A DNA stretch of 64,000 nt, from the NCBI RefSeq assembly GCF_022811925.1, contig NZ_CP065511.1:5271001-5335000 (forward strand), written 5' to 3'. The notes under the pieces were generated by a model. It had not been told where the DNA came from, made no database searches, and saw nothing but the letters and a program-made list of their open reading frames with translations. The position numbers and the translations under genes are program-made. This document shows, piece after piece, positions 1-64,000 of this stretch; within the stretch, counting starts at the first letter, position 1, and the number at the start of each line of letters is the position of its first letter. The DNA comes from Cytobacillus oceanisediminis. Lineage in GTDB: Bacteria > Bacillota > Bacilli > Bacillales > Cytobacillaceae.

Positions 1-624
1 ATAGAGCGCGGTTCTTGAAAGTGGGATGCGCCCAGGGGAAGTTCTCAGCCCAACCACATTGTTAAAGCTGGCAGGGTTCCGCAGCGATCCGCCCATATCG
101 CTTCCATCTGCAAAAGGGATCATTCCGCTTGCCACTGCAGCAGCTGCTCCCCCGCTGCTTCCGCCCGCTGATTTGCTTAGATCATATGGGTTTTTGGTAG
201 CGCCAAACAGCTTATTGAAGGTATGAGACCCTGCAGCAAATTCAGGAACGTTTGTTTTTCCAATCACTATCGCTCCTGCCTTCCGCAATCTTTCAACAAT
301 CAGATCATCCACACTTGGATAATTGTCCCGGTAGATTAGGGATCCGCTTGTTGCCGGAAAGCCAACAGCATTGTGAGTATCCTTAATCGCGATGGGCAGT
401 CCGTGGAAAGGGCCGGCCGGCTTTCCTGCATCCAGCATTTCATCCGCCTTGACTGCTTCCTTTAACGACAGTTCCTCATTAAGAGATACGATCGCATTCA
501 CCTTTGGATTTACACGCTGAATTTGTGCCAGGTGAGCTTCCATTACCTCCCGTACAGATAATTCCCGATTCTGTATAGCCTTGGCAAGATTGCGTGCAGA
601 ATCAAAACAAATATCTTTTCCCAT
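1..624 (-). CDS. Amidase signature family hydrolase, N-terminal part (cut by window edge)
   Basis: Hydrolyses a carboxamide bond; substrate unknown. About 208 residues are visible and the C-terminal half lies beyond base 1. The Ser-cisSer-Lys triad of the amidase signature family is visible: Lys81 in GLPIAIKD, the glycine/serine run GGSSGG at 154-159 with Ser156, and Ser180 in GSDMGGS. The 75- and 24-residue spacings fit the family. The start is the ATG at 624 with a GGGGAG site nine bases upstream; an ATG seven bases earlier is out of frame. It lies downstream of the carbamoylase/amidohydrolase operon but behind a hairpin terminator, so it may be read by leak-through or from its own promoter. 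Context suggests amide nitrogen scavenging (inference). Confidence 0.9.
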   Translation of the reverse strand, partial: MGKDICFDSARNLAKAIQNRELSVREVMEAHLAQIQRVNPKVNAIVSLNEELSLKEAVKADEMLDAGKPAGPFHGLPIAIKDTHNAVGFPATSGSLIYRDNYPSVDDLIVERLRKAGAIVIGKTNVPEFAAGSHTFNKLFGATKNPYDLSKSAGGSSGGAAAAVASGMIPFADGSDMGGSLRNPASFNNVVGLRTSPGRIPLSRTALY

Positions 625-659
625 TTCATACAGCTCCCCACTTTTATATTTTGACTCAA

Positions 660-702
660 AAAAATCCCCTTCCATTTTTTATCTAAGCTGAAGGGGAAAA
701 AA
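660..702 (-). terminator. Rho-independent terminator after the DUF5058 operon
   Basis: Stem CCCCTTC (666-672) pairs with GAAGGGG (690-696). On the minus strand it is followed by a run of T. It separates the membrane-protein pair from the amidase gene. Confidence 0.75.
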
Positions 703-726
703 GTCTGCTAAAGATGTTATGAAGAC

Positions 727-1440
727 TTAATCGGATGCGCCGCCTTTTGATTTTTCAATAAATAGAACGACCGCAATGGTAATGGCTACACAAAGAACGA
801 TTTTGATCAAACTAAAAATCGGCGCAAACAGCACAGCCATGCCGATCACAAAAGCAACCAATCCATACAAAGGCTTTTTAAGGGCAAACTGTCCCAAAAC
901 TCCTCCGTAAATGGCAGGAAGAATAAACTGAAGGGCATTTTGCACGGACTGCGGGATAATAGTCAGGATATATGAACCACTTAACACGACCGCGATGATA
1001 ATGACAATGTTTGTTAAGGAAGCGACAGCAATGCCCAGAGTGCCTGCAACCTCTGCTTTTTTTGTACCGGGCTCAGCTCCAATCGACTCTTGGGCTGCAG
1101 CTGAACATGGAAGGCACATATTGGCAATATTCCCGGTCAAAAACGCAATATAGGTTCCGGATTTTCCCAGGACCGGATAATACGTAATAGGCTCAAGAAA
1201 CCACATGATCCCTATAAAGGCTGCATATCCGATCAATCCTCCTGCAATGGCTCCCCAGCCTGGATGGTAGCCCAGTATGAATGAAAAATAGATTGGTGGC
1301 ACAAACGACATCACAATCAGCATCCAAAGAGTGGTTTGCCCCCAAAAATCGGACTTCGCATGGAATCCCTGCATGCTCATGGTTGTTTGTTTTATCTCAA
1401 TATTTGCTTCCGTCACTCCAGCTTTCGTCGGTACAGTCAT
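727..1440 (-). CDS. Multi-pass membrane protein, unknown function (partner of DUF5058 protein)
   Basis: 237 residues with about six or seven hydrophobic helices and a short N-terminal cytoplasmic stretch. No enzyme motif was recognised. Start ATG has AAGGGGATG upstream. It begins 15 bases after the stop of the 235-residue membrane protein, so the two are almost certainly cotranscribed and may form a two-part transporter. The conserved-looking stretch near 100-115 contains NMCLPCSAA, with two cysteines. The operon (carbamoylase, M20 amidohydrolase) suggests uptake of an N-acyl or N-carbamoyl amino acid; that role is inferred from neighbours only. Confidence 0.75.
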   Translation of the reverse strand: MTVPTKAGVTEANIEIKQTTMSMQGFHAKSDFWGQTTLWMLIVMSFVPPIYFSFILGYHPGWGAIAGGLIGYAAFIGIMWFLEPITYYPVLGKSGTYIAFLTGNIANMCLPCSAAAQESIGAEPGTKKAEVAGTLGIAVASLTNIVIIIAVVLSGSYILTIIPQSVQNALQFILPAIYGGVLGQFALKKPLYGLVAFVIGMAVLFAPIFSLIKIVLCVAITIAVVLFIEKSKGGASD

Positions 1441-1455
1441 GGTACATCCCCTTTC

Positions 1456-2163
1456 TTAAATAAGTGTTGTCAGATAGCTGATAGTCAAAGCGATGACAAG
1501 CGAAATCCCAAGTGCCCATTCCTGGAGCCACCGGATTTCCCGCTTTTTTGCAAATGTAAGAATAAGCATCATTGATACGCCGGCAGCAATGGCAGCAACC
1601 GTCTCACTATATCCCTTCACCATTTGCTGGCTGGCAAGATAAGCAAATGCCCCGAGCATCGCCGCTGTCGACACGATTGTCATCATTTTGGCATTCTTGC
1701 TGACAATTTTCTTTTCCACTTTCCCCAGTGATTTTGTAGCAAGAGCCGTAAAAATCAGCCAGCCTGTTCCGCCAAGGCACATGGTCCAAACAACCGTTGT
1801 AAATGCCGCCAAACCAAAATCAGGTGAATTCAATTCTACTCCATATGCATTTGCCCCAATTCCTGCTGCGGTCAATTCAGTTGCAGCGGAGCCTATGATT
1901 CCTATCCTCATCAATGTGAACGGACCGCCCAGGACGGCAATAAGAGATATAATGACCACTGCAATCCCGAATGAAGGTCCTAAACTGCTGATAAAACCGG
2001 TTCTCAATGCCCTTTTTGTCTCTTCCTTCGTCATTCCTATATTAGGAGCTGTCCGGGAAGCAATCCGGATGAAAATCAGAGCCTGAAAAATGACAATGGC
2101 GACTACGATGCTGGCAAAAATCCATACAGGGGCACTATTGGCAAACCTTAAAACCTCTTCCAT
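1456..2163 (-). CDS. DUF5058 family membrane protein, putative transporter subunit
   Basis: 235 residues, mostly hydrophobic, with about five to six membrane helices. The N-terminal part (first helix, then a basic loop and the segment around GFISSLGPSFG) matches my memory of the DUF5058 family, which is commonly found beside M20 amidohydrolases. The function of the family is not established. It sits 20 bases after the M20 amidohydrolase and 15 bases before the second membrane protein, within the sigma-54-driven operon. A transport role for the substrate of the adjacent hydrolases is likely but inferred. Confidence 0.8.
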   Translation of the reverse strand: MEEVLRFANSAPVWIFASIVVAIVIFQALIFIRIASRTAPNIGMTKEETKRALRTGFISSLGPSFGIAVVIISLIAVLGGPFTLMRIGIIGSAATELTAAGIGANAYGVELNSPDFGLAAFTTVVWTMCLGGTGWLIFTALATKSLGKVEKKIVSKNAKMMTIVSTAAMLGAFAYLASQQMVKGYSETVAAIAAGVSMMLILTFAKKREIRWLQEWALGISLVIALTISYLTTLI

Positions 2164-2183
2164 ACAAATGACCTCCCATTTTT

Positions 2184-3398
2184 TTAATTGGACTGAACTT
2201 CAGCAGTCTTTTTTTCAACAGCAGATTTATCAGAAAGATAATCAAACACAGCGGATATAAACACCTTGCCAATATCAAGCATAGAACGCTCATCCACATC
2301 AAAACGCGGATGATGGTGCGGGAATTCCTCTATCTTTTCCGAATTCCCTCCAACAAAGAAGAAGGTGCCGGGAACCTTTTGCAGATAATAAGCAAAATCC
2401 TCCATCCCCATTTGGGCAGGCATGTGAATGACATTTTCTTCACCTACAAGCTTTCCTGCCAGCCTTTCAATCCTTTTTGTTTCACCTGGATGATTTTTTA
2501 CAGCCGGATAGCCTCTGACATATTCATACTTGGCGGTTGCCCCTATAGCCTTACAGGTCGAATGGGCAATTTCCCCTATCAAACTTTCAATCATGCTGCG
2601 GACATCTTCATCAAACGTCCGGACTGTTCCGGTAATCCTGGCTTTGTCTGGAATAACATTAAATCCGGTACCGCTATTAAAAGCGGCTACAGACACGACT
2701 GCCGTTTTCACAGGATCCACTTTCCTTGCCACAACCTGCTGCAGATTTGAAATTAGCTGGCTACCTGCTGCAATTGGATCAACAGTCAAATGAGGCGTTG
2801 CAGCATGTCCGCCTTTCCCAAATATATTAATCTCAAAGGTATCTCCCGCTGCCATGGCATCGCCTTCCCTCACGCCGACTGTGCCTGTCGGATTTGTAGA
2901 CCAGACATGAGCCCCATAGATTACATCTGCCCCATCAAGACAACCGTCTTCAATCATCGACTTGGCCCCGCCGGGAATCACTTCTTCAGCAAATTGGTGA
3001 ATAAACAGGACATTTCCTTCCAGCTGATCTTTCACTTCGGATAATATTTTGGCGACACCCAGGAGAGCGGCGGTATGGATATCATGTCCGCAAGCATGCA
3101 TAACCCCTGGAATACGGGATTTATACTCCACTTCATTTTCTTCCTGAATCGGGAGGGCATCAAAATCAGCACGCAATGCAACCGTCTTGCCAGGCTTTTC
3201 GCCTTTCAATAATCCAGTTACCCCTCTGCCGCCAACATTTCTTCTTACTTCCAATCCCAGATTCTCAAGGAAGCTCGCTACTTTCTCAGGAGTATTTACT
3301 TCCTGATGGGAAAGCTCCGGATACATATGAAGATCTCTTCTAAAACTCACCATCTCCGGATAAATTTCCTGCAATCTTTCAAAAAGCTTTTCTGACAT
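2184..3398 (-). CDS. M20 family amidohydrolase (N-acyl amino acid hydrolase type)
   Basis: Zinc-dependent deacylase of the M20D group that cleaves N-acyl or aminoacyl amides. Metal and catalytic signatures are present: HACGHD near residue 100, FAEEVIPGG near 140, GMEDFAYY near 340 and HHHPRFD near the C-terminus. I start at the ATG at 3398 (MSEKLF), which has AAAGGAG nine bases upstream. The in-frame ATG at 3407 directly abuts that GGAG and cannot use it. About 404 residues, normal for the family. It follows the carbamoylase-type hydrolase in the sigma-54 operon; together they could release an amino acid from a doubly modified precursor (inference). Confidence 0.9.
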   Translation of the reverse strand: MSEKLFERLQEIYPEMVSFRRDLHMYPELSHQEVNTPEKVASFLENLGLEVRRNVGGRGVTGLLKGEKPGKTVALRADFDALPIQEENEVEYKSRIPGVMHACGHDIHTAALLGVAKILSEVKDQLEGNVLFIHQFAEEVIPGGAKSMIEDGCLDGADVIYGAHVWSTNPTGTVGVREGDAMAAGDTFEINIFGKGGHAATPHLTVDPIAAGSQLISNLQQVVARKVDPVKTAVVSVAAFNSGTGFNVIPDKARITGTVRTFDEDVRSMIESLIGEIAHSTCKAIGATAKYEYVRGYPAVKNHPGETKRIERLAGKLVGEENVIHMPAQMGMEDFAYYLQKVPGTFFFVGGNSEKIEEFPHHHPRFDVDERSMLDIGKVFISAVFDYLSDKSAVEKKTAEVQSN

Positions 3399-3480
3399 TT
3401 TCTTCATCTCCTTTAAAAATATTTAAATATTATAAATAATCTGCAAAAACATAAATTTAAAAAAGAGAAAAGCAGTTATT

Positions 3481-4737
3481 CTAGTTCTTCTGCTTTTCCG
3501 TTTTTTTGCATGCCAGCTTTCTAACGACATTCAGCAATAAATCACAGCCTGCCTTAATATCTTTTTCACTTGTATACTCCTCAGGACAATGGCTTTTTCC
3601 TCCCTTGCTTGGGATAAAAATCATACCTATATCCGTCAGTCCGCTTAACATCGCTGTATCATGTACAGCACCGCTATTTAACTTAAGATAATCAAATCCT
3701 TGCTCTATTGCGGTTTCTTCAATCTGGCCAATAATGCGGGATGAAAGCTTCACAGTATCGGATTTGCCAACCAGCTCGATTGTGCTCTTTAACGAGTGCT
3801 CTTCCGACACCTCTTTTACCTTCTGAGCAAGCTTGCTGGAAACAATCTCAACGCCCTTAGCTTCAACATCTCTGATGTCTACATAGAATTCGGCTTTATG
3901 AGGAATGACGTTTGGTATATTCGGGATGCACTCTATCTTCCCGACTGTAGCCACTGTTGTTGGCAATGCATCGTATTTGGCTGTTTTTCGAATATGGGAG
4001 ATGATTTCAGCTGCACCCGCCATTGGATCTGATCTTAAATCCATCGGGGTGGTTCCTGCATGATTCGAATCTCCTTCAATTGTCACTTTGTACGTCCTCA
4101 TACCGGCAATGGCCTGGACAATTCCAATTGGCTTCTGATGAATTTCGAGTATCTGCCCCTGTTCGATATGCAGTTCAATCATGGCATCGACTTCCCCTTT
4201 TTGGAGAATATCTTTTTCCATTTGATCAATTTCCAGCCCAAAATCTTTTACTGCTTCGCAGACAGATTTTCCCTCCGGATTTTGAATCTTCTTTAATTCT
4301 TCCAGCCCATATTTCCCTGCACATACTTTGCTGCCAAGCATGGTTATGCCAAAATTGGAGCCTTCTTCTTCCGCGAAGCTCACCAATTCTATTGGCTGCT
4401 GCAATTCTGCTTTCTCTTCTTTTAATACTCTTATAATTTCCAGTGCAGCCAAAACACCGGTTAGCCCGTCATATTTCCCCCCATTTTTCACAGTATCATG
4501 ATGCGAACCAATCATAATGGACGGTTTATTCAGTTCTTTTCCGTATGTAGCCCGAATATTGCCAATGGCATCAACCTTAACATCGAGCCCAAGCTCCTCC
4601 ATGCGGGCAAAAAGATATTCTCTGGCTTTTTGATCCTCCTCGCTGTAGGAGAATCTCGTACATCCATTGCCTGGCGTACTGGTAAAGCCTATTATGTTAT
4701 CAAAGTCTTTCATTAATCTGCCAAGATTAATCTCCAA
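3481..4737 (-). CDS. Zn-dependent hydrolase, hydantoinase/carbamoylase family (M20)
   Basis: Predicted to hydrolyse N-carbamoyl amino acids, ureidoglycolate or allantoate-like amides. Family motifs: GSHHDTV near residue 78, YDGLTGV near 89, FAEEEGSNFG near 125, ELHIEQG near 190, HAGTTPM near 226 and a late HCPEE. 418 residues is typical. The start is TTG at 4737 with GGGG eight bases upstream; no better start lies near. It is the first gene behind a strong -24/-12 promoter and is divergent from the sigma-54 activator gene, so it should respond to that activator. Exact substrate is not readable from sequence. Confidence 0.9.
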   Translation of the reverse strand: MEINLGRLMKDFDNIIGFTSTPGNGCTRFSYSEEDQKAREYLFARMEELGLDVKVDAIGNIRATYGKELNKPSIMIGSHHDTVKNGGKYDGLTGVLAALEIIRVLKEEKAELQQPIELVSFAEEEGSNFGITMLGSKVCAGKYGLEELKKIQNPEGKSVCEAVKDFGLEIDQMEKDILQKGEVDAMIELHIEQGQILEIHQKPIGIVQAIAGMRTYKVTIEGDSNHAGTTPMDLRSDPMAGAAEIISHIRKTAKYDALPTTVATVGKIECIPNIPNVIPHKAEFYVDIRDVEAKGVEIVSSKLAQKVKEVSEEHSLKSTIELVGKSDTVKLSSRIIGQIEETAIEQGFDYLKLNSGAVHDTAMLSGLTDIGMIFIPSKGGKSHCPEEYTSEKDIKAGCDLLLNVVRKLACKKTEKQKN

Positions 4738-4839
4738 CGCTTTATCCCCTTTCTATTAAAATGACTTTTCTCCCTAGCATGATCATGATGTCGATGATAT
4801 AATTTTTAGAAAATTAAAAATGGTTATTTGAATTTATAC

Positions 4840-4856
4840 TGCAAGAAGCGTGCCAA
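4840..4856 (-). promoter_or_regulatory. Sigma-54 (-24/-12) promoter of the hydrolase operon
   Basis: Minus-strand sequence TTGGCACGCTTCTTGCA matches the TGGCAC-N5-TTGCA consensus with correct GG/GC spacing. It lies about 100 bases upstream of the carbamoylase start and next to the gene of a sigma-54 activator, so position and partner both support it. Confidence 0.92.
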
Positions 4857-4916
4857 CTTTATTCCATTGATTTTCACTGATTTTCACTGTATTTATAGGT
4901 TTGTCCTTTTATTCAT

Positions 4917-4955
4917 GATGAAGAATGTCATCAAAATCTGATGAATTTCGTCATC
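4917..4955. promoter_or_regulatory. Paired palindromes, likely enhancer sites for the sigma-54 activator
   Basis: Two copies of GATGA-N6-TCATC at 4917-4932 and 4940-4955, with centres 23 bases apart. They lie roughly 75-115 bases upstream of the -12 element and just ahead of the activator's own start codon. This suits both enhancer binding and autoregulation. A related GATCATGATGTCGATGAT stretch sits around 4782-4799, downstream of the promoter. Confidence 0.75.
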
Positions 4956-4979
4956 AACCGAAAATAAGCGGGGGTTTTT

Positions 4980-6365
4980 ATGGAGAACAAGCAGCTGGAA
5001 ACATATAAACAAGCCTTTGAAGATTTAAATTTTATTCTGGACATTACCCATAGCGCTATCACTATCACAAACGGCGAAGGGATATTTACTAGACTCAGCA
5101 AATCCTGCGAGAGAATTTTTGGCGTGCCGGAATCTGAACTCATTGGAAAAAATGCCTTTTTACTTGAAGAGCAAGGTTTTTTCAGCACATCGGTTACCTG
5201 TGAAGTGATCCGCAAGCAAAGAAGGGTCACCATCATACAGAAAACAGCTGCCAATAAAACGGTGCTGGTTACCGGCACCCCCTTCTTTAATAAGGACAAA
5301 ATAATCGAAAAGATTATCAATATTTCAAAGGACATCACAGAAACCAATAAGCTGGCATCGGACCTAAAAAGACTCCAGGCAGAACATGAATGGCTAAAAC
5401 AGGAATTAATGAAGCGTACCAGGATGGAGCACGGCAAGGTTGCCTCTGAAAGCCCGCTTATGAAAGATATCATTGAGCTGGTTCATCATATAACCAATAT
5501 GGACGCAACAGTTTTGTTATTGGGAGAAACCGGTGTCGGAAAAGGATATATGGCTGATATGATACATTCCGCCAGCAATCGCAAGGACAGGCCTTTTATC
5601 TCCATCAATTGCGGAGCCATACCTGAAAACCTGCTGGAGTCGGAGCTATTCGGCTATGAAAAAGGGGCATTCACAGGTGCATTAAAGGAAGGAAAAAAAG
5701 GGCTGTTTGAAACAGCCGGCAGCGGCACTATTTTTCTGGATGAAATTGGTGACATGCCAGTAAATTTGCAAGTGAAGCTTCTGCACGTTCTCGATGACCG
5801 TACCGTAAGAAGAATCGGCGGATCAGCACCATTTAAAGTAGACTGCAGAATCATCGCAGCCACCAATAAGGATATTAAAGAGCTTGTGAGGGCCGGCCAA
5901 TTCCGCGAGGACCTCTTTTACAGGCTGAACGTTGTGCCTATTACAATCCCCGCGCTAAGGGAACGTAAGGAGGACCTGCTTTTCCTTGCCAACATGTTCC
6001 TTGAAAACATGAATGATAAATATAAAATGAAAAAGACATTTTCCGAAGAAGCCATCAGGGCTCTATATGATTACAACTACCCGGGGAATATAAGAGAACT
6101 GCAAAATATGATTGAAAGACTAGTCATCAACACACTCGGGGATATGATTGAAGCCGAAAAAATCCGCGAAATGACCGGATCCTCACACCAAAACATCCAG
6201 AGCGAAAAAATCATTCCACTGAAAGAAGCCGTGGAGCAATTAGAAAGAAACATGCTATTATCCGCTTTCCAAAAATACAAAACCACCAGAAGAGTGGCCA
6301 ACGCCTTGAAAATTGACCAATCGACAGTTGTAAAAAAGGCTAAGAAGCTGGGGGTGCATGTATGA
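4980..6365 (+). CDS. Sigma-54-dependent transcriptional activator (PAS-AAA+-HTH)
   Basis: Activates RNA polymerase carrying SigL/RpoN. The domains run: PAS sensor at about 10-125, a short coiled linker, AAA+ ATPase at about 155-390, and a Fis/TyrR-type helix-turn-helix at 415-461. Walker A GETGVGKG at 182-189, GAFTGA loop at 229-234 that contacts sigma-54, and Walker B IFLDEI at 251-256 are all intact. The start ATG has GGGGG six bases upstream. Divergent from the hydrolase operon with shared palindromes between them. The PAS domain replaces a receiver domain, so it probably senses a small molecule in the cytoplasm; the ligand is unknown. Confidence 0.95.
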   Translation: MENKQLETYKQAFEDLNFILDITHSAITITNGEGIFTRLSKSCERIFGVPESELIGKNAFLLEEQGFFSTSVTCEVIRKQRRVTIIQKTAANKTVLVTGTPFFNKDKIIEKIINISKDITETNKLASDLKRLQAEHEWLKQELMKRTRMEHGKVASESPLMKDIIELVHHITNMDATVLLLGETGVGKGYMADMIHSASNRKDRPFISINCGAIPENLLESELFGYEKGAFTGALKEGKKGLFETAGSGTIFLDEIGDMPVNLQVKLLHVLDDRTVRRIGGSAPFKVDCRIIAATNKDIKELVRAGQFREDLFYRLNVVPITIPALRERKEDLLFLANMFLENMNDKYKMKKTFSEEAIRALYDYNYPGNIRELQNMIERLVINTLGDMIEAEKIREMTGSSHQNIQSEKIIPLKEAVEQLERNMLLSAFQKYKTTRRVANALKIDQSTVVKKAKKLGVHV

Positions 6366-6401
6366 TTGAGTCCCGAGCACCCTTTGTCTTTGAATGCACA
6401 T

Positions 6402-6434
6402 AAAAGGGCCGATTCAATAGGAACCGGCCCTTTG
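6402..6434. terminator. Bidirectional terminator
   Basis: Perfect stem AAAGGGCCG (6403-6411) with CGGCCCTTT (6425-6433), placed between the convergent sigma-54 activator and STAS-like genes. Confidence 0.85.
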
Positions 6435-6485
6435 TGACATATCCTCATTTCTGGGCTGCAAATCAAATGTTTTATGGAAAACTGC

Positions 6486-6842
6486 TCACTCTTTAATCCA
6501 AGTCCAAGCTTCCTCAAGCTGATGGCCTTCAAAGTATTCGACCTTAATCCCAGGCAGGTAGTCAGTGAGCTTTGATACAGTGCCAATCCAGCCTTTGTCA
6601 CTGACAACAGCGAATTTATTAAATTGTTTCCATCTTTTTATATCAAATTCCATTCCTTCTGTTGCACCTTGGAAAGTTGTTCCGTCCACATCGGTCATGA
6701 TGGCTAGAATATTAAATTTCTGGTCGTCTTTAAAGTTTTCTTTCACGTACTGATCCAGTTTTTCAGCATCTTCCTTGGTTGCATTGCCATTGAAAGCAAG
6801 GGCGATGGTAGAAGGAGAGCGGGATTCTATGAATTGAAGCAT
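6486..6842 (-). CDS. STAS/SpoIIAA-like protein
   Basis: 118 residues, soluble. The alternating strand-helix pattern, with an early FNGNAT segment, a central ILAIMTDVDG strand and a C-terminal AWTWIKE helix, fits the SpoIIAA-like STAS family (DUF3478 type). The usual anti-anti-sigma phosphoserine is not obvious, so a partner-switch role is not supported; many such proteins have unknown function. Start ATG has GGAGGT seven bases upstream. Monocistronic, convergent with the upstream activator gene. Confidence 0.75.
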   Translation of the reverse strand: MLQFIESRSPSTIALAFNGNATKEDAEKLDQYVKENFKDDQKFNILAIMTDVDGTTFQGATEGMEFDIKRWKQFNKFAVVSDKGWIGTVSKLTDYLPGIKVEYFEGHQLEEAWTWIKE

Positions 6843-6905
6843 TCAACATACCTCCAGTCAGTCATTTTCTTACTATTTTCCCTTGAATTGTTTCTGTGAA
6901 ACAAT

Positions 6906-6940
6906 AAAAAAAGAACCAGCAAGGTTTTTTCCCTTGCTGA
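6906..6940 (-). terminator. Terminator of the desaturase gene
   Basis: CAGCAAGG (6917-6924) pairs with CCTTGCTG (6932-6939). On the minus strand a T-rich tract follows immediately. Confidence 0.85.
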
Positions 6941-6946
6941 TTCTAT

Positions 6947-7837
6947 TTATTTCTTGCTATAAAACCGATCCCGAACCCTTTTCAGGCGAGCATGATAGTT
7001 TAGGATATCAAGTCTCGCTTTCTCTGCTTCAGGTGCAATCGGCCTCAGCTTTTCTATTTCCCAATACTCTATAATGACATCCAGGACCTGATCAAAATAT
7101 TCAAGCGGACCATAATTGGCCTCTTTTGCGATGATAGCCATCCGATCTTCAAAGTCCGGCATAACAGCACCCGGCATTTTAAAGTTCATGATGACGTTCC
7201 CGAGGTAATAGCAATAATTAGGTTCTAATTGCAGGTGATATTTAATAACGTCCCTGTAAAAAGCATAGTGCAGGGTCTCATCTTTAGCCAATCGCCTCAG
7301 CAAGCTGGACAAATCTTTATCATGAGGCCCCGCTACTTTCGCTACATTATAGTAAAACACCATGGTGGCCAGCTCTTGCATAGAAGTATAAACCATCGTT
7401 TCAAAAGGCGTATGGAAATCAGGATTCCAGCCATTTTCCACTGTTTGCTTATGGAGCTGGTGAAGCCTTCCCGGATGGACATTACGCGTGATTAATAGAT
7501 AGGTTTCAAGCAGATTGGAGTGCTGGTCCTCTTCCGCTGTCCAGGTATGCACAAATTCCTTAATGACACTCAATGAACCTTTAAATGTCTGGTCCAAATA
7601 AGAGGTGAACCATGGGAGATTCACTTCTGTTAATAGCGCTGTCTCCACAGCCGTAATGACGGGCTCCGGAAGAGTCACCTGACTTTCATCCCAGGGAACA
7701 CGGCGGAAATCCTGCGCTTTATCCCATGGGAGAAATTCGTGATAACCCCAGTCTATTTTTTCAGCACGTTTTTTGTGCTCTTCATACAATTCCCTTACCT
7801 TAGGCTCCAGTCGAAAATCGAGATGATTTGTTAACAA
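6947..7837 (-). CDS. Acyl-ACP desaturase (soluble di-iron, plant-type)
   Basis: Introduces a double bond into acyl-ACP or acyl-CoA using a ferritin-like di-iron centre. Iron ligands are readable: Glu71 in TEVNLP, EEDQH at 102-106 (EENRH in classic enzymes), Glu155 in MQELAT, and DETLH at 186-190. At 296 residues it matches the family. Start is TTG at 7837 with GGAGGT six bases upstream. Monocistronic with its own terminator. A FapR-like box upstream suggests control with fatty-acid synthesis. Unlike the membrane desaturase Des of B. subtilis, this one needs ferredoxin- or flavodoxin-type reduction. Confidence 0.92.
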   Translation of the reverse strand: MLTNHLDFRLEPKVRELYEEHKKRAEKIDWGYHEFLPWDKAQDFRRVPWDESQVTLPEPVITAVETALLTEVNLPWFTSYLDQTFKGSLSVIKEFVHTWTAEEDQHSNLLETYLLITRNVHPGRLHQLHKQTVENGWNPDFHTPFETMVYTSMQELATMVFYYNVAKVAGPHDKDLSSLLRRLAKDETLHYAFYRDVIKYHLQLEPNYCYYLGNVIMNFKMPGAVMPDFEDRMAIIAKEANYGPLEYFDQVLDVIIEYWEIEKLRPIAPEAEKARLDILNYHARLKRVRDRFYSKK

Positions 7838-7889
7838 GTTTAGACCTCCATTACAAATGTTTTACCATCCTAGTATTTATAACTAACTA

Positions 7890-7906
7890 TTATGACCTAG
7901 TAATAA
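7890..7906. promoter_or_regulatory. FapR-like operator upstream of the desaturase
   Basis: TTATGACCTAGTAATAA matches 13 of 17 positions of the remembered FapR operator (TTAGTACC...TACTAA). It lies 53 bases upstream of the desaturase start. The better match upstream of fabZ in the same window makes a FapR regulon plausible here. Confidence 0.45.
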
Positions 7907-8058
7907 GTTAACTATATCACATAAGCCCTTTAACTAACTAATTAAAAGTCGAATTTTCAGGATAATTAGGACTTTTAACATTACTCCCACCCGGGCAATC
8001 GACTGCTGAGTTCGACGCAGACTATGGCTCACGGTATTTACAGTTTCCCAAAACATAA

Positions 8059-8108
8059 AAAAAGATCGCCATGCATTCAGCAAAACAGCTTAGTGCATGG
8101 TGATCTTA
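8059..8108 (-). terminator. Terminator of the ADP-ribosylglycohydrolase operon
   Basis: GATCGCCATGCA (8064-8075) pairs with TGCATGGTGATC (8094-8105) with one G:T-type mismatch. On the minus strand it ends in seven T. It lies about 200 bases after the LacI-family gene stop. Confidence 0.7.
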
Positions 8109-8300
8109 TATGTTTTCTAGAAGAAGTATGCAGATTGATAAAATATACCTTTCCTTATAAGGAAGCTCTTCACACTATTAACCAATATATGTATATTGAT
8201 AAAGTCGTCTTATTCACCAAGCCTTAAAAAGTTTAAGGATAGAAAAAATAAAGAAAAGCAGAAATTCAGCTTTCCTTCACTTTTATCTAATCTATACGAT

Positions 8301-9350
8301 TCACCTATATTTCCCAAACCCAAGTGTGGATTGTCTTGTTACAAGACGTATATCCAGCGAGGTTTCATCAAGGAGCGATTTATCGTTCTCTAATCCCTCA
8401 ATTTTACGAATAAGTTTGTTAGTGGATACGACCCCGATGTCATAAATTGGCTGTTCAACTGTACTAATTTCCGGTTCTACCATTTCGGTTAGCTTGATTC
8501 CGTCAAAGCCGATTATAGCGACTTCCTTTGGAACCTGGTAGCCCATCAGCTTAAGAGCTTTGAGACAGCCGATCGCCATTAAATCATTGCCCAAGAATAT
8601 CCCATCGACATCCTTATGCTGGTTCATAAGGATTTGAGTTAGCATCTTGCCGCTTTCTAATGTAAAGTCTCCCTCGTAAACGATAACCGCATCCTCTGGA
8701 GATGCTATTCCATCCCTCACGGCCCTATCAGTGACAGTCTCCACATATCCTCGTTTCCGTTCAGACGATGGAGGGAACGACTTTGGCCCGCTGATATGGG
8801 CAATCTTCTTGCAGCCTACCTCAATCAAGTGATCAACAGCCAGCTTGGCACCTTTATAGTTATCTAATCCTATCGAGTCAAAGGTGTTATTTTCAGCTGC
8901 CCGGTCAATTCTTACAAACGGTATTTTTGATTTTTCAATAACCTTTACGACTCTTTCGCTCATTTCAAACGATGCCAGGATAAAACCATCGACATATCGG
9001 TTTTGAAGCTGCGTCCAAAAATGATCATCTTCCATATCCCCGGCTTGGGTATTTACTAAGATGATGCTATACCCTTTTGATTTCGCCACTTCTTCAATTG
9101 CCACGACAAGCTCCGGAAAAAACGGGTTTGTAATATCAGGGATAATCAGGGCAATCGTACGAGTTTTCTTTTTCGCTAATCCTCTCGCGATTTCATTTGG
9201 ATGATAATTTAGGCGCTCCATCACTTCACGAATCTTTAGCTCCGATTTTTGACTGATATATCCATTATTGTTTAAATACCTGGACACTGTCGCTACGGAT
9301 ACGCCTGCCTCCTTTGCAACATCTCGAATGGTTATTTGTTTCTCTCTCAC
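8301..9350 (-). CDS. LacI family transcriptional regulator of the ribosylglycohydrolase cluster
   Basis: DNA-binding regulator with an N-terminal LacI helix-turn-helix (about residues 6-26, with VAKEAGVSVATVSRYLN) and hinge helix near 50-58. The periplasmic-binding-like effector domain fills the rest (RTIALIIPDITNPFF onward). 349 residues is standard. Start is GTG at 9350 with GGAG seven bases upstream. It is the last gene of the cluster, so it would be autoregulated. The four TGTAACCGGTTACA-type palindromes before the two transcription units are its likely operators, though the same sequence satisfies the CcpA cre consensus. Effector unknown; a ribose derivative is a reasonable guess. Confidence 0.93.
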   Translation of the reverse strand: MREKQITIRDVAKEAGVSVATVSRYLNNNGYISQKSELKIREVMERLNYHPNEIARGLAKKKTRTIALIIPDITNPFFPELVVAIEEVAKSKGYSIILVNTQAGDMEDDHFWTQLQNRYVDGFILASFEMSERVVKVIEKSKIPFVRIDRAAENNTFDSIGLDNYKGAKLAVDHLIEVGCKKIAHISGPKSFPPSSERKRGYVETVTDRAVRDGIASPEDAVIVYEGDFTLESGKMLTQILMNQHKDVDGIFLGNDLMAIGCLKALKLMGYQVPKEVAIIGFDGIKLTEMVEPEISTVEQPIYDIGVVSTNKLIRKIEGLENDKSLLDETSLDIRLVTRQSTLGFGKYR

Positions 9351-9387
9351 GAAAATTCTCCTTTGAAAGGATTTTTCTGTTTTTAAA

Positions 9388-11511
9388 CTATTTGTTCGTT
9401 TCTTTTACATGGAAACGCTGGACTTTTGTTTCCCCTTTTTCAAGCAGGCCTAAGCCAATCATTCCATATTCATATTCCAAACCATCGAAATCCAGGACTG
9501 GCTCGCCATTGATTTCTACTTGAACAGCAGTTCCCTTGCTGACAGCTTTAAAATTATATATAGCTTCATGATTCCATCCATATGAAACTGTCTTTAAACG
9601 CTTAAAACCAAAGTTATTCTCTATTAATGAAACCTGATTGTTACCATCAAATCCTGCCCAATAATAACGTTCTGTTCCAATTGCTCTAAAAATTACCCCA
9701 TGGCTTTTACCGGAAACAGGCTGAAAGCTTATTTCCAGTTCAAGGTCACGGCCGTAATAGTTCCCTGTAAAGGAAGAAGCATCTTCCTCACCTGCAGCAG
9801 CCTTCATAAAACCATTTTCCAGTGTCCATTCACCACGGTGGTGAGCAAAAGGTGTTACACATTTAAATTCCACGGCTTGTTTGGCAAAATCGATGGAGTA
9901 ATCCGCATTCCCAAAGATTCGAAACTCGCCGATGTAAAACTTTCCAAATGAACGGTTATCTGCAGGGGAAGGACTCTCGACAATAAAGCCAACCTCGTCA
10001 ATCAATGCACCATCAGTTTCTGGTATCACAAATTCAATATCAAGCCATTCCTGATGGCTTAATGTGATACGGTTCAGCTTCAAGTCTTCCTTTGTCAAAC
10101 TATTGCGGACATAAGGAGTCAAATAAACATCTGCCCCTCCTTGCCATTTATCCATAAACACCTTTGCAGAAACCTTTTGTCCGCTGTATGCAGTAGGTGC
10201 AAAAGTCGGCTTATATTTTTCATCGTTGAACTCTTTACGGCGATAAAATGGCTTGTAAAATACTTTACTTGAATCACCTTCTATAAATCTGTCAAAAAGA
10301 ACGGACAATGAACCTCGGGCTACCTCAATCCCCACATCACTACATGGACGCAATAGCGTCTTAAAGCCATTATTAGTCTTAAAACCGTGAGTTGATCCCG
10401 GCAAAGTAAAATCCAAGTAAACTTCACCGTTTCGGACGCTTTCCACTAATCTCTGTGGAGCTTCCTGCCCATTTACTTGATAGCCAAGAACGGCAAGCTC
10501 CTTGCAGAAGGTTGGGATATCCAGCACATTCAAGTAGCCAGACACGCTCGATGTTGCGATCATATCGTTGATCGGCTTCCTATAATGTCCTGGAATTCCA
10601 TCAAGCCCGGCGAAAACTCCTGCAATGGTTCCGACATTTCCTGCATTACAATCCGTATCCCAGCTGCACATGGTAGCAATTTCAACTGTTCGAGCCAAAT
10701 CTCCCTTTCCATACATGAGGGCCAGGGCACATACCCCGGCATTCGGGATGATATGGCATACTCCAGTGTACTTATCATAACCCCACTCTTTTTCTAAATA
10801 CTGACGGCACTTTCGGAAATCCTCTTCCTCAGGGTGCTTCTGATAAAAATCAATCACAGCTTTCACGACAGCATAATACGTAGAATCTTTTGGAATTACG
10901 GACAATCCTGCTTCGATAATATCATCAATACTTTTAGCTGAAAAGGCTTTCGAAATACACGCTGCCATAAAACGCGCCCCATATAGCCCATTTTTATCAT
11001 GAGACACACTGGCCGCTATCTCTGCATAATCTGCTGCCTTTTGAATATTATTTGGGAACAGCAATCCCCATGTATCGATAAAAATCTGCCCGCCAATCTG
11101 CTCAGCCATAATGACGCCATTGACTTCAGCCGAACCAGACTGTGGTGCAGGGATGCCTTTTTTCAAATTCAAATACGCCGTATGTTCTGTGCTGATCTGA
11201 TCTCCACCCCACCAAAACATGCCGATTCCTTCACGCGAATAGTTTAACCACGCTCTCGCAACATCCTGGGGTGTCAGTTCCCGCCCGCGTGCGTCATCAA
11301 TTAATGCCCGGATAAAATAAACCGGACCATTTGCATCATCATCTGCAGAAAAGGTTTTATAATCCTTCACATACCCCCTGATATCACCATGAATTTCTAG
11401 GATTTTTTCATATGACCATTCATTTGGCTCCAGTGGTGCACCGAGCCGGATTCCAACATTCATTCCTAAGAAACCGGCATACACCCTTTCTAAATAGTTT
11501 TCAGGCAACAA
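9388..11511 (-). CDS. ADP-ribosylglycohydrolase-family protein with C-terminal lectin-like domain
   Basis: Large member of the DraG/ARH fold (about residues 1-350) joined to a C-terminal beta-rich region (about 380-707) resembling laminin-G/concanavalin-type domains. In the hydrolase part the N-terminal GDAxG motif is altered to VGIRLGAP, but the acidic SADDDA and the C-terminal WDTDCNAGN, which supply metal ligands, are kept. I start at TTG 11511, nine bases after AGGAG; TTG 11520 directly abuts that site. No signal peptide, so it acts in the cytoplasm. The likely role is cleavage of an N- or O-riboside, with the C-terminal domain helping bind a glycan-like substrate (inference). Confidence 0.82.
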   Translation of the reverse strand: MLPENYLERVYAGFLGMNVGIRLGAPLEPNEWSYEKILEIHGDIRGYVKDYKTFSADDDANGPVYFIRALIDDARGRELTPQDVARAWLNYSREGIGMFWWGGDQISTEHTAYLNLKKGIPAPQSGSAEVNGVIMAEQIGGQIFIDTWGLLFPNNIQKAADYAEIAASVSHDKNGLYGARFMAACISKAFSAKSIDDIIEAGLSVIPKDSTYYAVVKAVIDFYQKHPEEEDFRKCRQYLEKEWGYDKYTGVCHIIPNAGVCALALMYGKGDLARTVEIATMCSWDTDCNAGNVGTIAGVFAGLDGIPGHYRKPINDMIATSSVSGYLNVLDIPTFCKELAVLGYQVNGQEAPQRLVESVRNGEVYLDFTLPGSTHGFKTNNGFKTLLRPCSDVGIEVARGSLSVLFDRFIEGDSSKVFYKPFYRRKEFNDEKYKPTFAPTAYSGQKVSAKVFMDKWQGGADVYLTPYVRNSLTKEDLKLNRITLSHQEWLDIEFVIPETDGALIDEVGFIVESPSPADNRSFGKFYIGEFRIFGNADYSIDFAKQAVEFKCVTPFAHHRGEWTLENGFMKAAAGEEDASSFTGNYYGRDLELEISFQPVSGKSHGVIFRAIGTERYYWAGFDGNNQVSLIENNFGFKRLKTVSYGWNHEAIYNFKAVSKGTAVQVEINGEPVLDFDGLEYEYGMIGLGLLEKGETKVQRFHVKETNK

Positions 11512-11541
11512 TTTACTCAACTCCTGGTCCCCAAAGTTCTT

Positions 11542-12690
11542 TTAAAGAATGTTTTTTCTTTTTTCATTAAGCTGCAGATCTTGTTCAATAATCAGCCTGG
11601 CAGTCGATGAAAATTGGTCAGCTGTCTGGATTAAATTCATTTTGTTCGTTTCCTGTAAAAGCTCAACGTCCTCAGAACGAATAACACTGTCACCGTACAT
11701 TGCACCTAAAATGACACCGGCCATTACCCCGATGGAATCTGTATCACGGCCAGAGTTAATGCCATCTATAATGGAGCCGTAATAATCACCATCGTTTAAC
11801 ACCATAAACGCCAGCGCCATTGGCAGCTCTTCAATGGAGAAAAGCCTGCTTGGTGTATAGTGATTTGAAGGAACACCAACCTTCTCAATTTTACGGTGAA
11901 CATCGTCTTTCATTGGCGAATATTTTTCAATCACATTTTGGAATGTGGCAATAACTGTATCCATATCTGCCTTTTCAGAACGTAATTTCGTAGCAGCTTC
12001 TGTTAAATCACGAATCGCATTCTTTGTTCCATCCTTAGCAAAATAGAGGGCTGTCTCAACAATTTCATCAACTGTCACATTTTCTTCAAACGCCTTTGCC
12101 ACACAAGCTGCCAGCACCCCGGCCGCTTCCAGGCCGTAGCTGCTTTGATGTCCCATTGCAAACAAAATCGCTTCATCATATGCAGCCTTCGGATTTCCGG
12201 CATTGACAATTCCAACAGGTGCAATATACATCGCAGCCCCACAGTTGATCATATTGCCAATTCCGCCTTCACGCGGCTCACAATTGGCTAATACATGGCG
12301 CATGAAAATATATTTTTCCGGGTAAAAAAGTCGGTCGATAATTTGTGCTTCTCTGCCAAACTCAGGGATATACGTTTTTCTGAAAGCCATTTCCTTCACA
12401 AATTCGTTCCCCATGTCATATGCATCTAAATGTCTTTTTTCTTTGTTATACACGTTGATGAGAGCAACAGTCATAAGAGTATCGTCAGTAACTGTACCGT
12501 TGCCCCTTTTCCTGCCTAAATTCATATCAGCAGGATAATCTTCCTTGTACCATTTGGTACGGAGTGTCTCAACCCTCTTATACATTTTTTTAATCTCTTC
12601 ATAACTTAATTTTTCAACAGGTGCTCCCATTGCATCCCCTAGTGCCGTGGATATAACAACACCTCTAACTCGTTCTTTAAAAGTAACCAT
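11542..12690 (-). CDS. ADP-ribosylglycohydrolase family protein
   Basis: About 382 residues, DraG/ARH fold, which removes ADP-ribose or ribose-like groups using two metal ions (usually Mg). All core motifs are intact: GDAMGAP near 19, TVTDDTLM near 70 and GRDTDSIGVMAG near 320. The start is ATG 12690 (MVTFKER) with AGGGAG eight bases upstream; the longer frame from TTG 12717 encodes that ribosome site. It is followed closely by the larger paralogue. Sequence cannot tell whether the substrate is an ADP-ribosylated protein or a small riboside; the sugar transporter and ribokinase in the operon favour a small molecule. Confidence 0.88.
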   Translation of the reverse strand: MVTFKERVRGVVISTALGDAMGAPVEKLSYEEIKKMYKRVETLRTKWYKEDYPADMNLGRKRGNGTVTDDTLMTVALINVYNKEKRHLDAYDMGNEFVKEMAFRKTYIPEFGREAQIIDRLFYPEKYIFMRHVLANCEPREGGIGNMINCGAAMYIAPVGIVNAGNPKAAYDEAILFAMGHQSSYGLEAAGVLAACVAKAFEENVTVDEIVETALYFAKDGTKNAIRDLTEAATKLRSEKADMDTVIATFQNVIEKYSPMKDDVHRKIEKVGVPSNHYTPSRLFSIEELPMALAFMVLNDGDYYGSIIDGINSGRDTDSIGVMAGVILGAMYGDSVIRSEDVELLQETNKMNLIQTADQFSSTARLIIEQDLQLNEKRKNIL

Positions 12691-12763
12691 ATGAAGAACT
12701 CCCTTTTTTCTACACAATTCGCTTTTGTGTATTTTTTAATCTATTCCACATAGAGCGTAAAAA

Positions 12764-13654
12764 TCAGTCTTTGACTCCACCCTCAAAAGCACCCTTCGCA
12801 TAGTACTTTAGAATCAACGGATAAATCAGCAGTAAAGGTACAACCGAGATGATTATCGTTCCTGCTTGCAGGGAGGCAAAATCAAGGGTTGCTATTTGAT
12901 CATAGGATAGGAAGTTTTGCGCTCCTAGCAGAGATGTATTATCACGTTCTACTACAAATTGCCGAAGAACAAGCTGCAGCGGCCATTTGCCAGTGTCCGT
13001 TAAGTAGATTGTCGCTCGGAAGTATTCGTTCCAGTGATAAACTCCATAAAACAGACCCATTGTTGCCAAAGCTGGCTTGGATAAAGGCAGCATGATTTTT
13101 GTGAAGATACGGAAGTGCCCAGCCCCATCCATACGGGCTGCTTCCAAAATACTTTCAGGAACATCTTCAAAAAATCTCATCATGATAAACAAGTAAAAAA
13201 TATTTATGGTCTTATAAAGGATGAGGGACGCATACGTATCCAGCAATCCCAGGTTTTTCACCAGTAAGTATTCAGGAATTAATCCTGGTTCGAATACCAT
13301 GATGACAATTAAGAAAATCATGACAAAATTCCGGCCGGGAAATTTCGTTCTTGCCAGCACATAGGCTGTCATTGCAGTAAGCAATAGATTCACGGCTGTA
13401 CCCACAATGGTTATTAATAAGGTATTAAAAATACTTTTTATAATTAGCGGGTTTGATAATAGAATTTTATAGTTGATGAGTGAAAATCCTTCAGGTATTA
13501 TTCCCAGGCCGCTTAGCTTATGGACCTTGAGAGGATCTGATAACGACATTGCTAGTAAGTGAAGAAGCGGAACTAGCACTGTTAATGAAATTAAAAACAA
13601 AATGCTGTAAATAATAATGGTTGAAACACTCAATTTTTTTAATTTATTCATCAT
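12764..13654 (-). CDS. Carbohydrate ABC transporter permease (CUT1, LplC/YtcP-like)
   Basis: Inner-membrane permease with about six helices. The EAA loop, which docks the ATPase, is seen as ESILEAARMDGAGHFRIF near residue 190. 296 residues from ATG 13654, which has AGGAGGT seven bases upstream; the ORF extends upstream only through that site. It overlaps the end of the companion permease unit by spacing (11 bases). No ATPase gene is in the cluster, so, as for many CUT1 systems in Bacillus, a shared MsmX-type ATPase elsewhere in the genome probably powers it (inference). Confidence 0.92.
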   Translation of the reverse strand: MMNKLKKLSVSTIIIYSILFLISLTVLVPLLHLLAMSLSDPLKVHKLSGLGIIPEGFSLINYKILLSNPLIIKSIFNTLLITIVGTAVNLLLTAMTAYVLARTKFPGRNFVMIFLIVIMVFEPGLIPEYLLVKNLGLLDTYASLILYKTINIFYLFIMMRFFEDVPESILEAARMDGAGHFRIFTKIMLPLSKPALATMGLFYGVYHWNEYFRATIYLTDTGKWPLQLVLRQFVVERDNTSLLGAQNFLSYDQIATLDFASLQAGTIIISVVPLLLIYPLILKYYAKGAFEGGVKD

Positions 13655-13665
13655 CGTCCCACCTC

Positions 13666-14565
13666 CTACCAAACACCTTTACCTGTAAATCGTTTTGAGA
13701 TAAAGTGTGTACTCAAAATTAAGATAACCCCAATTACACCTTTGAAAAGGCTCGCTGCCGTTGCATAAGCATATTGGCCGTTTAAGAGACCGATTCGATA
13801 TACATAAGTGTCTAAAATGTCGATTACGCTGATGACAGAAGTGTTCATCATATTAAAGACCTGGTCAAAACCGGCATTCATGAAGAATCCCAGATTTAGA
13901 ATAAAGACTGTCATGATTGTTGAAGTTAAAGACGGCAGCGTGATGTATCTCATTTGCTGTATTTTAGATGCCCCGTCAATTTTGGCTGCTTCATAGAGAG
14001 AAGGACTTATTTTTAGAATGGCTGCCAAGTAAATAATGGAATCCCATCCCGCACTGCGCCATATTTCCTGGAACACCAATACCCAGCGGATATGGTCCTT
14101 ACTTGTCATGAAATCAAGTGAAGGCATATTGAAAAAGCTGCGAATCACGTTGACTCCGCCATCTTCCGGATTCAGCAATGCGATCCAGATTCCCGCAATA
14201 ACGACCCATGATAAAAAGTGAGGAAGGTAAACAATTGACTGTACATATTTTCTAAACTTCCCGACTCTTACTTCATTGATCAATAATGATAAAATAATCG
14301 GAATTGGAAAGAAGAATACAATCTTCATCACACTAATAATTATGGTATTTTTTAAAACATCCAGAAAGGCTGGGGAGCTAAATAGAACCTTAAAATGCTT
14401 CCATCCGACCCAAACATTATCACCGATAATCCGGTAATCCTGAAATGCCAGCTTCATTCCGATTAATGGAACGACGTGGAAGATCGAAAAATAAAGGAGG
14501 GCTGGAAAAAGCATAAGATAGAGGACCCAGCTTGATTTAATTTGCTTCAGTATGCCCTTTTTCAT
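13666..14565 (-). CDS. Carbohydrate ABC transporter permease (CUT1, LplB/YteP-like)
   Basis: 299 residues, six predicted helices. The EAA motif reads SLYEAAKIDGASKIQQM near residue 190. The start ATG has AAGGAG upstream and lies 29 bases inside the end of the ribokinase gene, so the two are translationally coupled. Pairs with the following permease and with the lipoprotein binding protein encoded at 19.5-21.0 kb. The LplB/LplC subgroup typically carries oligosaccharides or glycosides. Confidence 0.92.
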   Translation of the reverse strand: MKKGILKQIKSSWVLYLMLFPALLYFSIFHVVPLIGMKLAFQDYRIIGDNVWVGWKHFKVLFSSPAFLDVLKNTIIISVMKIVFFFPIPIILSLLINEVRVGKFRKYVQSIVYLPHFLSWVVIAGIWIALLNPEDGGVNVIRSFFNMPSLDFMTSKDHIRWVLVFQEIWRSAGWDSIIYLAAILKISPSLYEAAKIDGASKIQQMRYITLPSLTSTIMTVFILNLGFFMNAGFDQVFNMMNTSVISVIDILDTYVYRIGLLNGQYAYATAASLFKGVIGVILILSTHFISKRFTGKGVW

Positions 14566-15463
14566 CTTTATACTCCTTTTCCTTTACAAATTGAGTCACA
14601 TCATTTCGCTTGGGCATTCCCGTTTGAGCACCCTTTTTAGTGACCGATAAACCAGCAGCTATGTTGCCAAAACGTATGCTGTCTTCAAGGCAGTTCCCTT
14701 CTGCAATGGCAACTGCGAAAGCTCCTGAAAAGGTATCTCCAGCTCCAGTTGTATCAACCGGAATCACCTTAATGGAAGGAACTAATTTGATCTCTGTTCC
14801 ATCAAAGAAACGAACCCCCTCTGAACCGCACGTAATGATTAATTTATTTGGATGCTTTTCAAGCAGCTCTTCCATTGAATCATTCGTGTTAAACACTAAT
14901 TTGTACTCGTGTTCATTCGGTGTGACATAGGTCACCTTGTTAATCAGCTCTTGACTGAGTGTTTGTGCCGGCGCCGGGTTGATAATAATCGTTTTTCCTT
15001 GTTCATAAAGGAGCGGAACCAGATACTCAATCATGTCTAACGGTGTCTCGAGCTGAAATACAATCACATCGTAGTTCAGAAGCTCTGATGCAGCGTTTTT
15101 TACATAGTCAACGTTGGTATGTGTATTTGCACCAGGTACCACAATGATGCGATTTTCACTTTGACAAAGCTCAATAAACGCTGCTCCTGTAGGCAATCCT
15201 TTTACAGATTGAAGATTTACAAGATTGATATTCTCCTTTTCCAGCTTTTTGATAATCATATCACTATTCTCATCATCACCAACCGATCCGAATAAGGATA
15301 CATCACCGCCAAGACGGGCAGCTGCCACAGCTTGATTGGCCCCCTTGCCGCCAATGGATAAAAAGAAATTCTCACCCAGGACGGTTTCTCCTAATTTAGG
15401 CAGTACCTCGCTTTCAATAAAATAATCCATATTGATACTTCCAACAACGGCTATTCTCTGCAT
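14537..15463 (-). CDS. Ribokinase / PfkB family sugar kinase
   Basis: Phosphorylates ribose (or a related pentose) at O5 using ATP. PfkB signatures: GGKGANQAVAAARLGG near residue 38-53 and DTTGAGDTFSGAF near 245, containing the catalytic aspartate and anion hole. N-terminus VVGSINMDYF binds sugar. The start is uncertain; I take the ATG at 15463 (MQRIAVVG), with AGGA eight bases upstream, over TTG 15481. The C-terminus overlaps the next gene by 29 bases. In this cluster it would capture ribose set free by the glycohydrolase-family enzymes and feed the pentose phosphate pathway. Confidence 0.88.
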   Translation of the reverse strand: MQRIAVVGSINMDYFIESEVLPKLGETVLGENFFLSIGGKGANQAVAAARLGGDVSLFGSVGDDENSDMIIKKLEKENINLVNLQSVKGLPTGAAFIELCQSENRIIVVPGANTHTNVDYVKNAASELLNYDVIVFQLETPLDMIEYLVPLLYEQGKTIIINPAPAQTLSQELINKVTYVTPNEHEYKLVFNTNDSMEELLEKHPNKLIITCGSEGVRFFDGTEIKLVPSIKVIPVDTTGAGDTFSGAFAVAIAEGNCLEDSIRFGNIAAGLSVTKKGAQTGMPKRNDVTQFVKEKEYKDEKGHTEAN

Positions 15464-15473
15464 GTTCATCATC

Positions 15474-15785
15474 CTAATCAATCAGTATATTCATTAACGG
15501 TGCATGCTGCTGTGCCCCATATACATCCCGGTCTCCAACTGTTCCAGAGGAGATATCTCTTAAAATCGTAATTTTAATTCCAAGTGCCTGATCATAGAAA
15601 ACGAGATGATCAATCTGGCCCTCAGTGAGGTTATACAACTCACAAATAGTTTGTTTATTGATTTTTCCTGAATTCTTGACTCGCTCATAAACTTCCTTGG
15701 AATCAAATAAAATATCGAATGTCAGCTCAAATGGTCCTGCGTTTTTACTTCGTAATACTTTAGCTAGTTCAAATAAAGCGGCCAT
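15474..15785 (-). CDS. DUF4387 domain protein
   Basis: 103 residues, soluble, covering the whole DUF4387 domain (LAKVLRSKNAGPFELTFDI near the start, then DRDVYGAQQHAP near the end). This domain occurs as a separate small protein next to DUF1446/AtuA proteins or fused to them, and its biochemical role is not known to me. Start ATG has AGGGGATG upstream. It follows the AtuA-like gene by 12 bases and probably forms a complex with it (inference from the known gene pairing). Confidence 0.88.
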   Translation of the reverse strand: MAALFELAKVLRSKNAGPFELTFDILFDSKEVYERVKNSGKINKQTICELYNLTEGQIDHLVFYDQALGIKITILRDISSGTVGDRDVYGAQQHAPLMNILID

Positions 15786-15797
15786 GTTTTCATCCCC

Positions 15798-17156
15798 TTA
15801 CAAATACTCAATAACAAATGGGCTTTCAGTGATTTCCATTAGGTGATAGAGAGAAAACTCGTACACAGGCCCAAACTCTACATCACTTGGTGCAAATGGA
15901 AAGGCTAAATTTCCAGCTGTTGATTTCCGATTCTCATATCCGTAATGAAGAAATGTCGATCTTACACTCGAGCAAATACTGTTTGCAAGTTCCTGTGTCT
16001 TGGCAACCACTTCAAACATGACACCAATCTCATGTCCATGGAATGGTGTGCATTCTTTTGAACCAAGCACCCCATTTTTTCCATAATTATAGAAGTGGAT
16101 AGAATAATCTTCTTCCGGGATGTCCTCGTAATAATCCCTTACCTGCTCCATCACAAGCTCCTCTATCTCTTCGATCTTTCCTACTAAAATCGGGTCACGG
16201 ACACCTGCGATGACAAAGGTTCTATAGGCAACCTTTCGTGCACCTTCCAGCTTGATGAAATATTGATTATTTTTTAGCAGTTTACTATTCTTAACCTCGA
16301 CAACCCCGTCACTTACTTGTGTAAACTCACATTGACTAAGATCAAGGATGATGCCTGGTCCATGTAAAATATATGGATGTTCTTTTTCGTAAAAAGTATG
16401 AGCACTCACACTAATCGGCGAACATTTGCGTATTGGATTCAAGGATTGAACAGTGAAGGAATCCTCCTTTAATGTTCCAACGATGCAATCCTTCGTTGTA
16501 CCTGGTTCAGCACATAGCGCCCCGCATTCTAAAATTTTCCCAAGATGATAAGCCAGCCCAGGATCTTTGCCGTGGTAAATTCCAACTGCCGCAAATGGCG
16601 ATGGATCATATGCTCTTCCACAGACAACAATGTCTGCTCCGTTTTCAAGAGCCTCCAAAATGGGCTCGTGTCCCATCTGAGCAACAATGTTGTTTGTTTC
16701 TTGGATGACTTCATCTGTAAGAGCTGGAATGTTTGGCGTTAGAGGGTTAATTCGGCCCTCATGGTTTGCTTTTATGATTTCCTCCTGTGTAAAGTCGGAC
16801 CAAATCACGGCAATTCTAGCTGTTAAGCTGCGTTCTGCCAGGATTTCTTTAATAATATCCAGCGTCCACTCCATATGCGGCTTGGCGCCGGCTCCGCCAG
16901 CAGATCCTATAACAATGGGAATGTCACGGGGAACACCATTTTTAATAATGATATCCAAATCCTTTTTGGTTGCCCGGCGGCTCACAATCGCGACACCCGC
17001 ACCAAGTTTATGCGGACCTGCATCAGTCGATCCTGCATCCACAACAATTCCATGAACCTTTTGATTGTACTCAAAGGCCCTGTTAAAAGACTCTTCCGGA
17101 AACCCATATCCTAATATTCCGCACGGAGAAACAATTCGTACATCACTGCTAGTCAT
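15798..17156 (-). CDS. AtuA-like / DUF1446 family protein
   Basis: 452 residues. Matches the acyclic terpene utilisation AtuA family (DUF1446): an N-terminal CGILGYG segment, VDAGSTDAGPH near 40, IGSAGGAGAKPH near 85 and VVCGRAYDPSPFA near 175. The original AtuA belongs to geranyl-CoA degradation, but many homologues sit in sugar or acid catabolic clusters, so the name should not be read as a terpene pathway here. First gene of the second transcription unit, behind a TTGACA promoter and two operators. With DUF4387 it could process the non-sugar half of the imported compound (inference). Confidence 0.88.
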   Translation of the reverse strand: MTSSDVRIVSPCGILGYGFPEESFNRAFEYNQKVHGIVVDAGSTDAGPHKLGAGVAIVSRRATKKDLDIIIKNGVPRDIPIVIGSAGGAGAKPHMEWTLDIIKEILAERSLTARIAVIWSDFTQEEIIKANHEGRINPLTPNIPALTDEVIQETNNIVAQMGHEPILEALENGADIVVCGRAYDPSPFAAVGIYHGKDPGLAYHLGKILECGALCAEPGTTKDCIVGTLKEDSFTVQSLNPIRKCSPISVSAHTFYEKEHPYILHGPGIILDLSQCEFTQVSDGVVEVKNSKLLKNNQYFIKLEGARKVAYRTFVIAGVRDPILVGKIEEIEELVMEQVRDYYEDIPEEDYSIHFYNYGKNGVLGSKECTPFHGHEIGVMFEVVAKTQELANSICSSVRSTFLHYGYENRKSTAGNLAFPFAPSDVEFGPVYEFSLYHLMEITESPFVIEYL

Positions 17157-17208
17157 ATTATTAACCTCTTTTTATTTGTCTGTTTTCTTATTGATAAAAC
17201 GCTCAACA

Positions 17209-17222
17209 TGTAACCGGTTACA
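17209..17222. promoter_or_regulatory. LacI-type operator, proximal to atuA-like gene
   Basis: Perfect 14-base palindrome TGTAACCGGTTACA, 53 bases upstream of the AtuA-like start. Likely bound by the cluster's LacI regulator; it also fits the CcpA cre consensus TGWAANCGNTNWCA. Confidence 0.85.
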
Positions 17223-17262
17223 CACTTTCTCAAAAAAATATGGTTATAAAAACCAAAGGACA

Positions 17263-17276
17263 TGTAACCGGTTACA
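17263..17276. promoter_or_regulatory. LacI-type operator, distal to atuA-like gene
   Basis: Second perfect TGTAACCGGTTACA. Its centre is 54 bases from the first. It begins about 14 bases downstream of the -10 box, a position that would block initiation or early elongation. Confidence 0.85.
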
Positions 17277-17289
17277 CATTTATATTCTT

Positions 17290-17319
17290 ATGGTACCGTT
17301 TAACGCCAGTCCCTGTCAA
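17290..17319 (-). promoter_or_regulatory. Sigma-A promoter of the atuA-like operon
   Basis: Minus strand: perfect -35 TTGACA (17319-17314), 18-base spacer, -10 TACCAT (17295-17290, four of six matches). The two operators lie directly downstream. Confidence 0.65.
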
Positions 17320-17449
17320 CCAATTATTATCTCAATGTGCACAGTTTTATATTGCAATGATTTCAATAGAGTTAAAGATAAGAAGGCACGATCACATATT
17401 CCTCTTTTCTTAGGGTGAATCGTGCATCCTTTAATAACATTATTAGACT

Positions 17450-18490
17450 TTAAGCATTTTCATAGCTGGCCAATTTGGCAGCAACATCTTTTAGTGATGT
17501 CCCCTGTAAACTGGGAATACAAATTCCTTTAATTTTATCTAATGCTTCTTTCCACGTTTCCGGGACCGCACTTGCACCCTGCGAGGCTCCAGATAGAGCA
17601 CCTACCATTGCAGGCATACTATCGGACTGTTTCGGCAGTAATGATGCCAGCTGAATTCCTTTTTGCAGGTCTCCTTCTGTACTTAGGAAAATAGCATAGG
17701 CTACTGCGAGTGTTTCAGGAGCAATATTGGCATAGTTATAGACCGCATTGACTACTCGCTTTTGCCATAGCGGTATGGCTGCAAATCCGTCCCCATTGGT
17801 TTCTTCCAGTACATTTAGGGCAATCTCCATTTTTCTGCGAATCCAGGTATTTTCCGGTACGTATTTTAATCCTTCTTCCACTATTTCCTGCGGGGAAGCA
17901 CCTGATAGGGCTGCAGCTATACTGGCAGCCATTGCCTGGGCTGCATATACACCATCTTCAGCATTTGTGATAGAAGCCATTTTTTGTGCTGTACTTGCAG
18001 CTTTTTCAGGCTGGTTTTTATAAATAAGACCGATTGGAACCGCACGTGAAACAGAGCCATCATCATAGTGATGCGGATTGTCATTGCCAGATGCCGGTGG
18101 AAGGATTCCTTTTTTGATGTTTTCAATAGAAGCTCTTTCACTTACTCCGCTCCAAATTTCCTGCTCAGCTTCTACTATGTATTGCATCCAGCCATGAAGT
18201 AATTTTTCTTCCGTAATTTCATTTCCGCAATCCAAAATCATTTGTGCCGCGATGATTGCAAATTCTGTATCATCCGTTCCGCAGAAATCTAAAATTTCCT
18301 CGCTCAAGGCATGTGTGAAGGGTAATGAAATTTTATTAATCCGATGCCGGTCCGTAATTTGGCTAAAGCTCCATAAACGATTTCTCCGCTTAGGAGGAAG
18401 TACGAGCGATCTATGATACATCGCAGCAAAGCCTGCCGAATCACCCATTGCCATCCCGAGAAGAGAACCGTAAATTTTATCATAAGACAT
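17450..18490 (-). CDS. ADP-ribosylglycohydrolase family protein, degenerate metal site
   Basis: About 346 residues from ATG 18490, whose A overlaps the upstream stop (TAATG) and which has AGGAGG nine bases before it. The longer frame to 18604 runs into the upstream gene and is not used. DraG/ARH fold with MAMGDSAG and GTDDTEF kept. In the C-terminal motif, where paralogues read GRDSDT or GRDTDS, this one reads PKQSDS, so one metal-binding aspartate is lost. It may be a regulatory or binding subunit, or use one metal. Translationally coupled to its intact paralogue, which suggests they act as a pair. Confidence 0.85.
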   Translation of the reverse strand: MSYDKIYGSLLGMAMGDSAGFAAMYHRSLVLPPKRRNRLWSFSQITDRHRINKISLPFTHALSEEILDFCGTDDTEFAIIAAQMILDCGNEITEEKLLHGWMQYIVEAEQEIWSGVSERASIENIKKGILPPASGNDNPHHYDDGSVSRAVPIGLIYKNQPEKAASTAQKMASITNAEDGVYAAQAMAASIAAALSGASPQEIVEEGLKYVPENTWIRRKMEIALNVLEETNGDGFAAIPLWQKRVVNAVYNYANIAPETLAVAYAIFLSTEGDLQKGIQLASLLPKQSDSMPAMVGALSGASQGASAVPETWKEALDKIKGICIPSLQGTSLKDVAAKLASYENA

Positions 18491-19482
18491 TACTCTTTTC
18501 CTCCTATTACTACGTTTGTTAAATCTCTGGCAATATCCCGGACATCTATCCCTTTCATGGCCAAAACACAACGGCCGCGAATAATATTTATCCGGTCCTG
18601 CCAATCCTTTGGTACAATATCGGCACCATGTAATGCTCCTGCCATTGCACCATTCATAGCCGCAATCGTATCAGAGTCTCTTCCAATATTGACTCCGCCA
18701 AGTACAGCAGGAATATACTCACCCTTCGCTGCCGCAAACACACCATAGGCGAGCGGAATAGCTTCCGGCCCCATATCGGCCCAAGGATAGTAGAAAATGG
18801 AGATTTTATTGTAGAGTTCTTCAATAGCCTCCTGAACATCTGTATACTTTGTACCGATTTCTACAGCCTCGCTGATTTTCCGGTATGCCCAGGAATCCTT
18901 AGGAATACAGTTCATCCCTGTTTCTATTACCTCTTGCCAATCATTTCCCGTCATGGCATAAGCAACACTTGCGGCTACAGCTTGACCGCAGTATACTCCA
19001 TCCCGGTCGTGACTGACTCTTGCTTCAATCTCAGCTAATCTGGCCGCTTCTTCCGGATCGCCTGCACAATAAATACCAATCGGAGATATTCTCATGGCAA
19101 CTCCGTCACTCCACATTTGGTGGTTATCGACTCCTGTTGCAGGGGCAGCCAGCCCTTTTCGAAGATTAAAGATAGCCTCTACTTCACTAAAGCCTCCGCC
19201 TTTAAAGCCGCCTTCCTGAGAAACAAGATAGTTAGTCCATTCTCTTGTCATATCCTCATAGTTTAATTTATTTCCATATTTTAAGATAATTTTTGCTGTC
19301 AGCATTGTGTATTCGGTATCATCTGTTCCAACTGGATCATCATTGACAAAGTCATTGATCCAGCCATATTTTTCCCGTATCTCTTCCAATGCCAAGCCTT
19401 CGGTTGGAGCTCCTAATGCGTCACCCACTGATAATCCTATTAAACAGCCATATACTCGCTTATACCATTGTTCGAAATCCAA
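18490..19482 (-). CDS. ADP-ribosylglycohydrolase family protein
   Basis: About 330 residues, DraG/ARH fold with intact motifs: GDALGAPTEG near 18, GTDDTEYT near 50 and GRDSDTIAAMNGA near 270. I start at TTG 19482 (reading MDFEQWYKRV), preceded by GGGGG about eight bases away. The upstream GTG at 19539 lies inside a terminator hairpin and would add a hydrophobic tail not expected for the family. It follows the binding-protein gene past a strong hairpin, so it is probably expressed at a lower level than the binding protein. Confidence 0.85.
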   Translation of the reverse strand: MDFEQWYKRVYGCLIGLSVGDALGAPTEGLALEEIREKYGWINDFVNDDPVGTDDTEYTMLTAKIILKYGNKLNYEDMTREWTNYLVSQEGGFKGGGFSEVEAIFNLRKGLAAPATGVDNHQMWSDGVAMRISPIGIYCAGDPEEAARLAEIEARVSHDRDGVYCGQAVAASVAYAMTGNDWQEVIETGMNCIPKDSWAYRKISEAVEIGTKYTDVQEAIEELYNKISIFYYPWADMGPEAIPLAYGVFAAAKGEYIPAVLGGVNIGRDSDTIAAMNGAMAGALHGADIVPKDWQDRINIIRGRCVLAMKGIDVRDIARDLTNVVIGGKE

Positions 19483-19510
19483 ATGAGATCCCCCTATACT
19501 AAAGTTTCCT

Positions 19511-19548
19511 AAAAAAATAGTGGAGAACAGAGTCTCCACTATTTTTTT
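19511..19548. terminator. Strong hairpin between binding-protein gene and downstream hydrolase genes
   Basis: 15-base stem AAAAAATAGTGGAGA (19512-19526) with its complement (19533-19547), six-base loop, T-tract on both strands. It probably acts as a partial terminator or mRNA stabiliser, so that more binding protein than enzyme is made. Confidence 0.85.
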
Positions 19549-19552
19549 AGTA

Positions 19553-21031
19553 TTATCTTAAATTTTTATTTGCAAGTTCTGTAACCTGTTCTCCGCCTGC
19601 CTCATTCCACTCTTTAACGAATTTATCGAAATCAGAGATTGGACGCTTACCAGTAATGATGTCCGTTGTAAATTCCATATACAGGTTTTGCATAGCATCC
19701 CAGTTAGCAACATATTCTTCTGGTATTATGAAGCTATTGTCTTCTGCATAAAATTCTTCTGCTGAATTAAGTGACTTTTCTGCAGATTCACTTAATAATG
19801 GTGTCGTTTCATCTACTGGAGTAGCTGGTGTATAATCAGCCGGCTCCCAGAATCTAGCAAACCATTCACTGTAATATTTATCAGTAAGCTGCAGCTTTCC
19901 ATCCGCTACGTTATAATGCTCGCCTTCGAACCCGAATCGGTCGATCATTTGTCCTTCAGGGCTCGCCATATAATCTAGAATCTTAAACACAAGATCCTTA
20001 TTCTCAGAATTAGCAGAGATTGCAATACCTCTTGATTCTTTTGTAACATCCGTAGCACCAAAGCCTTGATATTCGCCCTTTGCAGGCGGCAGCATGACTA
20101 GTGAAGCTTCTTCTCCGCTCACTTGAACCATTTTGCCTTCATAAATATCAATTACTTTTCCAGCTGTACCAGGGATGATCGCAGTTTCTCCATCAAAGAA
20201 TGCTTTTTCTTTCGTATCCCATTGCTTTGTTAAGTATTGAGGATCCAAAAGACCTTCTTTATATAGCTTATTATAGAATTCAAGCTTTTCTTTTTGCTGC
20301 TTTGAAACTCTTGCGTATTCGTAAGAGCCATCTTCTTTTTGCAGCCAAGTCTTATTGATCCCAAAAGCCATATCAAACATATAGTCGATTTCTGCAATGT
20401 CGCCGGCAACTGTAATGGCATATTTAGGTTTATCGCCGCCTGGCTGTTTTTCGACTAATTCTTTGAAAAATGAATAGTAATTGTCCACAGTTGGATTTTC
20501 CATTAGTGCTTTAGAAGTTTCCATTTGGTTAAACCAGTCTCCTCTAATGACAGGAACTTTAGGAGCAAGCGGTTTAATCCATAGTAAGTAAGGATAATTT
20601 GCAAGTCTTTTTTCGTTAAAAGGCTGAATGATATCCTTTAGATATTTTGAATCCTTGATGTAAGGTCTTAAATCCTCTAATAAACCTTGATCAGCCATGG
20701 CTTGATCTCCGCCTTGGAAATAAATCATGTCAGGAATATCTCCGCTATTGAGCAGCAAGTTTAACTTCTCAGCATAGTTGCCTTGCGGGAGGTCGACTAA
20801 TTCAAAATTAACTTTAATATTTTCATCTTCAAGGAGCCCTTTTTCAATCGCATCATAATATTTTTCTGATACAGGGTTTGAGCTGTTATCATCCTTCATT
20901 ACAACACGGATTGTTGTGGCTCCCCCTTTATCTTTTTTATCTCCCTGACCTGCTTCCTCTTTGTTTGTACAAGCCGCCAGTAAACCCAAAACTAAAATGA
21001 GGCTTAATATGGCTAAAAAAGATTTTCTCAT
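19553..21031 (-). CDS. ABC transporter substrate-binding lipoprotein (CUT1, LplA-like)
   Basis: 492 residues. Signal peptide with lipobox LLAAC, cysteine at residue 21, then a charged linker and a two-lobed solute-binding fold (LPQGNYAEKLNLLLNSGDIPD segment region near 105). Anchored outside the membrane, it delivers a sugar-like ligand to the two permeases encoded at 12.8-14.6 kb. It is the first gene behind two operators. The long linker and size match the LplA/YtcQ subgroup, which binds glycosides or oligosaccharides. Ligand not predictable from sequence. Confidence 0.93.
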   Translation of the reverse strand: MRKSFLAILSLILVLGLLAACTNKEEAGQGDKKDKGGATTIRVVMKDDNSSNPVSEKYYDAIEKGLLEDENIKVNFELVDLPQGNYAEKLNLLLNSGDIPDMIYFQGGDQAMADQGLLEDLRPYIKDSKYLKDIIQPFNEKRLANYPYLLWIKPLAPKVPVIRGDWFNQMETSKALMENPTVDNYYSFFKELVEKQPGGDKPKYAITVAGDIAEIDYMFDMAFGINKTWLQKEDGSYEYARVSKQQKEKLEFYNKLYKEGLLDPQYLTKQWDTKEKAFFDGETAIIPGTAGKVIDIYEGKMVQVSGEEASLVMLPPAKGEYQGFGATDVTKESRGIAISANSENKDLVFKILDYMASPEGQMIDRFGFEGEHYNVADGKLQLTDKYYSEWFARFWEPADYTPATPVDETTPLLSESAEKSLNSAEEFYAEDNSFIIPEEYVANWDAMQNLYMEFTTDIITGKRPISDFDKFVKEWNEAGGEQVTELANKNLR

Positions 21032-21155
21032 TACTTTTCCCCCTAAAAAGTTATTTTTTCATATTCTAATTGAATCGATGAATGATTGCTCCCCCCTTGC
21101 CATTCATCATATTAGGAGATTGATAGTATAAAAGCTAACTAGAATCACAATAATG

Positions 21156-21169
21156 TGGAACCGGTTACA
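21156..21169. promoter_or_regulatory. LacI-type operator, imperfect copy
   Basis: TGGAACCGGTTACA: one change from TGTAACCGGTTACA; the right half-site is intact. 125 bases upstream of the binding-protein start. Confidence 0.75.
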
Positions 21170-21253
21170 TAATTGACTATAAAAGGCTGTTCCTAACAAT
21201 TCTGAATCAATAGATGTTGTTAGAGCTTGATACCAAATTATTATACACTCTTA

Positions 21254-21267
21254 TGTAACCGGTTACA
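21254..21267. promoter_or_regulatory. LacI-type operator, perfect copy
   Basis: TGTAACCGGTTACA extended to ATGTAACCGGTTACAT. Its centre is 98 bases from the imperfect copy, a spacing that would allow looping. Confidence 0.85.
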
Positions 21268-21506
21268 TATTATATTCCCTTTTAGAATAATTGAAAGTGG
21301 TTTTAAAGTCAACTACTAAAAATTCAAATTAATTTGGAAAATCCAACAGGTCCCCATCCTTCAGCTTTGAACCCAAGCTGCACCTCCACAACATTTTGCT
21401 CCATGTTACAAGCGGGATATATGCCTTCAGATTTTTAGCAGAAATAAATCGGATTGGTTATAAAATTTAATATCTGAAAATCATCTTTCTCCCAATAAAA
21501 CAGAAT

Positions 21507-21545
21507 CCCCCATAATCCAGGAGATACTCTGAAGATTAAGGGGGA
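21507..21545 (-). terminator. Hairpin after the regulator gene
   Basis: CCCCCATAATCC (from 21507) pairs with GATTAAGGGGG (21533-21543) with one bulge. Minus-strand sequence after it is T-rich but not a clean run. Confidence 0.5.
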
Positions 21546-21604
21546 CTTCCTGATTTCCATCATATTCTATTCGTGCGTTCTCTTAAACCAACTAAAATCA
21601 AGGC

Positions 21605-22915
21605 CTATAACTTCAACTCATAAACCTTCCGCGGCCGCCCGCGCTGTCCAGGCTGTTCTTCACCGGTCACTTTGGCAAGCCCGAGCCGCTCGAGCTCCGC
21701 CATAATCCTCCTCGAGTTTCGTTCGGTGTTTTTCAGCCATCTTGAGACTTCCTGCGCAGTGACAATCTTTTTTTGATAATGCCTTGAAAGGTATTCGATT
21801 TTGGATACAATTGCAGGATTGATTTTGGCGCCCTTAAAGCGTTCTTCCCATTCCTCTCCCCAAATGCGCTGCTGGTAGGAAACCGCCTCTTCGCCGCTTT
21901 CCGAAAGGTGTTCCTTAATTTGTTTGGTTTCATCGACACTAACCACAGGCGAAGCTTTCTGATCCCTGGCATATTGGAGGGCTAGCCGGACATTCTGCTC
22001 TGCATCATATGCCGTCAGCCCGTAGCCGACACCGATTCTCACCTTCAGCTTGCTGTGGATTTTCGCTTCTTCAATGAGCGAGTACATGGAGGCTTCCTGA
22101 AAATGCATATCCATTTCGCCCCGGGTTGTATAAATAAAAAATAGACCATCCCCGATCTGCACAAAGGAGCCTTGGACTTTTTCGGCATAATCAAGCATGA
22201 CCTGCTTAATCTCCAGCTCATGCCGCTTCATTTCATAGGTAAAATGCTGCTCTTCCAGAGAGCTTGCAGAGTGAACGACTTCCATTCCCATAATCGCTAT
22301 CTGGGAGCGCTTATACCAATTGGACTGGCCTCTTTCCCTTAGGTAGCGCAGTACAAGTTTTATGGCTACAGGAGATGGGACCACCCGGTAGCATGGGATT
22401 CCCTGTTCCCTCAGCCGGTCATGAACTTCCTGGACACATGTCAATGCGACCTCCGTTTTTCCTTCCTCAAAAAGCTTCTTATGAAAGCGGATGATTTCCT
22501 CGGCTGGTTCGTACTCATTATAGGAAAAAGCCTGAATGTTTAAATCTCCTAAAAAATATGTATTCTTTAGTGTATCCAGCTCGGATTCCTGAATGGTGTC
22601 CAGGCTTGCCTGCTGAAATCCGCCTTCTCTGATATGAGCTTCAAGGAGTGTTCCCAGCAGACTGGAGCCATATAGAGGGGGATAATGGGCGTTTTCTTCC
22701 CCAATCAGCCCTTTTGAACGCGCGTAATAATAAGGGGCCTGTCCGGAGAAAAACCATAAATCGATTTCCGTCTGATGTTCCCTGATAATCTTTTCCGTTT
22801 CTTTTGTTTCCTTATAAATGTATGGAATCATCTCAAGCTCGCTGTATTCACGCGACAAGGCAAGAATGTGTCCAACGGAGTCTCCCGGCCCCACTACCCC
22901 AACGCGAATCTTCAT
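21605..22915 (-). CDS. Transcriptional regulator with ligand-sensing, cyclase-like and winged-helix regions
   Basis: 436 residues. N-terminal part (1-200) begins RVGVVGPGDSVGHIL and looks like an alpha/beta ligand-binding fold. The middle (about 205-335) has a pattern like a degenerate nucleotidyl-cyclase/GGDEF fold (FVQIGDGLFFIYTT, then RIGVGYGLTAYDAEQNVRLAL). The C-terminal 75 residues form a winged helix followed by a basic tail, GQRGRPRKVYEL. The GGDEF catalytic signature itself is absent, so cyclic-nucleotide synthesis is not supported. It lies just after a carbamoylase-type hydrolase (21 bases), so it likely controls the hydrolase/abg cluster. I do not know a named family for it. Confidence 0.75.
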   Translation of the reverse strand: MKIRVGVVGPGDSVGHILALSREYSELEMIPYIYKETKETEKIIREHQTEIDLWFFSGQAPYYYARSKGLIGEENAHYPPLYGSSLLGTLLEAHIREGGFQQASLDTIQESELDTLKNTYFLGDLNIQAFSYNEYEPAEEIIRFHKKLFEEGKTEVALTCVQEVHDRLREQGIPCYRVVPSPVAIKLVLRYLRERGQSNWYKRSQIAIMGMEVVHSASSLEEQHFTYEMKRHELEIKQVMLDYAEKVQGSFVQIGDGLFFIYTTRGEMDMHFQEASMYSLIEEAKIHSKLKVRIGVGYGLTAYDAEQNVRLALQYARDQKASPVVSVDETKQIKEHLSESGEEAVSYQQRIWGEEWEERFKGAKINPAIVSKIEYLSRHYQKKIVTAQEVSRWLKNTERNSRRIMAELERLGLAKVTGEEQPGQRGRPRKVYELKL

Positions 22916-22936
22916 TCTTTTCCACCTGCTTCTTCT

Positions 22937-24175
22937 TTATATACTTGTTTCAATTTTTAAATATTGAGCGATAATCTCTGTTCCCAGTTCCAGATCTTCA
23001 ATAGAGGCAAACTCCTCAGGATGGTGGCTGAGCCCATTTTTGCAGGGAATGAATAAAAGTCCTGAAGGCCATTTGGCCGCCATATTCATGACATCATGGC
23101 CGGCACCGCTTTCAAGCACCAATGCTTTGTATCCTAAAGATTCACCTGAATGCTGTAATTCCCGCATCACTGTCTCATCCAGCTGAACGGATGGATTATG
23201 AACAAGCGTTTTTACTTCTATTTTAACACCAAAAGAGTCAGAAAGCTGATGGCATTTTTCACGGATAAGCTCCTCCATTTCTTTTTTCAGCGAATCGTCC
23301 ACACTGCGGATATCGACTCCAAGCTCAACCGTTCCGGGAATCACATTCATGGCGTTCGGCTTTAATTCAAAGGTGCTTGCTGTTGCCACAATCGGCACCG
23401 CATTGGAATCCGATAAAGAAAGAGCTGTCTCTGATATGAATGGAACGAGAGGTGCAGCCGCGACAAAGGCATCCTTTCGTTTGCCCATTGGCGTCGTTCC
23501 TGTGTGCCCCATCTGTCCGTTGATGATTACCTTTAAGCGGATTGGGCAGGCAACTGCCGTCACCGCTCCAAAGTTTGCCCCGGCATCTTCCACTCTAGTT
23601 CCCTGCTCAATGTGAAGCTCGATAAAACTTTTTAAAGCTGTCTCCGGCCGTTCAGCTTCTTCAATTGCATCCCATGACAGTCCCATGTCCTCGACTGCCT
23701 GGCGGATGGTGATGCCATCTTCATCAGTTACACCTTCCACTTCTTTCTTATTAAGAAGGCCGCTCATAGCCTTGCTGCCAATGGTTGATACGCCAAAACG
23801 AGATGATTCCTCAGATGCAAAACAAATGACTTCAATTGGTGAAGCAGGTTCGAATCCTTCTTCTTTCAATTTCTTTACGGCAGCCAGACCGCAAAGGACA
23901 CCGGCCACTCCATCATAGCCTCCTCCGCCTTTTACGGTATCCACATGAGAGCCTACGGCAACAGCAGGTAATGAATCTTCTGCTTCCCAGCGGGCAATCG
24001 CATTCCCCGCTTCATCTCTTTCAACCTTCAAACCGATATCCTCAGCAATGGAAACAAATACATCAATGGCGCGCCACTCTTCTTTCGTGTAGCCTAGCCG
24101 GCAGAACCCTTCAGCCTGGTTCATGTTGTCTGTTAAATTTAACGCTTTCAGATGCTTATCCAACCATTCTTTCAT
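22937..24175 (-). CDS. Zn-dependent hydrolase, hydantoinase/carbamoylase family (M20)
   Basis: About 412 residues. Motifs: GSHVDTVKGGGGYDGVAGV near 78-96, FASEESSRFGVSTIGSKAM near 124-142, ELHIEQGTRVE near 190, HTGTTPM near 222 and a late HHPEE. Cleaves N-carbamoyl or related amide bonds. I choose ATG 24175, ten bases after GGAGG; GTG 24184 and TTG 24181 are too near the site. A paralogue of the 3481-4737 gene, but in another operon. The position between an M20 amidohydrolase and the regulator suggests a second amide-nitrogen pathway. Confidence 0.9.
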   Translation of the reverse strand: MKEWLDKHLKALNLTDNMNQAEGFCRLGYTKEEWRAIDVFVSIAEDIGLKVERDEAGNAIARWEAEDSLPAVAVGSHVDTVKGGGGYDGVAGVLCGLAAVKKLKEEGFEPASPIEVICFASEESSRFGVSTIGSKAMSGLLNKKEVEGVTDEDGITIRQAVEDMGLSWDAIEEAERPETALKSFIELHIEQGTRVEDAGANFGAVTAVACPIRLKVIINGQMGHTGTTPMGKRKDAFVAAAPLVPFISETALSLSDSNAVPIVATASTFELKPNAMNVIPGTVELGVDIRSVDDSLKKEMEELIREKCHQLSDSFGVKIEVKTLVHNPSVQLDETVMRELQHSGESLGYKALVLESGAGHDVMNMAAKWPSGLLFIPCKNGLSHHPEEFASIEDLELGTEIIAQYLKIETSI

Positions 24176-24200
24176 TTTCAACACTCCTCCCTTATCTAAA

Positions 24201-24224
24201 ATGAGGCAGATTGCTCTGCCTCAT
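24201..24224 (-). terminator. Hairpin between M20 amidohydrolase and carbamoylase genes
   Basis: ATGAGGCAG (24201-24209) pairs perfectly with CTGCCTCAT (24216-24224). A short T-rich stretch follows on the minus strand; probably a partial terminator inside the cluster. Confidence 0.65.
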
Positions 24225-24231
24225 CCATTCC

Positions 24232-25506
24232 TTAATTTAATTTTTTTATAGATTCAAACAGCAGCTGGACGGCATTTATCATCGTGCCTTCGTTTATATC
24301 AAACTTCTCGTTATGATGGCCGGCTGCCAGTTCTGTACCGAAAATACAGTATGTCGCCTGTCCTCCATTTTGCTGAACACGCTCCATAAAGAAGGTTGCA
24401 TCCTCGGAGCCTGCAGGTGAATTGTCTTCAAGAATGCTTTCTTTTATATAGGAAGCTTCTTGTGAACAGGAATGCAAGACGGATGCCAGCTCTTTTGAAC
24501 CTTGAGCACTAATGGCCTCGCCCACAGTATGAATCTTGTATTCTACTCCATACATTTGGGCTGATCCTGCGATAACAGCTTCTGCCTGGGCTTTGACATA
24601 TTCGTTAATTTTAGTCGTTTCCCCGCGTGTTTCAATTTTCAGCACAGCTTTATCTGCGATAATATTGCGGCCAGAGCCTGCATGCAATTCACCCACGTTG
24701 ATGCGGGTTGCCCCTTCTGAATGACGCGGAATAGCGTAAATATTAAGGGCAGCAGAAGCGGCGGCCAGCAGGGCGTTTTTACCCTCTTCCGGATTTCCGC
24801 CTGCATGGGAAGAAACTCCTTTAAACGTTACATCAAGCTTTGAAGTCGCCAGGAATCCGTTTTTTGATGCCACAAAATGTCCATCTGGAACTCCTGTGCC
24901 GACATGTGAGGCAATTAAGTAATCCACATCATCGACAACTCCGGCTTCGGCCATCGAACGAGCCCCGCGGGTGCCTTCCTCGGCAGGCTGAAAAATCAAT
25001 TTGATTTTTCCCTTAAGGCTGTCTTTATTTTCAGCAATCAAGTTTGCCAGGCCAAGCCCGATGGTTGTATGGGCATCATGTCCGCAGGCATGCATGGTGT
25101 TTGGAACTTTAGACCTGAACCCCTCTTTTTGCGGAATATGGCTGTCTGCCTCTGATTCATGGATCGGCAATGCATCCATATCAACACGGAATGCAATCAC
25201 CGGGCCTTCCTTTTTGGTATCCATCGTCGCGACAATGCCTGTATAGCCGTCTGTAAAAGCTTCGATATAATCTTTTTTCGCACCATTTTCGAGAGCCCAT
25301 TGATAATGTGCGGCTGTTTCCTCTTGGTTCGGCTTACCCATAAAATAATCAGCTGCCATTACCTGCCTGCCCATTTCCAGCCGGAAGCCAAGTTCATCCA
25401 GGATTGATGCGACAATGGAGGCTGTCCGCATTTCCAGGAATCCTCCCTCTGGATAGCGGTGAAAATCACGCCGCCACTCTTTTAATTGATTTTCGAGGTT
25501 ACTCAC
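24232..25506 (-). CDS. M20 amidohydrolase, AbgA-like
   Basis: 424 residues, M20D zinc peptidase fold. Motifs: RRDFHRYPEGGFLEMRT near 12, MHACGHDAHTTIGLGL near 140, FQPAEEGTRGARSM near 175, and SEDATFFMERV near 375. The insert between the first two motifs is the longer form found in AbgA-type subunits. Start GTG at 25506. Follows the AbgT-type transporter gene by 20 bases, so its substrate probably enters through that transporter. Close paralogue of the 29429-30724 gene. Confidence 0.9.
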   Translation of the reverse strand: MSNLENQLKEWRRDFHRYPEGGFLEMRTASIVASILDELGFRLEMGRQVMAADYFMGKPNQEETAAHYQWALENGAKKDYIEAFTDGYTGIVATMDTKKEGPVIAFRVDMDALPIHESEADSHIPQKEGFRSKVPNTMHACGHDAHTTIGLGLANLIAENKDSLKGKIKLIFQPAEEGTRGARSMAEAGVVDDVDYLIASHVGTGVPDGHFVASKNGFLATSKLDVTFKGVSSHAGGNPEEGKNALLAAASAALNIYAIPRHSEGATRINVGELHAGSGRNIIADKAVLKIETRGETTKINEYVKAQAEAVIAGSAQMYGVEYKIHTVGEAISAQGSKELASVLHSCSQEASYIKESILEDNSPAGSEDATFFMERVQQNGGQATYCIFGTELAAGHHNEKFDINEGTMINAVQLLFESIKKLN

Positions 25507-25526
25507 TTTTTAACCACATCCTGTTC

Positions 25527-27074
25527 TTATAGATAAGGACCGATTCCCGGACCAAACGGGATTCCAAAGAAGACGAACACTAAAAGCATAATGATCCACG
25601 TGATCAGGAACGTAACCGAGTACGGAAGCATTAATGAAATGAATGTTCCAATTCCCGCTTTTTTGTCATACTTCTGCATAAACGACAGTGCGATAACCAT
25701 ATATGGCATCATCGGTGTCACGATATTCGTAGATGAATCTGCTACACGGTAAGCCACTTGCGTGAATGCAGGGTGATAGCCAAGCTGCATAAACATTGGC
25801 ACAAACACAGGTGCTTCAAGCGCCCACTTTGCAGAACCTGAAGTGATCAGGAAGTTCAGGGAAGCTGTAAAAATGATGTAGCCAATAATCAATCCGATTC
25901 CGGTGAACTCCACGTCCTTCAGGAATTCTGCTCCATTTACTGCTACCCAGGTTGCAATATTAGACCAGCTGAAGTAAGCGATAAATTGGGCGATTGCGAA
26001 GATTAAGACAATATAGGACGCCATATCCTTCATGGATTCAGCCATAAAATTGGCAACATCTTTACTGCTCTTAATATTTCCAACTGTTATTCCGTAAACA
26101 GTACCGATAATGATGAAGAAGAAGAGAATAATTGGGATAATGCCATCCAGGAATGGAGATGGAACCAGACCGCCATCTTCATTGGTTAACGGGCTATTTG
26201 GTATAAGGATCGCTCCCACAATAAGGGCAATATAGGCGAACCCGGCAATGGCTGCATTCCGCAAAGCCTTGCCGGCATTAGGCGGATCTTCAGCAATAGC
26301 TTCCTTTACCTCATCGCCTTTATATTCTCCAAGGCGCGGTTCAATGAACTTCGTCGTGACAAGTCCGCCGACAATGGTTAAAACAAATACGGAAACAATA
26401 TTAAAATACCAGTTATCGATTGGTGTAACGACCATATTCTCGTCAATAATCTTGGCAGCTTCTGTTGAAATCCCTGCCAAAAGTGCATCTGTTCCAGCAA
26501 TCAGCAGGTTTGCTGTAAAACCGGCACCGGCTGATGCATACCCTGCTGCCAAACCGGCAATCGGGTTGCGGCCAATTTTGTAGAAAACCATTGCAGCAAG
26601 CGGCGGTACAAGCACCATTGCTGCATCTGATGCGATATTCCCCATGATCCCGACAAACACAACGGTGTACGTGATTAATGCCGGCGGTGATTTTAAAATT
26701 GTTTTCTTAATGGCATAATCCAGCATGCCAACTTTCTCGGCAAGACCGATTCCGAGCATCATGGACAGAACCAGGCCAAGCGGCGCGAATCCGGTGAAGT
26801 TATCGAGCATGGATGTCAGAATAAAATTCAGGCCTTCTCCAGATGCCAGGTTCTTAACTTCCAGTTCCTCTCCCGAGCCAGGGTGGACAACAGTAGCACC
26901 AAAGGCGCTAAATATAGCTGAAACAATAATGACAAGTACTGCGAGCCCGGCAAATAATATAAATGGATCCGGGAGCTTGTTACCGACCTTCTCGACCCCA
27001 TTGAGGAATCTCTGGGCAATCCCTGGTTTCTTGTTTTCTGTTACCACTTTCTTTCCTTGTTTCTCTGTTTTCAT
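25527..27074 (-). CDS. abgT: AbgT family transporter (p-aminobenzoyl-glutamate type)
   Basis: 515 residues with about 12 hydrophobic segments. Family-typical stretches: an N-terminal cytoplasmic segment, NPIAGLAAGYASAGAGFTAN near 175-195, and PVFVPMFMQLGYHPAFTQVAYRVADSSTN toward the C-terminus (about 425-455). The AbgT family imports p-aminobenzoyl-glutamate in E. coli, while other members export sulfonamides; the flanking abgA/abgB-type hydrolases favour import here. Start ATG has AGGGGAG upstream. The 52-bp repeat array lies immediately upstream, between this gene and abgB. Confidence 0.93.
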   Translation of the reverse strand: MKTEKQGKKVVTENKKPGIAQRFLNGVEKVGNKLPDPFILFAGLAVLVIIVSAIFSAFGATVVHPGSGEELEVKNLASGEGLNFILTSMLDNFTGFAPLGLVLSMMLGIGLAEKVGMLDYAIKKTILKSPPALITYTVVFVGIMGNIASDAAMVLVPPLAAMVFYKIGRNPIAGLAAGYASAGAGFTANLLIAGTDALLAGISTEAAKIIDENMVVTPIDNWYFNIVSVFVLTIVGGLVTTKFIEPRLGEYKGDEVKEAIAEDPPNAGKALRNAAIAGFAYIALIVGAILIPNSPLTNEDGGLVPSPFLDGIIPIILFFFIIIGTVYGITVGNIKSSKDVANFMAESMKDMASYIVLIFAIAQFIAYFSWSNIATWVAVNGAEFLKDVEFTGIGLIIGYIIFTASLNFLITSGSAKWALEAPVFVPMFMQLGYHPAFTQVAYRVADSSTNIVTPMMPYMVIALSFMQKYDKKAGIGTFISLMLPYSVTFLITWIIMLLVFVFFGIPFGPGIGPYL

Positions 27075-27138
27075 ATACTCCCCTCGCTTTTCTGTTTTTT
27101 ATTGGATTTTCTTACTTATGAGTGAAGACGTTGCTTTC

Positions 27139-27976
27139 CGCTGCGGCGGCCAGGTTCGGACTTGCTGTTTCGGATTTCTGCTTTTCCTGTCCGAAGTGGC
27201 GCCTGGTTCGGACTCCTTCTACCGGTTTTCTGCTTATCCTGTCCGAAGTGGCGCCAAGTTCGGACTCCTTCTACCGGTTTTCTGCTTCTCCTATCCGAAG
27301 TGGCGCCTGGTTCGGACTCCTTCTACCGGTTTTCTGCTTATCCTGTCCGAAGTGGCGCCAAGTTCAGACTCCTTCTACCGGTTTTCTGCTTCTCCTGTCC
27401 GAAGTGGCGCCTGGTTCGGACTCCTTCTACCGGTTTTCTGCTTCCCCTGTCCGAAGTGGCGCTAAGTTCGGACTCCTTCTCACGGTTTTCTGCTTCTCCT
27501 GTCCGAAGTGGCGCCAAGTTCGGACTCCTTCACTCGGATATTTGCTTCTCCTGTCCGAAGGTGCACTAACTTCGGACTCTTTCACCAGGATTTCTGCTTC
27601 TTCTGTCCGAAGATGCATCAACTTCGGACTCTTTCACCAGGATTTCTGCTTCTCCTGTCCGAAGATGCACCAACTTCGGACTCCTTCACTCGGATATTTG
27701 TTTATCCTGTCCGAAGGTGCACTAACTTCGGACTCTTTCCTCTGGTTTTCTGCTTATCCTGTCCGAAGGTGCACCAACTTGGGACTCTTTCACCCGGTTT
27801 TCTGCTTATCCTGTCCGAAGATGCACCAACTTCGGACTCTTTCACCCGGATTTCTGCTTCTCCTGTCCGAAGATGCACCAACTTCGGACTCCTTCACCCG
27901 GTTTTCTGCTTCTCCTGTCCGAAGGTGCACCAACTTTGGACTCCTTCCCCCGGATTTCTGCTCCTCCTGTCCGAAG
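27139..27976. repeat. 52-bp tandem repeat array 1 (about 16 units)
   Basis: CCGAAG recurs at 27191 and then exactly every 52 bases up to 27971 (16 occurrences), with a degenerate first unit before that. Each unit holds GTCCGAA-N11-TTCGGAC followed by a pyrimidine-rich TTTCTGCTTCTCCT-like link. Units up to about 27530 carry the centre GTGGCGCCAAG; later units carry GTGCACCAAC or GATGCACCAAC. The array fills the space between abgB and abgT. No unit contains a stop in any plus frame and 52 is not a multiple of three, so several long open frames arise by chance. Confidence 0.97.
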
Positions 27977-27984
27977 GGAAGCAC

Positions 27985-29412
27985 TTATTTTAAAGCAGAA
28001 GGCATAACCTCTTTAGGTATTGGGCATTTGTAAGGATTAGCTTGTTTAAATTCATTAAATTCCTGTTTGACAGCTTCCAATTCTTCCTTGTCGGTCAGCA
28101 GTTTAACAGCCGTTAAAGCCATGGCTTCAGCTGCTCGGAGCATTCCTTTGTGGGCATAGCTGCTGATGCCTTGCGTGGTCATCTGCCATGTATGCAGCGG
28201 TGTCCCCAGTGCTGATGTTGAAGCTGTCAGCTGCGCGGTTGGAACGATCCAGCTTACATCTGAGACATCAGTAGAACCGGCTAGAACTTCTTTGGAAGGT
28301 TCATAGGCTGAGATTGTTTCTGCAAGGTATTTTCCTTCAAACTCACTTCCGTCCCCTACATAGCCAAATCCTCTTAAAATATCTAAATAACTTTCTTTCT
28401 CACCATCTGATAGGGTTGTCCAAAGCCTTTCGGCAAATGCCTTTTCTTCTTCGTCCGGCTTTTCGATGCCAGCTTCCTGAAGGCTTTGATAGAGAATTTT
28501 TTCAAGGCTGCGGTTTGGAATATAATTGGAGCAGGCCTTGTCAAACTCAATGGTAAGCTCTGTTTCTGTCATCAGAGCTGCGCCTTCCGCAATTTTACAT
28601 ACCCGCTTGTAGATTTCATCCACCTGCTGAACCTTGGGCGCGCGAATCAGATATAGCACTTCAGCATCTGCTTGTACGACATTTGGAGAGATGCCCCCTG
28701 TGTTGGTGATGGCGTAATGCATTCTGGCTTCCGGCACGACATGCTCGCGAAGGTAATTCACACCCACGTTCATGAGCTCAACCGCATCCAGGGCACTTCG
28801 TCCAAGATGAGGCGAGTTCGCCGCATGTGAGGATAAGCCTTTAAATCGAAAATAAACCTGATAGTTTGCGAGACTTGAAAGGCTCATGATGCTGTTGGCC
28901 GGAGATGGATGCCATGTTAAGGCTGCGTCCACCCCTTCAAATACTCCTTCGCGGACCATGAAGGTTTTTCCGGAACCACCTTCTTCACCCGGACAGCCAA
29001 AAAACTTTACAGTTCCAGGCAGATTGTTTTCTTCTAAATACTTTTTTGCTGCACAGGCTGCCGCAAAAGCGCCGGTCCCCAGCAGGTTATGCCCGCAGCC
29101 GTGACCGACATTCAGCTCGGTTGGCTCATACGAAGTCTTGTTTGGCATCTGCCCTAATCCGGACAGAGCATCAAATTCACCGAGAAAGCCAATAACAGGG
29201 GCTCCGCTTCCATAGGCAGCTACAAACGCGGTTTCGATGTTTCCGGATTTGCGTTCAACTTGAAAGCCTGCTTTTTCGCATTCAGAAGCTAAAAATTCTG
29301 CTGAAGCATACTCTTCAAATCTAGTTTCCGGATGATGATAGATATACTCGCTGATTTTTTCAAACGTTTCTTTGTTTTCTGCCAGAAATGTTTTTGCAAA
29401 GTTGTTCGTCAT
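27985..29412 (-). CDS. abgB: M20 amidohydrolase, AbgB-like (p-aminobenzoyl-glutamate hydrolase subunit B type)
   Basis: 475 residues from ATG 29412, which has AAGGAGG five bases upstream; the longer frame to 29448 reads through the previous stop region. AbgB-type features: GFLGEFDALSGLGQ near 75, VGHGCGHNLLGTGAFA near 100, GCPGEEGGSGKTFM near 138, SSHAANSPHLGRSALDA near 190 and SSYAHKGMLRAAEAMA near 430. With AbgA it would split an aminoacyl-glutamate-type amide. It begins 16 bases after the AbgA stop. A 52-bp repeat array begins right at its 3' end. Confidence 0.92.
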   Translation of the reverse strand: MTNNFAKTFLAENKETFEKISEYIYHHPETRFEEYASAEFLASECEKAGFQVERKSGNIETAFVAAYGSGAPVIGFLGEFDALSGLGQMPNKTSYEPTELNVGHGCGHNLLGTGAFAAACAAKKYLEENNLPGTVKFFGCPGEEGGSGKTFMVREGVFEGVDAALTWHPSPANSIMSLSSLANYQVYFRFKGLSSHAANSPHLGRSALDAVELMNVGVNYLREHVVPEARMHYAITNTGGISPNVVQADAEVLYLIRAPKVQQVDEIYKRVCKIAEGAALMTETELTIEFDKACSNYIPNRSLEKILYQSLQEAGIEKPDEEEKAFAERLWTTLSDGEKESYLDILRGFGYVGDGSEFEGKYLAETISAYEPSKEVLAGSTDVSDVSWIVPTAQLTASTSALGTPLHTWQMTTQGISSYAHKGMLRAAEAMALTAVKLLTDKEELEAVKQEFNEFKQANPYKCPIPKEVMPSALK

Positions 29413-29428
29413 GATTTCCTCCTTTAAT

Positions 29429-30724
29429 TTAAATGGCCGATCCGCCATTTAAGATGTGAATGTAAGCATCGACCGCAACCAGTAAAGCATCTTCCTCGAA
29501 ATCAAATTGAGGATGGTGGTGAGGATAATCGAGCTTCGTACCGAACAGCATAAACGTTGCTTTGCCGCCATGCTTCTGGACCCGGTTCATCATAAAGCTG
29601 ACATCTTCCGATCCGGAGACAGGGACAGATGGCAGCACTTCTTTCACAAGCTCGCTTGATTCACACCACTCGGTAATTTTTGGGATCAGCTCTTCATCAC
29701 AGACAACCACTTCCGTAACTCCGACTGCTTCGATTGTGCAGGAAACATCATGCATATCTGCTGCCGCCTGAATAATCCGGGTCGCTTTTTCAGCCATATA
29801 TTGAGCAATCTCCGGTGTCTCGCCCCGCACTTCTATTTCCATATAACTGTCTCCCGGGATTATATTTCGGCCGCTGCCTGCAACAAGCTTCCCTACATTC
29901 ACCCTGGTGACGCCATCATGGTGGCGCGGAATGCCATAGAGGTTGTTAGCAGCCGTCGTCGCCGCCAATAAAGCATTTTTCCCGAGTTCCGGATTGATGC
30001 CGGCATGTGAGGAAACTCCTTTGAAATAAGCATTGTATTTAGTTGAAGCCAGGAATCCCGGCGTTGTGGCTGCGATTGTTCCAACGGGCAGGGACTTAAT
30101 GCCGATGTGGCCTGAATAAAAATAATCAACATCATCAAGCCAGCCTTTGTCTGTCATTGCCCGAGCCCCTCGTCCACCTTCTTCAGCCGGCTGAAACAAA
30201 AGGGTAAAGCTGCCCTTAAGTTGATCACCATGGGAAGAAATATACTGAGCCACCCCAAGTCCGATTGCAGTATGTCCGTCATGTCCGCACGAATGCATCA
30301 CATTCTCTTCTTTTGAAGCAAATTCGTATTTGGCTGGACGATGGGCAGGATCTGCAGATTCGTTTATCGGCAGTGCGTCAATATCAAATCGGAAACCAAC
30401 ATGGTCTCCATTTCTGCCAGTATCCCAGACTGCCACAAGCCCGGTATTGCCGCCGCGCATTTGATCGAGCCAGGATTCCTCAACGCCCAATTCCTTCGCC
30501 TTTTTCTCATGGGCTTCAAGATCAGCTTGTGCTGGCAGTCCCAGACGGGAACTTTCTTCAAGCGCGTCTTTCCCTATATAAAGCTTGAAACCCATCTTTT
30601 CCAGTTCTTTTCCGATCCTGTATGTAGTGATGTACTCCATGAACCCCAGTTCAGGCAGTGCATGCAAAGTGCGCCGCCATTTGATCATCTGGGGAGCTAT
30701 CTCCTCTATAAAGCTGCTGTCCAT
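29429..30724 (-). CDS. abgA: M20 amidohydrolase, AbgA-like (p-aminobenzoyl-glutamate hydrolase subunit A type)
   Basis: 431 residues. Motifs: KWRRTLHALPELGFMEY near 15, MHSCGHDGHTAIGLGV near 143, FQPAEEGGRGARAM near 178, SSHAGINPELGKNALLA near 240 and SGSEDVSFMMNRV near 375. First gene of the abg-like operon; start ATG has GGGGATC upstream. The pairing with an AbgB-type gene and an AbgT transporter reproduces the E. coli abg set, so the heterodimer model applies. Real substrate may be p-aminobenzoyl-glutamate (folate breakdown) or another N-aroyl/N-acyl amino acid. Confidence 0.92.
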   Translation of the reverse strand: MDSSFIEEIAPQMIKWRRTLHALPELGFMEYITTYRIGKELEKMGFKLYIGKDALEESSRLGLPAQADLEAHEKKAKELGVEESWLDQMRGGNTGLVAVWDTGRNGDHVGFRFDIDALPINESADPAHRPAKYEFASKEENVMHSCGHDGHTAIGLGVAQYISSHGDQLKGSFTLLFQPAEEGGRGARAMTDKGWLDDVDYFYSGHIGIKSLPVGTIAATTPGFLASTKYNAYFKGVSSHAGINPELGKNALLAATTAANNLYGIPRHHDGVTRVNVGKLVAGSGRNIIPGDSYMEIEVRGETPEIAQYMAEKATRIIQAAADMHDVSCTIEAVGVTEVVVCDEELIPKITEWCESSELVKEVLPSVPVSGSEDVSFMMNRVQKHGGKATFMLFGTKLDYPHHHPQFDFEEDALLVAVDAYIHILNGGSAI

Positions 30725-31035
30725 GTTGATCCCCCTTGTTGAATATTATTTCGGACATTTTCCGTTTCATTACCTTAAATGTATTATACACATGTTATTA
30801 GAAAATTCAAAGTAAACTTTTAACTATTAAAATGTGACTTAGTGAATTTTTATACAAACGGAGCTAAATTTAGCAAATCTTTAGTATAATCCTCCTTATT
30901 CACCCCCTGACTTTCTCCCTATTTTTACCTAAAAAGTGTAATTTTCCACGTTTAAACTGTAAAAATATAACTCTATCCGCTAAAATAAGGGATATACTCT
31001 GAATGGCATATTCCTTTAGGGAGGACATTTAACTA
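30725..31035. other. 311-base divergent intergenic region
   Basis: Separates the abg operon from the DUF1672 lipoprotein gene. Holds a sigma-A-like promoter for abgA with an overlapping palindrome. For the plus-strand gene I see the ribosome site GGGAGGAC near 31018-31025 but no confident -35/-10. Confidence 0.55.
30849..30876 (-). promoter_or_regulatory. Candidate sigma-A promoter of the abg-like operon with overlapping palindrome
   Basis: Minus strand: -35 TTGCTA (30876-30871), 16-base spacer, -10 TATAAA (30854-30849). The perfect palindrome GCTAAATTTAGC (30863-30874) overlaps the -35, so it could be a repressor site. Confidence 0.45.
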
Positions 31036-31977
31036 ATGCACAAGAAAACAAAAATTTTACTCTGCAGTGTCGGCATATCATTAATGCTTGGAGGATGTTC
31101 TGGTATGAATAGCGCAAATAACAATCAGAAAAGTGAAAAATCAAAAGAAACACAGGCTGCTCCTTCTGAAGAATCACTGATCAGCGTTCAGGATTATACC
31201 GGTGAAGGCTATGCACTTCCATATGGAAAAGAAACCGATAAAATTGCTGATGAAAGCCTTGATGAGATAGAGGAAGCTGCAATCAAGTTTTTTAAGGAAA
31301 AATATAAGACCGATGTAACGGTGCATAATGTGGTTGGTGCTAAGGACGGGGCTACTGTGTTTGTAGAATCCAAAGGTGAGCCGCATTTCTACACTTATGC
31401 TGTAGTACCAATTGATGAACTAGAAAAGAAAGTGATGACAGAAAAGATATGGGCGGACGAATTCCAGGTGGAAAATGCCATTAAAGGCGGATTGTATCAC
31501 ATGATCTTTAATGAAGAGTTCAAACAGCTCGACGACTATCTTGAGACTCTTGCAGCTGAAGGTCAAGTAACCGGAAAAACAAAGGATACCCTTCAAAATG
31601 TGGGCGGACACGGATATATGACTCCATATTATTTTATTGCATTAACAAGTAAAGAAGAGGCTATTAAACCAGTTTATGACCTTTATATTAGTAATCCTGA
31701 TGAAAGTACGGAAAATTTGAGGAATGTCTATGATGAGGGCGCGTTTAATCCTGAAAACTTCAAAATCAATATTCAATTATTCATGGCTGAGAAGCAGGCA
31801 GAGCCAAGTGAAGAAATATTTAATCAAGTCACGAAAGAGCTGGAAGAAATGGACTCAATACCTAAGGGCACATACAGCTTCGCTCTCAATGATAACTTCA
31901 TTGATAAACAGAGTTCGGAAGGTGCTAAAGATAATTCTTTAAAACGCGGATTCCCGGATTACATTATTAAGGAATAA
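31036..31977 (+). CDS. DUF1672 family lipoprotein, candidate immunity protein
   Basis: 313 residues with a lipoprotein signal peptide (SLMLGGC, lipid-attached cysteine at about 22) and a serine/glutamine/lysine-rich linker. The body carries the DUF1672 pattern: YTGEGYALPYGKETD near 56, VTVHNVVGAKDGATVFVES near 95 and GEPHFYTYAVVPIDE near 116. Such lipoproteins are known from staphylococci. It is displayed outside the cell membrane and sits 13 bases ahead of a lipase-domain protein. In the staphylococcal TslA system a lipoprotein encoded beside the toxin protects the producer; a similar role here is inferred. Confidence 0.85.
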   Translation: MHKKTKILLCSVGISLMLGGCSGMNSANNNQKSEKSKETQAAPSEESLISVQDYTGEGYALPYGKETDKIADESLDEIEEAAIKFFKEKYKTDVTVHNVVGAKDGATVFVESKGEPHFYTYAVVPIDELEKKVMTEKIWADEFQVENAIKGGLYHMIFNEEFKQLDDYLETLAAEGQVTGKTKDTLQNVGGHGYMTPYYFIALTSKEEAIKPVYDLYISNPDESTENLRNVYDEGAFNPENFKINIQLFMAEKQAEPSEEIFNQVTKELEEMDSIPKGTYSFALNDNFIDKQSSEGAKDNSLKRGFPDYIIKE

Positions 31978-31990
31978 AGCAGGTGAATAT

Positions 31991-34105
31991 ATGGATACTC
32001 TTAAGGGTTCACCAAATATTAATACGGATATAGCAGCAAACAATGATAAAGATTTAGTTGAACTGGCAGGCCTTCATGCATATACCTATCCGCTATTTGA
32101 ATCAGTTCTGCAGGTAAATAATACCGACTATACAGTTATCGATACTCGTTATGAAGACCCTACTGGCCTTGATGCTATGACAGTCGTAAATATGGAGACA
32201 GAGGAAATATCCATCATTTATGTAGGAACGGATGCAAGCGGTAAATATGGCAACAAGGATATTCTGACAGATGCACAGCTTTTAAGTGACCTAACTCCCG
32301 CCCAGCTGGCTGCAGCAAGAAGCTATTATACTGAAATGAATCAAAAATTTAACCAGGTTGGCGGCGTTAAATCGATCGCGGGAAATTCACTTGGCGGCGG
32401 TCTGGTTGGTGCAGTAGCAGTTGAAAATCCAGAAGTAAATGCAGTTACTTTAAACCCTGCCCTGCTTCCTGAGGGGATGGTGGATCCTAATCAAACTTAT
32501 GATAATATTACAAACTACTTCAGCAGCTACGATGTGCTGACTCAGACTTTGATTGCATTGGATCTGCATGGCAGGATTCCAGGCAAACAGTATGAAATCT
32601 TCAATGGGATTCCTGAATTCTCAAAGCTTGCTACAAACCATACAGGCTATCTGAGGAATGAAGATGGCACTCAGTTCTATGTTATTGGAGAAGTCGGCAA
32701 GCCGGGCTATGGAAAAATCTATGTAGATGCTGATGCCCATATCGTATCAAGCATCTGGACAGGAGTACCGCTCTATGGAGGTCACTCAGAACGCATTGAG
32801 ATCAACAAAGAGAACCTGGATCTTCTTGCTTCCTCCCTGCAAAATCATGTTACGGAAAGATTGAATCTTGCTCACGAGTACCTCGGCAACTCGGTTGCCA
32901 TTGTAGACGATGAGGCAAACCGTTATTATGAACGGCTCAGCCGCCTGCAGAAGATCTTCGAAGAGATGTTTGAAAATCTGATCAGTGAACCGCTGTTTAT
33001 GGGGATAACTTCGATCAGCAATCGATTAACAGCCGAAATCGATCATTTGGTTTCTTTGTTAAATGTGGCGGAAAGTCATGCTAAATCACTGAACTATATA
33101 CTGAATTCCCCGCCTGCCGAGCTGCTTGAACATATTTTCCGGACGAACGTCAGTGTGGAAAGCATCTTTAATGAAATCCGCAGCTTTTTGTATGATTTGA
33201 AAGCGGATGTTCAGGATCTTTCCAAAAGCCTTATCAGGATTATTTCCAATAAGATCCCGGAGCTGTTTGAGGGCGGAAAAGAACTCTGGTATGATGCTGT
33301 AGTCAGTGAGTTAAAAGCCCATTATGGGATCGTAAACAATAACCGGGATAAGCTTCTTTCACATATCAGCGAATACCAGAAACAAGTCCAGGACGTTGCC
33401 GCTAATTTTCATGACAGGGACCTTTCCCTCGGACAGTCCATCAGAAGCAAATCCTCTCATTCCAATTCAATATCCGTACAGGGAACGAATACGTATAAAC
33501 TGGAAGATTCCCCCTACATGGAGCTGAGGATGAAGATTAAGGAATTCCAGATGGATACTGCTTATACTGCCTTTACCAGATCAACTCATGCACTCCTCTT
33601 GCCTTTATTGCATAAAGCATGGGTAATCACTCTGAATATTGAAAATGCATTGGAACTCCTATCAAGCACCATCAAAGGCGCAACCAAATTCGCTTTGGAC
33701 TATACCATCCCCGGCAAATTATTCGGCCTGTTTTCGGACTTTGATGATAAAATCAGAAACAGTGTCAACAACGCGCTGGAGCCTTTGGACGAATTCGCTG
33801 GCACTATTGAAGGCATTCGAAAAGGGTTAGACCGATTAATGGCGGAGTACCCTACTCTTTTAGAGAATTTTAGGCCTTATGTCGAGACAGCCATTTTTAA
33901 TAACAGCGGCTACTATAATGTCCATCTCTACAACCTCGCATCTATTGCTATTTTAAGAGAAATGGAAATGCTGTTTGATGACGTGGTGTATCAGCTGGGG
34001 CATCATAAAGCTGAAGCGATTGAGGCATTGTGTGAGGTTTCTAAAAAAGTGAAGGGTAATATGGGGATATTGTATGAACAGGTGGATCGCGGGACGATTA
34101 ATTAA
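31991..34105 (+). CDS. Lipase-domain protein with long helical C-terminus, TslA-like candidate type VII effector
   Basis: 704 residues, no signal peptide. The N-terminal 265 residues form an alpha/beta hydrolase: IYVGTD near 76 (oxyanion strand), nucleophile elbow GNSLG at 131-135 with Ser133, and candidate Asp181 and His217 or His265. The remainder (270-704) is almost wholly alpha-helical and coiled-coil-like, without a second enzyme motif. This order, enzyme first and helical region last, matches TslA, the reverse-domain type VII secreted phospholipase of S. aureus, and the SA1320 family annotation. Start ATG has AGGTG upstream. The small helical partner genes known for TslA are not adjacent. 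Family assignment is from memory. Confidence 0.75.
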   Translation: MDTLKGSPNINTDIAANNDKDLVELAGLHAYTYPLFESVLQVNNTDYTVIDTRYEDPTGLDAMTVVNMETEEISIIYVGTDASGKYGNKDILTDAQLLSDLTPAQLAAARSYYTEMNQKFNQVGGVKSIAGNSLGGGLVGAVAVENPEVNAVTLNPALLPEGMVDPNQTYDNITNYFSSYDVLTQTLIALDLHGRIPGKQYEIFNGIPEFSKLATNHTGYLRNEDGTQFYVIGEVGKPGYGKIYVDADAHIVSSIWTGVPLYGGHSERIEINKENLDLLASSLQNHVTERLNLAHEYLGNSVAIVDDEANRYYERLSRLQKIFEEMFENLISEPLFMGITSISNRLTAEIDHLVSLLNVAESHAKSLNYILNSPPAELLEHIFRTNVSVESIFNEIRSFLYDLKADVQDLSKSLIRIISNKIPELFEGGKELWYDAVVSELKAHYGIVNNNRDKLLSHISEYQKQVQDVAANFHDRDLSLGQSIRSKSSHSNSISVQGTNTYKLEDSPYMELRMKIKEFQMDTAYTAFTRSTHALLLPLLHKAWVITLNIENALELLSSTIKGATKFALDYTIPGKLFGLFSDFDDKIRNSVNNALEPLDEFAGTIEGIRKGLDRLMAEYPTLLENFRPYVETAIFNNSGYYNVHLYNLASIAILREMEMLFDDVVYQLGHHKAEAIEALCEVSKKVKGNMGILYEQVDRGTIN

Positions 34106-34119
34106 TAGGAATAAATAAA

Positions 34120-34150
34120 CCGAGCTGAGTGGCAGCTCGGTTTTCCTTTT
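34120..34150 (+). terminator. Terminator after the lipase-domain gene
   Basis: CCGAGCTG (34120-34127) pairs with CAGCTCGG (34133-34140), followed by TTTTCCTTTT. Confidence 0.9.
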
Positions 34151-34153
34151 ACA

Positions 34154-34180
34154 GGGACGCGGGGACAGGTACCTTGTCCC
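34154..34180. repeat. Dispersed GGGACAGG...TGTCCC element
   Basis: GGGACAGGTACCTTGTCCC with a GGGACGC lead. Related copies occur near 41481 and 56342 in this window. Sits between two terminator hairpins. Confidence 0.7.
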
Positions 34181-34187
34181 ATATATT

Positions 34188-34240
34188 AAGAAAGAACAAA
34201 ACTGTGCTTAGTAGCTGCTCGGTTTTGTTCTTTCTTCTTT
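34188..34240. terminator. Long hairpin between convergent genes
   Basis: AAGAAAGAACAAAAC (34188-34202) pairs perfectly with GTTTTGTTCTTTCTT (34222-34236). Serves the minus-strand gene ending at 34268 or both strands. Confidence 0.75.
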
Positions 34241-34267
34241 TTATGTTGACAAAATCGACCTTGTCGA

Positions 34268-34759
34268 TCATTTCTCCATATATTCCTCTAACAGCTCTTT
34301 AAAAAGCTTATTCAATTCCTTATTTTTCTGCTCCTTCAGCCATTCCACCTGGTTAATGGGCAGGGTTAGTTTAAGTGTGATTTTTTCATTCGGCATTTCT
34401 ACTTTTCGAATTTCTTCTAATGTAATGCCCGCCTCAATATCCGGAAAGTCCAGATGGTCCTCACTTATTCTTAAAACATCTTCGTATGACTCCTCCGGGT
34501 CAAGTTCGCAAAATAAGCTTAACCTTGGCAGCTTGCCCGGCACAGATTTTAGAAACATAAATGAACTTAGTGTTCGCCCATCTTCCAATTCAATTTCCGT
34601 GATCAGACTTTCCCTGTCTTGATATTTTCTTAGAGTAACCTCGCTCACAATCAGATCCACTTCCAGGGTACTTCCTGCAGACGATTCAAAAATATAGATG
34701 GCACTGTTAAACACATAGATTTCTTCCCCATCGAGGTTTATTGATTTTATACCAGCCAT
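34268..34759 (-). CDS. Hypothetical protein
   Basis: 163 residues from ATG 34759 (MAGIKSINLDG), which has a strong GGAGG seven bases upstream. The longer frame to 34804 translates that ribosome site as FGGAG and has no site of its own. The body is strand-rich and acidic, with a lysine/glutamate-rich C-terminal helix. Not recognised. No signal peptide or membrane segment. It is convergent with the lipase-domain gene, separated by two hairpins; there is no evidence it belongs to that system. Confidence 0.7.
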   Translation of the reverse strand: MAGIKSINLDGEEIYVFNSAIYIFESSAGSTLEVDLIVSEVTLRKYQDRESLITEIELEDGRTLSSFMFLKSVPGKLPRLSLFCELDPEESYEDVLRISEDHLDFPDIEAGITLEEIRKVEMPNEKITLKLTLPINQVEWLKEQKNKELNKLFKELLEEYMEK

Positions 34760-34846
34760 ACCTGCTCCTCCAAATTTTTTACCATTTATGATTAAATCCA
34801 TCATATCAAAAAGAACAGCAAAAGGGCGGAATCATCCTCAAAAGAA

Positions 34847-34874
34847 AACTGCACACCAGCCATGGTGTGCAGTT
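34847..34874 (-). terminator. Terminator of the 5'-nucleotidase gene
   Basis: AACTGCACACCA (34847-34858) pairs perfectly with TGGTGTGCAGTT (34863-34874); T-rich on the minus strand beyond. Confidence 0.85.
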
Positions 34875-34895
34875 CAATCTGCAATTCTGATTCTA

Positions 34896-36878
34896 CTAAT
34901 AACGATAACTAATCTTTTTAACGTTTTCTGCCCCTCTAATCTCTACTAAATCGCTTTTCTCAACAATAACTTCTTTCACTTCTGCACCGCTAAAATCTAC
35001 GATGATTGGCTCATTCTTTGGTGTTACACGGACACTCACGTTCTTAAGTCCTTTGCCCTGCAATACAGAAGAATTTTTGAGCCAGATGCCGTTTTTGATT
35101 TCTGCGGATTCTTCTACATTAATAAAAGAAACCTTGTTAACTACTAGCTTCTTCTTTTTATCATCAGTAAGATTATATTTCTTTTCAAAATCCAGCTCTG
35201 TTACTGGCGGCAGGCTGTCAACATCTACAATTCTGCCCTCCACTGCTGGTGTGATTGTGCCCAGGCTGGATAGATGTTCGGCAAAGTTTTCCCAGTCAGA
35301 AAGTCCAAGATCTGTTACTCTGCCCTCCTGATAAGCTTTTGCGAAGACTGTATATCCATCTCCGCCTTTGGCTGTGAAAGCATTGGTAGCGATTGTGTAT
35401 GTTTGATTTTCCTGGATTTCTGTGTATGTGCCCTGATCATTTTTATAAGCGATCGAAACTATCCGCTCACCGGCAGGCTTTGTGGAATCAAATTCTACTT
35501 TTGCACCGGACACATGCAGGAAGCCGCCGTTTTCTGCTGGATACTGACCCACACTGATTTCAAAAGCCTCTTTCAGTTCAGCTCCCGTCAGCTCCATAGT
35601 TGCTAATGTGTTGCCAAATGGAAGAACGGTAATCACTTCTCCAACAGTGATTGGCCCTGCATCAATGCCTGCACGAATGCCGCCTCCATTTTGGAGAGCC
35701 ATGATGACATTGCTGTTATACTGCTTGGCTTTTGCAAGCATGCCGTCTGTAATTAGGTTGCCTAGCGCTGTTTCATTTTTCCGTACACTTGGTCCTGTGC
35801 TGTCTCCGCTTGTCCGAGGATTCTCGAGTGCAGTCACAGTTTCTGCACCAATTTCCGTGTTCTTTAATTCCTCTATTTGTGAGGAGTATTTTTCAAGAAG
35901 CACTGCAGCATCAGGATCCTCTGCTTTATCCGATATTTTAACAAGCTCTCCAGCTTGCCCAACTACTGTTCCTGCCTCATCAAATTGTACATCCAGTGTT
36001 CCAAGATAATTATTGTACTGGCCGGCTTGAACAATGACAGTAGGGTCCTTTGCTGCTCCTGTTTCATCCGCTGCCACAACCACTGGCTCATTTAATTGCG
36101 TATGGCTGTGTCCTCCCACAATCACATCAATCCCATCTACCTGAGCAGCCAAAGTTAAATCATTATCCACATTCGGATTATCATCATAACCAATATGAGT
36201 TACAGCCACTATTTTATTGATTCCCATACCCTCAAAAGCTTTTACTGCTTTTTCTGCTTCTTCGATATAGTCTTCGAATGTAACATTACCCGGACTGGAA
36301 ATACTGGCCGTTTCGGCTGTAGTCAAGCCAAAGAATCCTACCTTTTCACCGTTAACTTCTTTGATGATGCCATTATATATTTTTCCATTAGCAGGTTCGC
36401 TTGAAATAACATCACTGAACAAGCCCTGCAGGTTGGCATCCTCAGAAAAATCTACATTTGAACTAACGAATGGGAATTGTGCACCTTTTACAAAGTCAGC
36501 CAGCGCTTTGTGCCCTTCTGCACTTGAACCCAAGTCGAACTCATGATTTCCGAAAGTCATAATATCATAGCCCATCAGGTTCATAAATTCCAGGTCAGCT
36601 TGTCCAAGGAATTTATTAAAATATAATGTTCCGGAAAAAACATCTCCTGCATCAACAAGCAGGGCATCCGGATTAGCTTCTCTTACTTCCTTTACTGCCG
36701 TCACTTTTTTAGCGGCGCTGTCCATATTGGCGTGTGAGTCATTGGTATGCATTAATGATAGTGTAAAATCTGCAGCTGATGATTCATTTGCTGAAACCAA
36801 ACCTGCCGGAACGGCTGTAGAGATGGTTAATGCTGCTGATAAGGCTACTGTTGATAATACTTTAATAGGCAATTTCAT
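34896..36878 (-). CDS. Secreted 5'-nucleotidase / metallophosphatase
   Basis: 660 residues with a Sec signal peptide ending near SANESSA. Metallophosphoesterase domain follows: MHTNDSHAN near 44, DAGDVFSG near 77, FGNHEFDLG near 107, VGGHSHTQL near 255. The 5'-nucleotidase C-terminal domain has LQNGGGIRAGI near 397 and AFTAKGGDGYTVF near 505. Removes phosphate from extracellular nucleotides or splits UDP-sugars. The last 80 residues form an extra domain also found at the end of the adjacent nuclease (WLK.S, GLKN, VKEV, VEIRGAENV). No LPXTG anchor. Downstream of the nuclease gene, forming a DNA-to-nucleoside scavenging pair. Confidence 0.93.
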   Translation of the reverse strand: MKLPIKVLSTVALSAALTISTAVPAGLVSANESSAADFTLSLMHTNDSHANMDSAAKKVTAVKEVREANPDALLVDAGDVFSGTLYFNKFLGQADLEFMNLMGYDIMTFGNHEFDLGSSAEGHKALADFVKGAQFPFVSSNVDFSEDANLQGLFSDVISSEPANGKIYNGIIKEVNGEKVGFFGLTTAETASISSPGNVTFEDYIEEAEKAVKAFEGMGINKIVAVTHIGYDDNPNVDNDLTLAAQVDGIDVIVGGHSHTQLNEPVVVAADETGAAKDPTVIVQAGQYNNYLGTLDVQFDEAGTVVGQAGELVKISDKAEDPDAAVLLEKYSSQIEELKNTEIGAETVTALENPRTSGDSTGPSVRKNETALGNLITDGMLAKAKQYNSNVIMALQNGGGIRAGIDAGPITVGEVITVLPFGNTLATMELTGAELKEAFEISVGQYPAENGGFLHVSGAKVEFDSTKPAGERIVSIAYKNDQGTYTEIQENQTYTIATNAFTAKGGDGYTVFAKAYQEGRVTDLGLSDWENFAEHLSSLGTITPAVEGRIVDVDSLPPVTELDFEKKYNLTDDKKKKLVVNKVSFINVEESAEIKNGIWLKNSSVLQGKGLKNVSVRVTPKNEPIIVDFSGAEVKEVIVEKSDLVEIRGAENVKKISYRY

Positions 36879-36921
36879 GAATTGCTGCTCCTTTCAGATG
36901 CGAATTTTTTAAAATGAGGAT

Positions 36922-36951
36922 TGAAAGCCGAAGTATTAAACTCCGGCTTCA
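36922..36951 (-). terminator. Hairpin between nuclease and nucleotidase genes
   Basis: GAAAGCCG (36923-36930) pairs with CGGCTTC (36944-36950). No long T-run follows on the minus strand, so termination may be partial. Confidence 0.5.
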
Positions 36952-36955
36952 AATG

Positions 36956-39736
36956 CTATGCTGCTTCCTCTTCCTCATATGGAGACTCTATTTCTTCCCC
37001 ATCCGAATCTTTGAAAATAATATGAGACGGATCCGCTTTTTTCCCAAGTGTCCATTTCTGGACATTTTCGGCACCGCGGATTTCCACAACTTTGCTGCTT
37101 TCGATCATGACTTCTTTTATATCTGATCCTGTTAATTCGACAATTGCTCCTTTGTTGGCAGAGCTGATGACCACTTTTGTATTTTTTAGGCCTTCGCCTT
37201 TAACTGCGGCGGATTTCTTCAGCCACAAACCTTGCGAGAGGCTGGATGTTCCATCCATTATAACCAAGGCATTATTTGGTCCAACAACGAATTTCTTCGC
37301 GTGGTAGTTTACTAGATTGAAAACATGATCATATTTAGGCTCTTCCGGTTTAACTGCCGGCTTTAAGCTTGTCTGAATCATGACAGGGTCATGGTCACTT
37401 GCACGGCCGTGTTCTTCCATGAAACCTGAGTTAATATGAAGAATATCAACTTCTGTTTTCTTGGCAAGGTTGTTGGATACTAAAATATGATCCAGCACCT
37501 GTGCATTTCCCTGGTAGTTGTACGTATAGCGCTCTTCTGCCGGCACTTTTTCAATCATGTTGGTTAATTCATCGCCCTTTAATGCCTTTATAGGATTGGA
37601 GAATTCAAAATCGTTAAAGTCGCCAAGCAGAACGATATTGGCTTTTGGATCTTCCGCATTAACATCCTTTACGAAACCGTTAACCACGTTAGCGATTTTC
37701 ATGCGCTGAATTTCACTGTTTAAGACGGGTGGCTGCACTTTGCCGAATAACGGAAGATCTCCGCCTTTCGAGTTAAAATGGTTTGCTACGACAATAACGC
37801 TTTCGCCCTGGAATTCGAACTGGGCCGCCAATGCTTTGCGGCTATCTTCAAATGCTTCATTGGCCGGATCAATGCGTCCTGGGTTTAGTGTCAGTTTGCC
37901 GTTTTCAAAATCAACTGCATCCGTTGCTGACCCTTTTTCGCCTTCCGATAATGTTACCCTTTCAGCGTTATAAAGGAAGCCGACACGGATGTTACCTCCC
38001 GGCTGGCCGCCATCCTGTTTATCTTCTGGGGCGATGTCTGTGTATGTGTAAGCTGGACCGCCCAGTTCTTTTATTTTTTCAATCAATAATGCTGCACTTA
38101 GATCCGCTTCTGTTGTGCCGCTATCTGTTGGTCCGTCATTATCCTGAACCTCTGTCAGACCAATGATATCCGGCTGCTTCATATTATCAACAATAGCTTC
38201 TGCTAATCTAGTAACCTTTTCCGCATCCGTTTTTATTGAGAAGTTTTCAACATTATAAGATGCGATGGTTAATTGATCTTCTTCAGGAACAAGACTTGTT
38301 TCCTCTCTTACTGCAGGGCCTTCTACAAATTCAGGCAATGAGTCTGCGTCACTTAGAACTTTATAGTTGCTGAATCCGTAGCTGACAACACCCTGGATGC
38401 TGCCTTTAAAGCTGTCTCCCATTTTGGCAACAAAATCTTCATCATTAATATCCAATGTGATTCTCTCAGGATTATAATCATTTTCTGAGATGCGGAGTCC
38501 GCCTGCCGCTGTATTTGTATCCACGTCTCCCGGGACGACTACAAGTTCACCGTATTTTTGCGGCGCAACTACTTTAGGGTTGTCTACTTGAACAAGCATT
38601 CCTTCCAGGCTTTCATAGAAATCAATTCCATCCTGCTCTGGATCAAACTCACCAAAGCTGTCATTATCGATCACTTCAATTGGCAAGTTCTCATTACTCA
38701 GAATGACTGGAGCAGGAAGCTCCTGGCCTGACGCTATTTTATTGATTGCTGAAGCATTAATTTCAGTTACAGGCAAATCTGTCTCCAGTTTTTCAGCATA
38801 GCCGTCAAGCACCCATTCTTTAATTTGCCCTGTTACTGCTACCACATCGCCCGCTTGTGCACCGTGATTTTTCTTATAAACGAGAATTCCTTCAGAAGTA
38901 TTAGGGTCTTGGTCAGGCTGCAGATCCTGCATATAGAAATTGTTTGCATCTGCCACTTTTGTGACGATGCCTTCCACATCCGCAGCATATTGGTTGGCAT
39001 ATTCGGAATAATGTCCTGCACCTTGAATATCATGAATGCGAAGTCCGCCTAATGCAGGCGTATAAGTAAATTCAGCTACTCTGCTGTCTGTTAAACCTTC
39101 TTTGACAGCAAAGGCTTTAATGGTTGTTCTTTCATTAATGACAATCGGATCAGTATATGTATCACTTTGAGAAGTCGGCTCTGATCCATCCACCGTGTAA
39201 TGAATTACTGCTCCTTCCGTTTCTGTCGATAAAACAACACCTGTTCCCTGCTTAACTGGACCTGATTCAGGGGAAGCTGTTACTGCTGAAACTTGTGTTG
39301 GGTCTGTTTCTACCACCCATGAATAAGCTGATGAGTTCTTTAATCCTGGAACTGTAAAGTAGGCTTCCAGTGAACCGGTAATTTGAACTTTCTTTCCAAG
39401 GTTATCAGGGTTGTCCACCAGGTTTAATCCTGATCTCACATACCCGCTCGGAAGCTGAACCGGCAGTATTTTACCGGGATCTGTTTCATCGGGTGAGTCT
39501 GCAATGGCAATATTGGTTGCTATTGTAAACGGACCGCTATGGCTATAGCTTGAAGTACTTTTCGTAACTCCAACAATATAACCCTCGACTGTGGCAACTC
39601 CGTTATTATCCTCAATAGCTTCTGCCACAGACTTCACTTCTTCTGCACTTGCCGTGGCAAAAGGACTAAAAAGACTAAGAATCAAAGCAAAAACACTAAT
39701 AAAGCTAAGCAACTTTTTCCGCTGCTTTCCAATCAT
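36956..39736 (-). CDS. Secreted multidomain endonuclease/exonuclease/phosphatase protein
   Basis: 926 residues. Start ATG 39736 (MIGKQRKK) has AGGAG eight bases upstream; GTG 39745 is too close to it. Order of domains: signal peptide (1-31, ending TASAE), OB-fold-like region (about 35-140), chitobiase-type C-terminal domain (about 150-225, HYTVDGSEPTSQSDTYTDP), a second OB-like region (to about 450), EEP nuclease domain (ASYNVENFS near 490, GLTEVQDNDG, NHFNSKGGD, LGDFNDFEFSNP, HILVSNNL, RASDHDP) and a C-terminal domain shared with the nucleotidase. Reminiscent of YhcR-type extracellular nucleases. Degrades DNA or RNA outside the cell. Confidence 0.92.
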   Translation of the reverse strand: MIGKQRKKLLSFISVFALILSLFSPFATASAEEVKSVAEAIEDNNGVATVEGYIVGVTKSTSSYSHSGPFTIATNIAIADSPDETDPGKILPVQLPSGYVRSGLNLVDNPDNLGKKVQITGSLEAYFTVPGLKNSSAYSWVVETDPTQVSAVTASPESGPVKQGTGVVLSTETEGAVIHYTVDGSEPTSQSDTYTDPIVINERTTIKAFAVKEGLTDSRVAEFTYTPALGGLRIHDIQGAGHYSEYANQYAADVEGIVTKVADANNFYMQDLQPDQDPNTSEGILVYKKNHGAQAGDVVAVTGQIKEWVLDGYAEKLETDLPVTEINASAINKIASGQELPAPVILSNENLPIEVIDNDSFGEFDPEQDGIDFYESLEGMLVQVDNPKVVAPQKYGELVVVPGDVDTNTAAGGLRISENDYNPERITLDINDEDFVAKMGDSFKGSIQGVVSYGFSNYKVLSDADSLPEFVEGPAVREETSLVPEEDQLTIASYNVENFSIKTDAEKVTRLAEAIVDNMKQPDIIGLTEVQDNDGPTDSGTTEADLSAALLIEKIKELGGPAYTYTDIAPEDKQDGGQPGGNIRVGFLYNAERVTLSEGEKGSATDAVDFENGKLTLNPGRIDPANEAFEDSRKALAAQFEFQGESVIVVANHFNSKGGDLPLFGKVQPPVLNSEIQRMKIANVVNGFVKDVNAEDPKANIVLLGDFNDFEFSNPIKALKGDELTNMIEKVPAEERYTYNYQGNAQVLDHILVSNNLAKKTEVDILHINSGFMEEHGRASDHDPVMIQTSLKPAVKPEEPKYDHVFNLVNYHAKKFVVGPNNALVIMDGTSSLSQGLWLKKSAAVKGEGLKNTKVVISSANKGAIVELTGSDIKEVMIESSKVVEIRGAENVQKWTLGKKADPSHIIFKDSDGEEIESPYEEEEAA

Positions 39737-39927
39737 GTAATCCACTCCTATTTCCTTATTTTAAACGTTTACATGACACTACCATTCTAGTAAATCACTC
39801 TTCTTTTTGGCATACAATCTGATATTTGTAAAAATTGAGTAAATAAGTAAAAATGAGAAAATACTCCCGAACACAAATAGGCTTAAAAACCCAGAATACG
39901 CACCGGAGTTATTTTTTTCCAAACAAA

Positions 39928-39957
39928 AAGAGAATCCCCGCCAGGAAGATTCTCTTC
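39928..39957 (-). terminator. Terminator of the LysM-3D gene
   Basis: AAGAGAATC (39928-39936) pairs with GATTCTCTT (39948-39956); T-rich tract on the minus strand. Confidence 0.85.
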
Positions 39958-39964
39958 ATTTCTA

Positions 39965-40531
39965 TTATTTATAAACTTTAATTGTTACCGTTTTGCTGCC
40001 CCATTGCAGGGCTTTCTGTTTGTTTGGAATGAAGACGTCAATTTTATTGCCTCTTACTGCAGAGCCTTTGTCCCCTGCAATTGCCTCTCCATATCCAGGC
40101 ACATATACCTTTGATCCTAGTGGAATAACCTTCGGATCCACCGAAATAACCTTGGCATTCGGGTTCTTTTTCAGGTTGATTCCTGTATAAGTAATGCCGC
40201 TGCACCCTTTGCAGCTGGCAGTGTAGGCAGTCGCTTTCACTTTAATTTCTTTATATGCTTTCGTTGATGCAGCCTTTACAGCTGTCTTTTTAGGTGCCGC
40301 AGCTTTTGCTGAAGCTCCAGTTACTTTTAGCACTTGCTTAGGTTTAATTGTATCTGATTTTAATTTATTCCAGGATTTGATTTGGTTAACGGTAACATTA
40401 TGTTTTTTAGAGATCGCCCAAAGCGTGTCCCCTTTTTTTACTGTATACGTATTTCCTGCGGCTGAAGTGACATTGGAAAATCCAAACGATAGAAAAACAG
40501 CTGTGATTAGATAGATTACTAATTTCTTCAT
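39965..40531 (-). CDS. yocH: LysM and 3D domain cell-wall protein, YocH-like
   Basis: 188 residues: Sec signal peptide (1-24), one LysM peptidoglycan-binding repeat (YTVKKGDTLWAISKK, about 29-72), an alanine/lysine linker and a C-terminal 3D domain of MltA-like lytic transglycosylases. The 3D aspartates are seen in VISVDPKVIPLG, AGDKGSAV and KIDVF. B. subtilis YocH has two LysM repeats, so this is a shorter variant. Secreted, it acts on the cell wall. Start ATG has AAAGGAG upstream. No convincing WalR box was found in the upstream region. Confidence 0.88.
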   Translation of the reverse strand: MKKLVIYLITAVFLSFGFSNVTSAAGNTYTVKKGDTLWAISKKHNVTVNQIKSWNKLKSDTIKPKQVLKVTGASAKAAAPKKTAVKAASTKAYKEIKVKATAYTASCKGCSGITYTGINLKKNPNAKVISVDPKVIPLGSKVYVPGYGEAIAGDKGSAVRGNKIDVFIPNKQKALQWGSKTVTIKVYK

Positions 40532-40691
40532 GATATCTCCTTTATGTCCCTTGATAGGAACATATTAACACCGGAAGATAACAGAGAGATTTCAGTAAAA
40601 CTCTTTTTTTGTTACAAATAAATGCGCTTTTAATATATTTGTAATATAAATTACCAGATTTTCATTCTAACTTTCCAGCAGAACTAAATAA

Positions 40692-40724
40692 GGCACCTTT
40701 TCCCGCTTGTGCAGGAAAGGTGCC
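40692..40724 (-). terminator. Terminator of the SleB-type hydrolase gene
   Basis: GGCACCTTTTCC (40692-40703) pairs with GGAAAGGTGCC (40714-40724) with one bulged base. Confidence 0.8.
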
Positions 40725-40729
40725 CCATT

Positions 40730-41347
40730 TTAGTAGGCAAAGTTGTGACTGCCGATTTGTTTAATGACTGTTCTAGTAAATATCCATTGATCTGTAGCTG
40801 TATAAGGATTGTAATAATAGACTGCACCGCCGGTAGGGTCCCATCCATCAAAAGCATCTCTTACTGCCTGATAAGCTTCAGCATCAGGCTGCAGCCAGTA
40901 CTGCCCGTCATTCACAGCTGTAATGGCATTCTTTTGGAAAATCACATTGGAGAGAGTATCCGGGAATTCATTGGACTCCATACGATTAAGAACGACAGCT
41001 GCAACTGCCACTTGGCCTTCATAGCTTTCCCCGCGGGCTTCTCCATAAACGACATGGGCCAGCATGTCCACATTCCTAAGCATTTCTGCCGTGTTAACTC
41101 CAACAATGCCATCAGCCTCTAAACCAAAGTCATATTGAAAGTTTCTTACTGCATTCTCTGTTACCGTTCCATAATACCCTGTATTGTCTGTATTAAAATA
41201 ACCAAGCTTTTGTAATGCTGATTGAATATATGTAACTTCCGGACCTGCAGATCCATTCTTTAGAACAGCTGCTTCTGCCTCGGGCTGGCTGAAGCTAAGA
41301 ACAAATACCATTGCGGCAGCGGCCGCAATCCACTTTATGTAATTCAT
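40730..41347 (-). CDS. Cell wall hydrolase, peptidoglycan-binding plus SleB domain (YkvT-like)
   Basis: 205 residues from ATG 41347 (MNYIKWIAA), with AAGGAG seven bases upstream; the longer frame to 41461 has no such site. Signal peptide (1-26, EAEA), peptidoglycan-binding domain 1 (GSAGPEVTYIQSALQKLGYF, about 30-85) and Hydrolase_2/SleB catalytic domain (MLAHVVYGEARGES near 92, AVAAVVLNRMES near 112, to the end). The glutamate in YGEARGE is the probable catalytic residue. SleB itself degrades spore cortex; the shorter size and gene context resemble B. subtilis YkvT, so cortex lysis is possible but not certain. Confidence 0.88.
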   Translation of the reverse strand: MNYIKWIAAAAAMVFVLSFSQPEAEAAVLKNGSAGPEVTYIQSALQKLGYFNTDNTGYYGTVTENAVRNFQYDFGLEADGIVGVNTAEMLRNVDMLAHVVYGEARGESYEGQVAVAAVVLNRMESNEFPDTLSNVIFQKNAITAVNDGQYWLQPDAEAYQAVRDAFDGWDPTGGAVYYYNPYTATDQWIFTRTVIKQIGSHNFAY

Positions 41348-41480
41348 TTGAACACTCCTTATGTATTTTTGTTTTCTTAGAGCAGACTGTCCTCCTTTTG
41401 AAAAGGTAATAAGTTCACCTTTGCTTGTTTCCCTATAAGACCAAGCAGAAAACTCGGTCAAATGGTTTATTTTCCGGACC

Positions 41481-41496
41481 GGGACAAAGGGACAGG
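41481..41496. repeat. Partial GGGACA dispersed element
   Basis: GGGACAAAGGGACAGG, the left half of the element seen complete at 34154 and 56342. The right TGTCCC half is missing. Confidence 0.45.
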
Positions 41497-41550
41497 TCGA
41501 GGTTACTGCAGAATTTTTTTCAATAGGAATTCACTTTTGGTAAACAAATA

Positions 41551-41574
41551 GGCCGCTCTCTATAGAGAACGGCT
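41551..41574 (-). terminator. Hairpin after the chemoreceptor gene
   Basis: GGCCGCTCTC and GAGAACGGCT form a ten-base stem with one mismatch around a TATA loop; downstream minus-strand bases are moderately T-rich. Confidence 0.6.
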
Positions 41575-41580
41575 CCCATT

Positions 41581-43317
41581 TTATATTTTAAACTTTTCGA
41601 CCGACTGTTCCAGCTGTTTAGAAAGCATACTCAGCTGAACGGTCAGCTCTGATATCTTTTCTACCGCATCCTCCTGCTGGTCTGTTGAGGCTGCAACCTG
41701 GCGGGAAATTTGTGCTGTGTCTTTAGATAGACCCGCAAATTCATCAATAGATGCAGAAATCTCTTCTGACCCGGCAGAGAGCTCTTCAGTTACGGCAGAA
41801 ACCTCCTGTATTTCACCAGTAACTCCTTCAACAGCATGCAATATCTGATTGAATTTCTCACCGGCACTATTGACCAGGGCTGTACCTTCTTCAACTTTAC
41901 CAGAGCCCGCATGCATATTTCCGACTGCCTGTTCAATGGATAATCTGAAGTGATTTAGCTTTTCGGCAATTTGTGCAGCAGATGCTTTTGAACCTTCTGC
42001 CAGCTTTTTAACCTCCTGGGATACAACCGCGAAGCCTTTGCCATGTTCGCCTGCCCTTGCTGCTTCAATGGCTGCATTTAATGCAAGCAGATTGGTTTGC
42101 TCCGCTATGCCTGAAATCAAGTTCACAATATCTTCAATTTCAATAGCCTGCGTACCCAGCTCTTCTATAAATAGGGATGAATCATTTACAGTCTCTTTAA
42201 TCTCATTGATTTGCCGGATGATGGATTGGATTTCATCAAATCCTTCTTTTACCTGCTGTGTAACTGTATTGGATTGTTCGCTCACATCTGTCGAAGCTTC
42301 CGCAATACGCTGTATGCCTATGGCCATTTCTTCTATTGCTTTTGCAGACTCCTCACTTCTGATCAGCTGTGTATCAGTAGCCCCTGCCACTTCCTGAATC
42401 CCTCTGACAATCAGGCTGCTGGCCTGGCTGATTTCTTCCATTTTATTTTCTATTTTACCCGAAGAGACCAGGAGTGCTTCGGAAGATGCTTTTATATCTT
42501 CAACCATCACTTTTGTATGATGCGTCATTTTTTTGAATGACTCTGTAACAAAACCAATTTCGTCATTCCCTTTTACCTTAATGGAATTAGCCTTCTCTTC
42601 TGCTCCCCGAAGGTCTCCACCAGCCATCAATTGAGCTGCTGAACTGATATTCTGCAGCGGGTGCAGTCTTTTTTTGACGAACCAGGCCAGGATGGCAACA
42701 ACTGCAAGGATTAACAGTACATTTATCACCAGGTTCATAGGGAGCTCTTTTTGCAGTACTTGATCTGCAATACTATTAACATTCTCTGCATTGATGTCGA
42801 CACCCAATATCCCAATTATTTTTCCATCGGCCTTAATTGGTACGAACGCTGAAAGATAGTCTCCATATTCCGGATCATGAACGATCGGTGAGCTTGATGC
42901 TTTTCCATCCAGAACAGGAGCAATATCTTCATATGTTGCAGCTGTTGTCGGTGTTTTAATGTCTGCAGCAATATCCGAGTCATTCGGCAGGCCATCAACC
43001 ATTATATAGAGTTCTTTCTTCTCGGAATCAGCCATTAAAGTATAAACGTAAAACGCACCTGTTTTCTCACGAAAATCATTCAGCTGTTCCCGAAGGTCCC
43101 AATAAGCCTCAGACTGATCGGGATTCTTCAAAAAATCCTCATACTTCTCTGTTTCCATTTTTGAAGCTATATTGTCTGCAATGCTTAAACTAAAATTTTC
43201 AATAGAGGACTCTACTGAATTTTTGGTACTTAAGTAGAGCATAGCAATATTGCCGAGTAAAACAATTGCCATTCCAAGAGCCATGACCAATGCAATTCTA
43301 GCGCTGAGCTTTTTCAT
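41581..43317 (-). CDS. Methyl-accepting chemotaxis protein (membrane, extracellular sensor)
   Basis: 578 residues from ATG 43317 ([10 protein letters not shown]), with GGAG eight bases upstream. Two membrane helices (about 8-30 and 190-212) flank an extracellular sensor of the Cache type ([20 protein letters not shown], then [28 protein letters not shown]). HAMP domain follows (about 212-265), then the methyl-accepting signalling domain with the hairpin tip [20 protein letters not shown] near 415. Ligand is unknown. Monocistronic. Confidence 0.95.
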
Positions 43318-43440
43318 ATATTTCACTCCGTTAGTAAATATTTCATATATGGATTATAACTTTTAACCCAGTTAAATAGCACTAGAAAAATCAGGAAATA
43401 CACAAAAAATACTGAAACCATTTTGGCTCCAGCATCTCTC

Positions 43441-44634
43441 TCAATCTATAATCATTTCCAAAAAACTCTCGCCTTCCTCAGTCGCAGGCAGTCCAAAAAA
43501 CTCGCTAATTGTCGCTCCAACGTCAGCCATCGAATTGCGTTTTCCGATGTTAACCGGTTTTACCCGCTTACCGGCAGCGAGGATCGGGACGTATTCCCTC
43601 GTATGGTTGGAATGGCCGATGGTCGGGTCGTTGCCATGGTCGGCCATGATAATTATCAGGTCCTCCTCTTCCATCTTGGGCAGGAATTCTGCGAGCCACT
43701 GGTCGGTTGTATTCAGCAGTCTGGCATACCATTCGGCATCCTCAGCATGTCCTGCCAGGTCTGTCTCCTGTACATTAACCAGAAACGCCGCATCCTCTTC
43801 TTCTTCCAAATAAGACTTCTCTAAAACTTTTAAAACTTTTTCGGTATCCACAATGGGATCTGCAGGTCCTTCACCATGCAAAACATCTGCCGTTTTGCCA
43901 ATCCGATGTACTTTGAGGCCACGTCTGGCGGCTATCATCGGAAATTGTCCGTCTATGTTTACACCGTAGCCCATGTGATAGACTTCATAGCCTTTGCCGT
44001 ACACCTTGGCCTTCGGGGCATCTACTCCCCACTGGCCGGGATTTTTTTCATGTACAACTGACAGGATATGTTCAATGGTTGTATAGGGTCCTCCAAAAGC
44101 AATGACCCGGCTGGTGTCTACATTCTGGCGGACAATCTTTCCGACTTCCTTTAACTCCTGGAAAGGCATTTTATTAAAATCAGCAGTTAAATTGATGATG
44201 TTTCCTAATGAAGATTCAAGATTATCCCCTATGACGCAGGCACCATTTACTAATAGCACCGGCCGGTCTTCCCATGGGTATTCAACCTGGTAGCCTGCTT
44301 CAGTTAATGCCTTGGCCAGATCTGGATGAATATCTTTCATCAGCCTTTTATTCGAGCGCTTCGGGCAGCTTCCGGCAATTTCCTGATGTCCGAGGTACGT
44401 ATCTGCCCCGTGATGGGCCAGTGCCGAGCAGCCGTAAGCATTGGCAGGGGCTGCCTTGCCATCGACAAGCGCACCTAGCCCAAGCCTGTATAGAGTTGGG
44501 ATTTTTAAAAAACCAACCGATTCCCGGATATGTTTATAGGTATTGGCCCTGCAGTCAGAAGGGCTGAACTCTCCGCAATCCTCCATTTCCCCTATGCCAA
44601 AGCTGTCAATTACCAGCAGAATTGCTTTTGCCAT
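43441..44634 (-). CDS. yhfW: YhfW-like phosphopentomutase-family metalloenzyme
   Basis: 397 residues from ATG 44634; GTG 44643 is too close to the GAGG site. Alkaline-phosphatase-superfamily fold of the phosphopentomutase type with metal ligands in LLVIDSFGIGEM near 10 and MADHGNDPTIGHSNHTREYVP near 340-360. QEIAGS near 87 would hold the phosphorylated or phosphate-accepting residue region. Last gene of the yhf-type operon. E. coli YhfW is annotated only as a mutase-like protein of unknown substrate. It starts two bases after the YhfX stop, so translation is coupled. Confidence 0.88.
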   Translation of the reverse strand: MAKAILLVIDSFGIGEMEDCGEFSPSDCRANTYKHIRESVGFLKIPTLYRLGLGALVDGKAAPANAYGCSALAHHGADTYLGHQEIAGSCPKRSNKRLMKDIHPDLAKALTEAGYQVEYPWEDRPVLLVNGACVIGDNLESSLGNIINLTADFNKMPFQELKEVGKIVRQNVDTSRVIAFGGPYTTIEHILSVVHEKNPGQWGVDAPKAKVYGKGYEVYHMGYGVNIDGQFPMIAARRGLKVHRIGKTADVLHGEGPADPIVDTEKVLKVLEKSYLEEEEDAAFLVNVQETDLAGHAEDAEWYARLLNTTDQWLAEFLPKMEEEDLIIIMADHGNDPTIGHSNHTREYVPILAAGKRVKPVNIGKRNSMADVGATISEFFGLPATEEGESFLEMIID

Positions 44635-44636
44635 CC

Positions 44637-45797
44637 TTACCACTTCCTCTCAAAGTGAACCAGTTCCGGCTTTCCGCTTTGAATTCCTTTTACCAGGGCA
44701 ATATGGGCCCTTGTGACGAACACCTGGGTGCGGAAAGAGAAAACAGCTGTATCTCCTTCAGAAACCGGAAAGCCGTCCGGTTTCTCAATCGAACCATAGT
44801 AGTCAATTGCTTCAGAAGCCGGCTCGATTGCTTTTACATACTGCTTCAATATGTCTTTTTCATTGTTACCGACCAGGCACCCGGTTAAATGGGAGCGACC
44901 GTAGTAGCCCCCGCCGATGACATAATAATGCTCCTGATCCTGGTGGGACACTTCCGTTACATATACAATGGCAGGTTTCTCGGGGAGATCCCGGTAAGCA
45001 TGCAGCGGGGTCGTTCCGGTAAGGGCATGTCCCGGTTCTCCATGTGTTACACCCTGTTCTGCCAGGAACGGTATGGTTTCACAGCTGGTCGCACTTGGAC
45101 CGTTTACCTGTTTTACTGTAATGCCCTTTTTCTCCAGAGCCTGTTTTGCTTTTAGGAGGGTTTTTAAATTAGGAGTCGGCTCCATGCTTCTCCTGTCCTT
45201 TGATAGCTGAAAGTTCGGGAAGGTCGTAACGCCTGCTATCGCAATCCCAGGAAGCCTGGCCAGTTCGAGAAGCTCTTCATCCAGCTTTTCCAATCGAAAG
45301 CCGCCCTGCTGTCCGGGATAAATCATATCGCCTTCTGCATACACCCTGAGAAGTACATCCTGCACCTTTCCTGATTGAACAGCCGCATCAGAAAGCTGTC
45401 TGGCACGCGCAAGGGAAAATAGGGTAATGACCTCAGGATTCCATGACAGCACTTCCGGCCACTGATTTTTCCCCGGTTGCACCAGATGGCCGACATTTCC
45501 TATTTCAACGCCGCCTTCTGCCAATGTTTTGGCTTCGTCGAATTCAACAGCAACCGCCTTTTCGATGCCGTGCTCTGCAATAAACTGGCCTATAAACGGA
45601 AGCCTTCCAAGCTGCTTGCTCATGAAATAAAGCGTAAAGTCATGATTTTTCGCCGTTTCTGCCAGAGCTGCTACATTTTCTCCGAGTATATCGAGGTCAA
45701 TCACGTACGTATTCGGGGGTATTTGCCCGCTTTGATGCAAGGTGACACCTGATTGAATCAGCTTAGGATTTCTGCGCTTTGTTACATCTAAAAACAT
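44637..45797 (-). CDS. yhfX: YhfX-like alanine racemase-fold PLP enzyme
   Basis: 386 residues, fold type III PLP enzyme. The N-terminal barrel begins TYVIDLDILGENVAAL near 28 and FMSKQLGR near 58 holds the likely PLP lysine. Later GPSATSCETIPFLAEQG and VIGGGYYGRSH help bind phosphate. E. coli YhfX is the counterpart; a racemase or lyase acting on an unusual amino acid is likely. Follows yhfS by 27 bases. Confidence 0.88.
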   Translation of the reverse strand: MFLDVTKRRNPKLIQSGVTLHQSGQIPPNTYVIDLDILGENVAALAETAKNHDFTLYFMSKQLGRLPFIGQFIAEHGIEKAVAVEFDEAKTLAEGGVEIGNVGHLVQPGKNQWPEVLSWNPEVITLFSLARARQLSDAAVQSGKVQDVLLRVYAEGDMIYPGQQGGFRLEKLDEELLELARLPGIAIAGVTTFPNFQLSKDRRSMEPTPNLKTLLKAKQALEKKGITVKQVNGPSATSCETIPFLAEQGVTHGEPGHALTGTTPLHAYRDLPEKPAIVYVTEVSHQDQEHYYVIGGGYYGRSHLTGCLVGNNEKDILKQYVKAIEPASEAIDYYGSIEKPDGFPVSEGDTAVFSFRTQVFVTRAHIALVKGIQSGKPELVHFERKW

Positions 45798-45824
45798 TGG
45801 AGTTCCCCCCTTTATTTACGGGTA

Positions 45825-46967
45825 TTAACGATGCTGCACTTCTTTTGCAAGAGGTATCACTTTTTCCAAAATACCGATGATCGTGCTGGCTCCTGATTTC
45901 ATCGGATTAATGCGCAGTCCATATTCCTTCAGCTCGGGCTGTGCTTCCAAAAAGCTGCCGGAAACGCGGTAAATCATCGGAATGATTTCATATTTTGATT
46001 CCGCCCCAACCGGATGAGTGGCCGCCCCATGCTCATCACTGATGCTGATCACACTTTGGGCAATCGGATCTTCCAGCTCTACAATGACGTTTTTGGATTG
46101 GGCATTCGTCATGTAGGCGGCGCGAATTCCGTTCACAGCCCCTTCATTCAGACGGCGGCAGAGCTCTTCCACCTGCTCGTTTTGAATAGCCAGCGATACA
46201 GGTGCGAAGGTCATCATTCTTAAAAGCTCCATTGCTTCGTAGCCCTGAACCTGGCCGCCGCCCGAGTAGTTATAGTGATGCACCCGTTCGATGGCGTCTT
46301 TTTTGCCGGCAATTACCGCAATTCCTTCCGGCCCGAGAAGCTTGAACCCGGAAAAGGTTGAGTAATCCGCTCCTAATTCCACGCCAATTCCCTTTGTCTT
46401 CAATGCGCAGTAATTGTCATCCACGACAATTGGAAGATCCGGGCGTTCTTCCTTCACGGCTTTGATGACTTCCGCCAATTGATAATGATCTGTCGGCTGC
46501 TGGCGGGCATGCTGAATATAGAAAACTTTAGGATTTTGATTAGTTCTGATGGCCGTTCTGACTTCCTCAAGATGGTTGTAATCTGCCTGGACTGTTTTAA
46601 TGCCCAATATTCTTAACGTTTCTTTTGTCGTCGTGTAAACAGGTGCCGTGTGAATGAACATTTCATCTCCAGGAGACAGAAGCATGCTTAGAATATTGCG
46701 GATTGCGCCTGTTCCGGCTCCCCTGACAAGGGCACAGTCCTCGGTTTCAAAGAAATCCGCCAGAACTCTTTCCACAAGATACGTCTGTTCCGGCCGCTTG
46801 TATTTTGGAGAGACACCAAGATCCCCCATCGACAGAAATTGCTTTCCCTTGAAATGGCGGCTCATTCTGTCTACCAATTTGAATTGTTTTTCCTGTGCTT
46901 CCTGTATCGATAAGCTTGGCAAAACTGAATTTGCGTATTTTAATTCAGCTCGATTGTATGTGGACAC
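45825..46967 (-). CDS. yhfS: YhfS-like fold type I PLP enzyme
   Basis: 380 residues, aminotransferase/Cys-Met-metabolism fold. VRGAGTGAIRNILSMLLSPGD near 78-98 binds the cofactor phosphate; IVVDDNYCA near 175 holds the ring-stacking aspartate; STFSGFKLLGPEG near 200 carries the PLP lysine. Start GTG at 46967 overlaps the php stop (TAGTG), so the two are coupled. Second PLP enzyme of the cluster; with YhfX it implies an amino compound as substrate. Confidence 0.88.
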   Translation of the reverse strand: MSTYNRAELKYANSVLPSLSIQEAQEKQFKLVDRMSRHFKGKQFLSMGDLGVSPKYKRPEQTYLVERVLADFFETEDCALVRGAGTGAIRNILSMLLSPGDEMFIHTAPVYTTTKETLRILGIKTVQADYNHLEEVRTAIRTNQNPKVFYIQHARQQPTDHYQLAEVIKAVKEERPDLPIVVDDNYCALKTKGIGVELGADYSTFSGFKLLGPEGIAVIAGKKDAIERVHHYNYSGGGQVQGYEAMELLRMMTFAPVSLAIQNEQVEELCRRLNEGAVNGIRAAYMTNAQSKNVIVELEDPIAQSVISISDEHGAATHPVGAESKYEIIPMIYRVSGSFLEAQPELKEYGLRINPMKSGASTIIGILEKVIPLAKEVQHR

Positions 46968-47884
46968 TATGATCGCTCCCTTATTGAAAAAGCTCTGGAT
47001 GGATTAACGGTCAGGAATTGATGCAGAATGCTTTCCGGAACTCCGGACTTCTTCAATTTTGGAATAAACGTCTCAAGCACAAGACCGTAGCCCGGGCCTC
47101 CATGCTTCTTCCAATGCGACTTGCGGGTTAAGTCTGCTGAAAGAAGAATTTGCTTTTCAAGCCCGCGGTTTATGAAATCCAGGAGGAAAGCGGCTCTCTC
47201 TTCATCGGGACGGTAATTATTTTTTCCGATTGTATCAAATGCGATATAGGCTCCTGTTTCCAAAACAGAGAGAACTTCGTCTTTATTCGGGTTGAGGTCC
47301 TGATGGCCAATGATGATCTGATCAGCCGGAAGGCCATGCTTCGTCAGCAGCTGCACCTGTTCAAGCCCGAGTGTTCCGAGTGTTGTATGAGTGGTCACCG
47401 GAAGGCCGGTTTCGGCACCGGCCATGGCAGCACCAATTAAGAGCTCACGTTCAATCGGCTTCATTTCATTTTTGCTTGTGCCCACTTCCCCGATGACACC
47501 CGGCAGAATGCCCGTATCAGCAATCCCTTCTTTTGCTTCTTTGATAAAATGCTGTGCAAACTGCTCCGCTTTCCATCCGTCTGCAAAATTAGGAATATAA
47601 GGATCTTTATAGAAGCCTGTACACGTAATAAGGTGAACCCCTGTTGCCTCGCTCAGCCTTTTTAACACATGAGCATCCCGGCCCATGCCGTCATTCGTCA
47701 CTTCCACCATTGCTCGGCCGCCAAGGTGATAAAAATCCTCCAGCTCCTCACGCATGCCCTTTTCATCATCCAGAATGGTATCCGGATCTTTTTTCACTCG
47801 CGAAAGATCAATGGAGAGATGCTCGTGAGCCGAGCAAATCCCCAATTCTTCCGGAGCAATTTTTCCAAGTACGGTTTGTATCAT
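46967..47884 (-). CDS. php: Phosphotriesterase homology protein
   Basis: 305 residues, amidohydrolase-superfamily TIM barrel. Metal ligands are readable: HEH in CSAHEHLSID near 19-21, GVIGEVGTSK near 135 (bridging glutamate as in E. coli Php, instead of carboxylated lysine), THTT near 168, IIGHQDLN near 194 and SADLTRKS near 255. Substrate unknown; bacterial Php lacks clear phosphotriesterase activity. Centre of the yhf-type cluster. Confidence 0.92.
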   Translation of the reverse strand: MIQTVLGKIAPEELGICSAHEHLSIDLSRVKKDPDTILDDEKGMREELEDFYHLGGRAMVEVTNDGMGRDAHVLKRLSEATGVHLITCTGFYKDPYIPNFADGWKAEQFAQHFIKEAKEGIADTGILPGVIGEVGTSKNEMKPIERELLIGAAMAGAETGLPVTTHTTLGTLGLEQVQLLTKHGLPADQIIIGHQDLNPNKDEVLSVLETGAYIAFDTIGKNNYRPDEERAAFLLDFINRGLEKQILLSADLTRKSHWKKHGGPGYGLVLETFIPKLKKSGVPESILHQFLTVNPSRAFSIRERS

Positions 47885-47917
47885 GGCTGTCCACTCCGTT
47901 CTCTTTATTTGGTTTCT

Positions 47918-49210
47918 TTATTGAGGAATGTTCATGATTCCAAGTGCAACCAGGATATTGGCAATGATTCCGACTGCAATGGCACCCACAGGGCCGACCG
48001 CAATGCGGACAATCGGGCGTCCTGCCGCTTCATTCAGCAAATAGAATCCGGCGATGAAGAAGAATCCAAACCCTGGTGCAATCGCATTGGCAGCGTTAGC
48101 TCCACCGATCAAAAGCGCCACTTCCAGAAGCTTTGTCATTGCACTGCGGATGTTTTCACCGGAATTACGGACACCAGGATATTTATCCAGGAATCTAGCA
48201 ATCGAGCTTAATAGCATAACTTCAATGAAAATAATGATGACACCGCCAATTAAGGCCACCCAAACATTCGGGGAGAAAAACCCGACGACGAAAATGAGCG
48301 TGAATCCGACCGGGCTGTATACGCCGGTAGCGATCGCTGTACTGGCGACAAGCGGAATAAAGCCGAGCGCACGGGCAGCCGCAGCAATTCCGGCATCTGT
48401 TGCTTTTCCTTCCGCTAATAGATTTAGAGAGATCGGATCTCCTGCCATGATCCATAGATTTGTAGCAGCAGCAATGAGACCGCCAATAATCATAAAGAAC
48501 ACAACATTTTTTCTGATTTTAGCCACTTTATCACTGAATACAGCAGCAAGGTCGATGGAAGAGCCTTCTTCTGCTTTTTCCTTCATGGCAAATACAAGAA
48601 GGAAGATCATCCCTGTAATAAGAGCCATTCCTTCCTGGTTCAGTGTTACTGTCGTCCCTGAAATCGTCAGGATTCCGCTTTCATTCAGCCAGACAGCAAG
48701 CTGACGGATTAATGCGGAAACGATAAATGTTATGACCCCTTTTTTAACGCTGAACTGCATGGCAACCGCAAGCGCCGGGAATGCCATAAATGTAACGACG
48801 ACCGGTGTTCCAACCGCTCCCATAGCTTCAAGGAAATTAAGCGGCAGATAATCGAACAGCTTCACAAAGCCTTCGAGTCCGATTAACAGCCCTGCTCCAT
48901 AAGCACCGCCAATCACCGCCGCAAGCGGTGTTCCCCATTTATTTTTCGGAGTCAGCAAACCGATAATATCTGTTCCCAGCAGGATACTGTGAACGAGGAT
49001 GATACTGGCCGAGAGTGTAAAAGGTATTCCAAATCCGATTACAAGGCCGAAACTCATAGCAAAGGCAGTGAAGGCAAGGTCCCGTCTCGTCATCCGGCCC
49101 TCCACATGTTCAGAGACAATTGGACGAAGGCCATCATTGAAAACGGCAATATTCATATTGGCCAAGACAGCAGCAACAGCACCAATCAGGATAATTAATG
49201 TCATTTCCAT
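47918..49210 (-). CDS. yhfT: YhfT-like membrane protein, putative transporter
   Basis: 430 residues, very hydrophobic, about 11-12 membrane helices. Starts MEMTLIILIGAVAAVLAN. Loops rich in glycine such as VIGGAYGAGLLIGLEGF and IALLIGGANAANAIAPGFGFF. Matches E. coli YhfT, the only membrane protein of the cluster and so its probable transporter; substrate unknown. Start ATG has GGGGG eight bases upstream. 27 bases after yhfU. Confidence 0.88.
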   Translation of the reverse strand: MEMTLIILIGAVAAVLANMNIAVFNDGLRPIVSEHVEGRMTRRDLAFTAFAMSFGLVIGFGIPFTLSASIILVHSILLGTDIIGLLTPKNKWGTPLAAVIGGAYGAGLLIGLEGFVKLFDYLPLNFLEAMGAVGTPVVVTFMAFPALAVAMQFSVKKGVITFIVSALIRQLAVWLNESGILTISGTTVTLNQEGMALITGMIFLLVFAMKEKAEEGSSIDLAAVFSDKVAKIRKNVVFFMIIGGLIAAATNLWIMAGDPISLNLLAEGKATDAGIAAAARALGFIPLVASTAIATGVYSPVGFTLIFVVGFFSPNVWVALIGGVIIIFIEVMLLSSIARFLDKYPGVRNSGENIRSAMTKLLEVALLIGGANAANAIAPGFGFFFIAGFYLLNEAAGRPIVRIAVGPVGAIAVGIIANILVALGIMNIPQ

Positions 49211-49237
49211 TTCTATTTCCCCCTCAATTAAAATGGA

Positions 49238-49597
49238 TTAGCTTTTATTCTTTAAAGCTTTGATAATCATAGGCACTGCAGTCTCCTTGTGGTCAGCTGT
49301 AAATCCAAAAGCTTTTTTTCCTTCGCTGACAGCGGTTACAATTTTCTCCTCAACAGGCTTTTTCCCCGGCATGGAAACCGTCTCGCAATTTGGCTTTCCG
49401 AGAAGGGCAATAGCCATGGCCAAAGCTCCGCCGCCTCCTGTGTGGCATGCACCGACATAATAATCTGCCTGTCCTGTCTTAACGGCCATCGCTGCTTCCA
49501 GATCTGACTTGACCATCGTCGTGATGCTGCTGTCAATCTCTTTTATTAAGCTCTCAATCTCTTTTTTATCCACCTGTCCGCCAACTACAATTTTCAT
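49238..49597 (-). CDS. yhfU: YhfU-like DUF2620 protein
   Basis: 119 residues from ATG 49597 (MKIVVGGQVDKKE), with AAGGAGG eight bases upstream. A small alpha/beta protein with YYVGACHTGGGGALAMAIALLG near 55-76, a glycine-rich loop that could bind a nucleotide or phosphate group, and KKAFGFTADHKE near 95. The DUF2620 family is equal to E. coli YhfU; function unknown. Begins one base after the YhfY stop codon. Confidence 0.88.
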   Translation of the reverse strand: MKIVVGGQVDKKEIESLIKEIDSSITTMVKSDLEAAMAVKTGQADYYVGACHTGGGGALAMAIALLGKPNCETVSMPGKKPVEEKIVTAVSEGKKAFGFTADHKETAVPMIIKALKNKS

Positions 49598-49598
49598 C

Positions 49599-49973
49599 TT
49601 AATTTCCTCCTTTGTTGATTTGCAGTACATTTGTGTAATGTATGAGCAGAAAATCGATTTCCTCTTGGGGGAGCTGATTCTTCCATTGCTGCTGTACATA
49701 ATCGATTTCCTTCATTGCTATGGATGCTTCCGGTGACTGTTTGACTTCATCCAGCAGGGCAGGATGGGGAGCCTCAACCTGTTCACCCTTTTCAATTCTC
49801 GTCAGAGCTGTCGGCAAATGGGTGAAAAGCATTTCAGCTCCAGCTATGGCATTTTTTTTCATGTGTGACTGTAAATGCATGAATGCTAACGTGCTTATAT
49901 CAGCTGCTTTGGTACTGACAACAGATGAAGCTAAAAGGATGTCCATTCTTTCTTTCAATTGATTTAAATCCAT
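49599..49973 (-). CDS. yhfY: YhfY-like PRD-type protein
   Basis: 124 residues, all alpha-helical. Resembles a single PTS-regulation domain (PRD) as in E. coli YhfY, with a histidine in FMHLQSHM near 31 and a late LLIHYTNVLQ near 110. PRDs usually sense phosphorylation by PTS proteins; here it is not fused to a DNA-binding domain, so it may modulate YhfZ. Start ATG has GGAGGGATT upstream. Confidence 0.8.
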   Translation of the reverse strand: MDLNQLKERMDILLASSVVSTKAADISTLAFMHLQSHMKKNAIAGAEMLFTHLPTALTRIEKGEQVEAPHPALLDEVKQSPEASIAMKEIDYVQQQWKNQLPQEEIDFLLIHYTNVLQINKGGN

Positions 49974-49992
49974 AATATAATCCCTCCAGAAT

Positions 49993-50009
49993 ACAGTATT
50001 TAGTATATT
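49993..50009 (+). promoter_or_regulatory. Candidate YhfZ operator before yhfY
   Basis: ACAGTATTTAGTATATT. Matches 15 of 17 bases with the inverted copy upstream of yhfZ at 51000-51016. Confidence 0.5.
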
Positions 50010-50040
50010 AATGCTGCTAAGAAACTAGAACTTCAGTTTC

Positions 50041-50973
50041 TTAATAGTGAGGATACTTTTTTCCTTCCTCCACTAGCCTTTGGGTCTCTTCCACTTTATT
50101 AAACTGGAGGAGCTGGATTTGTTCCCTTATATTTGCTCTTTCACTTTCTATGACGATGGCTGCTCTGGTTGCTTTTATGGCCAGTTCCTTTGCCTTTTTT
50201 GATTTAAAATCAGAGGAGGCAAACGTTTTTAGTGCCCTTGCTTCATCTGCATTCCAGACCGCTGCATCAATACTGCCGTTTTTCAGCATATTGAAAAGCT
50301 GCATATAGTCCACCTTTATCAGTTCAACCTTGTGCTTTTCACATTCAAGGAGGGTAATATTTGCCTGGTCGGCAGATGAATAGTCAATTCCGATTTTCAT
50401 GCCATCTGTAATCCCATTGTTTTTGCTATCTGAAAAAAAGACTTTATGGGACGTTACATAGGTCTCCGGACCAAGTGTATGGAGAATTTCCAGGCCCTCA
50501 AACTCCTGTACTGCCTCTTCTGCCGCCAGTTGGGACATGATCGCAAAATCGTAGCGCCGGGTTTTTAATGATTCGATCCTCCTTCTCGCCCCTCTCATAT
50601 AAGCAAGGCCAGACTTTTTATTGATTTCCTCAAACCCTTCGACAATACCAGTCGCCAATCCCTCATACTTTCGGGAATAAGGCAGCGGCATTACGCCCAT
50701 CACCGGTCCGATGCCGGCAATCTCATACAGCAGGTTGATGTCCCTTTTTTTCAGAAAGGTCCCAAGATGCCCCCTGGATTCAAGAGATATGGCATGCAAA
50801 TCTTCCAGCACTCTTAATGCCCCCTGCACAGTCCCGCGGCCCAATGATAGCTTTTCCGTAAAATCACTTACCCGGGGGATTCTCTCTCCCTCTGAAAACT
50901 GAATGAGCTCCTTTGCAATAAACTTGGCAGCCAGCCCATTCTTTGAATATAAACTTTCCCAAATACGGCTCAT
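50041..50973 (-). CDS. yhfZ: YhfZ-like transcriptional regulator of the yhf-type operon
   Basis: 310 residues. N-terminal GntR-like winged helix (about 10-80, with RVSDFTEKLSLGRGTVQGALRVLED) and a C-terminal substrate-binding-protein-like domain (about 90-305; GPVMGVMPLPYSRKYEGLATG, then KIGIDYSSADQANITLLEC). This arrangement equals E. coli YhfZ. First gene of the operon, so autoregulated. Ligand is probably the compound handled by the cluster. Confidence 0.88.
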   Translation of the reverse strand: MSRIWESLYSKNGLAAKFIAKELIQFSEGERIPRVSDFTEKLSLGRGTVQGALRVLEDLHAISLESRGHLGTFLKKRDINLLYEIAGIGPVMGVMPLPYSRKYEGLATGIVEGFEEINKKSGLAYMRGARRRIESLKTRRYDFAIMSQLAAEEAVQEFEGLEILHTLGPETYVTSHKVFFSDSKNNGITDGMKIGIDYSSADQANITLLECEKHKVELIKVDYMQLFNMLKNGSIDAAVWNADEARALKTFASSDFKSKKAKELAIKATRAAIVIESERANIREQIQLLQFNKVEETQRLVEEGKKYPHY

Positions 50974-51164
50974 ATTGTAATACCTCTTTACCTTTGATCA
51001 ATATACGAAAAACTGTATATTATTAGTGTAGCTGTAATGGTTTATTAATTCAAGAGTTTTCAAACTTTTTCGCAATTAATATTGCTTTCCTTTATTCTTC
51101 CATGTGTCCGCGGTGGAAATCAAGAGACTCATTTACAAGCGAGCTCCCCATCTAATTGAAAATT
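50974..51164. other. Upstream region of the yhf-type operon
   Basis: Holds the second candidate operator (51000-51016) and, further left-to-right, no gene. With repeat array 2 it makes up a 777-base gene-free stretch to 51750. Confidence 0.5.
51000..51016 (-). promoter_or_regulatory. Candidate YhfZ operator before yhfZ
   Basis: Minus-strand ACAGTTTTTCGTATATT, 27 bases upstream of the yhfZ start. Nearly palindromic within AATATAC...GTATATT. Confidence 0.5.
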
Positions 51165-51175
51165 AGTTTCCTGAG

Positions 51176-51668
51176 CAAAGTTCGGTTTACATTGCTCGGA
51201 TTTCTGCTTCTCCTGTCTGAAGGGGCATCAAGTTCGGACTCTTTCTTCTCGTATTTCTGCTTCTCCTGTCCGAAGGGGCATCAAGTTCGGACTCACTCTC
51301 TCGGATTTCTGCTTCTCCTGTCCGAAGGGGCATCAAGTTCGGACTCACTCTCTCGGATTCCTGCTTCTTCTGTCCGAAGGAGCTACAAGTTCGGACTCTT
51401 TCTCTCGGATTTCTGCTTCTCCTGTCCGAAGGGGCATCAAGTTCGGACTCACTCTCTCGGATTTCTGCTTCTTCTGTCCGAAGGGGCATCATGTTCGGAC
51501 TCTTTCTCTCGGATTTCTGCTTCCTCTGTCCGAAGGGGCATCAAGTTCGGACTCACTCTCTCGGATTTCTGCTTCTTCTGTCCGAAGGGGCATCAAGTTC
51601 GGACTCACTCTCTCGGATTTCTGCTTCTTCTGTCCGAAGGGGCATCAAGTTCGGACTCTTTCTCTATG
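51176..51668. repeat. 52-bp tandem repeat array 2 (nine units)
   Basis: The CTGAAG/CCGAAG mark occurs at 51218 and every 52 bases to 51634. Units read GTCCGAA-GGGGCATCAAG-TTCGGAC followed by a link such as TCACTCTCTCGGATTTCTGC. Seven of nine units share the GGGGCATCAAG or near-identical centre, different from that in array 1. Confidence 0.97.
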
Positions 51669-51704
51669 TAATTTCGCCAGCCTCATCCATTCTTCCTATC
51701 TGCA

Positions 51705-51732
51705 GAAAAAAAGAGCTGCTATAAAAGCAGCC
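51705..51732 (-). terminator. Terminator of the PAS chemoreceptor gene
   Basis: GCTGCT (51715-51720) pairs with AGCAGC (51726-51731); on the minus strand followed by CTCTTTTTTTC. Confidence 0.85.
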
Positions 51733-51750
51733 CCCGTTTAATCCATTTTC

Positions 51751-52680
51751 CTATAAAATGCTCTTAAAACCCTTTGCCTGATCATCCAGCTTTCTTGCAG
51801 CTTCCCCAATATCTTTAAATGCAGATACAGCCTGCTCATTAAGAACCTGGTTTTCAGTTATGCCTGACTGTGATTGCAGAGTTGCGTCACTAATTTTGTT
51901 GATTTCATCTGATATTCCTTCGATGTGGGCATTGACTTCCTGTATGGAGTCCTGTACCCGGTTTGCAAGCTTTCGCACTTCTCCGGCAACGACGCTGAAG
52001 CCTCTGCCATGTTCGCCGGCACGCGCAGCTTCAATAGCTGCATTTAATGCCAGCAGGTTGGTTTGTGCCGCTATTTCACGGATTGTTTTTACGATGCTGC
52101 CGATGGATTGTGCCTGTGATTTGAGAGAATGGAGGATTTCCAGATTCCCTTTGGACTCACGAACGAGCTTGCCTATTGCCTGAGCGGCCTCTTCGCTTCT
52201 TTCAATTCCAGCCTTTGCTTTTTCACTAAGGGCTTCTGACATTGCCTGAAGCTGGACTGCCACCTGTGCTGTATTCGTTTCCCGTTCTGTAATATCCGTA
52301 GCAACCTTTACAACACCTTCTACCTTGCCATCATCCCCAAATACCGGTGTGTATGTTGCTTCGAGCCAGATAAGATCTCCTTGTTTGGTCACACGCTGAA
52401 TTTTTTCCTGAAAGCTTTTGCCATTGCGCAGATTTCTCCAAAGCTCCTGATATTCCCTGCTGGCAGCAAATTCAGGGGTGCAAAGTTGCTTATGCATCAT
52501 ATTTGGCATTTCTTCTGCCCGATATTTGACAGTACGGGCAAAATTCTCATTTGCCCACAGCACTTTCCCGTTCCCATCAAATTCAATCATGGCAAGCGAA
52601 TTTTCAATTGCGGCTAAAACAGCTTCTTTTTCAAGAACTTGTGTGCTCTTATAATGATTAGGCTGATAAGTTGTAAGCAT
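51751..52680 (-). CDS. Soluble PAS-domain methyl-accepting chemotaxis-type protein
   Basis: 309 residues without membrane helices. PAS/PAC domain at about 18-135 ([20 protein letters not shown], then [20 protein letters not shown]), followed by a short MCP signalling domain (about 145-309) with the tip [21 protein letters not shown] near 210-230. The signalling domain is short and lacks HAMP. A cytoplasmic energy or redox sensor of Aer/McpP type is likely. Start ATG has AGAGGAAG upstream. Confidence 0.93.
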
Positions 52681-52966
52681 GCTCTTCCTCTTTTCAAAAA
52701 AGTTTGTTAGAACATATCCTTACAAAAGGACTGGTCCCCTGTAAGTGCTGGCCGGTTGCGCTACTAGCTCGAATTCATTAAAGCGCCCAATTCCCCTTGA
52801 ATTCTCATTGCTTCCAACTTGTTCCGTCTATAAGACTATAGTACTAGCATCGGTCTGGCATCACAATTTTCAATGCTCTGCTTTCTTTTATGCTGAAAAT
52901 TCAAATAATTAATTACTAAGACCCATGATTCCCATAATTAGTAAAAGTAGAATAGAACTGTAAGAG

Positions 52967-54517
52967 ATGATGAAGAAGGGATGGATTTATCTGAAAAACA
53001 AGCTGATTGCGTTATCATTGGCATTTGCTTTAAGCTTTTCACTTTTTCCGGAAAGAAGTTTTGCGGAGCAAACTGCTGCGGAAAACCAGGCTATAATACC
53101 TGGTGCGCATACAGTAACGGAACAATACTTTGACGGTGTGGACAACAACTGGCTGACCACCAGGAATCCCCGCCAATATCAGCAGGCAACCCTTTACGGC
53201 AACATCGGTCTTGCCCCTTATCTATGGGGAAATGCTGCGGAAGGAACCGGATGGCATCAAATGTACAAGCCTTCTTCTGTAACGGGAACTCAGGTAAATG
53301 GTATTTTTGAAGATGCCCAGTTTGTCATAAGGGTTCCGGATCACTGGAATGGCCGGCTTGTTGTTTCGGGAATCCCGGCTACAAGAAATGAAACGGCAAC
53401 CGACCTGCTTTTCAGCGATTATGTCCTGGAAAAAGGGTATGCTTTTGCAGCGATTGATAAAGGCACCCAGGGTGAGGCTGATTCAGCTGATCCATTTGCA
53501 AAAGCAAAGAATGCCTTAGCCGCTGAGGATGATAGCGTAGCAGAATGGCACCAGCGGTTCCGGCAGGTTACGAAAGCCGCACAGCAGTACTTAGTCAGCC
53601 ATTATTCCGATGGGCTAATTGATCCGGCTGATTCTTCCGACCCGGCGAGCGATTTAGTATCGGCAGAGCATAAGATTCCTACATATGCGATGGGAATTTC
53701 CAATGGCGGATACGTCGTGCGCTATGCCCTTGAAAATGACCATCCGGAGAAAACTGGCGAACCTCGCCTTTTCGATGGAGGAGTCGATTGGGAAGGCGTG
53801 TTATGGACGGAGAAAAAGCCTAATTTAATCAGTTCCCTGACCACCGTTGTGAATCATGCGGAGGAAGCTTTATATGGAAGCGGCAAAAAACAGCAGAAAG
53901 CCATGAAAGAGCTATACAAAGCAGGATTGCCTAAAGGATCGGAAAAACTGTGGGCCTATCATGATCAGGTATACTGGTTTATCTCGCTGAATATCTATCG
54001 GGACCATTTCGATCCGGAAGCCCCAGGCCGTACGCAATGGAGGAATTACCTGAACTTTGTGAATGGCGTGAGAGACCGATCCTATGATTCTATCTTTGAA
54101 GATTATAAATATATGACCCGGCCGAAGGAAGTGAAAGAAAATATTAAGGAAGTGGCCAATACTGGAGATATAGATGTGCCGCTCATCTCTTTCACTGGTT
54201 CCCTTGATTCGCTGATATTCCCGGAGATTCATGCAAAGGGATATCAAAAGCTCGTCAAGAAAGCCGGGAAGCAGGATCTGCATCGAATGTATACCATCGA
54301 GAACGGCAACCATGTTGACAGCCTTGTCTGGAACAGCTCCACCGATCCGGATAAGGAACTCCAGCCTTTGTTGCCTTACGCTCACCAGTCATTCGACTTG
54401 CTTATCGACTGGGTGGAAAACGGAAATGCTGCTCCTGAGAGCAAAACGGTCAATGCTCCGGAGAACCCGGTTAAGGTTATTGATCTGAAAACAGGGCAGG
54501 AACGGGATCCTCGTTAG
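52967..54517 (+). CDS. Secreted alpha/beta hydrolase (tannase/feruloyl esterase or hydroxybutyrate-oligomer hydrolase-like)
   Basis: 516 residues with a Sec signal peptide ([20 protein letters not shown] region, cut near residue 34). Nucleophile elbow GISNGG near 246 in [17 protein letters not shown], a WNGRLVV strand near 124, acid in [12 protein letters not shown] near 410 and histidine in [10 protein letters not shown] near 445. Matches large secreted esterases that act on aromatic esters or 3-hydroxybutyrate oligomers; exact substrate not predictable. Monocistronic. The upstream region (52681-52966) shows no clear promoter. Confidence 0.8.
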
Positions 54518-54556
54518 GTCGCAGCAGGAGTGTTGGTCTGCAGTATTAAAAGTGGC

Positions 54557-54652
54557 TATCCGCACATAAAATTTTTTATCCGCAAGTAAATTGTGGCTAT
54601 AAGCACAGAAAAAATTTTATCCGCAAGTAAATCGAGTCTATCCGCACAGAAA
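54557..54652. repeat. TATCCGCA short tandem repeat
   Basis: Five copies of TATCCGCA(C/A) or the variant TATAAGCAC begin at 54557, 54577, 54598, 54618 and 54639. Spacing alternates 20 and 21 bases; CAC and CAAG versions alternate, giving a 41-base higher-order unit. Confidence 0.85.
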
Positions 54653-54706
54653 CTGATTTTAGTGATACATGATAGCATCTCAGTGCGGTTTTTATAGAAA
54701 AAAGAT

Positions 54707-54730
54707 GCCCCAATCGTTATTGATTGGGGC
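54707..54730. terminator. Terminator hairpin, probably of the MFS gene
   Basis: GCCCCAATC (54707-54715) pairs perfectly with GATTGGGGC (54722-54730). The minus strand continues ATCTTTTTTC, so it suits the MFS transcript. Confidence 0.85.
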
Positions 54731-54789
54731 TTTAAGGCTTCCTATTAATAGTTTTTAGTAAATGCGCGGTTCTTCTCGATAAATCTGCC

Positions 54790-54942
54790 TTGTGTTCGGA
54801 CTTCAATAAGGAAATTTCTGCTCGGCCTGTCCGAAGCTGACAAGAGTTCGGATTCCAACTGGATTATTCCTACTCGCACTGGCCGAAGCTGACACGGGTT
54901 CGGACTCCAACTGATAAATTCCCGCTTAGTCTGTCCGAAGCA
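54790..54942. repeat. 52-bp tandem repeat array 3 (three units)
   Basis: CCGAAG at 54831, 54883 and 54935: exactly 52-base spacing. The centre between the CCGAA and TTCGGA arms is GCTGACAAGAG or GCTGACACGGG. Arms are less well kept than in arrays 1 and 2 (for example GGCCGAA in one unit). Confidence 0.93.
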
Positions 54943-54952
54943 CCCTAACATA

Positions 54953-56164
54953 TCAGCGATGAACCTTCCAGCTGCCCGCCATCAGCCACACCACAACCGG
55001 AAGCAGCCCAAAGGAAACCACCGTGATCCCCGTCCAGCCCCCGGTCTGCCATACCAGGCCGGCAAGCGTCCCTCCGGTTGCGACTCCAAGGTAATAGCTT
55101 ACAAGATAGATGCTCGAGGCACCGGCTTTGTGATGGGCAGCGCGCTCATTTACAATGGCCGCCATCAGTGAATGCGCCACAAAAAACCCCAGACAGGTCA
55201 GGCATAGGCCTATTACAATTACTGATAAAGAGTGCACATTGGTAAGCAAGGTCCCTCCTATTAAAATGACGGTTCCAACCGAGACCAGTGTGGTTTGCCT
55301 AAAATGAGCAGATAGGCTTCCGCCCAGAATGGAGCCAACTATACCGAAGCTGTATGCCAGGTAGGTAAAAGAAATATTTTTTACAGAAAGATTAAAAGGA
55401 TCCTGTTCGAGATAAAAAGGCAGGTACGTCCATACTCCTGTAAACGAGAATTGGAGGAGGATCCCCATCGCGAACGCAGGGAAAAGCTTCGTATTTTTCA
55501 GATGTGAGCCCATGCCTGACAAGTCTTCTTGAACAGATATTTTACTGGGCTTAAAATAATGAGATTTTGGCAGAGTCATAAAATAAATGATGAATAACAA
55601 AATGGAGAATCCAAGCAGGAAGTAAACAGAAGTCTGCCAGCTGGCCATATCAGCAATGTACCCGACGAAGATGCGGCCGGCCATTCCGCCAATGGCATTG
55701 GCTGCAATATACATGGTGATGCCGAGACTGACGCTTCTAGAATCCAGTTCCTCCCCTAAATACGCGATGGCAGCTGCAGGCAGGCCCGCTATACAAATGC
55801 CCTGCAGGAAGCGCAGCACCAGAAACGTTTCAAAATTAGGCGCAATGGGCAATAGCACCAGCGGAATAATGGTGCAAACAAGCGTGATATTCATTATTGA
55901 AACCCGACCGATTCGATCAGATAGAAATCCGAAGAATAACAACCCGAAAATCATAGAAACTACAGCAGCAGACAGTGATAAACCCGCTGTTGCAGATGTG
56001 ATGTCAAATGATTTCACCAGCAGCGGCATTATCGGCTGCACAAAGTATAAATTAGCGAATACTAAAATGGATGCACTCGTCATCGCAATCATAATTTTTT
56101 TGAAGCCGGCATCATGCAGCGAATATTTATCTGATTCCTGTTGTCTAGCATTTACAGCAGTCAT
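54953..56164 (-). CDS. MFS transporter (YnfM/YgaY-type exporter)
   Basis: 403 residues, 12 predicted membrane helices. Family motifs: VFANLYFVQPIMPLL near 36-50, GFLSDRIGRVSIM near 79-91 (MFS motif A, D-x-x-G-R) and GICIAGLPAAAIAYL near 120. The NLYFVQPI stretch is typical of the YnfM subgroup of putative drug or metabolite exporters. Substrate unknown. The stop lies 11 bases after the last unit of repeat array 3. Confidence 0.9.
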   Translation of the reverse strand: MTAVNARQQESDKYSLHDAGFKKIMIAMTSASILVFANLYFVQPIMPLLVKSFDITSATAGLSLSAAVVSMIFGLLFFGFLSDRIGRVSIMNITLVCTIIPLVLLPIAPNFETFLVLRFLQGICIAGLPAAAIAYLGEELDSRSVSLGITMYIAANAIGGMAGRIFVGYIADMASWQTSVYFLLGFSILLFIIYFMTLPKSHYFKPSKISVQEDLSGMGSHLKNTKLFPAFAMGILLQFSFTGVWTYLPFYLEQDPFNLSVKNISFTYLAYSFGIVGSILGGSLSAHFRQTTLVSVGTVILIGGTLLTNVHSLSVIVIGLCLTCLGFFVAHSLMAAIVNERAAHHKAGASSIYLVSYYLGVATGGTLAGLVWQTGGWTGITVVSFGLLPVVVWLMAGSWKVHR

Positions 56165-56340
56165 TCTCCCACCCAGTTCCTTTAAAGCATTAATCCATTA
56201 TACCATTTCATTTCGTAAAAATCGAAAATTCCGACTATATTTTCCACATGATTTCCATTCAGAACTTCCCTAAACTATTTTTGAAACAGTGCGCACCTTC
56301 ATTCCAAATGCTCTAAATGTTATAATATAGGAATGTACTT

Positions 56341-56407
56341 TGGGACATGGGGACAGGTTGGTTGTCCCCTACGGAACGCTGGGACAAGGAACCTGTCCCG
56401 CTGTCCC
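56341..56407. repeat. GGGACAGG...TGTCCC dispersed element, tandem form
   Basis: Two inverted pairs in a row: GGGGACAGG...TTGTCCCC and GGGACAAGGAACCTGTCCC, followed by TGTCCCACC. Located right upstream of the ywqB-like start. Confidence 0.75.
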
Positions 56408-56427
56408 ACCAACAAGGGGGTTGAAAG

Positions 56428-58047
56428 ATGATTCCGGAGCGGTTTTTGGAGCCTTTGGAGTTTGCAGCGAATGAGTTGAAGGGGCTGCTGCGGGCTGAGA
56501 ATGAGGAGGATGCGCGCCTGGTGCAGAAGGGGCTGATGCTTTTTCGGCAGGGGCTAGTGTATCAGCTTCGCTTTGAAGATGATAAGGTTTTGGCGACGGT
56601 CCAGGATGTGACTCCGGCAAAGGTTGAACTGGATCTTGAGTTCATTCATTTGAGCGAGTGTTCCTGCCCGGCTGAAGGTTTTTGCCGCCATAAGACTGCG
56701 GTATTTCTGCAGCTTCTCTCCAAAGCCAGAAGTGTGTCCATGTGGATTGAAGAGTGGAGGAAGCCGATAAAGGAAAAGCAGACAGCCAAGAATTGGGGGC
56801 TTCAAAGAGCGAAGGATCTTTTGAAATCCTCCGGTCAGATGAAGACGGGTTATGACGGCTGGGCTGCCGGATTCGAGGAAAGCTTTACCGAGCTGCTGGA
56901 AAAACAGGGAGAGCCTCGTCCCTATGTCCTTCCTGAGCTTTTCCATATTTATCTGCGCCGCATGAAAGCGGGAGCACCGGTTGAACAGGAATGGAGGCTG
57001 CTGTATTTGCTTATCGGCTATGTCTTTTCTTTTAAAAAGCTGATGGTGCTGAGCAAGAAGTACGGCCATGGCGAAGAATTGATTGACCGTTATTACCGCC
57101 ATCTCTATCAGTCCCTGATGGAAGATTCCGTTGAGATTATGAACAAACTGTCGGTGCACTCCCTTCCCTTCGCTTTCGATCAATATATTGAAAAGCTGAA
57201 AGATGATTCCGCCGGGCTGATTACCGGTTCTTTTGGTTTGGATTATGAACGGGCCCATTTATACAGGCTGTTATGGACACATTTTTTCAAAAAGAAAGAA
57301 TGGCGTGAAGCGGAGATCCAGAAGCTGGAATCCTCCATCAAAGAGGAATCGCCCAGCCTTCCGTCTGTGGCAGGTTATGTGCATCTTCATATCCTTGAAC
57401 GCAATGATGAACAGGCACTCAGTGTTTTAAATGTGCCAAATGACTTATTGACTCCTTATATGCTTTACTGGATCGATTATTTTTCAGCCAATAAGGACTG
57501 GAATCGGATGGGTCCTTATGCAGAAGCATTTATCCATAAATTACGGGATTATCTGAAACAATCTGATGACTATTATGCCTGCATGGATTTTACCCGGATG
57601 GCCATCAAGGCGATTTCTCCTTATTGCCTGGAAAGCAGCAAAATGGATTTGTACGAAAAAGCCCTGATGGAAACGCTGCCGTACAGCTACAACGATTATG
57701 AATACCTGCTTTTTGAAAAAGGCGAATTCATAAAGTGGGCAGATTTGCAGGCATTTATTGGCTTTGATATTGATTCTTTAGGCAAAGACCGAATCAGGGA
57801 AATCAGCAAAAAGGAGCCCTGCATCCTCCTGCCGCTCTATCATCAGTCCATCACTGCCCATATCAATATGAAAAACAGGGATCATTACCGCGAGGCTGTC
57901 CGGAAAATGAAAAAGCTTCGCACACTGTACAACAAGCTGAAACGCCAGGAGGACTGGCAGCTTTTTCTTGAATTGCTGCTTGAAAAAACGAAACGTCTCC
58001 GCGCCTTTCAGGAAGAATGCAAAAGGGGTAAGCTAATCGATGCTTAA
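56428..58047 (+). CDS. ywqB: SWIM zinc-finger protein, YwqB-like
   Basis: 539 residues. A SWIM zinc finger lies near residues 76-88 (CSCPAEGFCRH: C-x-C-x5-C-x-H). The rest is helical and rich in tryptophan and leucine, perhaps with helical repeats. SWIM proteins are found beside SNF2 ATPases in Bacillus and elsewhere. The gene overlaps the next by eight bases, so the two are coupled and may form a complex on DNA. Start ATG has AAGGGGG upstream. Confidence 0.9.
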   Translation: MIPERFLEPLEFAANELKGLLRAENEEDARLVQKGLMLFRQGLVYQLRFEDDKVLATVQDVTPAKVELDLEFIHLSECSCPAEGFCRHKTAVFLQLLSKARSVSMWIEEWRKPIKEKQTAKNWGLQRAKDLLKSSGQMKTGYDGWAAGFEESFTELLEKQGEPRPYVLPELFHIYLRRMKAGAPVEQEWRLLYLLIGYVFSFKKLMVLSKKYGHGEELIDRYYRHLYQSLMEDSVEIMNKLSVHSLPFAFDQYIEKLKDDSAGLITGSFGLDYERAHLYRLLWTHFFKKKEWREAEIQKLESSIKEESPSLPSVAGYVHLHILERNDEQALSVLNVPNDLLTPYMLYWIDYFSANKDWNRMGPYAEAFIHKLRDYLKQSDDYYACMDFTRMAIKAISPYCLESSKMDLYEKALMETLPYSYNDYEYLLFEKGEFIKWADLQAFIGFDIDSLGKDRIREISKKEPCILLPLYHQSITAHINMKNRDHYREAVRKMKKLRTLYNKLKRQEDWQLFLELLLEKTKRLRAFQEECKRGKLIDA

Positions 58048-60859
58048 AACGAGATTTCTCCATGTGAAAGTGAAACCAATAAACCATGACCGCTACCTGA
58101 TTTTTGCTGTCAATGAAGAAGGCCGCCTTCTATCCCCAAAAGAATGGATGCCGCTTCTTTTTAACCATCACAGAGAAAGTTTTTTTGGAACTATGCTTGA
58201 TGCTGTTGATGCGGACGGAATCAAAGGGATCTCAGTAAGCGGCTGGCAGCTCGTTACCCTGTTTGCGGCTGAGCAGTTCAACCGTTTGGTTGATTGGAGC
58301 TGGGATGAAACTGCCGAAATTCTGCTGGCTTCCTCTCATGCTCTTTACGATTCGATCGTGGAAAAAGAATGGATGCCGGATTTTGCCGCCTGGGAACAGG
58401 ATCAATTCCGCTGGGCACTGCCTGAAAGTGTGATTACCGAATTCGGCACAAACTTTTGGGACCAGACTGTAGAGGGCTCTCCTGTCAGGGAGTTTATCGG
58501 AGATTTATTTCACCGCTCCCTTGATGGGTATATGAATCAGAATCAGGAAGCGAAAACTCAGTTCGGTGAAAAGCTTAAAGCATTGCGGAGTGAGCACCTC
58601 TCGCCAAGGGATCTTGCAGCTTATTTTGATGAAGAAAGCTGGCAGGAATGGATCGGGGTCAAATCAAATGAAGCTCCTTTTTCGATTGGACTTAAGCTGG
58701 AAGAGCCCGGGGATATTGACTCCAGCTGGGATCTGGCGATTTTCCTCCGCGGAAAAAATAATTCTGATATCTTTGTCGACTTCAAGGACTATTCGAACTA
58801 TCCCCACGACTGGCATGATTATGAAGATTCTATCGACAAAGAGATCCAGCGCTGGCTTGAGCTATTCCCATGGCTTGAAGGCAATCCTGGGATGATCTCC
58901 ACTTCACTGACTGAAGATGAAGCCTGGACTTTTCTGACTGAAGCGAGCGAAACCTTGCTCGCACTTGGCGTGGAAATTCTGCTTCCTTCGTGGTGGCAGG
59001 CTATGAAGAATGCAAGCCTGAAGGTCAAAGCAAAAGTGAAAGGAACCGGAAGCCACCGCCCTTCGTTTGTCGGGCTGCAGTCCATGCTTGATTATGATTG
59101 GCGCTTCAGCATGAATGGCGTCGATTTAACGGAGGAAGAATTCCGGGGCATGGTTGAGGAAAAAAGACGGCTGGTCTACATTCGCGGCCGCTGGATCAAG
59201 CTGGATCCCCATTTTGTCCGCCATATTCAGGATTTAATGAAAAAAGCGGAAAAAGAAGGATTGCATGTCCGTGACTTGATAGAACAGGAGCTTATGGCTG
59301 ACGAGAGCACGCAGGAAGACGAGCTGGATAATCCTAAAGCATTTGCCCGCATCCAGATAGAGCTTAATCGCCAGTGGAAACAGATGGTGAAGCAGCTCCG
59401 CGATATCAAAAGTCTTCCGCTTGAAGAGGTCCCTGCAAGCTTCAAGGGTGATCTCCGCCCCTATCAGAAGCTCGGCATGAGCTGGCTGCTGTTTCTGCGC
59501 CGGTATGGTTTTGGCGCCGTTCTGGCAGATGATATGGGGCTTGGAAAAACGATTCAGCTGATCTCTTATCTTTTAAAGGTCAAGAAAGAGGAAGACAGCG
59601 GCCCATCGCTTATCGTCTGCCCTACATCTGTTCTCGGCAACTGGCAGAAGGAAATAGAGCGCTTTGCACCTGACATGAGCGTGTATCTCCATTACGGTTC
59701 AAACCGCCTGAAGGGCGAAAGCTTTTCTGAAAAAGTAATGGAGTCTGATATTGTGCTGACCTCCTATGGACTGACCCATATGGATCTGGAGGATTTTGAA
59801 GCAATCGAGTGGAGCTCCATTTCGATTGATGAAGCCCAAAATATTAAAAATGCCCAGACAAAGCAATCACGGGCTGTCCGAAAGTTAAAGGGCAAGCACC
59901 ATATTGCCCTCACCGGCACGCCGATGGAAAACCGGCTGACCGAGCTCTGGTCCATTTTTGACTTTACGAACCACGGCTACCTCGGCAGTCTCGGGCAGTT
60001 CCAGAAGCGCTATGTACTGCCGATTGAGAAGGATGACGACAAGAATAAAGTTAAGCAGCTGCAGGCATATATCCGGCCCTTCCTGCTCCGCCGCACGAAA
60101 AAGGATGAGGATGTGGCCCTGAACCTGCCTGATAAGCTTGAGCAGAAGGAGTATTGTCCGCTGACTGCTGAGCAGGCCTCACTATACGAGCAGCTCGTCC
60201 AGGATACATTCGCACAGATCGAAAAGCTGTCCGGGTTTGAGCGCAAAGGTCTGATTCTGCAGTTATTAAGCCGTTTAAAGCAGCTGTGCAACCATCCGGC
60301 CCTTTATTTAAAAGAGGAAAAGCCTAAGCATGTCCTTGAACGTTCTGTAAAGCTTGAAAAGTTAAGCGAGCTTGTCGGCGCTGTACATGAGCAGGGAGAA
60401 AGCTGCCTGATTTTCACCCAATATATCGAAATGGGGAACATGATCGCCCGCTTGCTGAAAAAACAATTCGGATTCGACGTGCCGTTCTTAAACGGCAGCG
60501 TGCCAAAGCAGGAACGGGATCATATGATCAGCCGTTTTCAAAATCACGAATTCCCGGTTTTCCTGCTGTCGCTTAAAGCCGGGGGGACCGGTTTGAATCT
60601 GACGGCAGCAAACCATGTCATCCATTATGACCGCTGGTGGAATCCAGCCGTCGAAAACCAGGCAACCGACCGTGCATACCGGATTGGGCAAAAACGCTTT
60701 GTTCATGTTCATAAAATGATTGCCACTGGGACGCTCGAAGAAAAGATTGATGGCATGCTTGAAAAAAAGCAGTCCCTTAATGATCAAATTATTACGAGCG
60801 AGAATTGGATTACCGAGCTTTCAACAGATGAGCTGAGAGATTTGGTTCACCTGACATAA
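58040..60859 (+). CDS. ywqA: SNF2-family DNA-dependent ATPase, YwqA-like
   Basis: 939 residues. The N-terminal half (about 1-440) is the bacterial SNF2-associated region. The ATPase core follows: RPYQKLGMSWLLFLRRYGFG near 472, Walker A DDMGLGKT near 497-504, DEAQ box near 597, ALTGTPMENRLTELWSIFDF near 625, second lobe with GGTGLNLTAANHVIHYDRWWNP near 848-870 and QATDRAYRIGQ. Moves along duplex DNA rather than unwinding it; may remodel DNA-protein complexes. Translationally coupled to the SWIM protein. B. subtilis has the same pair in the same order. Confidence 0.95.
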   Translation: MLKTRFLHVKVKPINHDRYLIFAVNEEGRLLSPKEWMPLLFNHHRESFFGTMLDAVDADGIKGISVSGWQLVTLFAAEQFNRLVDWSWDETAEILLASSHALYDSIVEKEWMPDFAAWEQDQFRWALPESVITEFGTNFWDQTVEGSPVREFIGDLFHRSLDGYMNQNQEAKTQFGEKLKALRSEHLSPRDLAAYFDEESWQEWIGVKSNEAPFSIGLKLEEPGDIDSSWDLAIFLRGKNNSDIFVDFKDYSNYPHDWHDYEDSIDKEIQRWLELFPWLEGNPGMISTSLTEDEAWTFLTEASETLLALGVEILLPSWWQAMKNASLKVKAKVKGTGSHRPSFVGLQSMLDYDWRFSMNGVDLTEEEFRGMVEEKRRLVYIRGRWIKLDPHFVRHIQDLMKKAEKEGLHVRDLIEQELMADESTQEDELDNPKAFARIQIELNRQWKQMVKQLRDIKSLPLEEVPASFKGDLRPYQKLGMSWLLFLRRYGFGAVLADDMGLGKTIQLISYLLKVKKEEDSGPSLIVCPTSVLGNWQKEIERFAPDMSVYLHYGSNRLKGESFSEKVMESDIVLTSYGLTHMDLEDFEAIEWSSISIDEAQNIKNAQTKQSRAVRKLKGKHHIALTGTPMENRLTELWSIFDFTNHGYLGSLGQFQKRYVLPIEKDDDKNKVKQLQAYIRPFLLRRTKKDEDVALNLPDKLEQKEYCPLTAEQASLYEQLVQDTFAQIEKLSGFERKGLILQLLSRLKQLCNHPALYLKEEKPKHVLERSVKLEKLSELVGAVHEQGESCLIFTQYIEMGNMIARLLKKQFGFDVPFLNGSVPKQERDHMISRFQNHEFPVFLLSLKAGGTGLNLTAANHVIHYDRWWNPAVENQATDRAYRIGQKRFVHVHKMIATGTLEEKIDGMLEKKQSLNDQIITSENWITELSTDELRDLVHLT

Positions 60860-60866
60860 ATTTTGT

Positions 60867-61253
60867 TCAGTCTTCAAGTCCTTGATATGCATAAAGGCTT
60901 GAAGGCTGTTTTTTTATTTTCGCATATTCAGGCTTGTTAGGTTTTTGCGTCAGAAAAGTTACTTTGCTGCCTTCTTTAATAATAAAACAGGATAGCAGCT
61001 GGTATGTAGGGTTCTTGTCCCCGGCGTTTATTGCCACCTGGCCGAATAAGAAGTTGAATTTGTAGTGAAGAAACCTTTCCTTATCGTTGAATGTGAGTGA
61101 TGTATGGCTTCTAAGAGGAATTCTTTGATAGGATTTATTACTCTGGAGCTGTATAAGCTGAAGTGCATCAAAGAAGCTTGGCTGATGATTGGTGTTTAAA
61201 CTTTTATTTGCTGTTTGAAAATACAGGTACCCGGTTTCATCTCCTTTATCCAC
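60867..61253 (-). CDS. ywpG: YwpG-like protein
   Basis: 128 residues, soluble. Start GTG at 61253 with AGGAGGT nine bases upstream. Carries TGYLYFQTANKSL near 7, IPLRSHTSLTFNDKERFLHYKF near 42-63 and a C-terminal YAKIKKQPSSLYAYQG. Assigned by length (YwpG of B. subtilis is about 127 residues) and by synteny with ywqA and ssbB. Function poorly known. Convergent with ywqA with only seven bases between them. Confidence 0.75.
   Translation of the reverse strand: MDKGDETGYLYFQTANKSLNTNHQPSFFDALQLIQLQSNKSYQRIPLRSHTSLTFNDKERFLHYKFNFLFGQVAINAGDKNPTYQLLSCFIIKEGSKVTFLTQKPNKPEYAKIKKQPSSLYAYQGLED
60872..60915 (+). terminator. ywqA terminator inside the ywpG-like gene
   Basis: CTTCAAG (60872-60878) pairs with CTTGAAG (60898-60904), with further pairs on both sides, followed on the plus strand by GCTGTTTTTTTATTTT. 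The hairpin lies within the 3' end of the opposing coding sequence. Confidence 0.7.
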
Positions 61254-61388
61254 TAAAATTGCACCTCCTTTTTATTATTTTCAAAAAGTATATTCGACAC
61301 ATCCTGTGAAAATCCTCCCTGGTTCTTAATACCCATATGTAATATTTATTTTCCTCAAACAGCTTTATCACCATTTAAAGTTAGAAAT

Positions 61389-61412
61389 AACCCGGCACAT
61401 GAGTACCGGGTT
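61389..61412. terminator. Hairpin after the ssbB unit
   Basis: AACCCGG (61389-61395) pairs with CCGGGTT (61406-61412). Lies downstream of the ssbB small-protein unit on the minus strand. Confidence 0.7.
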
Positions 61413-61493
61413 TCAAATTTAGGGGAAGTGATGGGGATATAATTGATTCTCTATAGGGAAGGAAAATATGTGGACAGCTGGTTGGGGAAGCCG

Positions 61494-61685
61494 TCAGTTC
61501 ATGATGGTTAATCGTCCAGGTTTCTCCTTGGGACCGTTTTGCATAGCGGTTTCACGAATGAAGGATTCAAGCTGGAGAACCCGTTTATTCAGGTCATCGA
61601 CTCTTTGGTTCGATTTTCCGAGCATCTTTATGAGGCTTTCGAGCATATATTCCCATGCCTTTTCTCTTTCAGACACTTCTTTCAA
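61494..61685 (-). CDS. Small coiled-coil protein coupled to ssbB
   Basis: 63 residues, start TTG at 61685 overlapping the ssbB stop (TTGA). The upstream stretch GAGGAATTGCCATT gives a possible ribosome site. The sequence has a heptad-like run (SLIKMLGKSNQRVDDLNKRV) typical of a short coiled coil. Not recognised as a family. Coupling suggests it is real and made with SsbB. Confidence 0.6.
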   Translation of the reverse strand: MKEVSEREKAWEYMLESLIKMLGKSNQRVDDLNKRVLQLESFIRETAMQNGPKEKPGRLTIMN

Positions 61686-62050
61686 AATGGCAATTCCTCC
61701 TTGGTCACGGTCACCGGGATTTCCTCTGTCTTTTTCCGGTCAAGAAAGCGTACCGATTCCGCTACCACCTCTGTTACATAAATGCGTTTCTTTTCCTGAT
61801 TATCATAATGCCTCGTCTGAATTCGCCCGGTTATCCCGATCAGCGTTCCTTTCCGGCAATATTGCGATGTATTTTCCGCTGATTTTTTCCATAAAGTGCA
61901 CTGCACAAAGTCCGCATCGATTTCACCCTTCTGGTTGCGGTATTGGCGGTTTACTGCCAGCGTCACATTTGTCACCGGAATTCCTTCCTGTGTCCGTTTC
62001 AGCTCAGGATCCCTTGTCAGTCTTCCAACCAGGGTCACTTGATTAATCAT
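61682..62050 (-). CDS. ssbB: Single-stranded DNA-binding protein, SsbB type
   Basis: 122 residues, one OB fold: MINQVTLVGRLTRDPELK at the start, GIPVTNVTLAVNR near 26, and CTLWKKSAENTSQYCRKGTLIGITGRIQTR near 55-82. Too short for the essential SsbA with its long glycine-rich tail, and placed as ssbB is in B. subtilis. It nevertheless ends EELPF, like a minimal partner-binding tip. In B. subtilis the gene is induced in competence by ComK and protects incoming DNA. AT-rich candidate ComK boxes lie upstream. Confidence 0.93.
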   Translation of the reverse strand: MINQVTLVGRLTRDPELKRTQEGIPVTNVTLAVNRQYRNQKGEIDADFVQCTLWKKSAENTSQYCRKGTLIGITGRIQTRHYDNQEKKRIYVTEVVAESVRFLDRKKTEEIPVTVTKEELPF

Positions 62051-62116
62051 AGGTCTTCATCTCCTCTCTTTGATAGCTTTATCATATCCGGAACTTCTCC
62101 ACTGTGTAAAAAAACC

Positions 62117-62213
62117 AAAATGTGTTTTTTGCAGTGCTTTTTCAGCAAAAACATCCTAAAAATTCATTTTTCAGCCCCTTTTCCGCAAAAAACGGCCCCA
62201 AAAATCTAATTTT
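62117..62213. promoter_or_regulatory. Candidate ComK boxes between ssbB and ywpF
   Basis: Three AAAA-N5-TTTT motifs: 62117-62129, 62158-62170 and 62201-62213. The last two are 30 bases apart, near the 31-base class of ComK K-boxes. The region is AT-rich, so chance matches are possible. Confidence 0.4.
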
Positions 62214-62317
62214 CAATATATAAAAAAAGAAAATTCGACAAACTGTCAAATTCGCTTTCAGTTTGGCCTGTGTTATAATTTTTTATAGACAACTTATTTT
62301 AGAGATGGAGGTAAGCC

Positions 62318-62776
62318 ATGAAAACATTTAAACTTGTTTCTCTGCAATTGGTGGAAGAAAATGGCCTGATTGATATCGAACTGGATGATGGGTTGATTAT
62401 CAATAAAGAAGACGAGAAGAGCACCTGGCTCCTGGAGGCATTTATTGATAAATCCTATCTTGAGTACTTCAAAAAGCGCGCTGATGACAAGGACGAGCTG
62501 ACCATCCAAGTTGTTATTACGAAAAAAGAAAACGATCCAGCCGCATTCCAAACTAAAATTACCTCTATCAGTGAACTGGAAAACCATATCAGCATCCTTT
62601 TTGAAGGATCACTCAAAAGAACGAAAAATGATTATGCCGAATTGCTGCTTCAGGACCTGCTGGACAAAGGCTTAAATGGAGACAGTCTTCTGGACGAATT
62701 TAAGATTAAGATGCAAAGCAAGCCGCGCCTGGCTGCTGCAAAAAAGGAAAATAAAGAAACTCCCGCTCAATCATGA
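62318..62776 (+). CDS. ywpF: YwpF family protein
   Basis: 152 residues, soluble, strand-rich N-terminal part (MKTFKLVSLQLVEENGLIDIELDDGL) and helical C-terminus. Equals the YwpF family by sequence pattern and place beside ssbB. Function not established. Start ATG has GGAGG upstream. Monocistronic; its stop codon lies in the loop of its own terminator. Confidence 0.88.
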   Translation: MKTFKLVSLQLVEENGLIDIELDDGLIINKEDEKSTWLLEAFIDKSYLEYFKKRADDKDELTIQVVITKKENDPAAFQTKITSISELENHISILFEGSLKRTKNDYAELLLQDLLDKGLNGDSLLDEFKIKMQSKPRLAAAKKENKETPAQS

Positions 62777-62788
62777 CGGGAGTTTTTC
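62759..62788 (+). terminator. Terminator of ywpF
   Basis: ACTCCCG (62759-62765) pairs with CGGGAGT (62777-62783), then TTTTCTT. The ywpF stop codon is inside the loop. Confidence 0.9.
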
Positions 62789-62824
62789 TTAGAAAAGGAC
62801 AGGTTCACCCCTGCCCTTGCCTTA

Positions 62825-63118
62825 TTACTGATCTTTATTATCTTCATCCTGCATATCCAGGTTATCTTCTATTGCATCTTCACCCGGCTCGTTGTTGTCT
62901 TCCATCATGTCACCGTCATCATCTGTGTTGATGTCGTTATCATCAGTATTTTCATTAAGATCATTAGTCATGTCACCGTTCTCATCATTCACATCGCCAT
63001 TATCCTCAGTGATTGTATCATCTTCCGGCGGCGGCTCCTGGTTATCTGTGGCACAGCCTGCTAGAAGCATGGCAGAAAGAACGGATCCTCCGATAAGTGT
63101 TAAAAGCTTTTTATTCAT
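62825..63118 (-). CDS. Very acidic small lipoprotein
   Basis: 97 residues from ATG 63118 (MNKKLLTLIGG), with AAGGAG eight bases upstream; the frame beyond it encodes that site. Signal peptide with lipobox MLLAGC, cysteine at about 22. The mature part is a low-complexity run of aspartate, glutamate and asparagine with no hydrophobic core, so it is likely disordered and able to bind cations. Function unknown. Confidence 0.8.
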   Translation of the reverse strand: MNKKLLTLIGGSVLSAMLLAGCATDNQEPPPEDDTITEDNGDVNDENGDMTNDLNENTDDNDINTDDDGDMMEDNNEPGEDAIEDNLDMQDEDNKDQ

Positions 63119-63219
63119 CGTAAAAGCTCCTTTCATAAGGTTTTATTGTTGACCTGCTGCATTGGTCTTCCTTTATATTTCCCAAAAACCGAAACAACTT
63201 GCATATTTTTTTACAGAAA

Positions 63220-63246
63220 AAATCCCGCACGCTTCGTACGGGATTT
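63220..63246 (-). terminator. Terminator of fabZ
   Basis: AAATCCCG (63220-63227) pairs with CGGGATTT (63239-63246); T-run on the minus strand. Confidence 0.88.
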
Positions 63247-63255
63247 CTTTTATCA

Positions 63256-63684
63256 TTACCTTTCAATTGCAAACATAATTTCAGCTTCCATCGCCACTTC
63301 GCCCTCTACAGTCGCAACAGCTTTTCCTTTTCCGATTCCTCTGCGGACGGAGAGCAGTTCGACTTCCATGATGAGTGTATCGCCCGGCCGCACCTGGCGT
63401 TTCCATCGGCATTTCTCCACACCTGCGAAAAAGGCAAGTTTTCCTTTATATTCATCCAGTGACAGCAGGGCAACAGCTCCTGTCTGCGCACAGGCTTCAA
63501 GCGTCAGGCATCCTGGAAATACATTGTAATTTGGGAAATGCCCATTGAACACTTCCTCGTTGGCACTTACATTCTTTTTACCGACGGCTCTTTTTCCAGG
63601 CTCAAGCTCTTCAATGGAATCCACAAACAGAAATGGGTATCGGTGAGGGATTATTTCTTTAATTTCTTCTACATTCAATTTCAT
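63256..63684 (-). CDS. fabZ: 3-hydroxyacyl-ACP dehydratase FabZ
   Basis: 142 residues, single hot-dog fold. Removes water from 3-hydroxyacyl-ACP in each cycle of fatty-acid elongation. Catalytic His49 in NGHFPNY and Glu63 in LTLEACAQ are present; [12 protein letters not shown] near 11-22 is the usual start. The FPGCLTLEA version differs slightly from the common FPGVLIVEA. Start ATG has AGGGGAG eight bases upstream. A near-perfect FapR operator lies just upstream, so it is probably repressed unless malonyl-CoA rises. Confidence 0.95.
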
Positions 63685-63706
63685 ATGTATCGCTCCCCTG
63701 CAGTAT

Positions 63707-63723
63707 TTAGTACCAGATACTAA
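63707..63723. promoter_or_regulatory. FapR operator upstream of fabZ
   Basis: TTAGTACCAGATACTAA: 17-base palindrome matching the remembered FapR consensus, 23 bases upstream of the fabZ start codon. Confidence 0.75.
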
Positions 63724-63836
63724 TAATAGCTTATATTTATTTTACTAAAAAATTGCCCGGACGCAAAGCGCAAAGAAAAAAAGCGGAAACGCATTGATCA
63801 CCCCAAGGGCCTAAAATCTCGAGCTGGATGCAATAA

Positions 63837-63868
63837 AAAAGAAGGGCATCATCGCCCTCCTCTTCATT
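63837..63868 (-). terminator. Terminator of the gene ending at 63871
   Basis: AGGGC (63843-63847) pairs with GCCCT (63854-63858); six T follow on the minus strand. Confidence 0.7.
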
Positions 63869-63870
63869 TT

Positions 63871-64000
63871 CTATTCTTTTTCAACCAAATCCATAATATG
63901 CATCCAGGTGGACTTTGTAAAAATATCTTTTACTTCCCCGCCGCCGATGACTCCATATCCGACTGCGGCTCCGGCCGTAACGCTCAGGAAAATTAAAAGC
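63871..64000 (-). CDS. EpuA-like small membrane protein (annotated as RNA polymerase beta-associated), C-terminal part
   Basis: Only the last 42 codons are in the window; the gene continues past base 64000. They encode LLIFLSVTAGAAVGYGVIGGG, one membrane helix, then a tail KDIFTKSTWMHIMDLVEKE. This matches the short family usually labelled DNA-directed RNA polymerase subunit beta (EpuA), found near fabZ and flagellar hook-basal-body genes in Bacillus. Function of the family is not clear to me. Confidence 0.75.
   Translation of the reverse strand, partial: LLIFLSVTAGAAVGYGVIGGGEVKDIFTKSTWMHIMDLVEKE

Follow-up and report, generated by a model that had tools for sequence, protein, structure and literature searches.

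The cluster lies on the minus strand at positions 8301-21031 of the window, the whole 64,000-nucleotide stretch of Cytobacillus oceanisediminis DNA that was analysed. It is organized as two adjacent minus-strand transcription units with four operator sites. The initial annotation had listed four ADP-ribosylglycohydrolase (ARH) paralogues, a ribokinase, an AtuA/DUF4387 pair, a CUT1 importer and a LacI regulator, and all of these genes are present and bear out their names in Pfam and TIGR02152 scores. The features are the following.

8301..9350, minus strand: LacI-family regulator (PF00356 74 bits, PF13377 89 bits)
9388..11520, minus strand: ARH_A, ARH-fold hydrolase (residues 5-354) with a C-terminal CBM66-like domain (about 538-710; PF03747 179 bits)
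11542..12717, minus strand: ARH_B, ARH-fold hydrolase with intact TDDT and GRDTDS motifs (PF03747 144 bits)
12764..13672, minus strand: CUT1 importer permease, MalG/UgpE side (PF00528; NCBIfam matches below cut-off)
13666..14565, minus strand: CUT1 importer permease, MalF/UgpA side (PF00528; NCBIfam matches below cut-off)
14537..15481, minus strand: ribokinase (TIGR02152 314.7 bits, cut-off 299.65)
15474..15785, minus strand: DUF4387 protein, homologue of the citramalate lyase small subunit CmlB (PF14330 132 bits; 9ERQ_B E 5.3e-30)
15798..17156, minus strand: AtuA/DUF1446 protein, homologue of the citramalate lyase large subunit CmlA (AtuA 88 bits)
17209..17222, unstranded: LacI-type operator TGTAACCGGTTACA, second unit (exact match)
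17263..17276, unstranded: LacI-type operator TGTAACCGGTTACA, second unit (exact match)
17450..18490, minus strand: ARH_C, ARH-fold protein with a degenerate C-terminal metal motif, KQSDS (PF03747 160 bits; start inferred from relatives)
18490..19539, minus strand: ARH_D, ARH-fold hydrolase with intact TDDT and RDSDT motifs (PF03747 194 bits)
19509..19550, unstranded: 18-pair hairpin between SBP and ARH_D, possible attenuator (consensus scan only)
19553..21031, minus strand: solute-binding lipoprotein (SBP) of the importer (PF01547 64.7 bits; the sequence itself shows a lipobox-like LLAAC)
21156..21169, unstranded: LacI-type operator with one mismatch, first unit
21254..21267, unstranded: LacI-type operator TGTAACCGGTTACA, first unit

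An abg-like neighbouring block (21605-27074) was excluded from the system, since it adjoins the cluster in 5-6 of 60 loci and contains no operator matches.

The four LacI-type operator sites (up to 2 mismatches) compare with 0.08 expected. Both the PF00356 domain and these repeated palindromes at the promoters confirm that the regulator was correctly called. Operators of this type are also found upstream of the first genes in relatives, and 30 upstream stretches contained 68 CG-centred palindromes, compared to 8.9 in base-shuffled ones. Outside the cluster, C1:4601045 holds one operator with 1 mismatch; judged by eye, it is flanked by a malate-dehydrogenase-like gene on one side and a small gene on the other. 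Genome matches with up to 2 mismatches were about equally common for the operator (30) and for a reversed control (24).

The chief known role of ARH/DraG proteins is to remove ADP-ribose from proteins. All four paralogues scored above the PF03747 gathering cut-off of 26.2 bits, and no PF03747 matches were found outside these four in a whole-genome search. We compared their metal-binding motifs with those that we take to be characteristic of ARH3/DraG. As proposed earlier, both motifs are intact in ARH_B and ARH_D, where they are kept in 50 of 50 and 21 of 21 loci, respectively, and ARH_C is degenerate. In the latter, KQSDS replaces RDxDT, a change conserved as KQ[SA]DS in all 14 C-type loci, and the protein is probably non-catalytic or altered. 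The metal motifs of ARH_A are altered as well (ADDDAN, WDTDCNAG), with GIRLG in place of the GD motif. The lectin-like domain said to be fused to one paralogue is the C-terminal beta domain of ARH_A, which was CBM66-like in a fold search that barely covered residues about 355-537. The CBM66 of B. subtilis is a fructan binder, which counts against the ribofuranoside reading given below. For ARH_C the most likely start is 18490 (346 aa), shared with six of eight close Cytobacillus-type relatives, and the real start of ARH_D is probably near 19482, about 19 codons after the longest-ORF start.

The closest solved relatives of the ARH proteins are ARH3, ARH1 and DraG. This relationship, like the fold and family, would agree with the reversal of protein ADP-ribosylation by enzymes whose genes lie with transport genes for the sake of regulation. 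We consider this highly improbable, since ARH_A is only 12-18% identical to these relatives, the metal motifs of ARH_A and ARH_C are altered, four paralogues share one local operator type with an importer and a kinase, and no ADP-ribosyltransferase was found among the cluster proteins. While ARH_B and ARH_D resemble ARH3, ARH1 and DraG in retaining both metal motifs, ARH_A differs from them by its CBM66-like domain, and the operon by its importer and ribokinase. ARH_A has 6017 bacterial relatives at an E-value of 1e-10 or better (query residues 1-355), with generic names only among the matches listed. We sought ARH-kinase fusions, and PF03747 stood alone in the 120 listed of the 6017 matches.

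The importer comprises an SBP_bac_1 protein and two BPD_transp_1 permeases, and a domain search found no ATPase among the cluster proteins, in keeping with the earlier description of a CUT1 importer lacking this component. Weaker relatives of the SBP include AlgQ1/AlgQ2. One MsmX/UgpC-type ATPase is encoded elsewhere in the genome (C1:1495511, a single match at E 1e-80 or better). It is 68% identical to the ATPase adjoining the Lysinibacillus cluster, and we infer that it serves the cluster importer. The SBP, the two permeases, the LacI protein with palindromic operators and a shared MsmX-like ATPase elsewhere are all features of the CUT1/LacI sugar operons of Bacillota. Unlike those operons, this cluster relies for its enzymes on ARH-fold hydrolases and a homologue of citramalate lyase rather than on glycoside hydrolases.

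The initial annotation had assigned the AtuA/DUF4387 pair to the other half of the imported compound and implied that it had no known chemistry. The first proposal can now be made specific and the second is not supported, since both subunits are full-length homologues of citramalate lyase CmlA/CmlB (PDB 9ERQ/9EVF, identified by PDB names and titles) and are likewise encoded by adjacent genes. The solved citramalate lyase is 51% identical to the cluster homologue. The predicted fold of AtuA matches 9EVF, the sole whole-length fold match among the matches listed, where most others cover just residues 309-432. In records of E. coli, Salmonella and Prevotella, relatives come immediately 3' of the genes for glutamate mutase and methylaspartate ammonia-lyase, in methylaspartate-pathway operons, and 14 of 19 phylum loci combine relatives with genes of this kind. 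Unlike CmlA/CmlB of the methylaspartate pathway, the cluster pair has no adjoining glutamate mutase, methylaspartate ammonia-lyase or fumarase.

We determined how the window AtuA is related to these proteins in a quick tree with a midpoint root, from which L113 (AtuA in two pieces) was excluded and in which open frames over 520 aa were trimmed to the last 470 residues. The PDB chain grouped with the E. coli and Salmonella proteins. The window AtuA fell outside the clade that the solved enzyme shares with the glutamate-pathway proteins, in a separate ARH-linked clade of 62 rows (SH-aLRT 99). Considering this placement, we call it a homologue and not a proven citramalate lyase. Of 168 columns that are invariant (94% or more) in the glutamate-pathway group, the window clade keeps 119 and fixes 18 differently, including Y50 to K and S222 to K. 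The separate clade and the 18 differently fixed columns suggest that the substrate may differ from citramalate. In the more tentative reading given further below, the two extra lysines fixed in this clade, K50 and K222, would be in keeping with a substrate that has one carboxylate more than citramalate.

The initial annotation had proposed searching for the same gene set in other genomes. Among 193 genomes of the family, the 21 with a close AtuA were also those with a full-length ARH_A, which indicates that the cluster is not a chance assembly. ARH genes adjoin AtuA in 60 of the 62 rows of the window clade, with the two exceptions on incomplete contigs. ARH_A itself is found in 59 of 61 loci with a window-type AtuA; the two that lack it stand on contigs cut short. 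These locus counts are based on gene labels given at 25% identity or more (>=25%) anywhere in the available DNA. Two of 25 LacI labels have 27-29% identity (L079 and L081) and probably mark other regulators, and the kinase label of L085 has 26%. Some loci, L050, L052 and L054 among them, extend no further than ARH_C, and genes beyond fall outside view. Two sets of loci were chosen mostly by score and not at random, namely 20 stretches picked from matches (L139-L158) and 20 genomes (L114-L133) taken from the 92 that have AtuA.

One esterase cluster (c2) was present in 10 of 60 loci, with PF00756 confirmed in the six scanned. The gene directly follows LacI in L064, L066 and L074, is divergent and upstream in L038 and lies within the gene run in L077 and L085. 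Alpha/beta hydrolases were found in L081 and L139. Such genes favor a compound that is ester-linked to citramalate or another acid, with an esterase beginning the breakdown and the ARH proteins removing ribosyl groups. This is unlikely, given that the window cluster has no esterase and that the c2 esterase is absent from the other 50 of the 60 loci.

The cluster kinase is the sole gene in the genome above the TIGR02152 ribokinase equivalog cut-off. It is below the narrower ribokinase model NF008353 (PRK11142; 258.4 vs 341 bits), so the ribokinase call rests on TIGR02152. Five of seven scanned kinases from window-type clusters pass the TIGR02152 cut-off and belong to three sequence groups (the window and L090; L056; L040 and L041); those of L081 and L085 are under it. 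Among 22 ARH_A loci that lack AtuA, 8 have a ribokinase-like gene within 6 kb; among 19 AtuA loci outside the window clade, none does (Fisher p 0.004, relatedness ignored). The 22 loci do not include L098, where ARH_A is a fragment only. All eight of these kinases exceed the TIGR02152 cut-off and none meets NF008353; in the other 14 loci a ribokinase was not seen nearby. The earlier proposal that a riboside is imported and broken down thus gains from the kinase score and from the ribokinases near ARH_A. It is weakened by 16 of the 61 window-type loci, where ribokinase is absent from the available DNA, so the kinase is not an obligatory local part.

The kinase scores also bear on whether an ordinary furanose-containing oligosaccharide is imported, with ARH proteins as general furanosidases and a kinase acting on another sugar. 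This is quite improbable, considering that the window kinase and all eight kinases near other ARH_A genes are above the TIGR02152 cut-off, that the domain search found no glycoside hydrolase families in the window cluster, and that the citramalate-lyase homologue would be left unexplained.

Other genes near ARH_A and ribokinase include DERA in L144, two nucleoside hydrolases in L157, and a nucleoside hydrolase with an adenine deaminase in L095. These genes add to the case for ribose. The latter two loci also favor the salvage of nucleosides or disaccharide-nucleosides, such as ribosyl-adenosine from poly-ADP-ribose/ADP-ribose debris, in which case the lyase would serve an unrelated co-imported acid. 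So does E. coli yegTUV, described in PMC10819704, where a predicted ARH protein is paired with a predicted nucleoside symporter and a sugar kinase. This operon resembles the cluster in having a predicted ARH protein, a sugar kinase, a transporter and its own regulator (GgaR/YegW). It differs by its nucleoside:H+ symporter, its GntR-family regulator with ADP-glucose as the proposed effector and its one ARH, and the passages of PMC10819704 on this operon do not mention AtuA/DUF4387. In staphylococcal islands, too, an ARH protein goes with a permease of the cytosine/purine family and with a ribokinase (PMC3637587, PMC3321955). These consecutive triplets (SERP2218-2216 type) are tabulated with no function given (PMC3637587, PMC3900703, PMC3321955), and share the ARH-family gene, transporter and ribokinase with the cluster, which likewise speaks for ribose. 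Unlike the cluster, they have a single ARH of about 330 aa, a permease instead of an ABC importer and no AtuA/DUF4387 in the tables. Their nucleobase-family permease points to nucleosides and counts against a riboside of an acid. For the window cluster, we nevertheless find nucleoside salvage rather unlikely: no nucleoside hydrolase, phosphorylase or base-handling genes were found in it, its importer is CUT1-type and not a nucleoside/nucleobase transporter, and the presence of ARH_A in nearly all window-type AtuA loci shows that acid and riboside handling travel together.

Considering the TIGR02152 score of the kinase, the ribokinases near ARH_A, the citramalate lyase homology, the co-occurrence of AtuA and ARH_A and the local operators, we suggest that the cluster serves the inducible catabolism of a ribofuranoside that occurs outside the cell and whose aglycone is a branched hydroxy acid, with a probability slightly above one half (roughly 0.55). 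The SBP and two permeases would take up the conjugate intact, with energy probably supplied by the shared MsmX-type ATPase encoded elsewhere. In the cytoplasm, the ARH-fold hydrolases ARH_A, ARH_B and ARH_D would cut the ribosyl bond, with the CBM66-like domain of ARH_A possibly holding the furanose and ARH_C probably paired with ARH_D without being catalytic itself. The ribokinase, as predicted by its curated family model, would convert ribose to ribose 5-phosphate. Given the 51% identical solved protein and the pathway context of its relatives, AtuA/DUF4387 would act as a citramalate-lyase-type enzyme, turning the acid into acetate plus either pyruvate or a 2-oxo acid homologous to it. A LacI repressor acting at the four observed operators would switch the set on.

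These results tie one ARH subgroup to ribokinase and importers, making a role as small-molecule ribosidase directly testable, and take the citramalate-lyase family of AtuA/DUF4387 into a setting other than glutamate fermentation. They point to a ribosylated acid with a dedicated gene set apparently kept by many Bacillales and some Clostridia. More tentatively, and with the odds against it, the pathway may be dedicated to an undescribed class of natural products, O-ribosylated citramalate-type (or citrate-type) acids. ARH-fold proteins would then serve carbon catabolism by cleaving small-molecule ribosides and would not be protein de-ADP-ribosylases.

The composition had been thought to match no described pathway. 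For the full combination this stands, as no paper in the open-access literature search joined ARH, ribokinase and AtuA/DUF4387, none contained DUF4387 and none mentioned citramalate lyase with AtuA. It does not stand for the ARH-permease-ribokinase part, which the staphylococcal tables already print as annotation. A link between ARH and ribokinase was not found in the available part of PMC10434189.

We know of no natural ribosyl-citramalate, which counts against the suggested reading. The Streptomyces dextransucrase inhibitor ribocitrin would, as a ribose-citrate conjugate, show that ribosyl hydroxy-carboxylic acids exist; we draw no link from it to the operon. The compound is mentioned in a passage of PMC13136089.

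The 13-kb gene set recognized by the initial annotation is real: it lies on the minus strand of the 5.58-Mb genome, and Pfam confirmed its families. The matches comprise LacI, four PF03747 proteins (the ADP-ribosylglycohydrolase paralogues ARH_A to ARH_D), two CUT1 permeases, a PfkB kinase, DUF4387, AtuA and SBP_bac_1, the solute-binding protein (SBP). A whole-genome search listed no fifth PF03747 protein. The AtuA shares 98% identity with its counterpart in Cytobacillus oceanisediminis 2691, and the source strain is therefore probably closely related. Intergenic gaps, together with the operator positions described below, suggest that the cluster forms two transcription units. Within each unit, several genes overlap and no gap exceeds 49 bp (stop codons excluded); about 290 bp lie between the units.

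Suggested transcription units of the cluster (window 8301-21267)
Unit 1, minus strand: SBP - ARH_D - ARH_C
Unit 2, minus strand: AtuA - DUF4387 - ribokinase - permeases - ARH_B - ARH_A - LacI

A hairpin with an 18-pair stem (window 19509-19550) separates the SBP and ARH_D genes and is possibly an attenuator favouring SBP expression.

The palindrome TGTAACCGGTTACA occurs in two copies before each unit, one copy having one mismatch. These four matches compare with 0.08 expected, and none of 100 shuffles reached as many. Since all three exact copies in the genome sit at the cluster, LacI, the predicted binder of this operator, probably regulates the cluster alone. Of the 26 loci that combine a LacI label with AtuA and ARH_A, 24 have palindromes of the same type upstream of their first gene; in the two others (L079 and L081), the LacI labels were assigned at only 27-29% identity. 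Across 30 stretches we counted 68 CG-centred palindromes of any kind; base-shuffled versions gave 8.9. GntR-type regulators (cluster c0) were found in 17 loci, with GntR/FCD domains identified by Pfam in the one scanned. The cluster is preceded at 21605-27074 by an abg-like block of an AbgT transporter, two M20 amidohydrolases and one regulator-like protein with no Pfam match. This block adjoins the cluster in only 5-6 of 60 loci and contains no operator copies.

The gene set behaves as one system and is widely conserved. Searching GTDB species genomes with exact peptide words of the window AtuA, which favours near relatives, yielded 60 named AtuA loci, mostly in Bacillaceae, Caryophanaceae and Paenibacillaceae, with some in Clostridia. 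Labelling genes by best BLAST in 61 loci including the window, we counted AtuA in 61, DUF4387 in 60, ARH_A in 59, each permease in 58, SBP in 57, ARH_B in 50, ribokinase in 45, LacI in 25, ARH_D in 21 and ARH_C in 14. In both loci lacking ARH_A (L053 and L063), the contig ends in or after the SBP gene. Among 193 genomes of the same family, AtuA at 67% identity or more and full-length ARH_A occurred in exactly the same 21. Three more had AtuA at 31-34% identity without full-length ARH_A, and others gave weak AtuA matches only. ARH_A at 39% identity occurred in four genomes that lack a close AtuA, and one genome had two ARH_A at 29%. In Paenibacillus sp. DMB20 (L076:16245-18366), ARH_A is read as two partial frames that overlap, which may reflect a break in the gene or in the assembly.

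A quick tree built from 92 AtuA rows placed the window AtuA in a group of 62 (SH-aLRT 99), 60 with an adjacent ARH gene and two on cut contigs. The ARH label required 4 changes on this tree versus 25.5 in shuffles (0/500 as low). A neighbouring group on a long branch, whose placement is unsure (L139, L150 and L152), had ARH genes in two of three loci. L152 has three, and L139 combines a LacI-like gene, importer, alpha/beta hydrolase, ARH_A, ARH_D and parts of a second sugar ABC importer. Of 168 columns invariant in at least 94% of the 18 glutamate-pathway rows, the clade holding the solved citramalate lyase, 119 are retained in the window's clade and 18 are fixed differently. Clade-specific changes include Y50->K, S220-G221-S222->T-T-K, L255->F and S422->A, and the two lysines gained there would fit a substrate of greater acidity. 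The Cytobacillus-type group of the tree also includes L035 (labelled Paenibacillus sp. FSL R5-0490) and L037 (labelled Sporosarcina globispora DSM 4), which may reflect mislabelling or transfer of the cluster. Glutamate-mutase (methylaspartate) pathway genes with AtuA/DUF4387 also occur on large replicons of enterobacteria that are deposited as plasmids (L108 and L109), the latter typed conjugative.

The window kinase is the only gene in the genome above the cut-off of the ribokinase model TIGR02152 (314.7 bits; cut-off 299.65), and it fails a second ribokinase model, NF008353 (258.4 versus 341). Cluster kinases of Paenibacillus (L040 and L041), Lysinibacillus (L056) and C. citreus (L090) also passed TIGR02152, while those of the clostridial clusters L081 and L085 did not reach its cut-off. 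We also examined 22 loci that hold ARH_A relatives without AtuA in the locus DNA. Eight of them had a ribokinase-like gene within 6 kb, all eight above the TIGR02152 cut-off, versus 0/19 phylum AtuA loci outside the window clade (Fisher p 0.004, not corrected for relatedness). Among the eight, L091, L093 and L094 are apparent near copies. The other 14 lacked such a neighbour, three of these stretches being only 6-10 kb long. Three papers on staphylococcal cassette islands show an ARH gene, permease and ribokinase in a row (PMC3637587, PMC3900703, PMC3321955), two of them naming the permease as nucleobase-family (PMC3637587, PMC3321955). Together with the AtuA-less loci, these islands provide a link between ARH proteins and ribose that does not depend on AtuA. 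One of the AtuA-less loci (L095:2198-16717), with GntR-UTRA, SIS, importer, two ARH_A-type, PfkB kinase, nucleoside hydrolase, ribokinase and adenine deaminase genes, resembles an operon for ribosyl-nucleoside salvage. Two nucleoside hydrolases lie near the ARH_A relative in L157, and a deoxyribose-phosphate aldolase in L144.

Our searches of an open-access library turned up no account of the complete gene combination. An ARH gene beside a ribokinase gene has already been printed as annotation. The closest arrangements described are the staphylococcal triplet and E. coli yegTUV, the gene functions of which are called unknown (PMC10819704). The importer, LacI and ribokinase are ordinary parts. 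As far as our searches go, two features are new: a multi-ARH system that includes an ABC importer, and the coupling of this system to a homologue of citramalate lyase.

We rate the cluster's general kind as a catabolic sugar-conjugate operon. Gene content, operator sites, co-occurrence, family assignments and fold matches are observed; the pathway we infer is as follows. The importer would take up a riboside, which the ARH proteins would hydrolyse; the ribokinase would phosphorylate the released ribose, and the putative AtuA/DUF4387 lyase would cleave the other half to acetate and a 2-oxo acid, with LacI controlling the set. A candidate compound that fits both halves is an O-ribosyl-citramalate or citrate relative. 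Ribocitrin is a ribose-citrate conjugate from Streptomyces, and by this precedent compounds of the ribosyl-acid type may exist in nature.

Genes of one esterase cluster adjoin 10 of the 60 loci, with PF00756 in all six scanned, a hint that some natural forms of the compound may contain an ester. By eye, PF00756 esterases beside the cluster at L064:20391-21344, L066:20403-21335, L074:20297-21346 and L038:6366-8873 have signal-peptide-like starts, and that of L038 carries S-layer homology domains. FGE-sulfatase-like (PF03781) proteins adjoin ARH/AtuA clusters of two distant Bacillota (L084:13278-14237 and L152:6884-8953), and L086 encodes a protein at the equivalent position.
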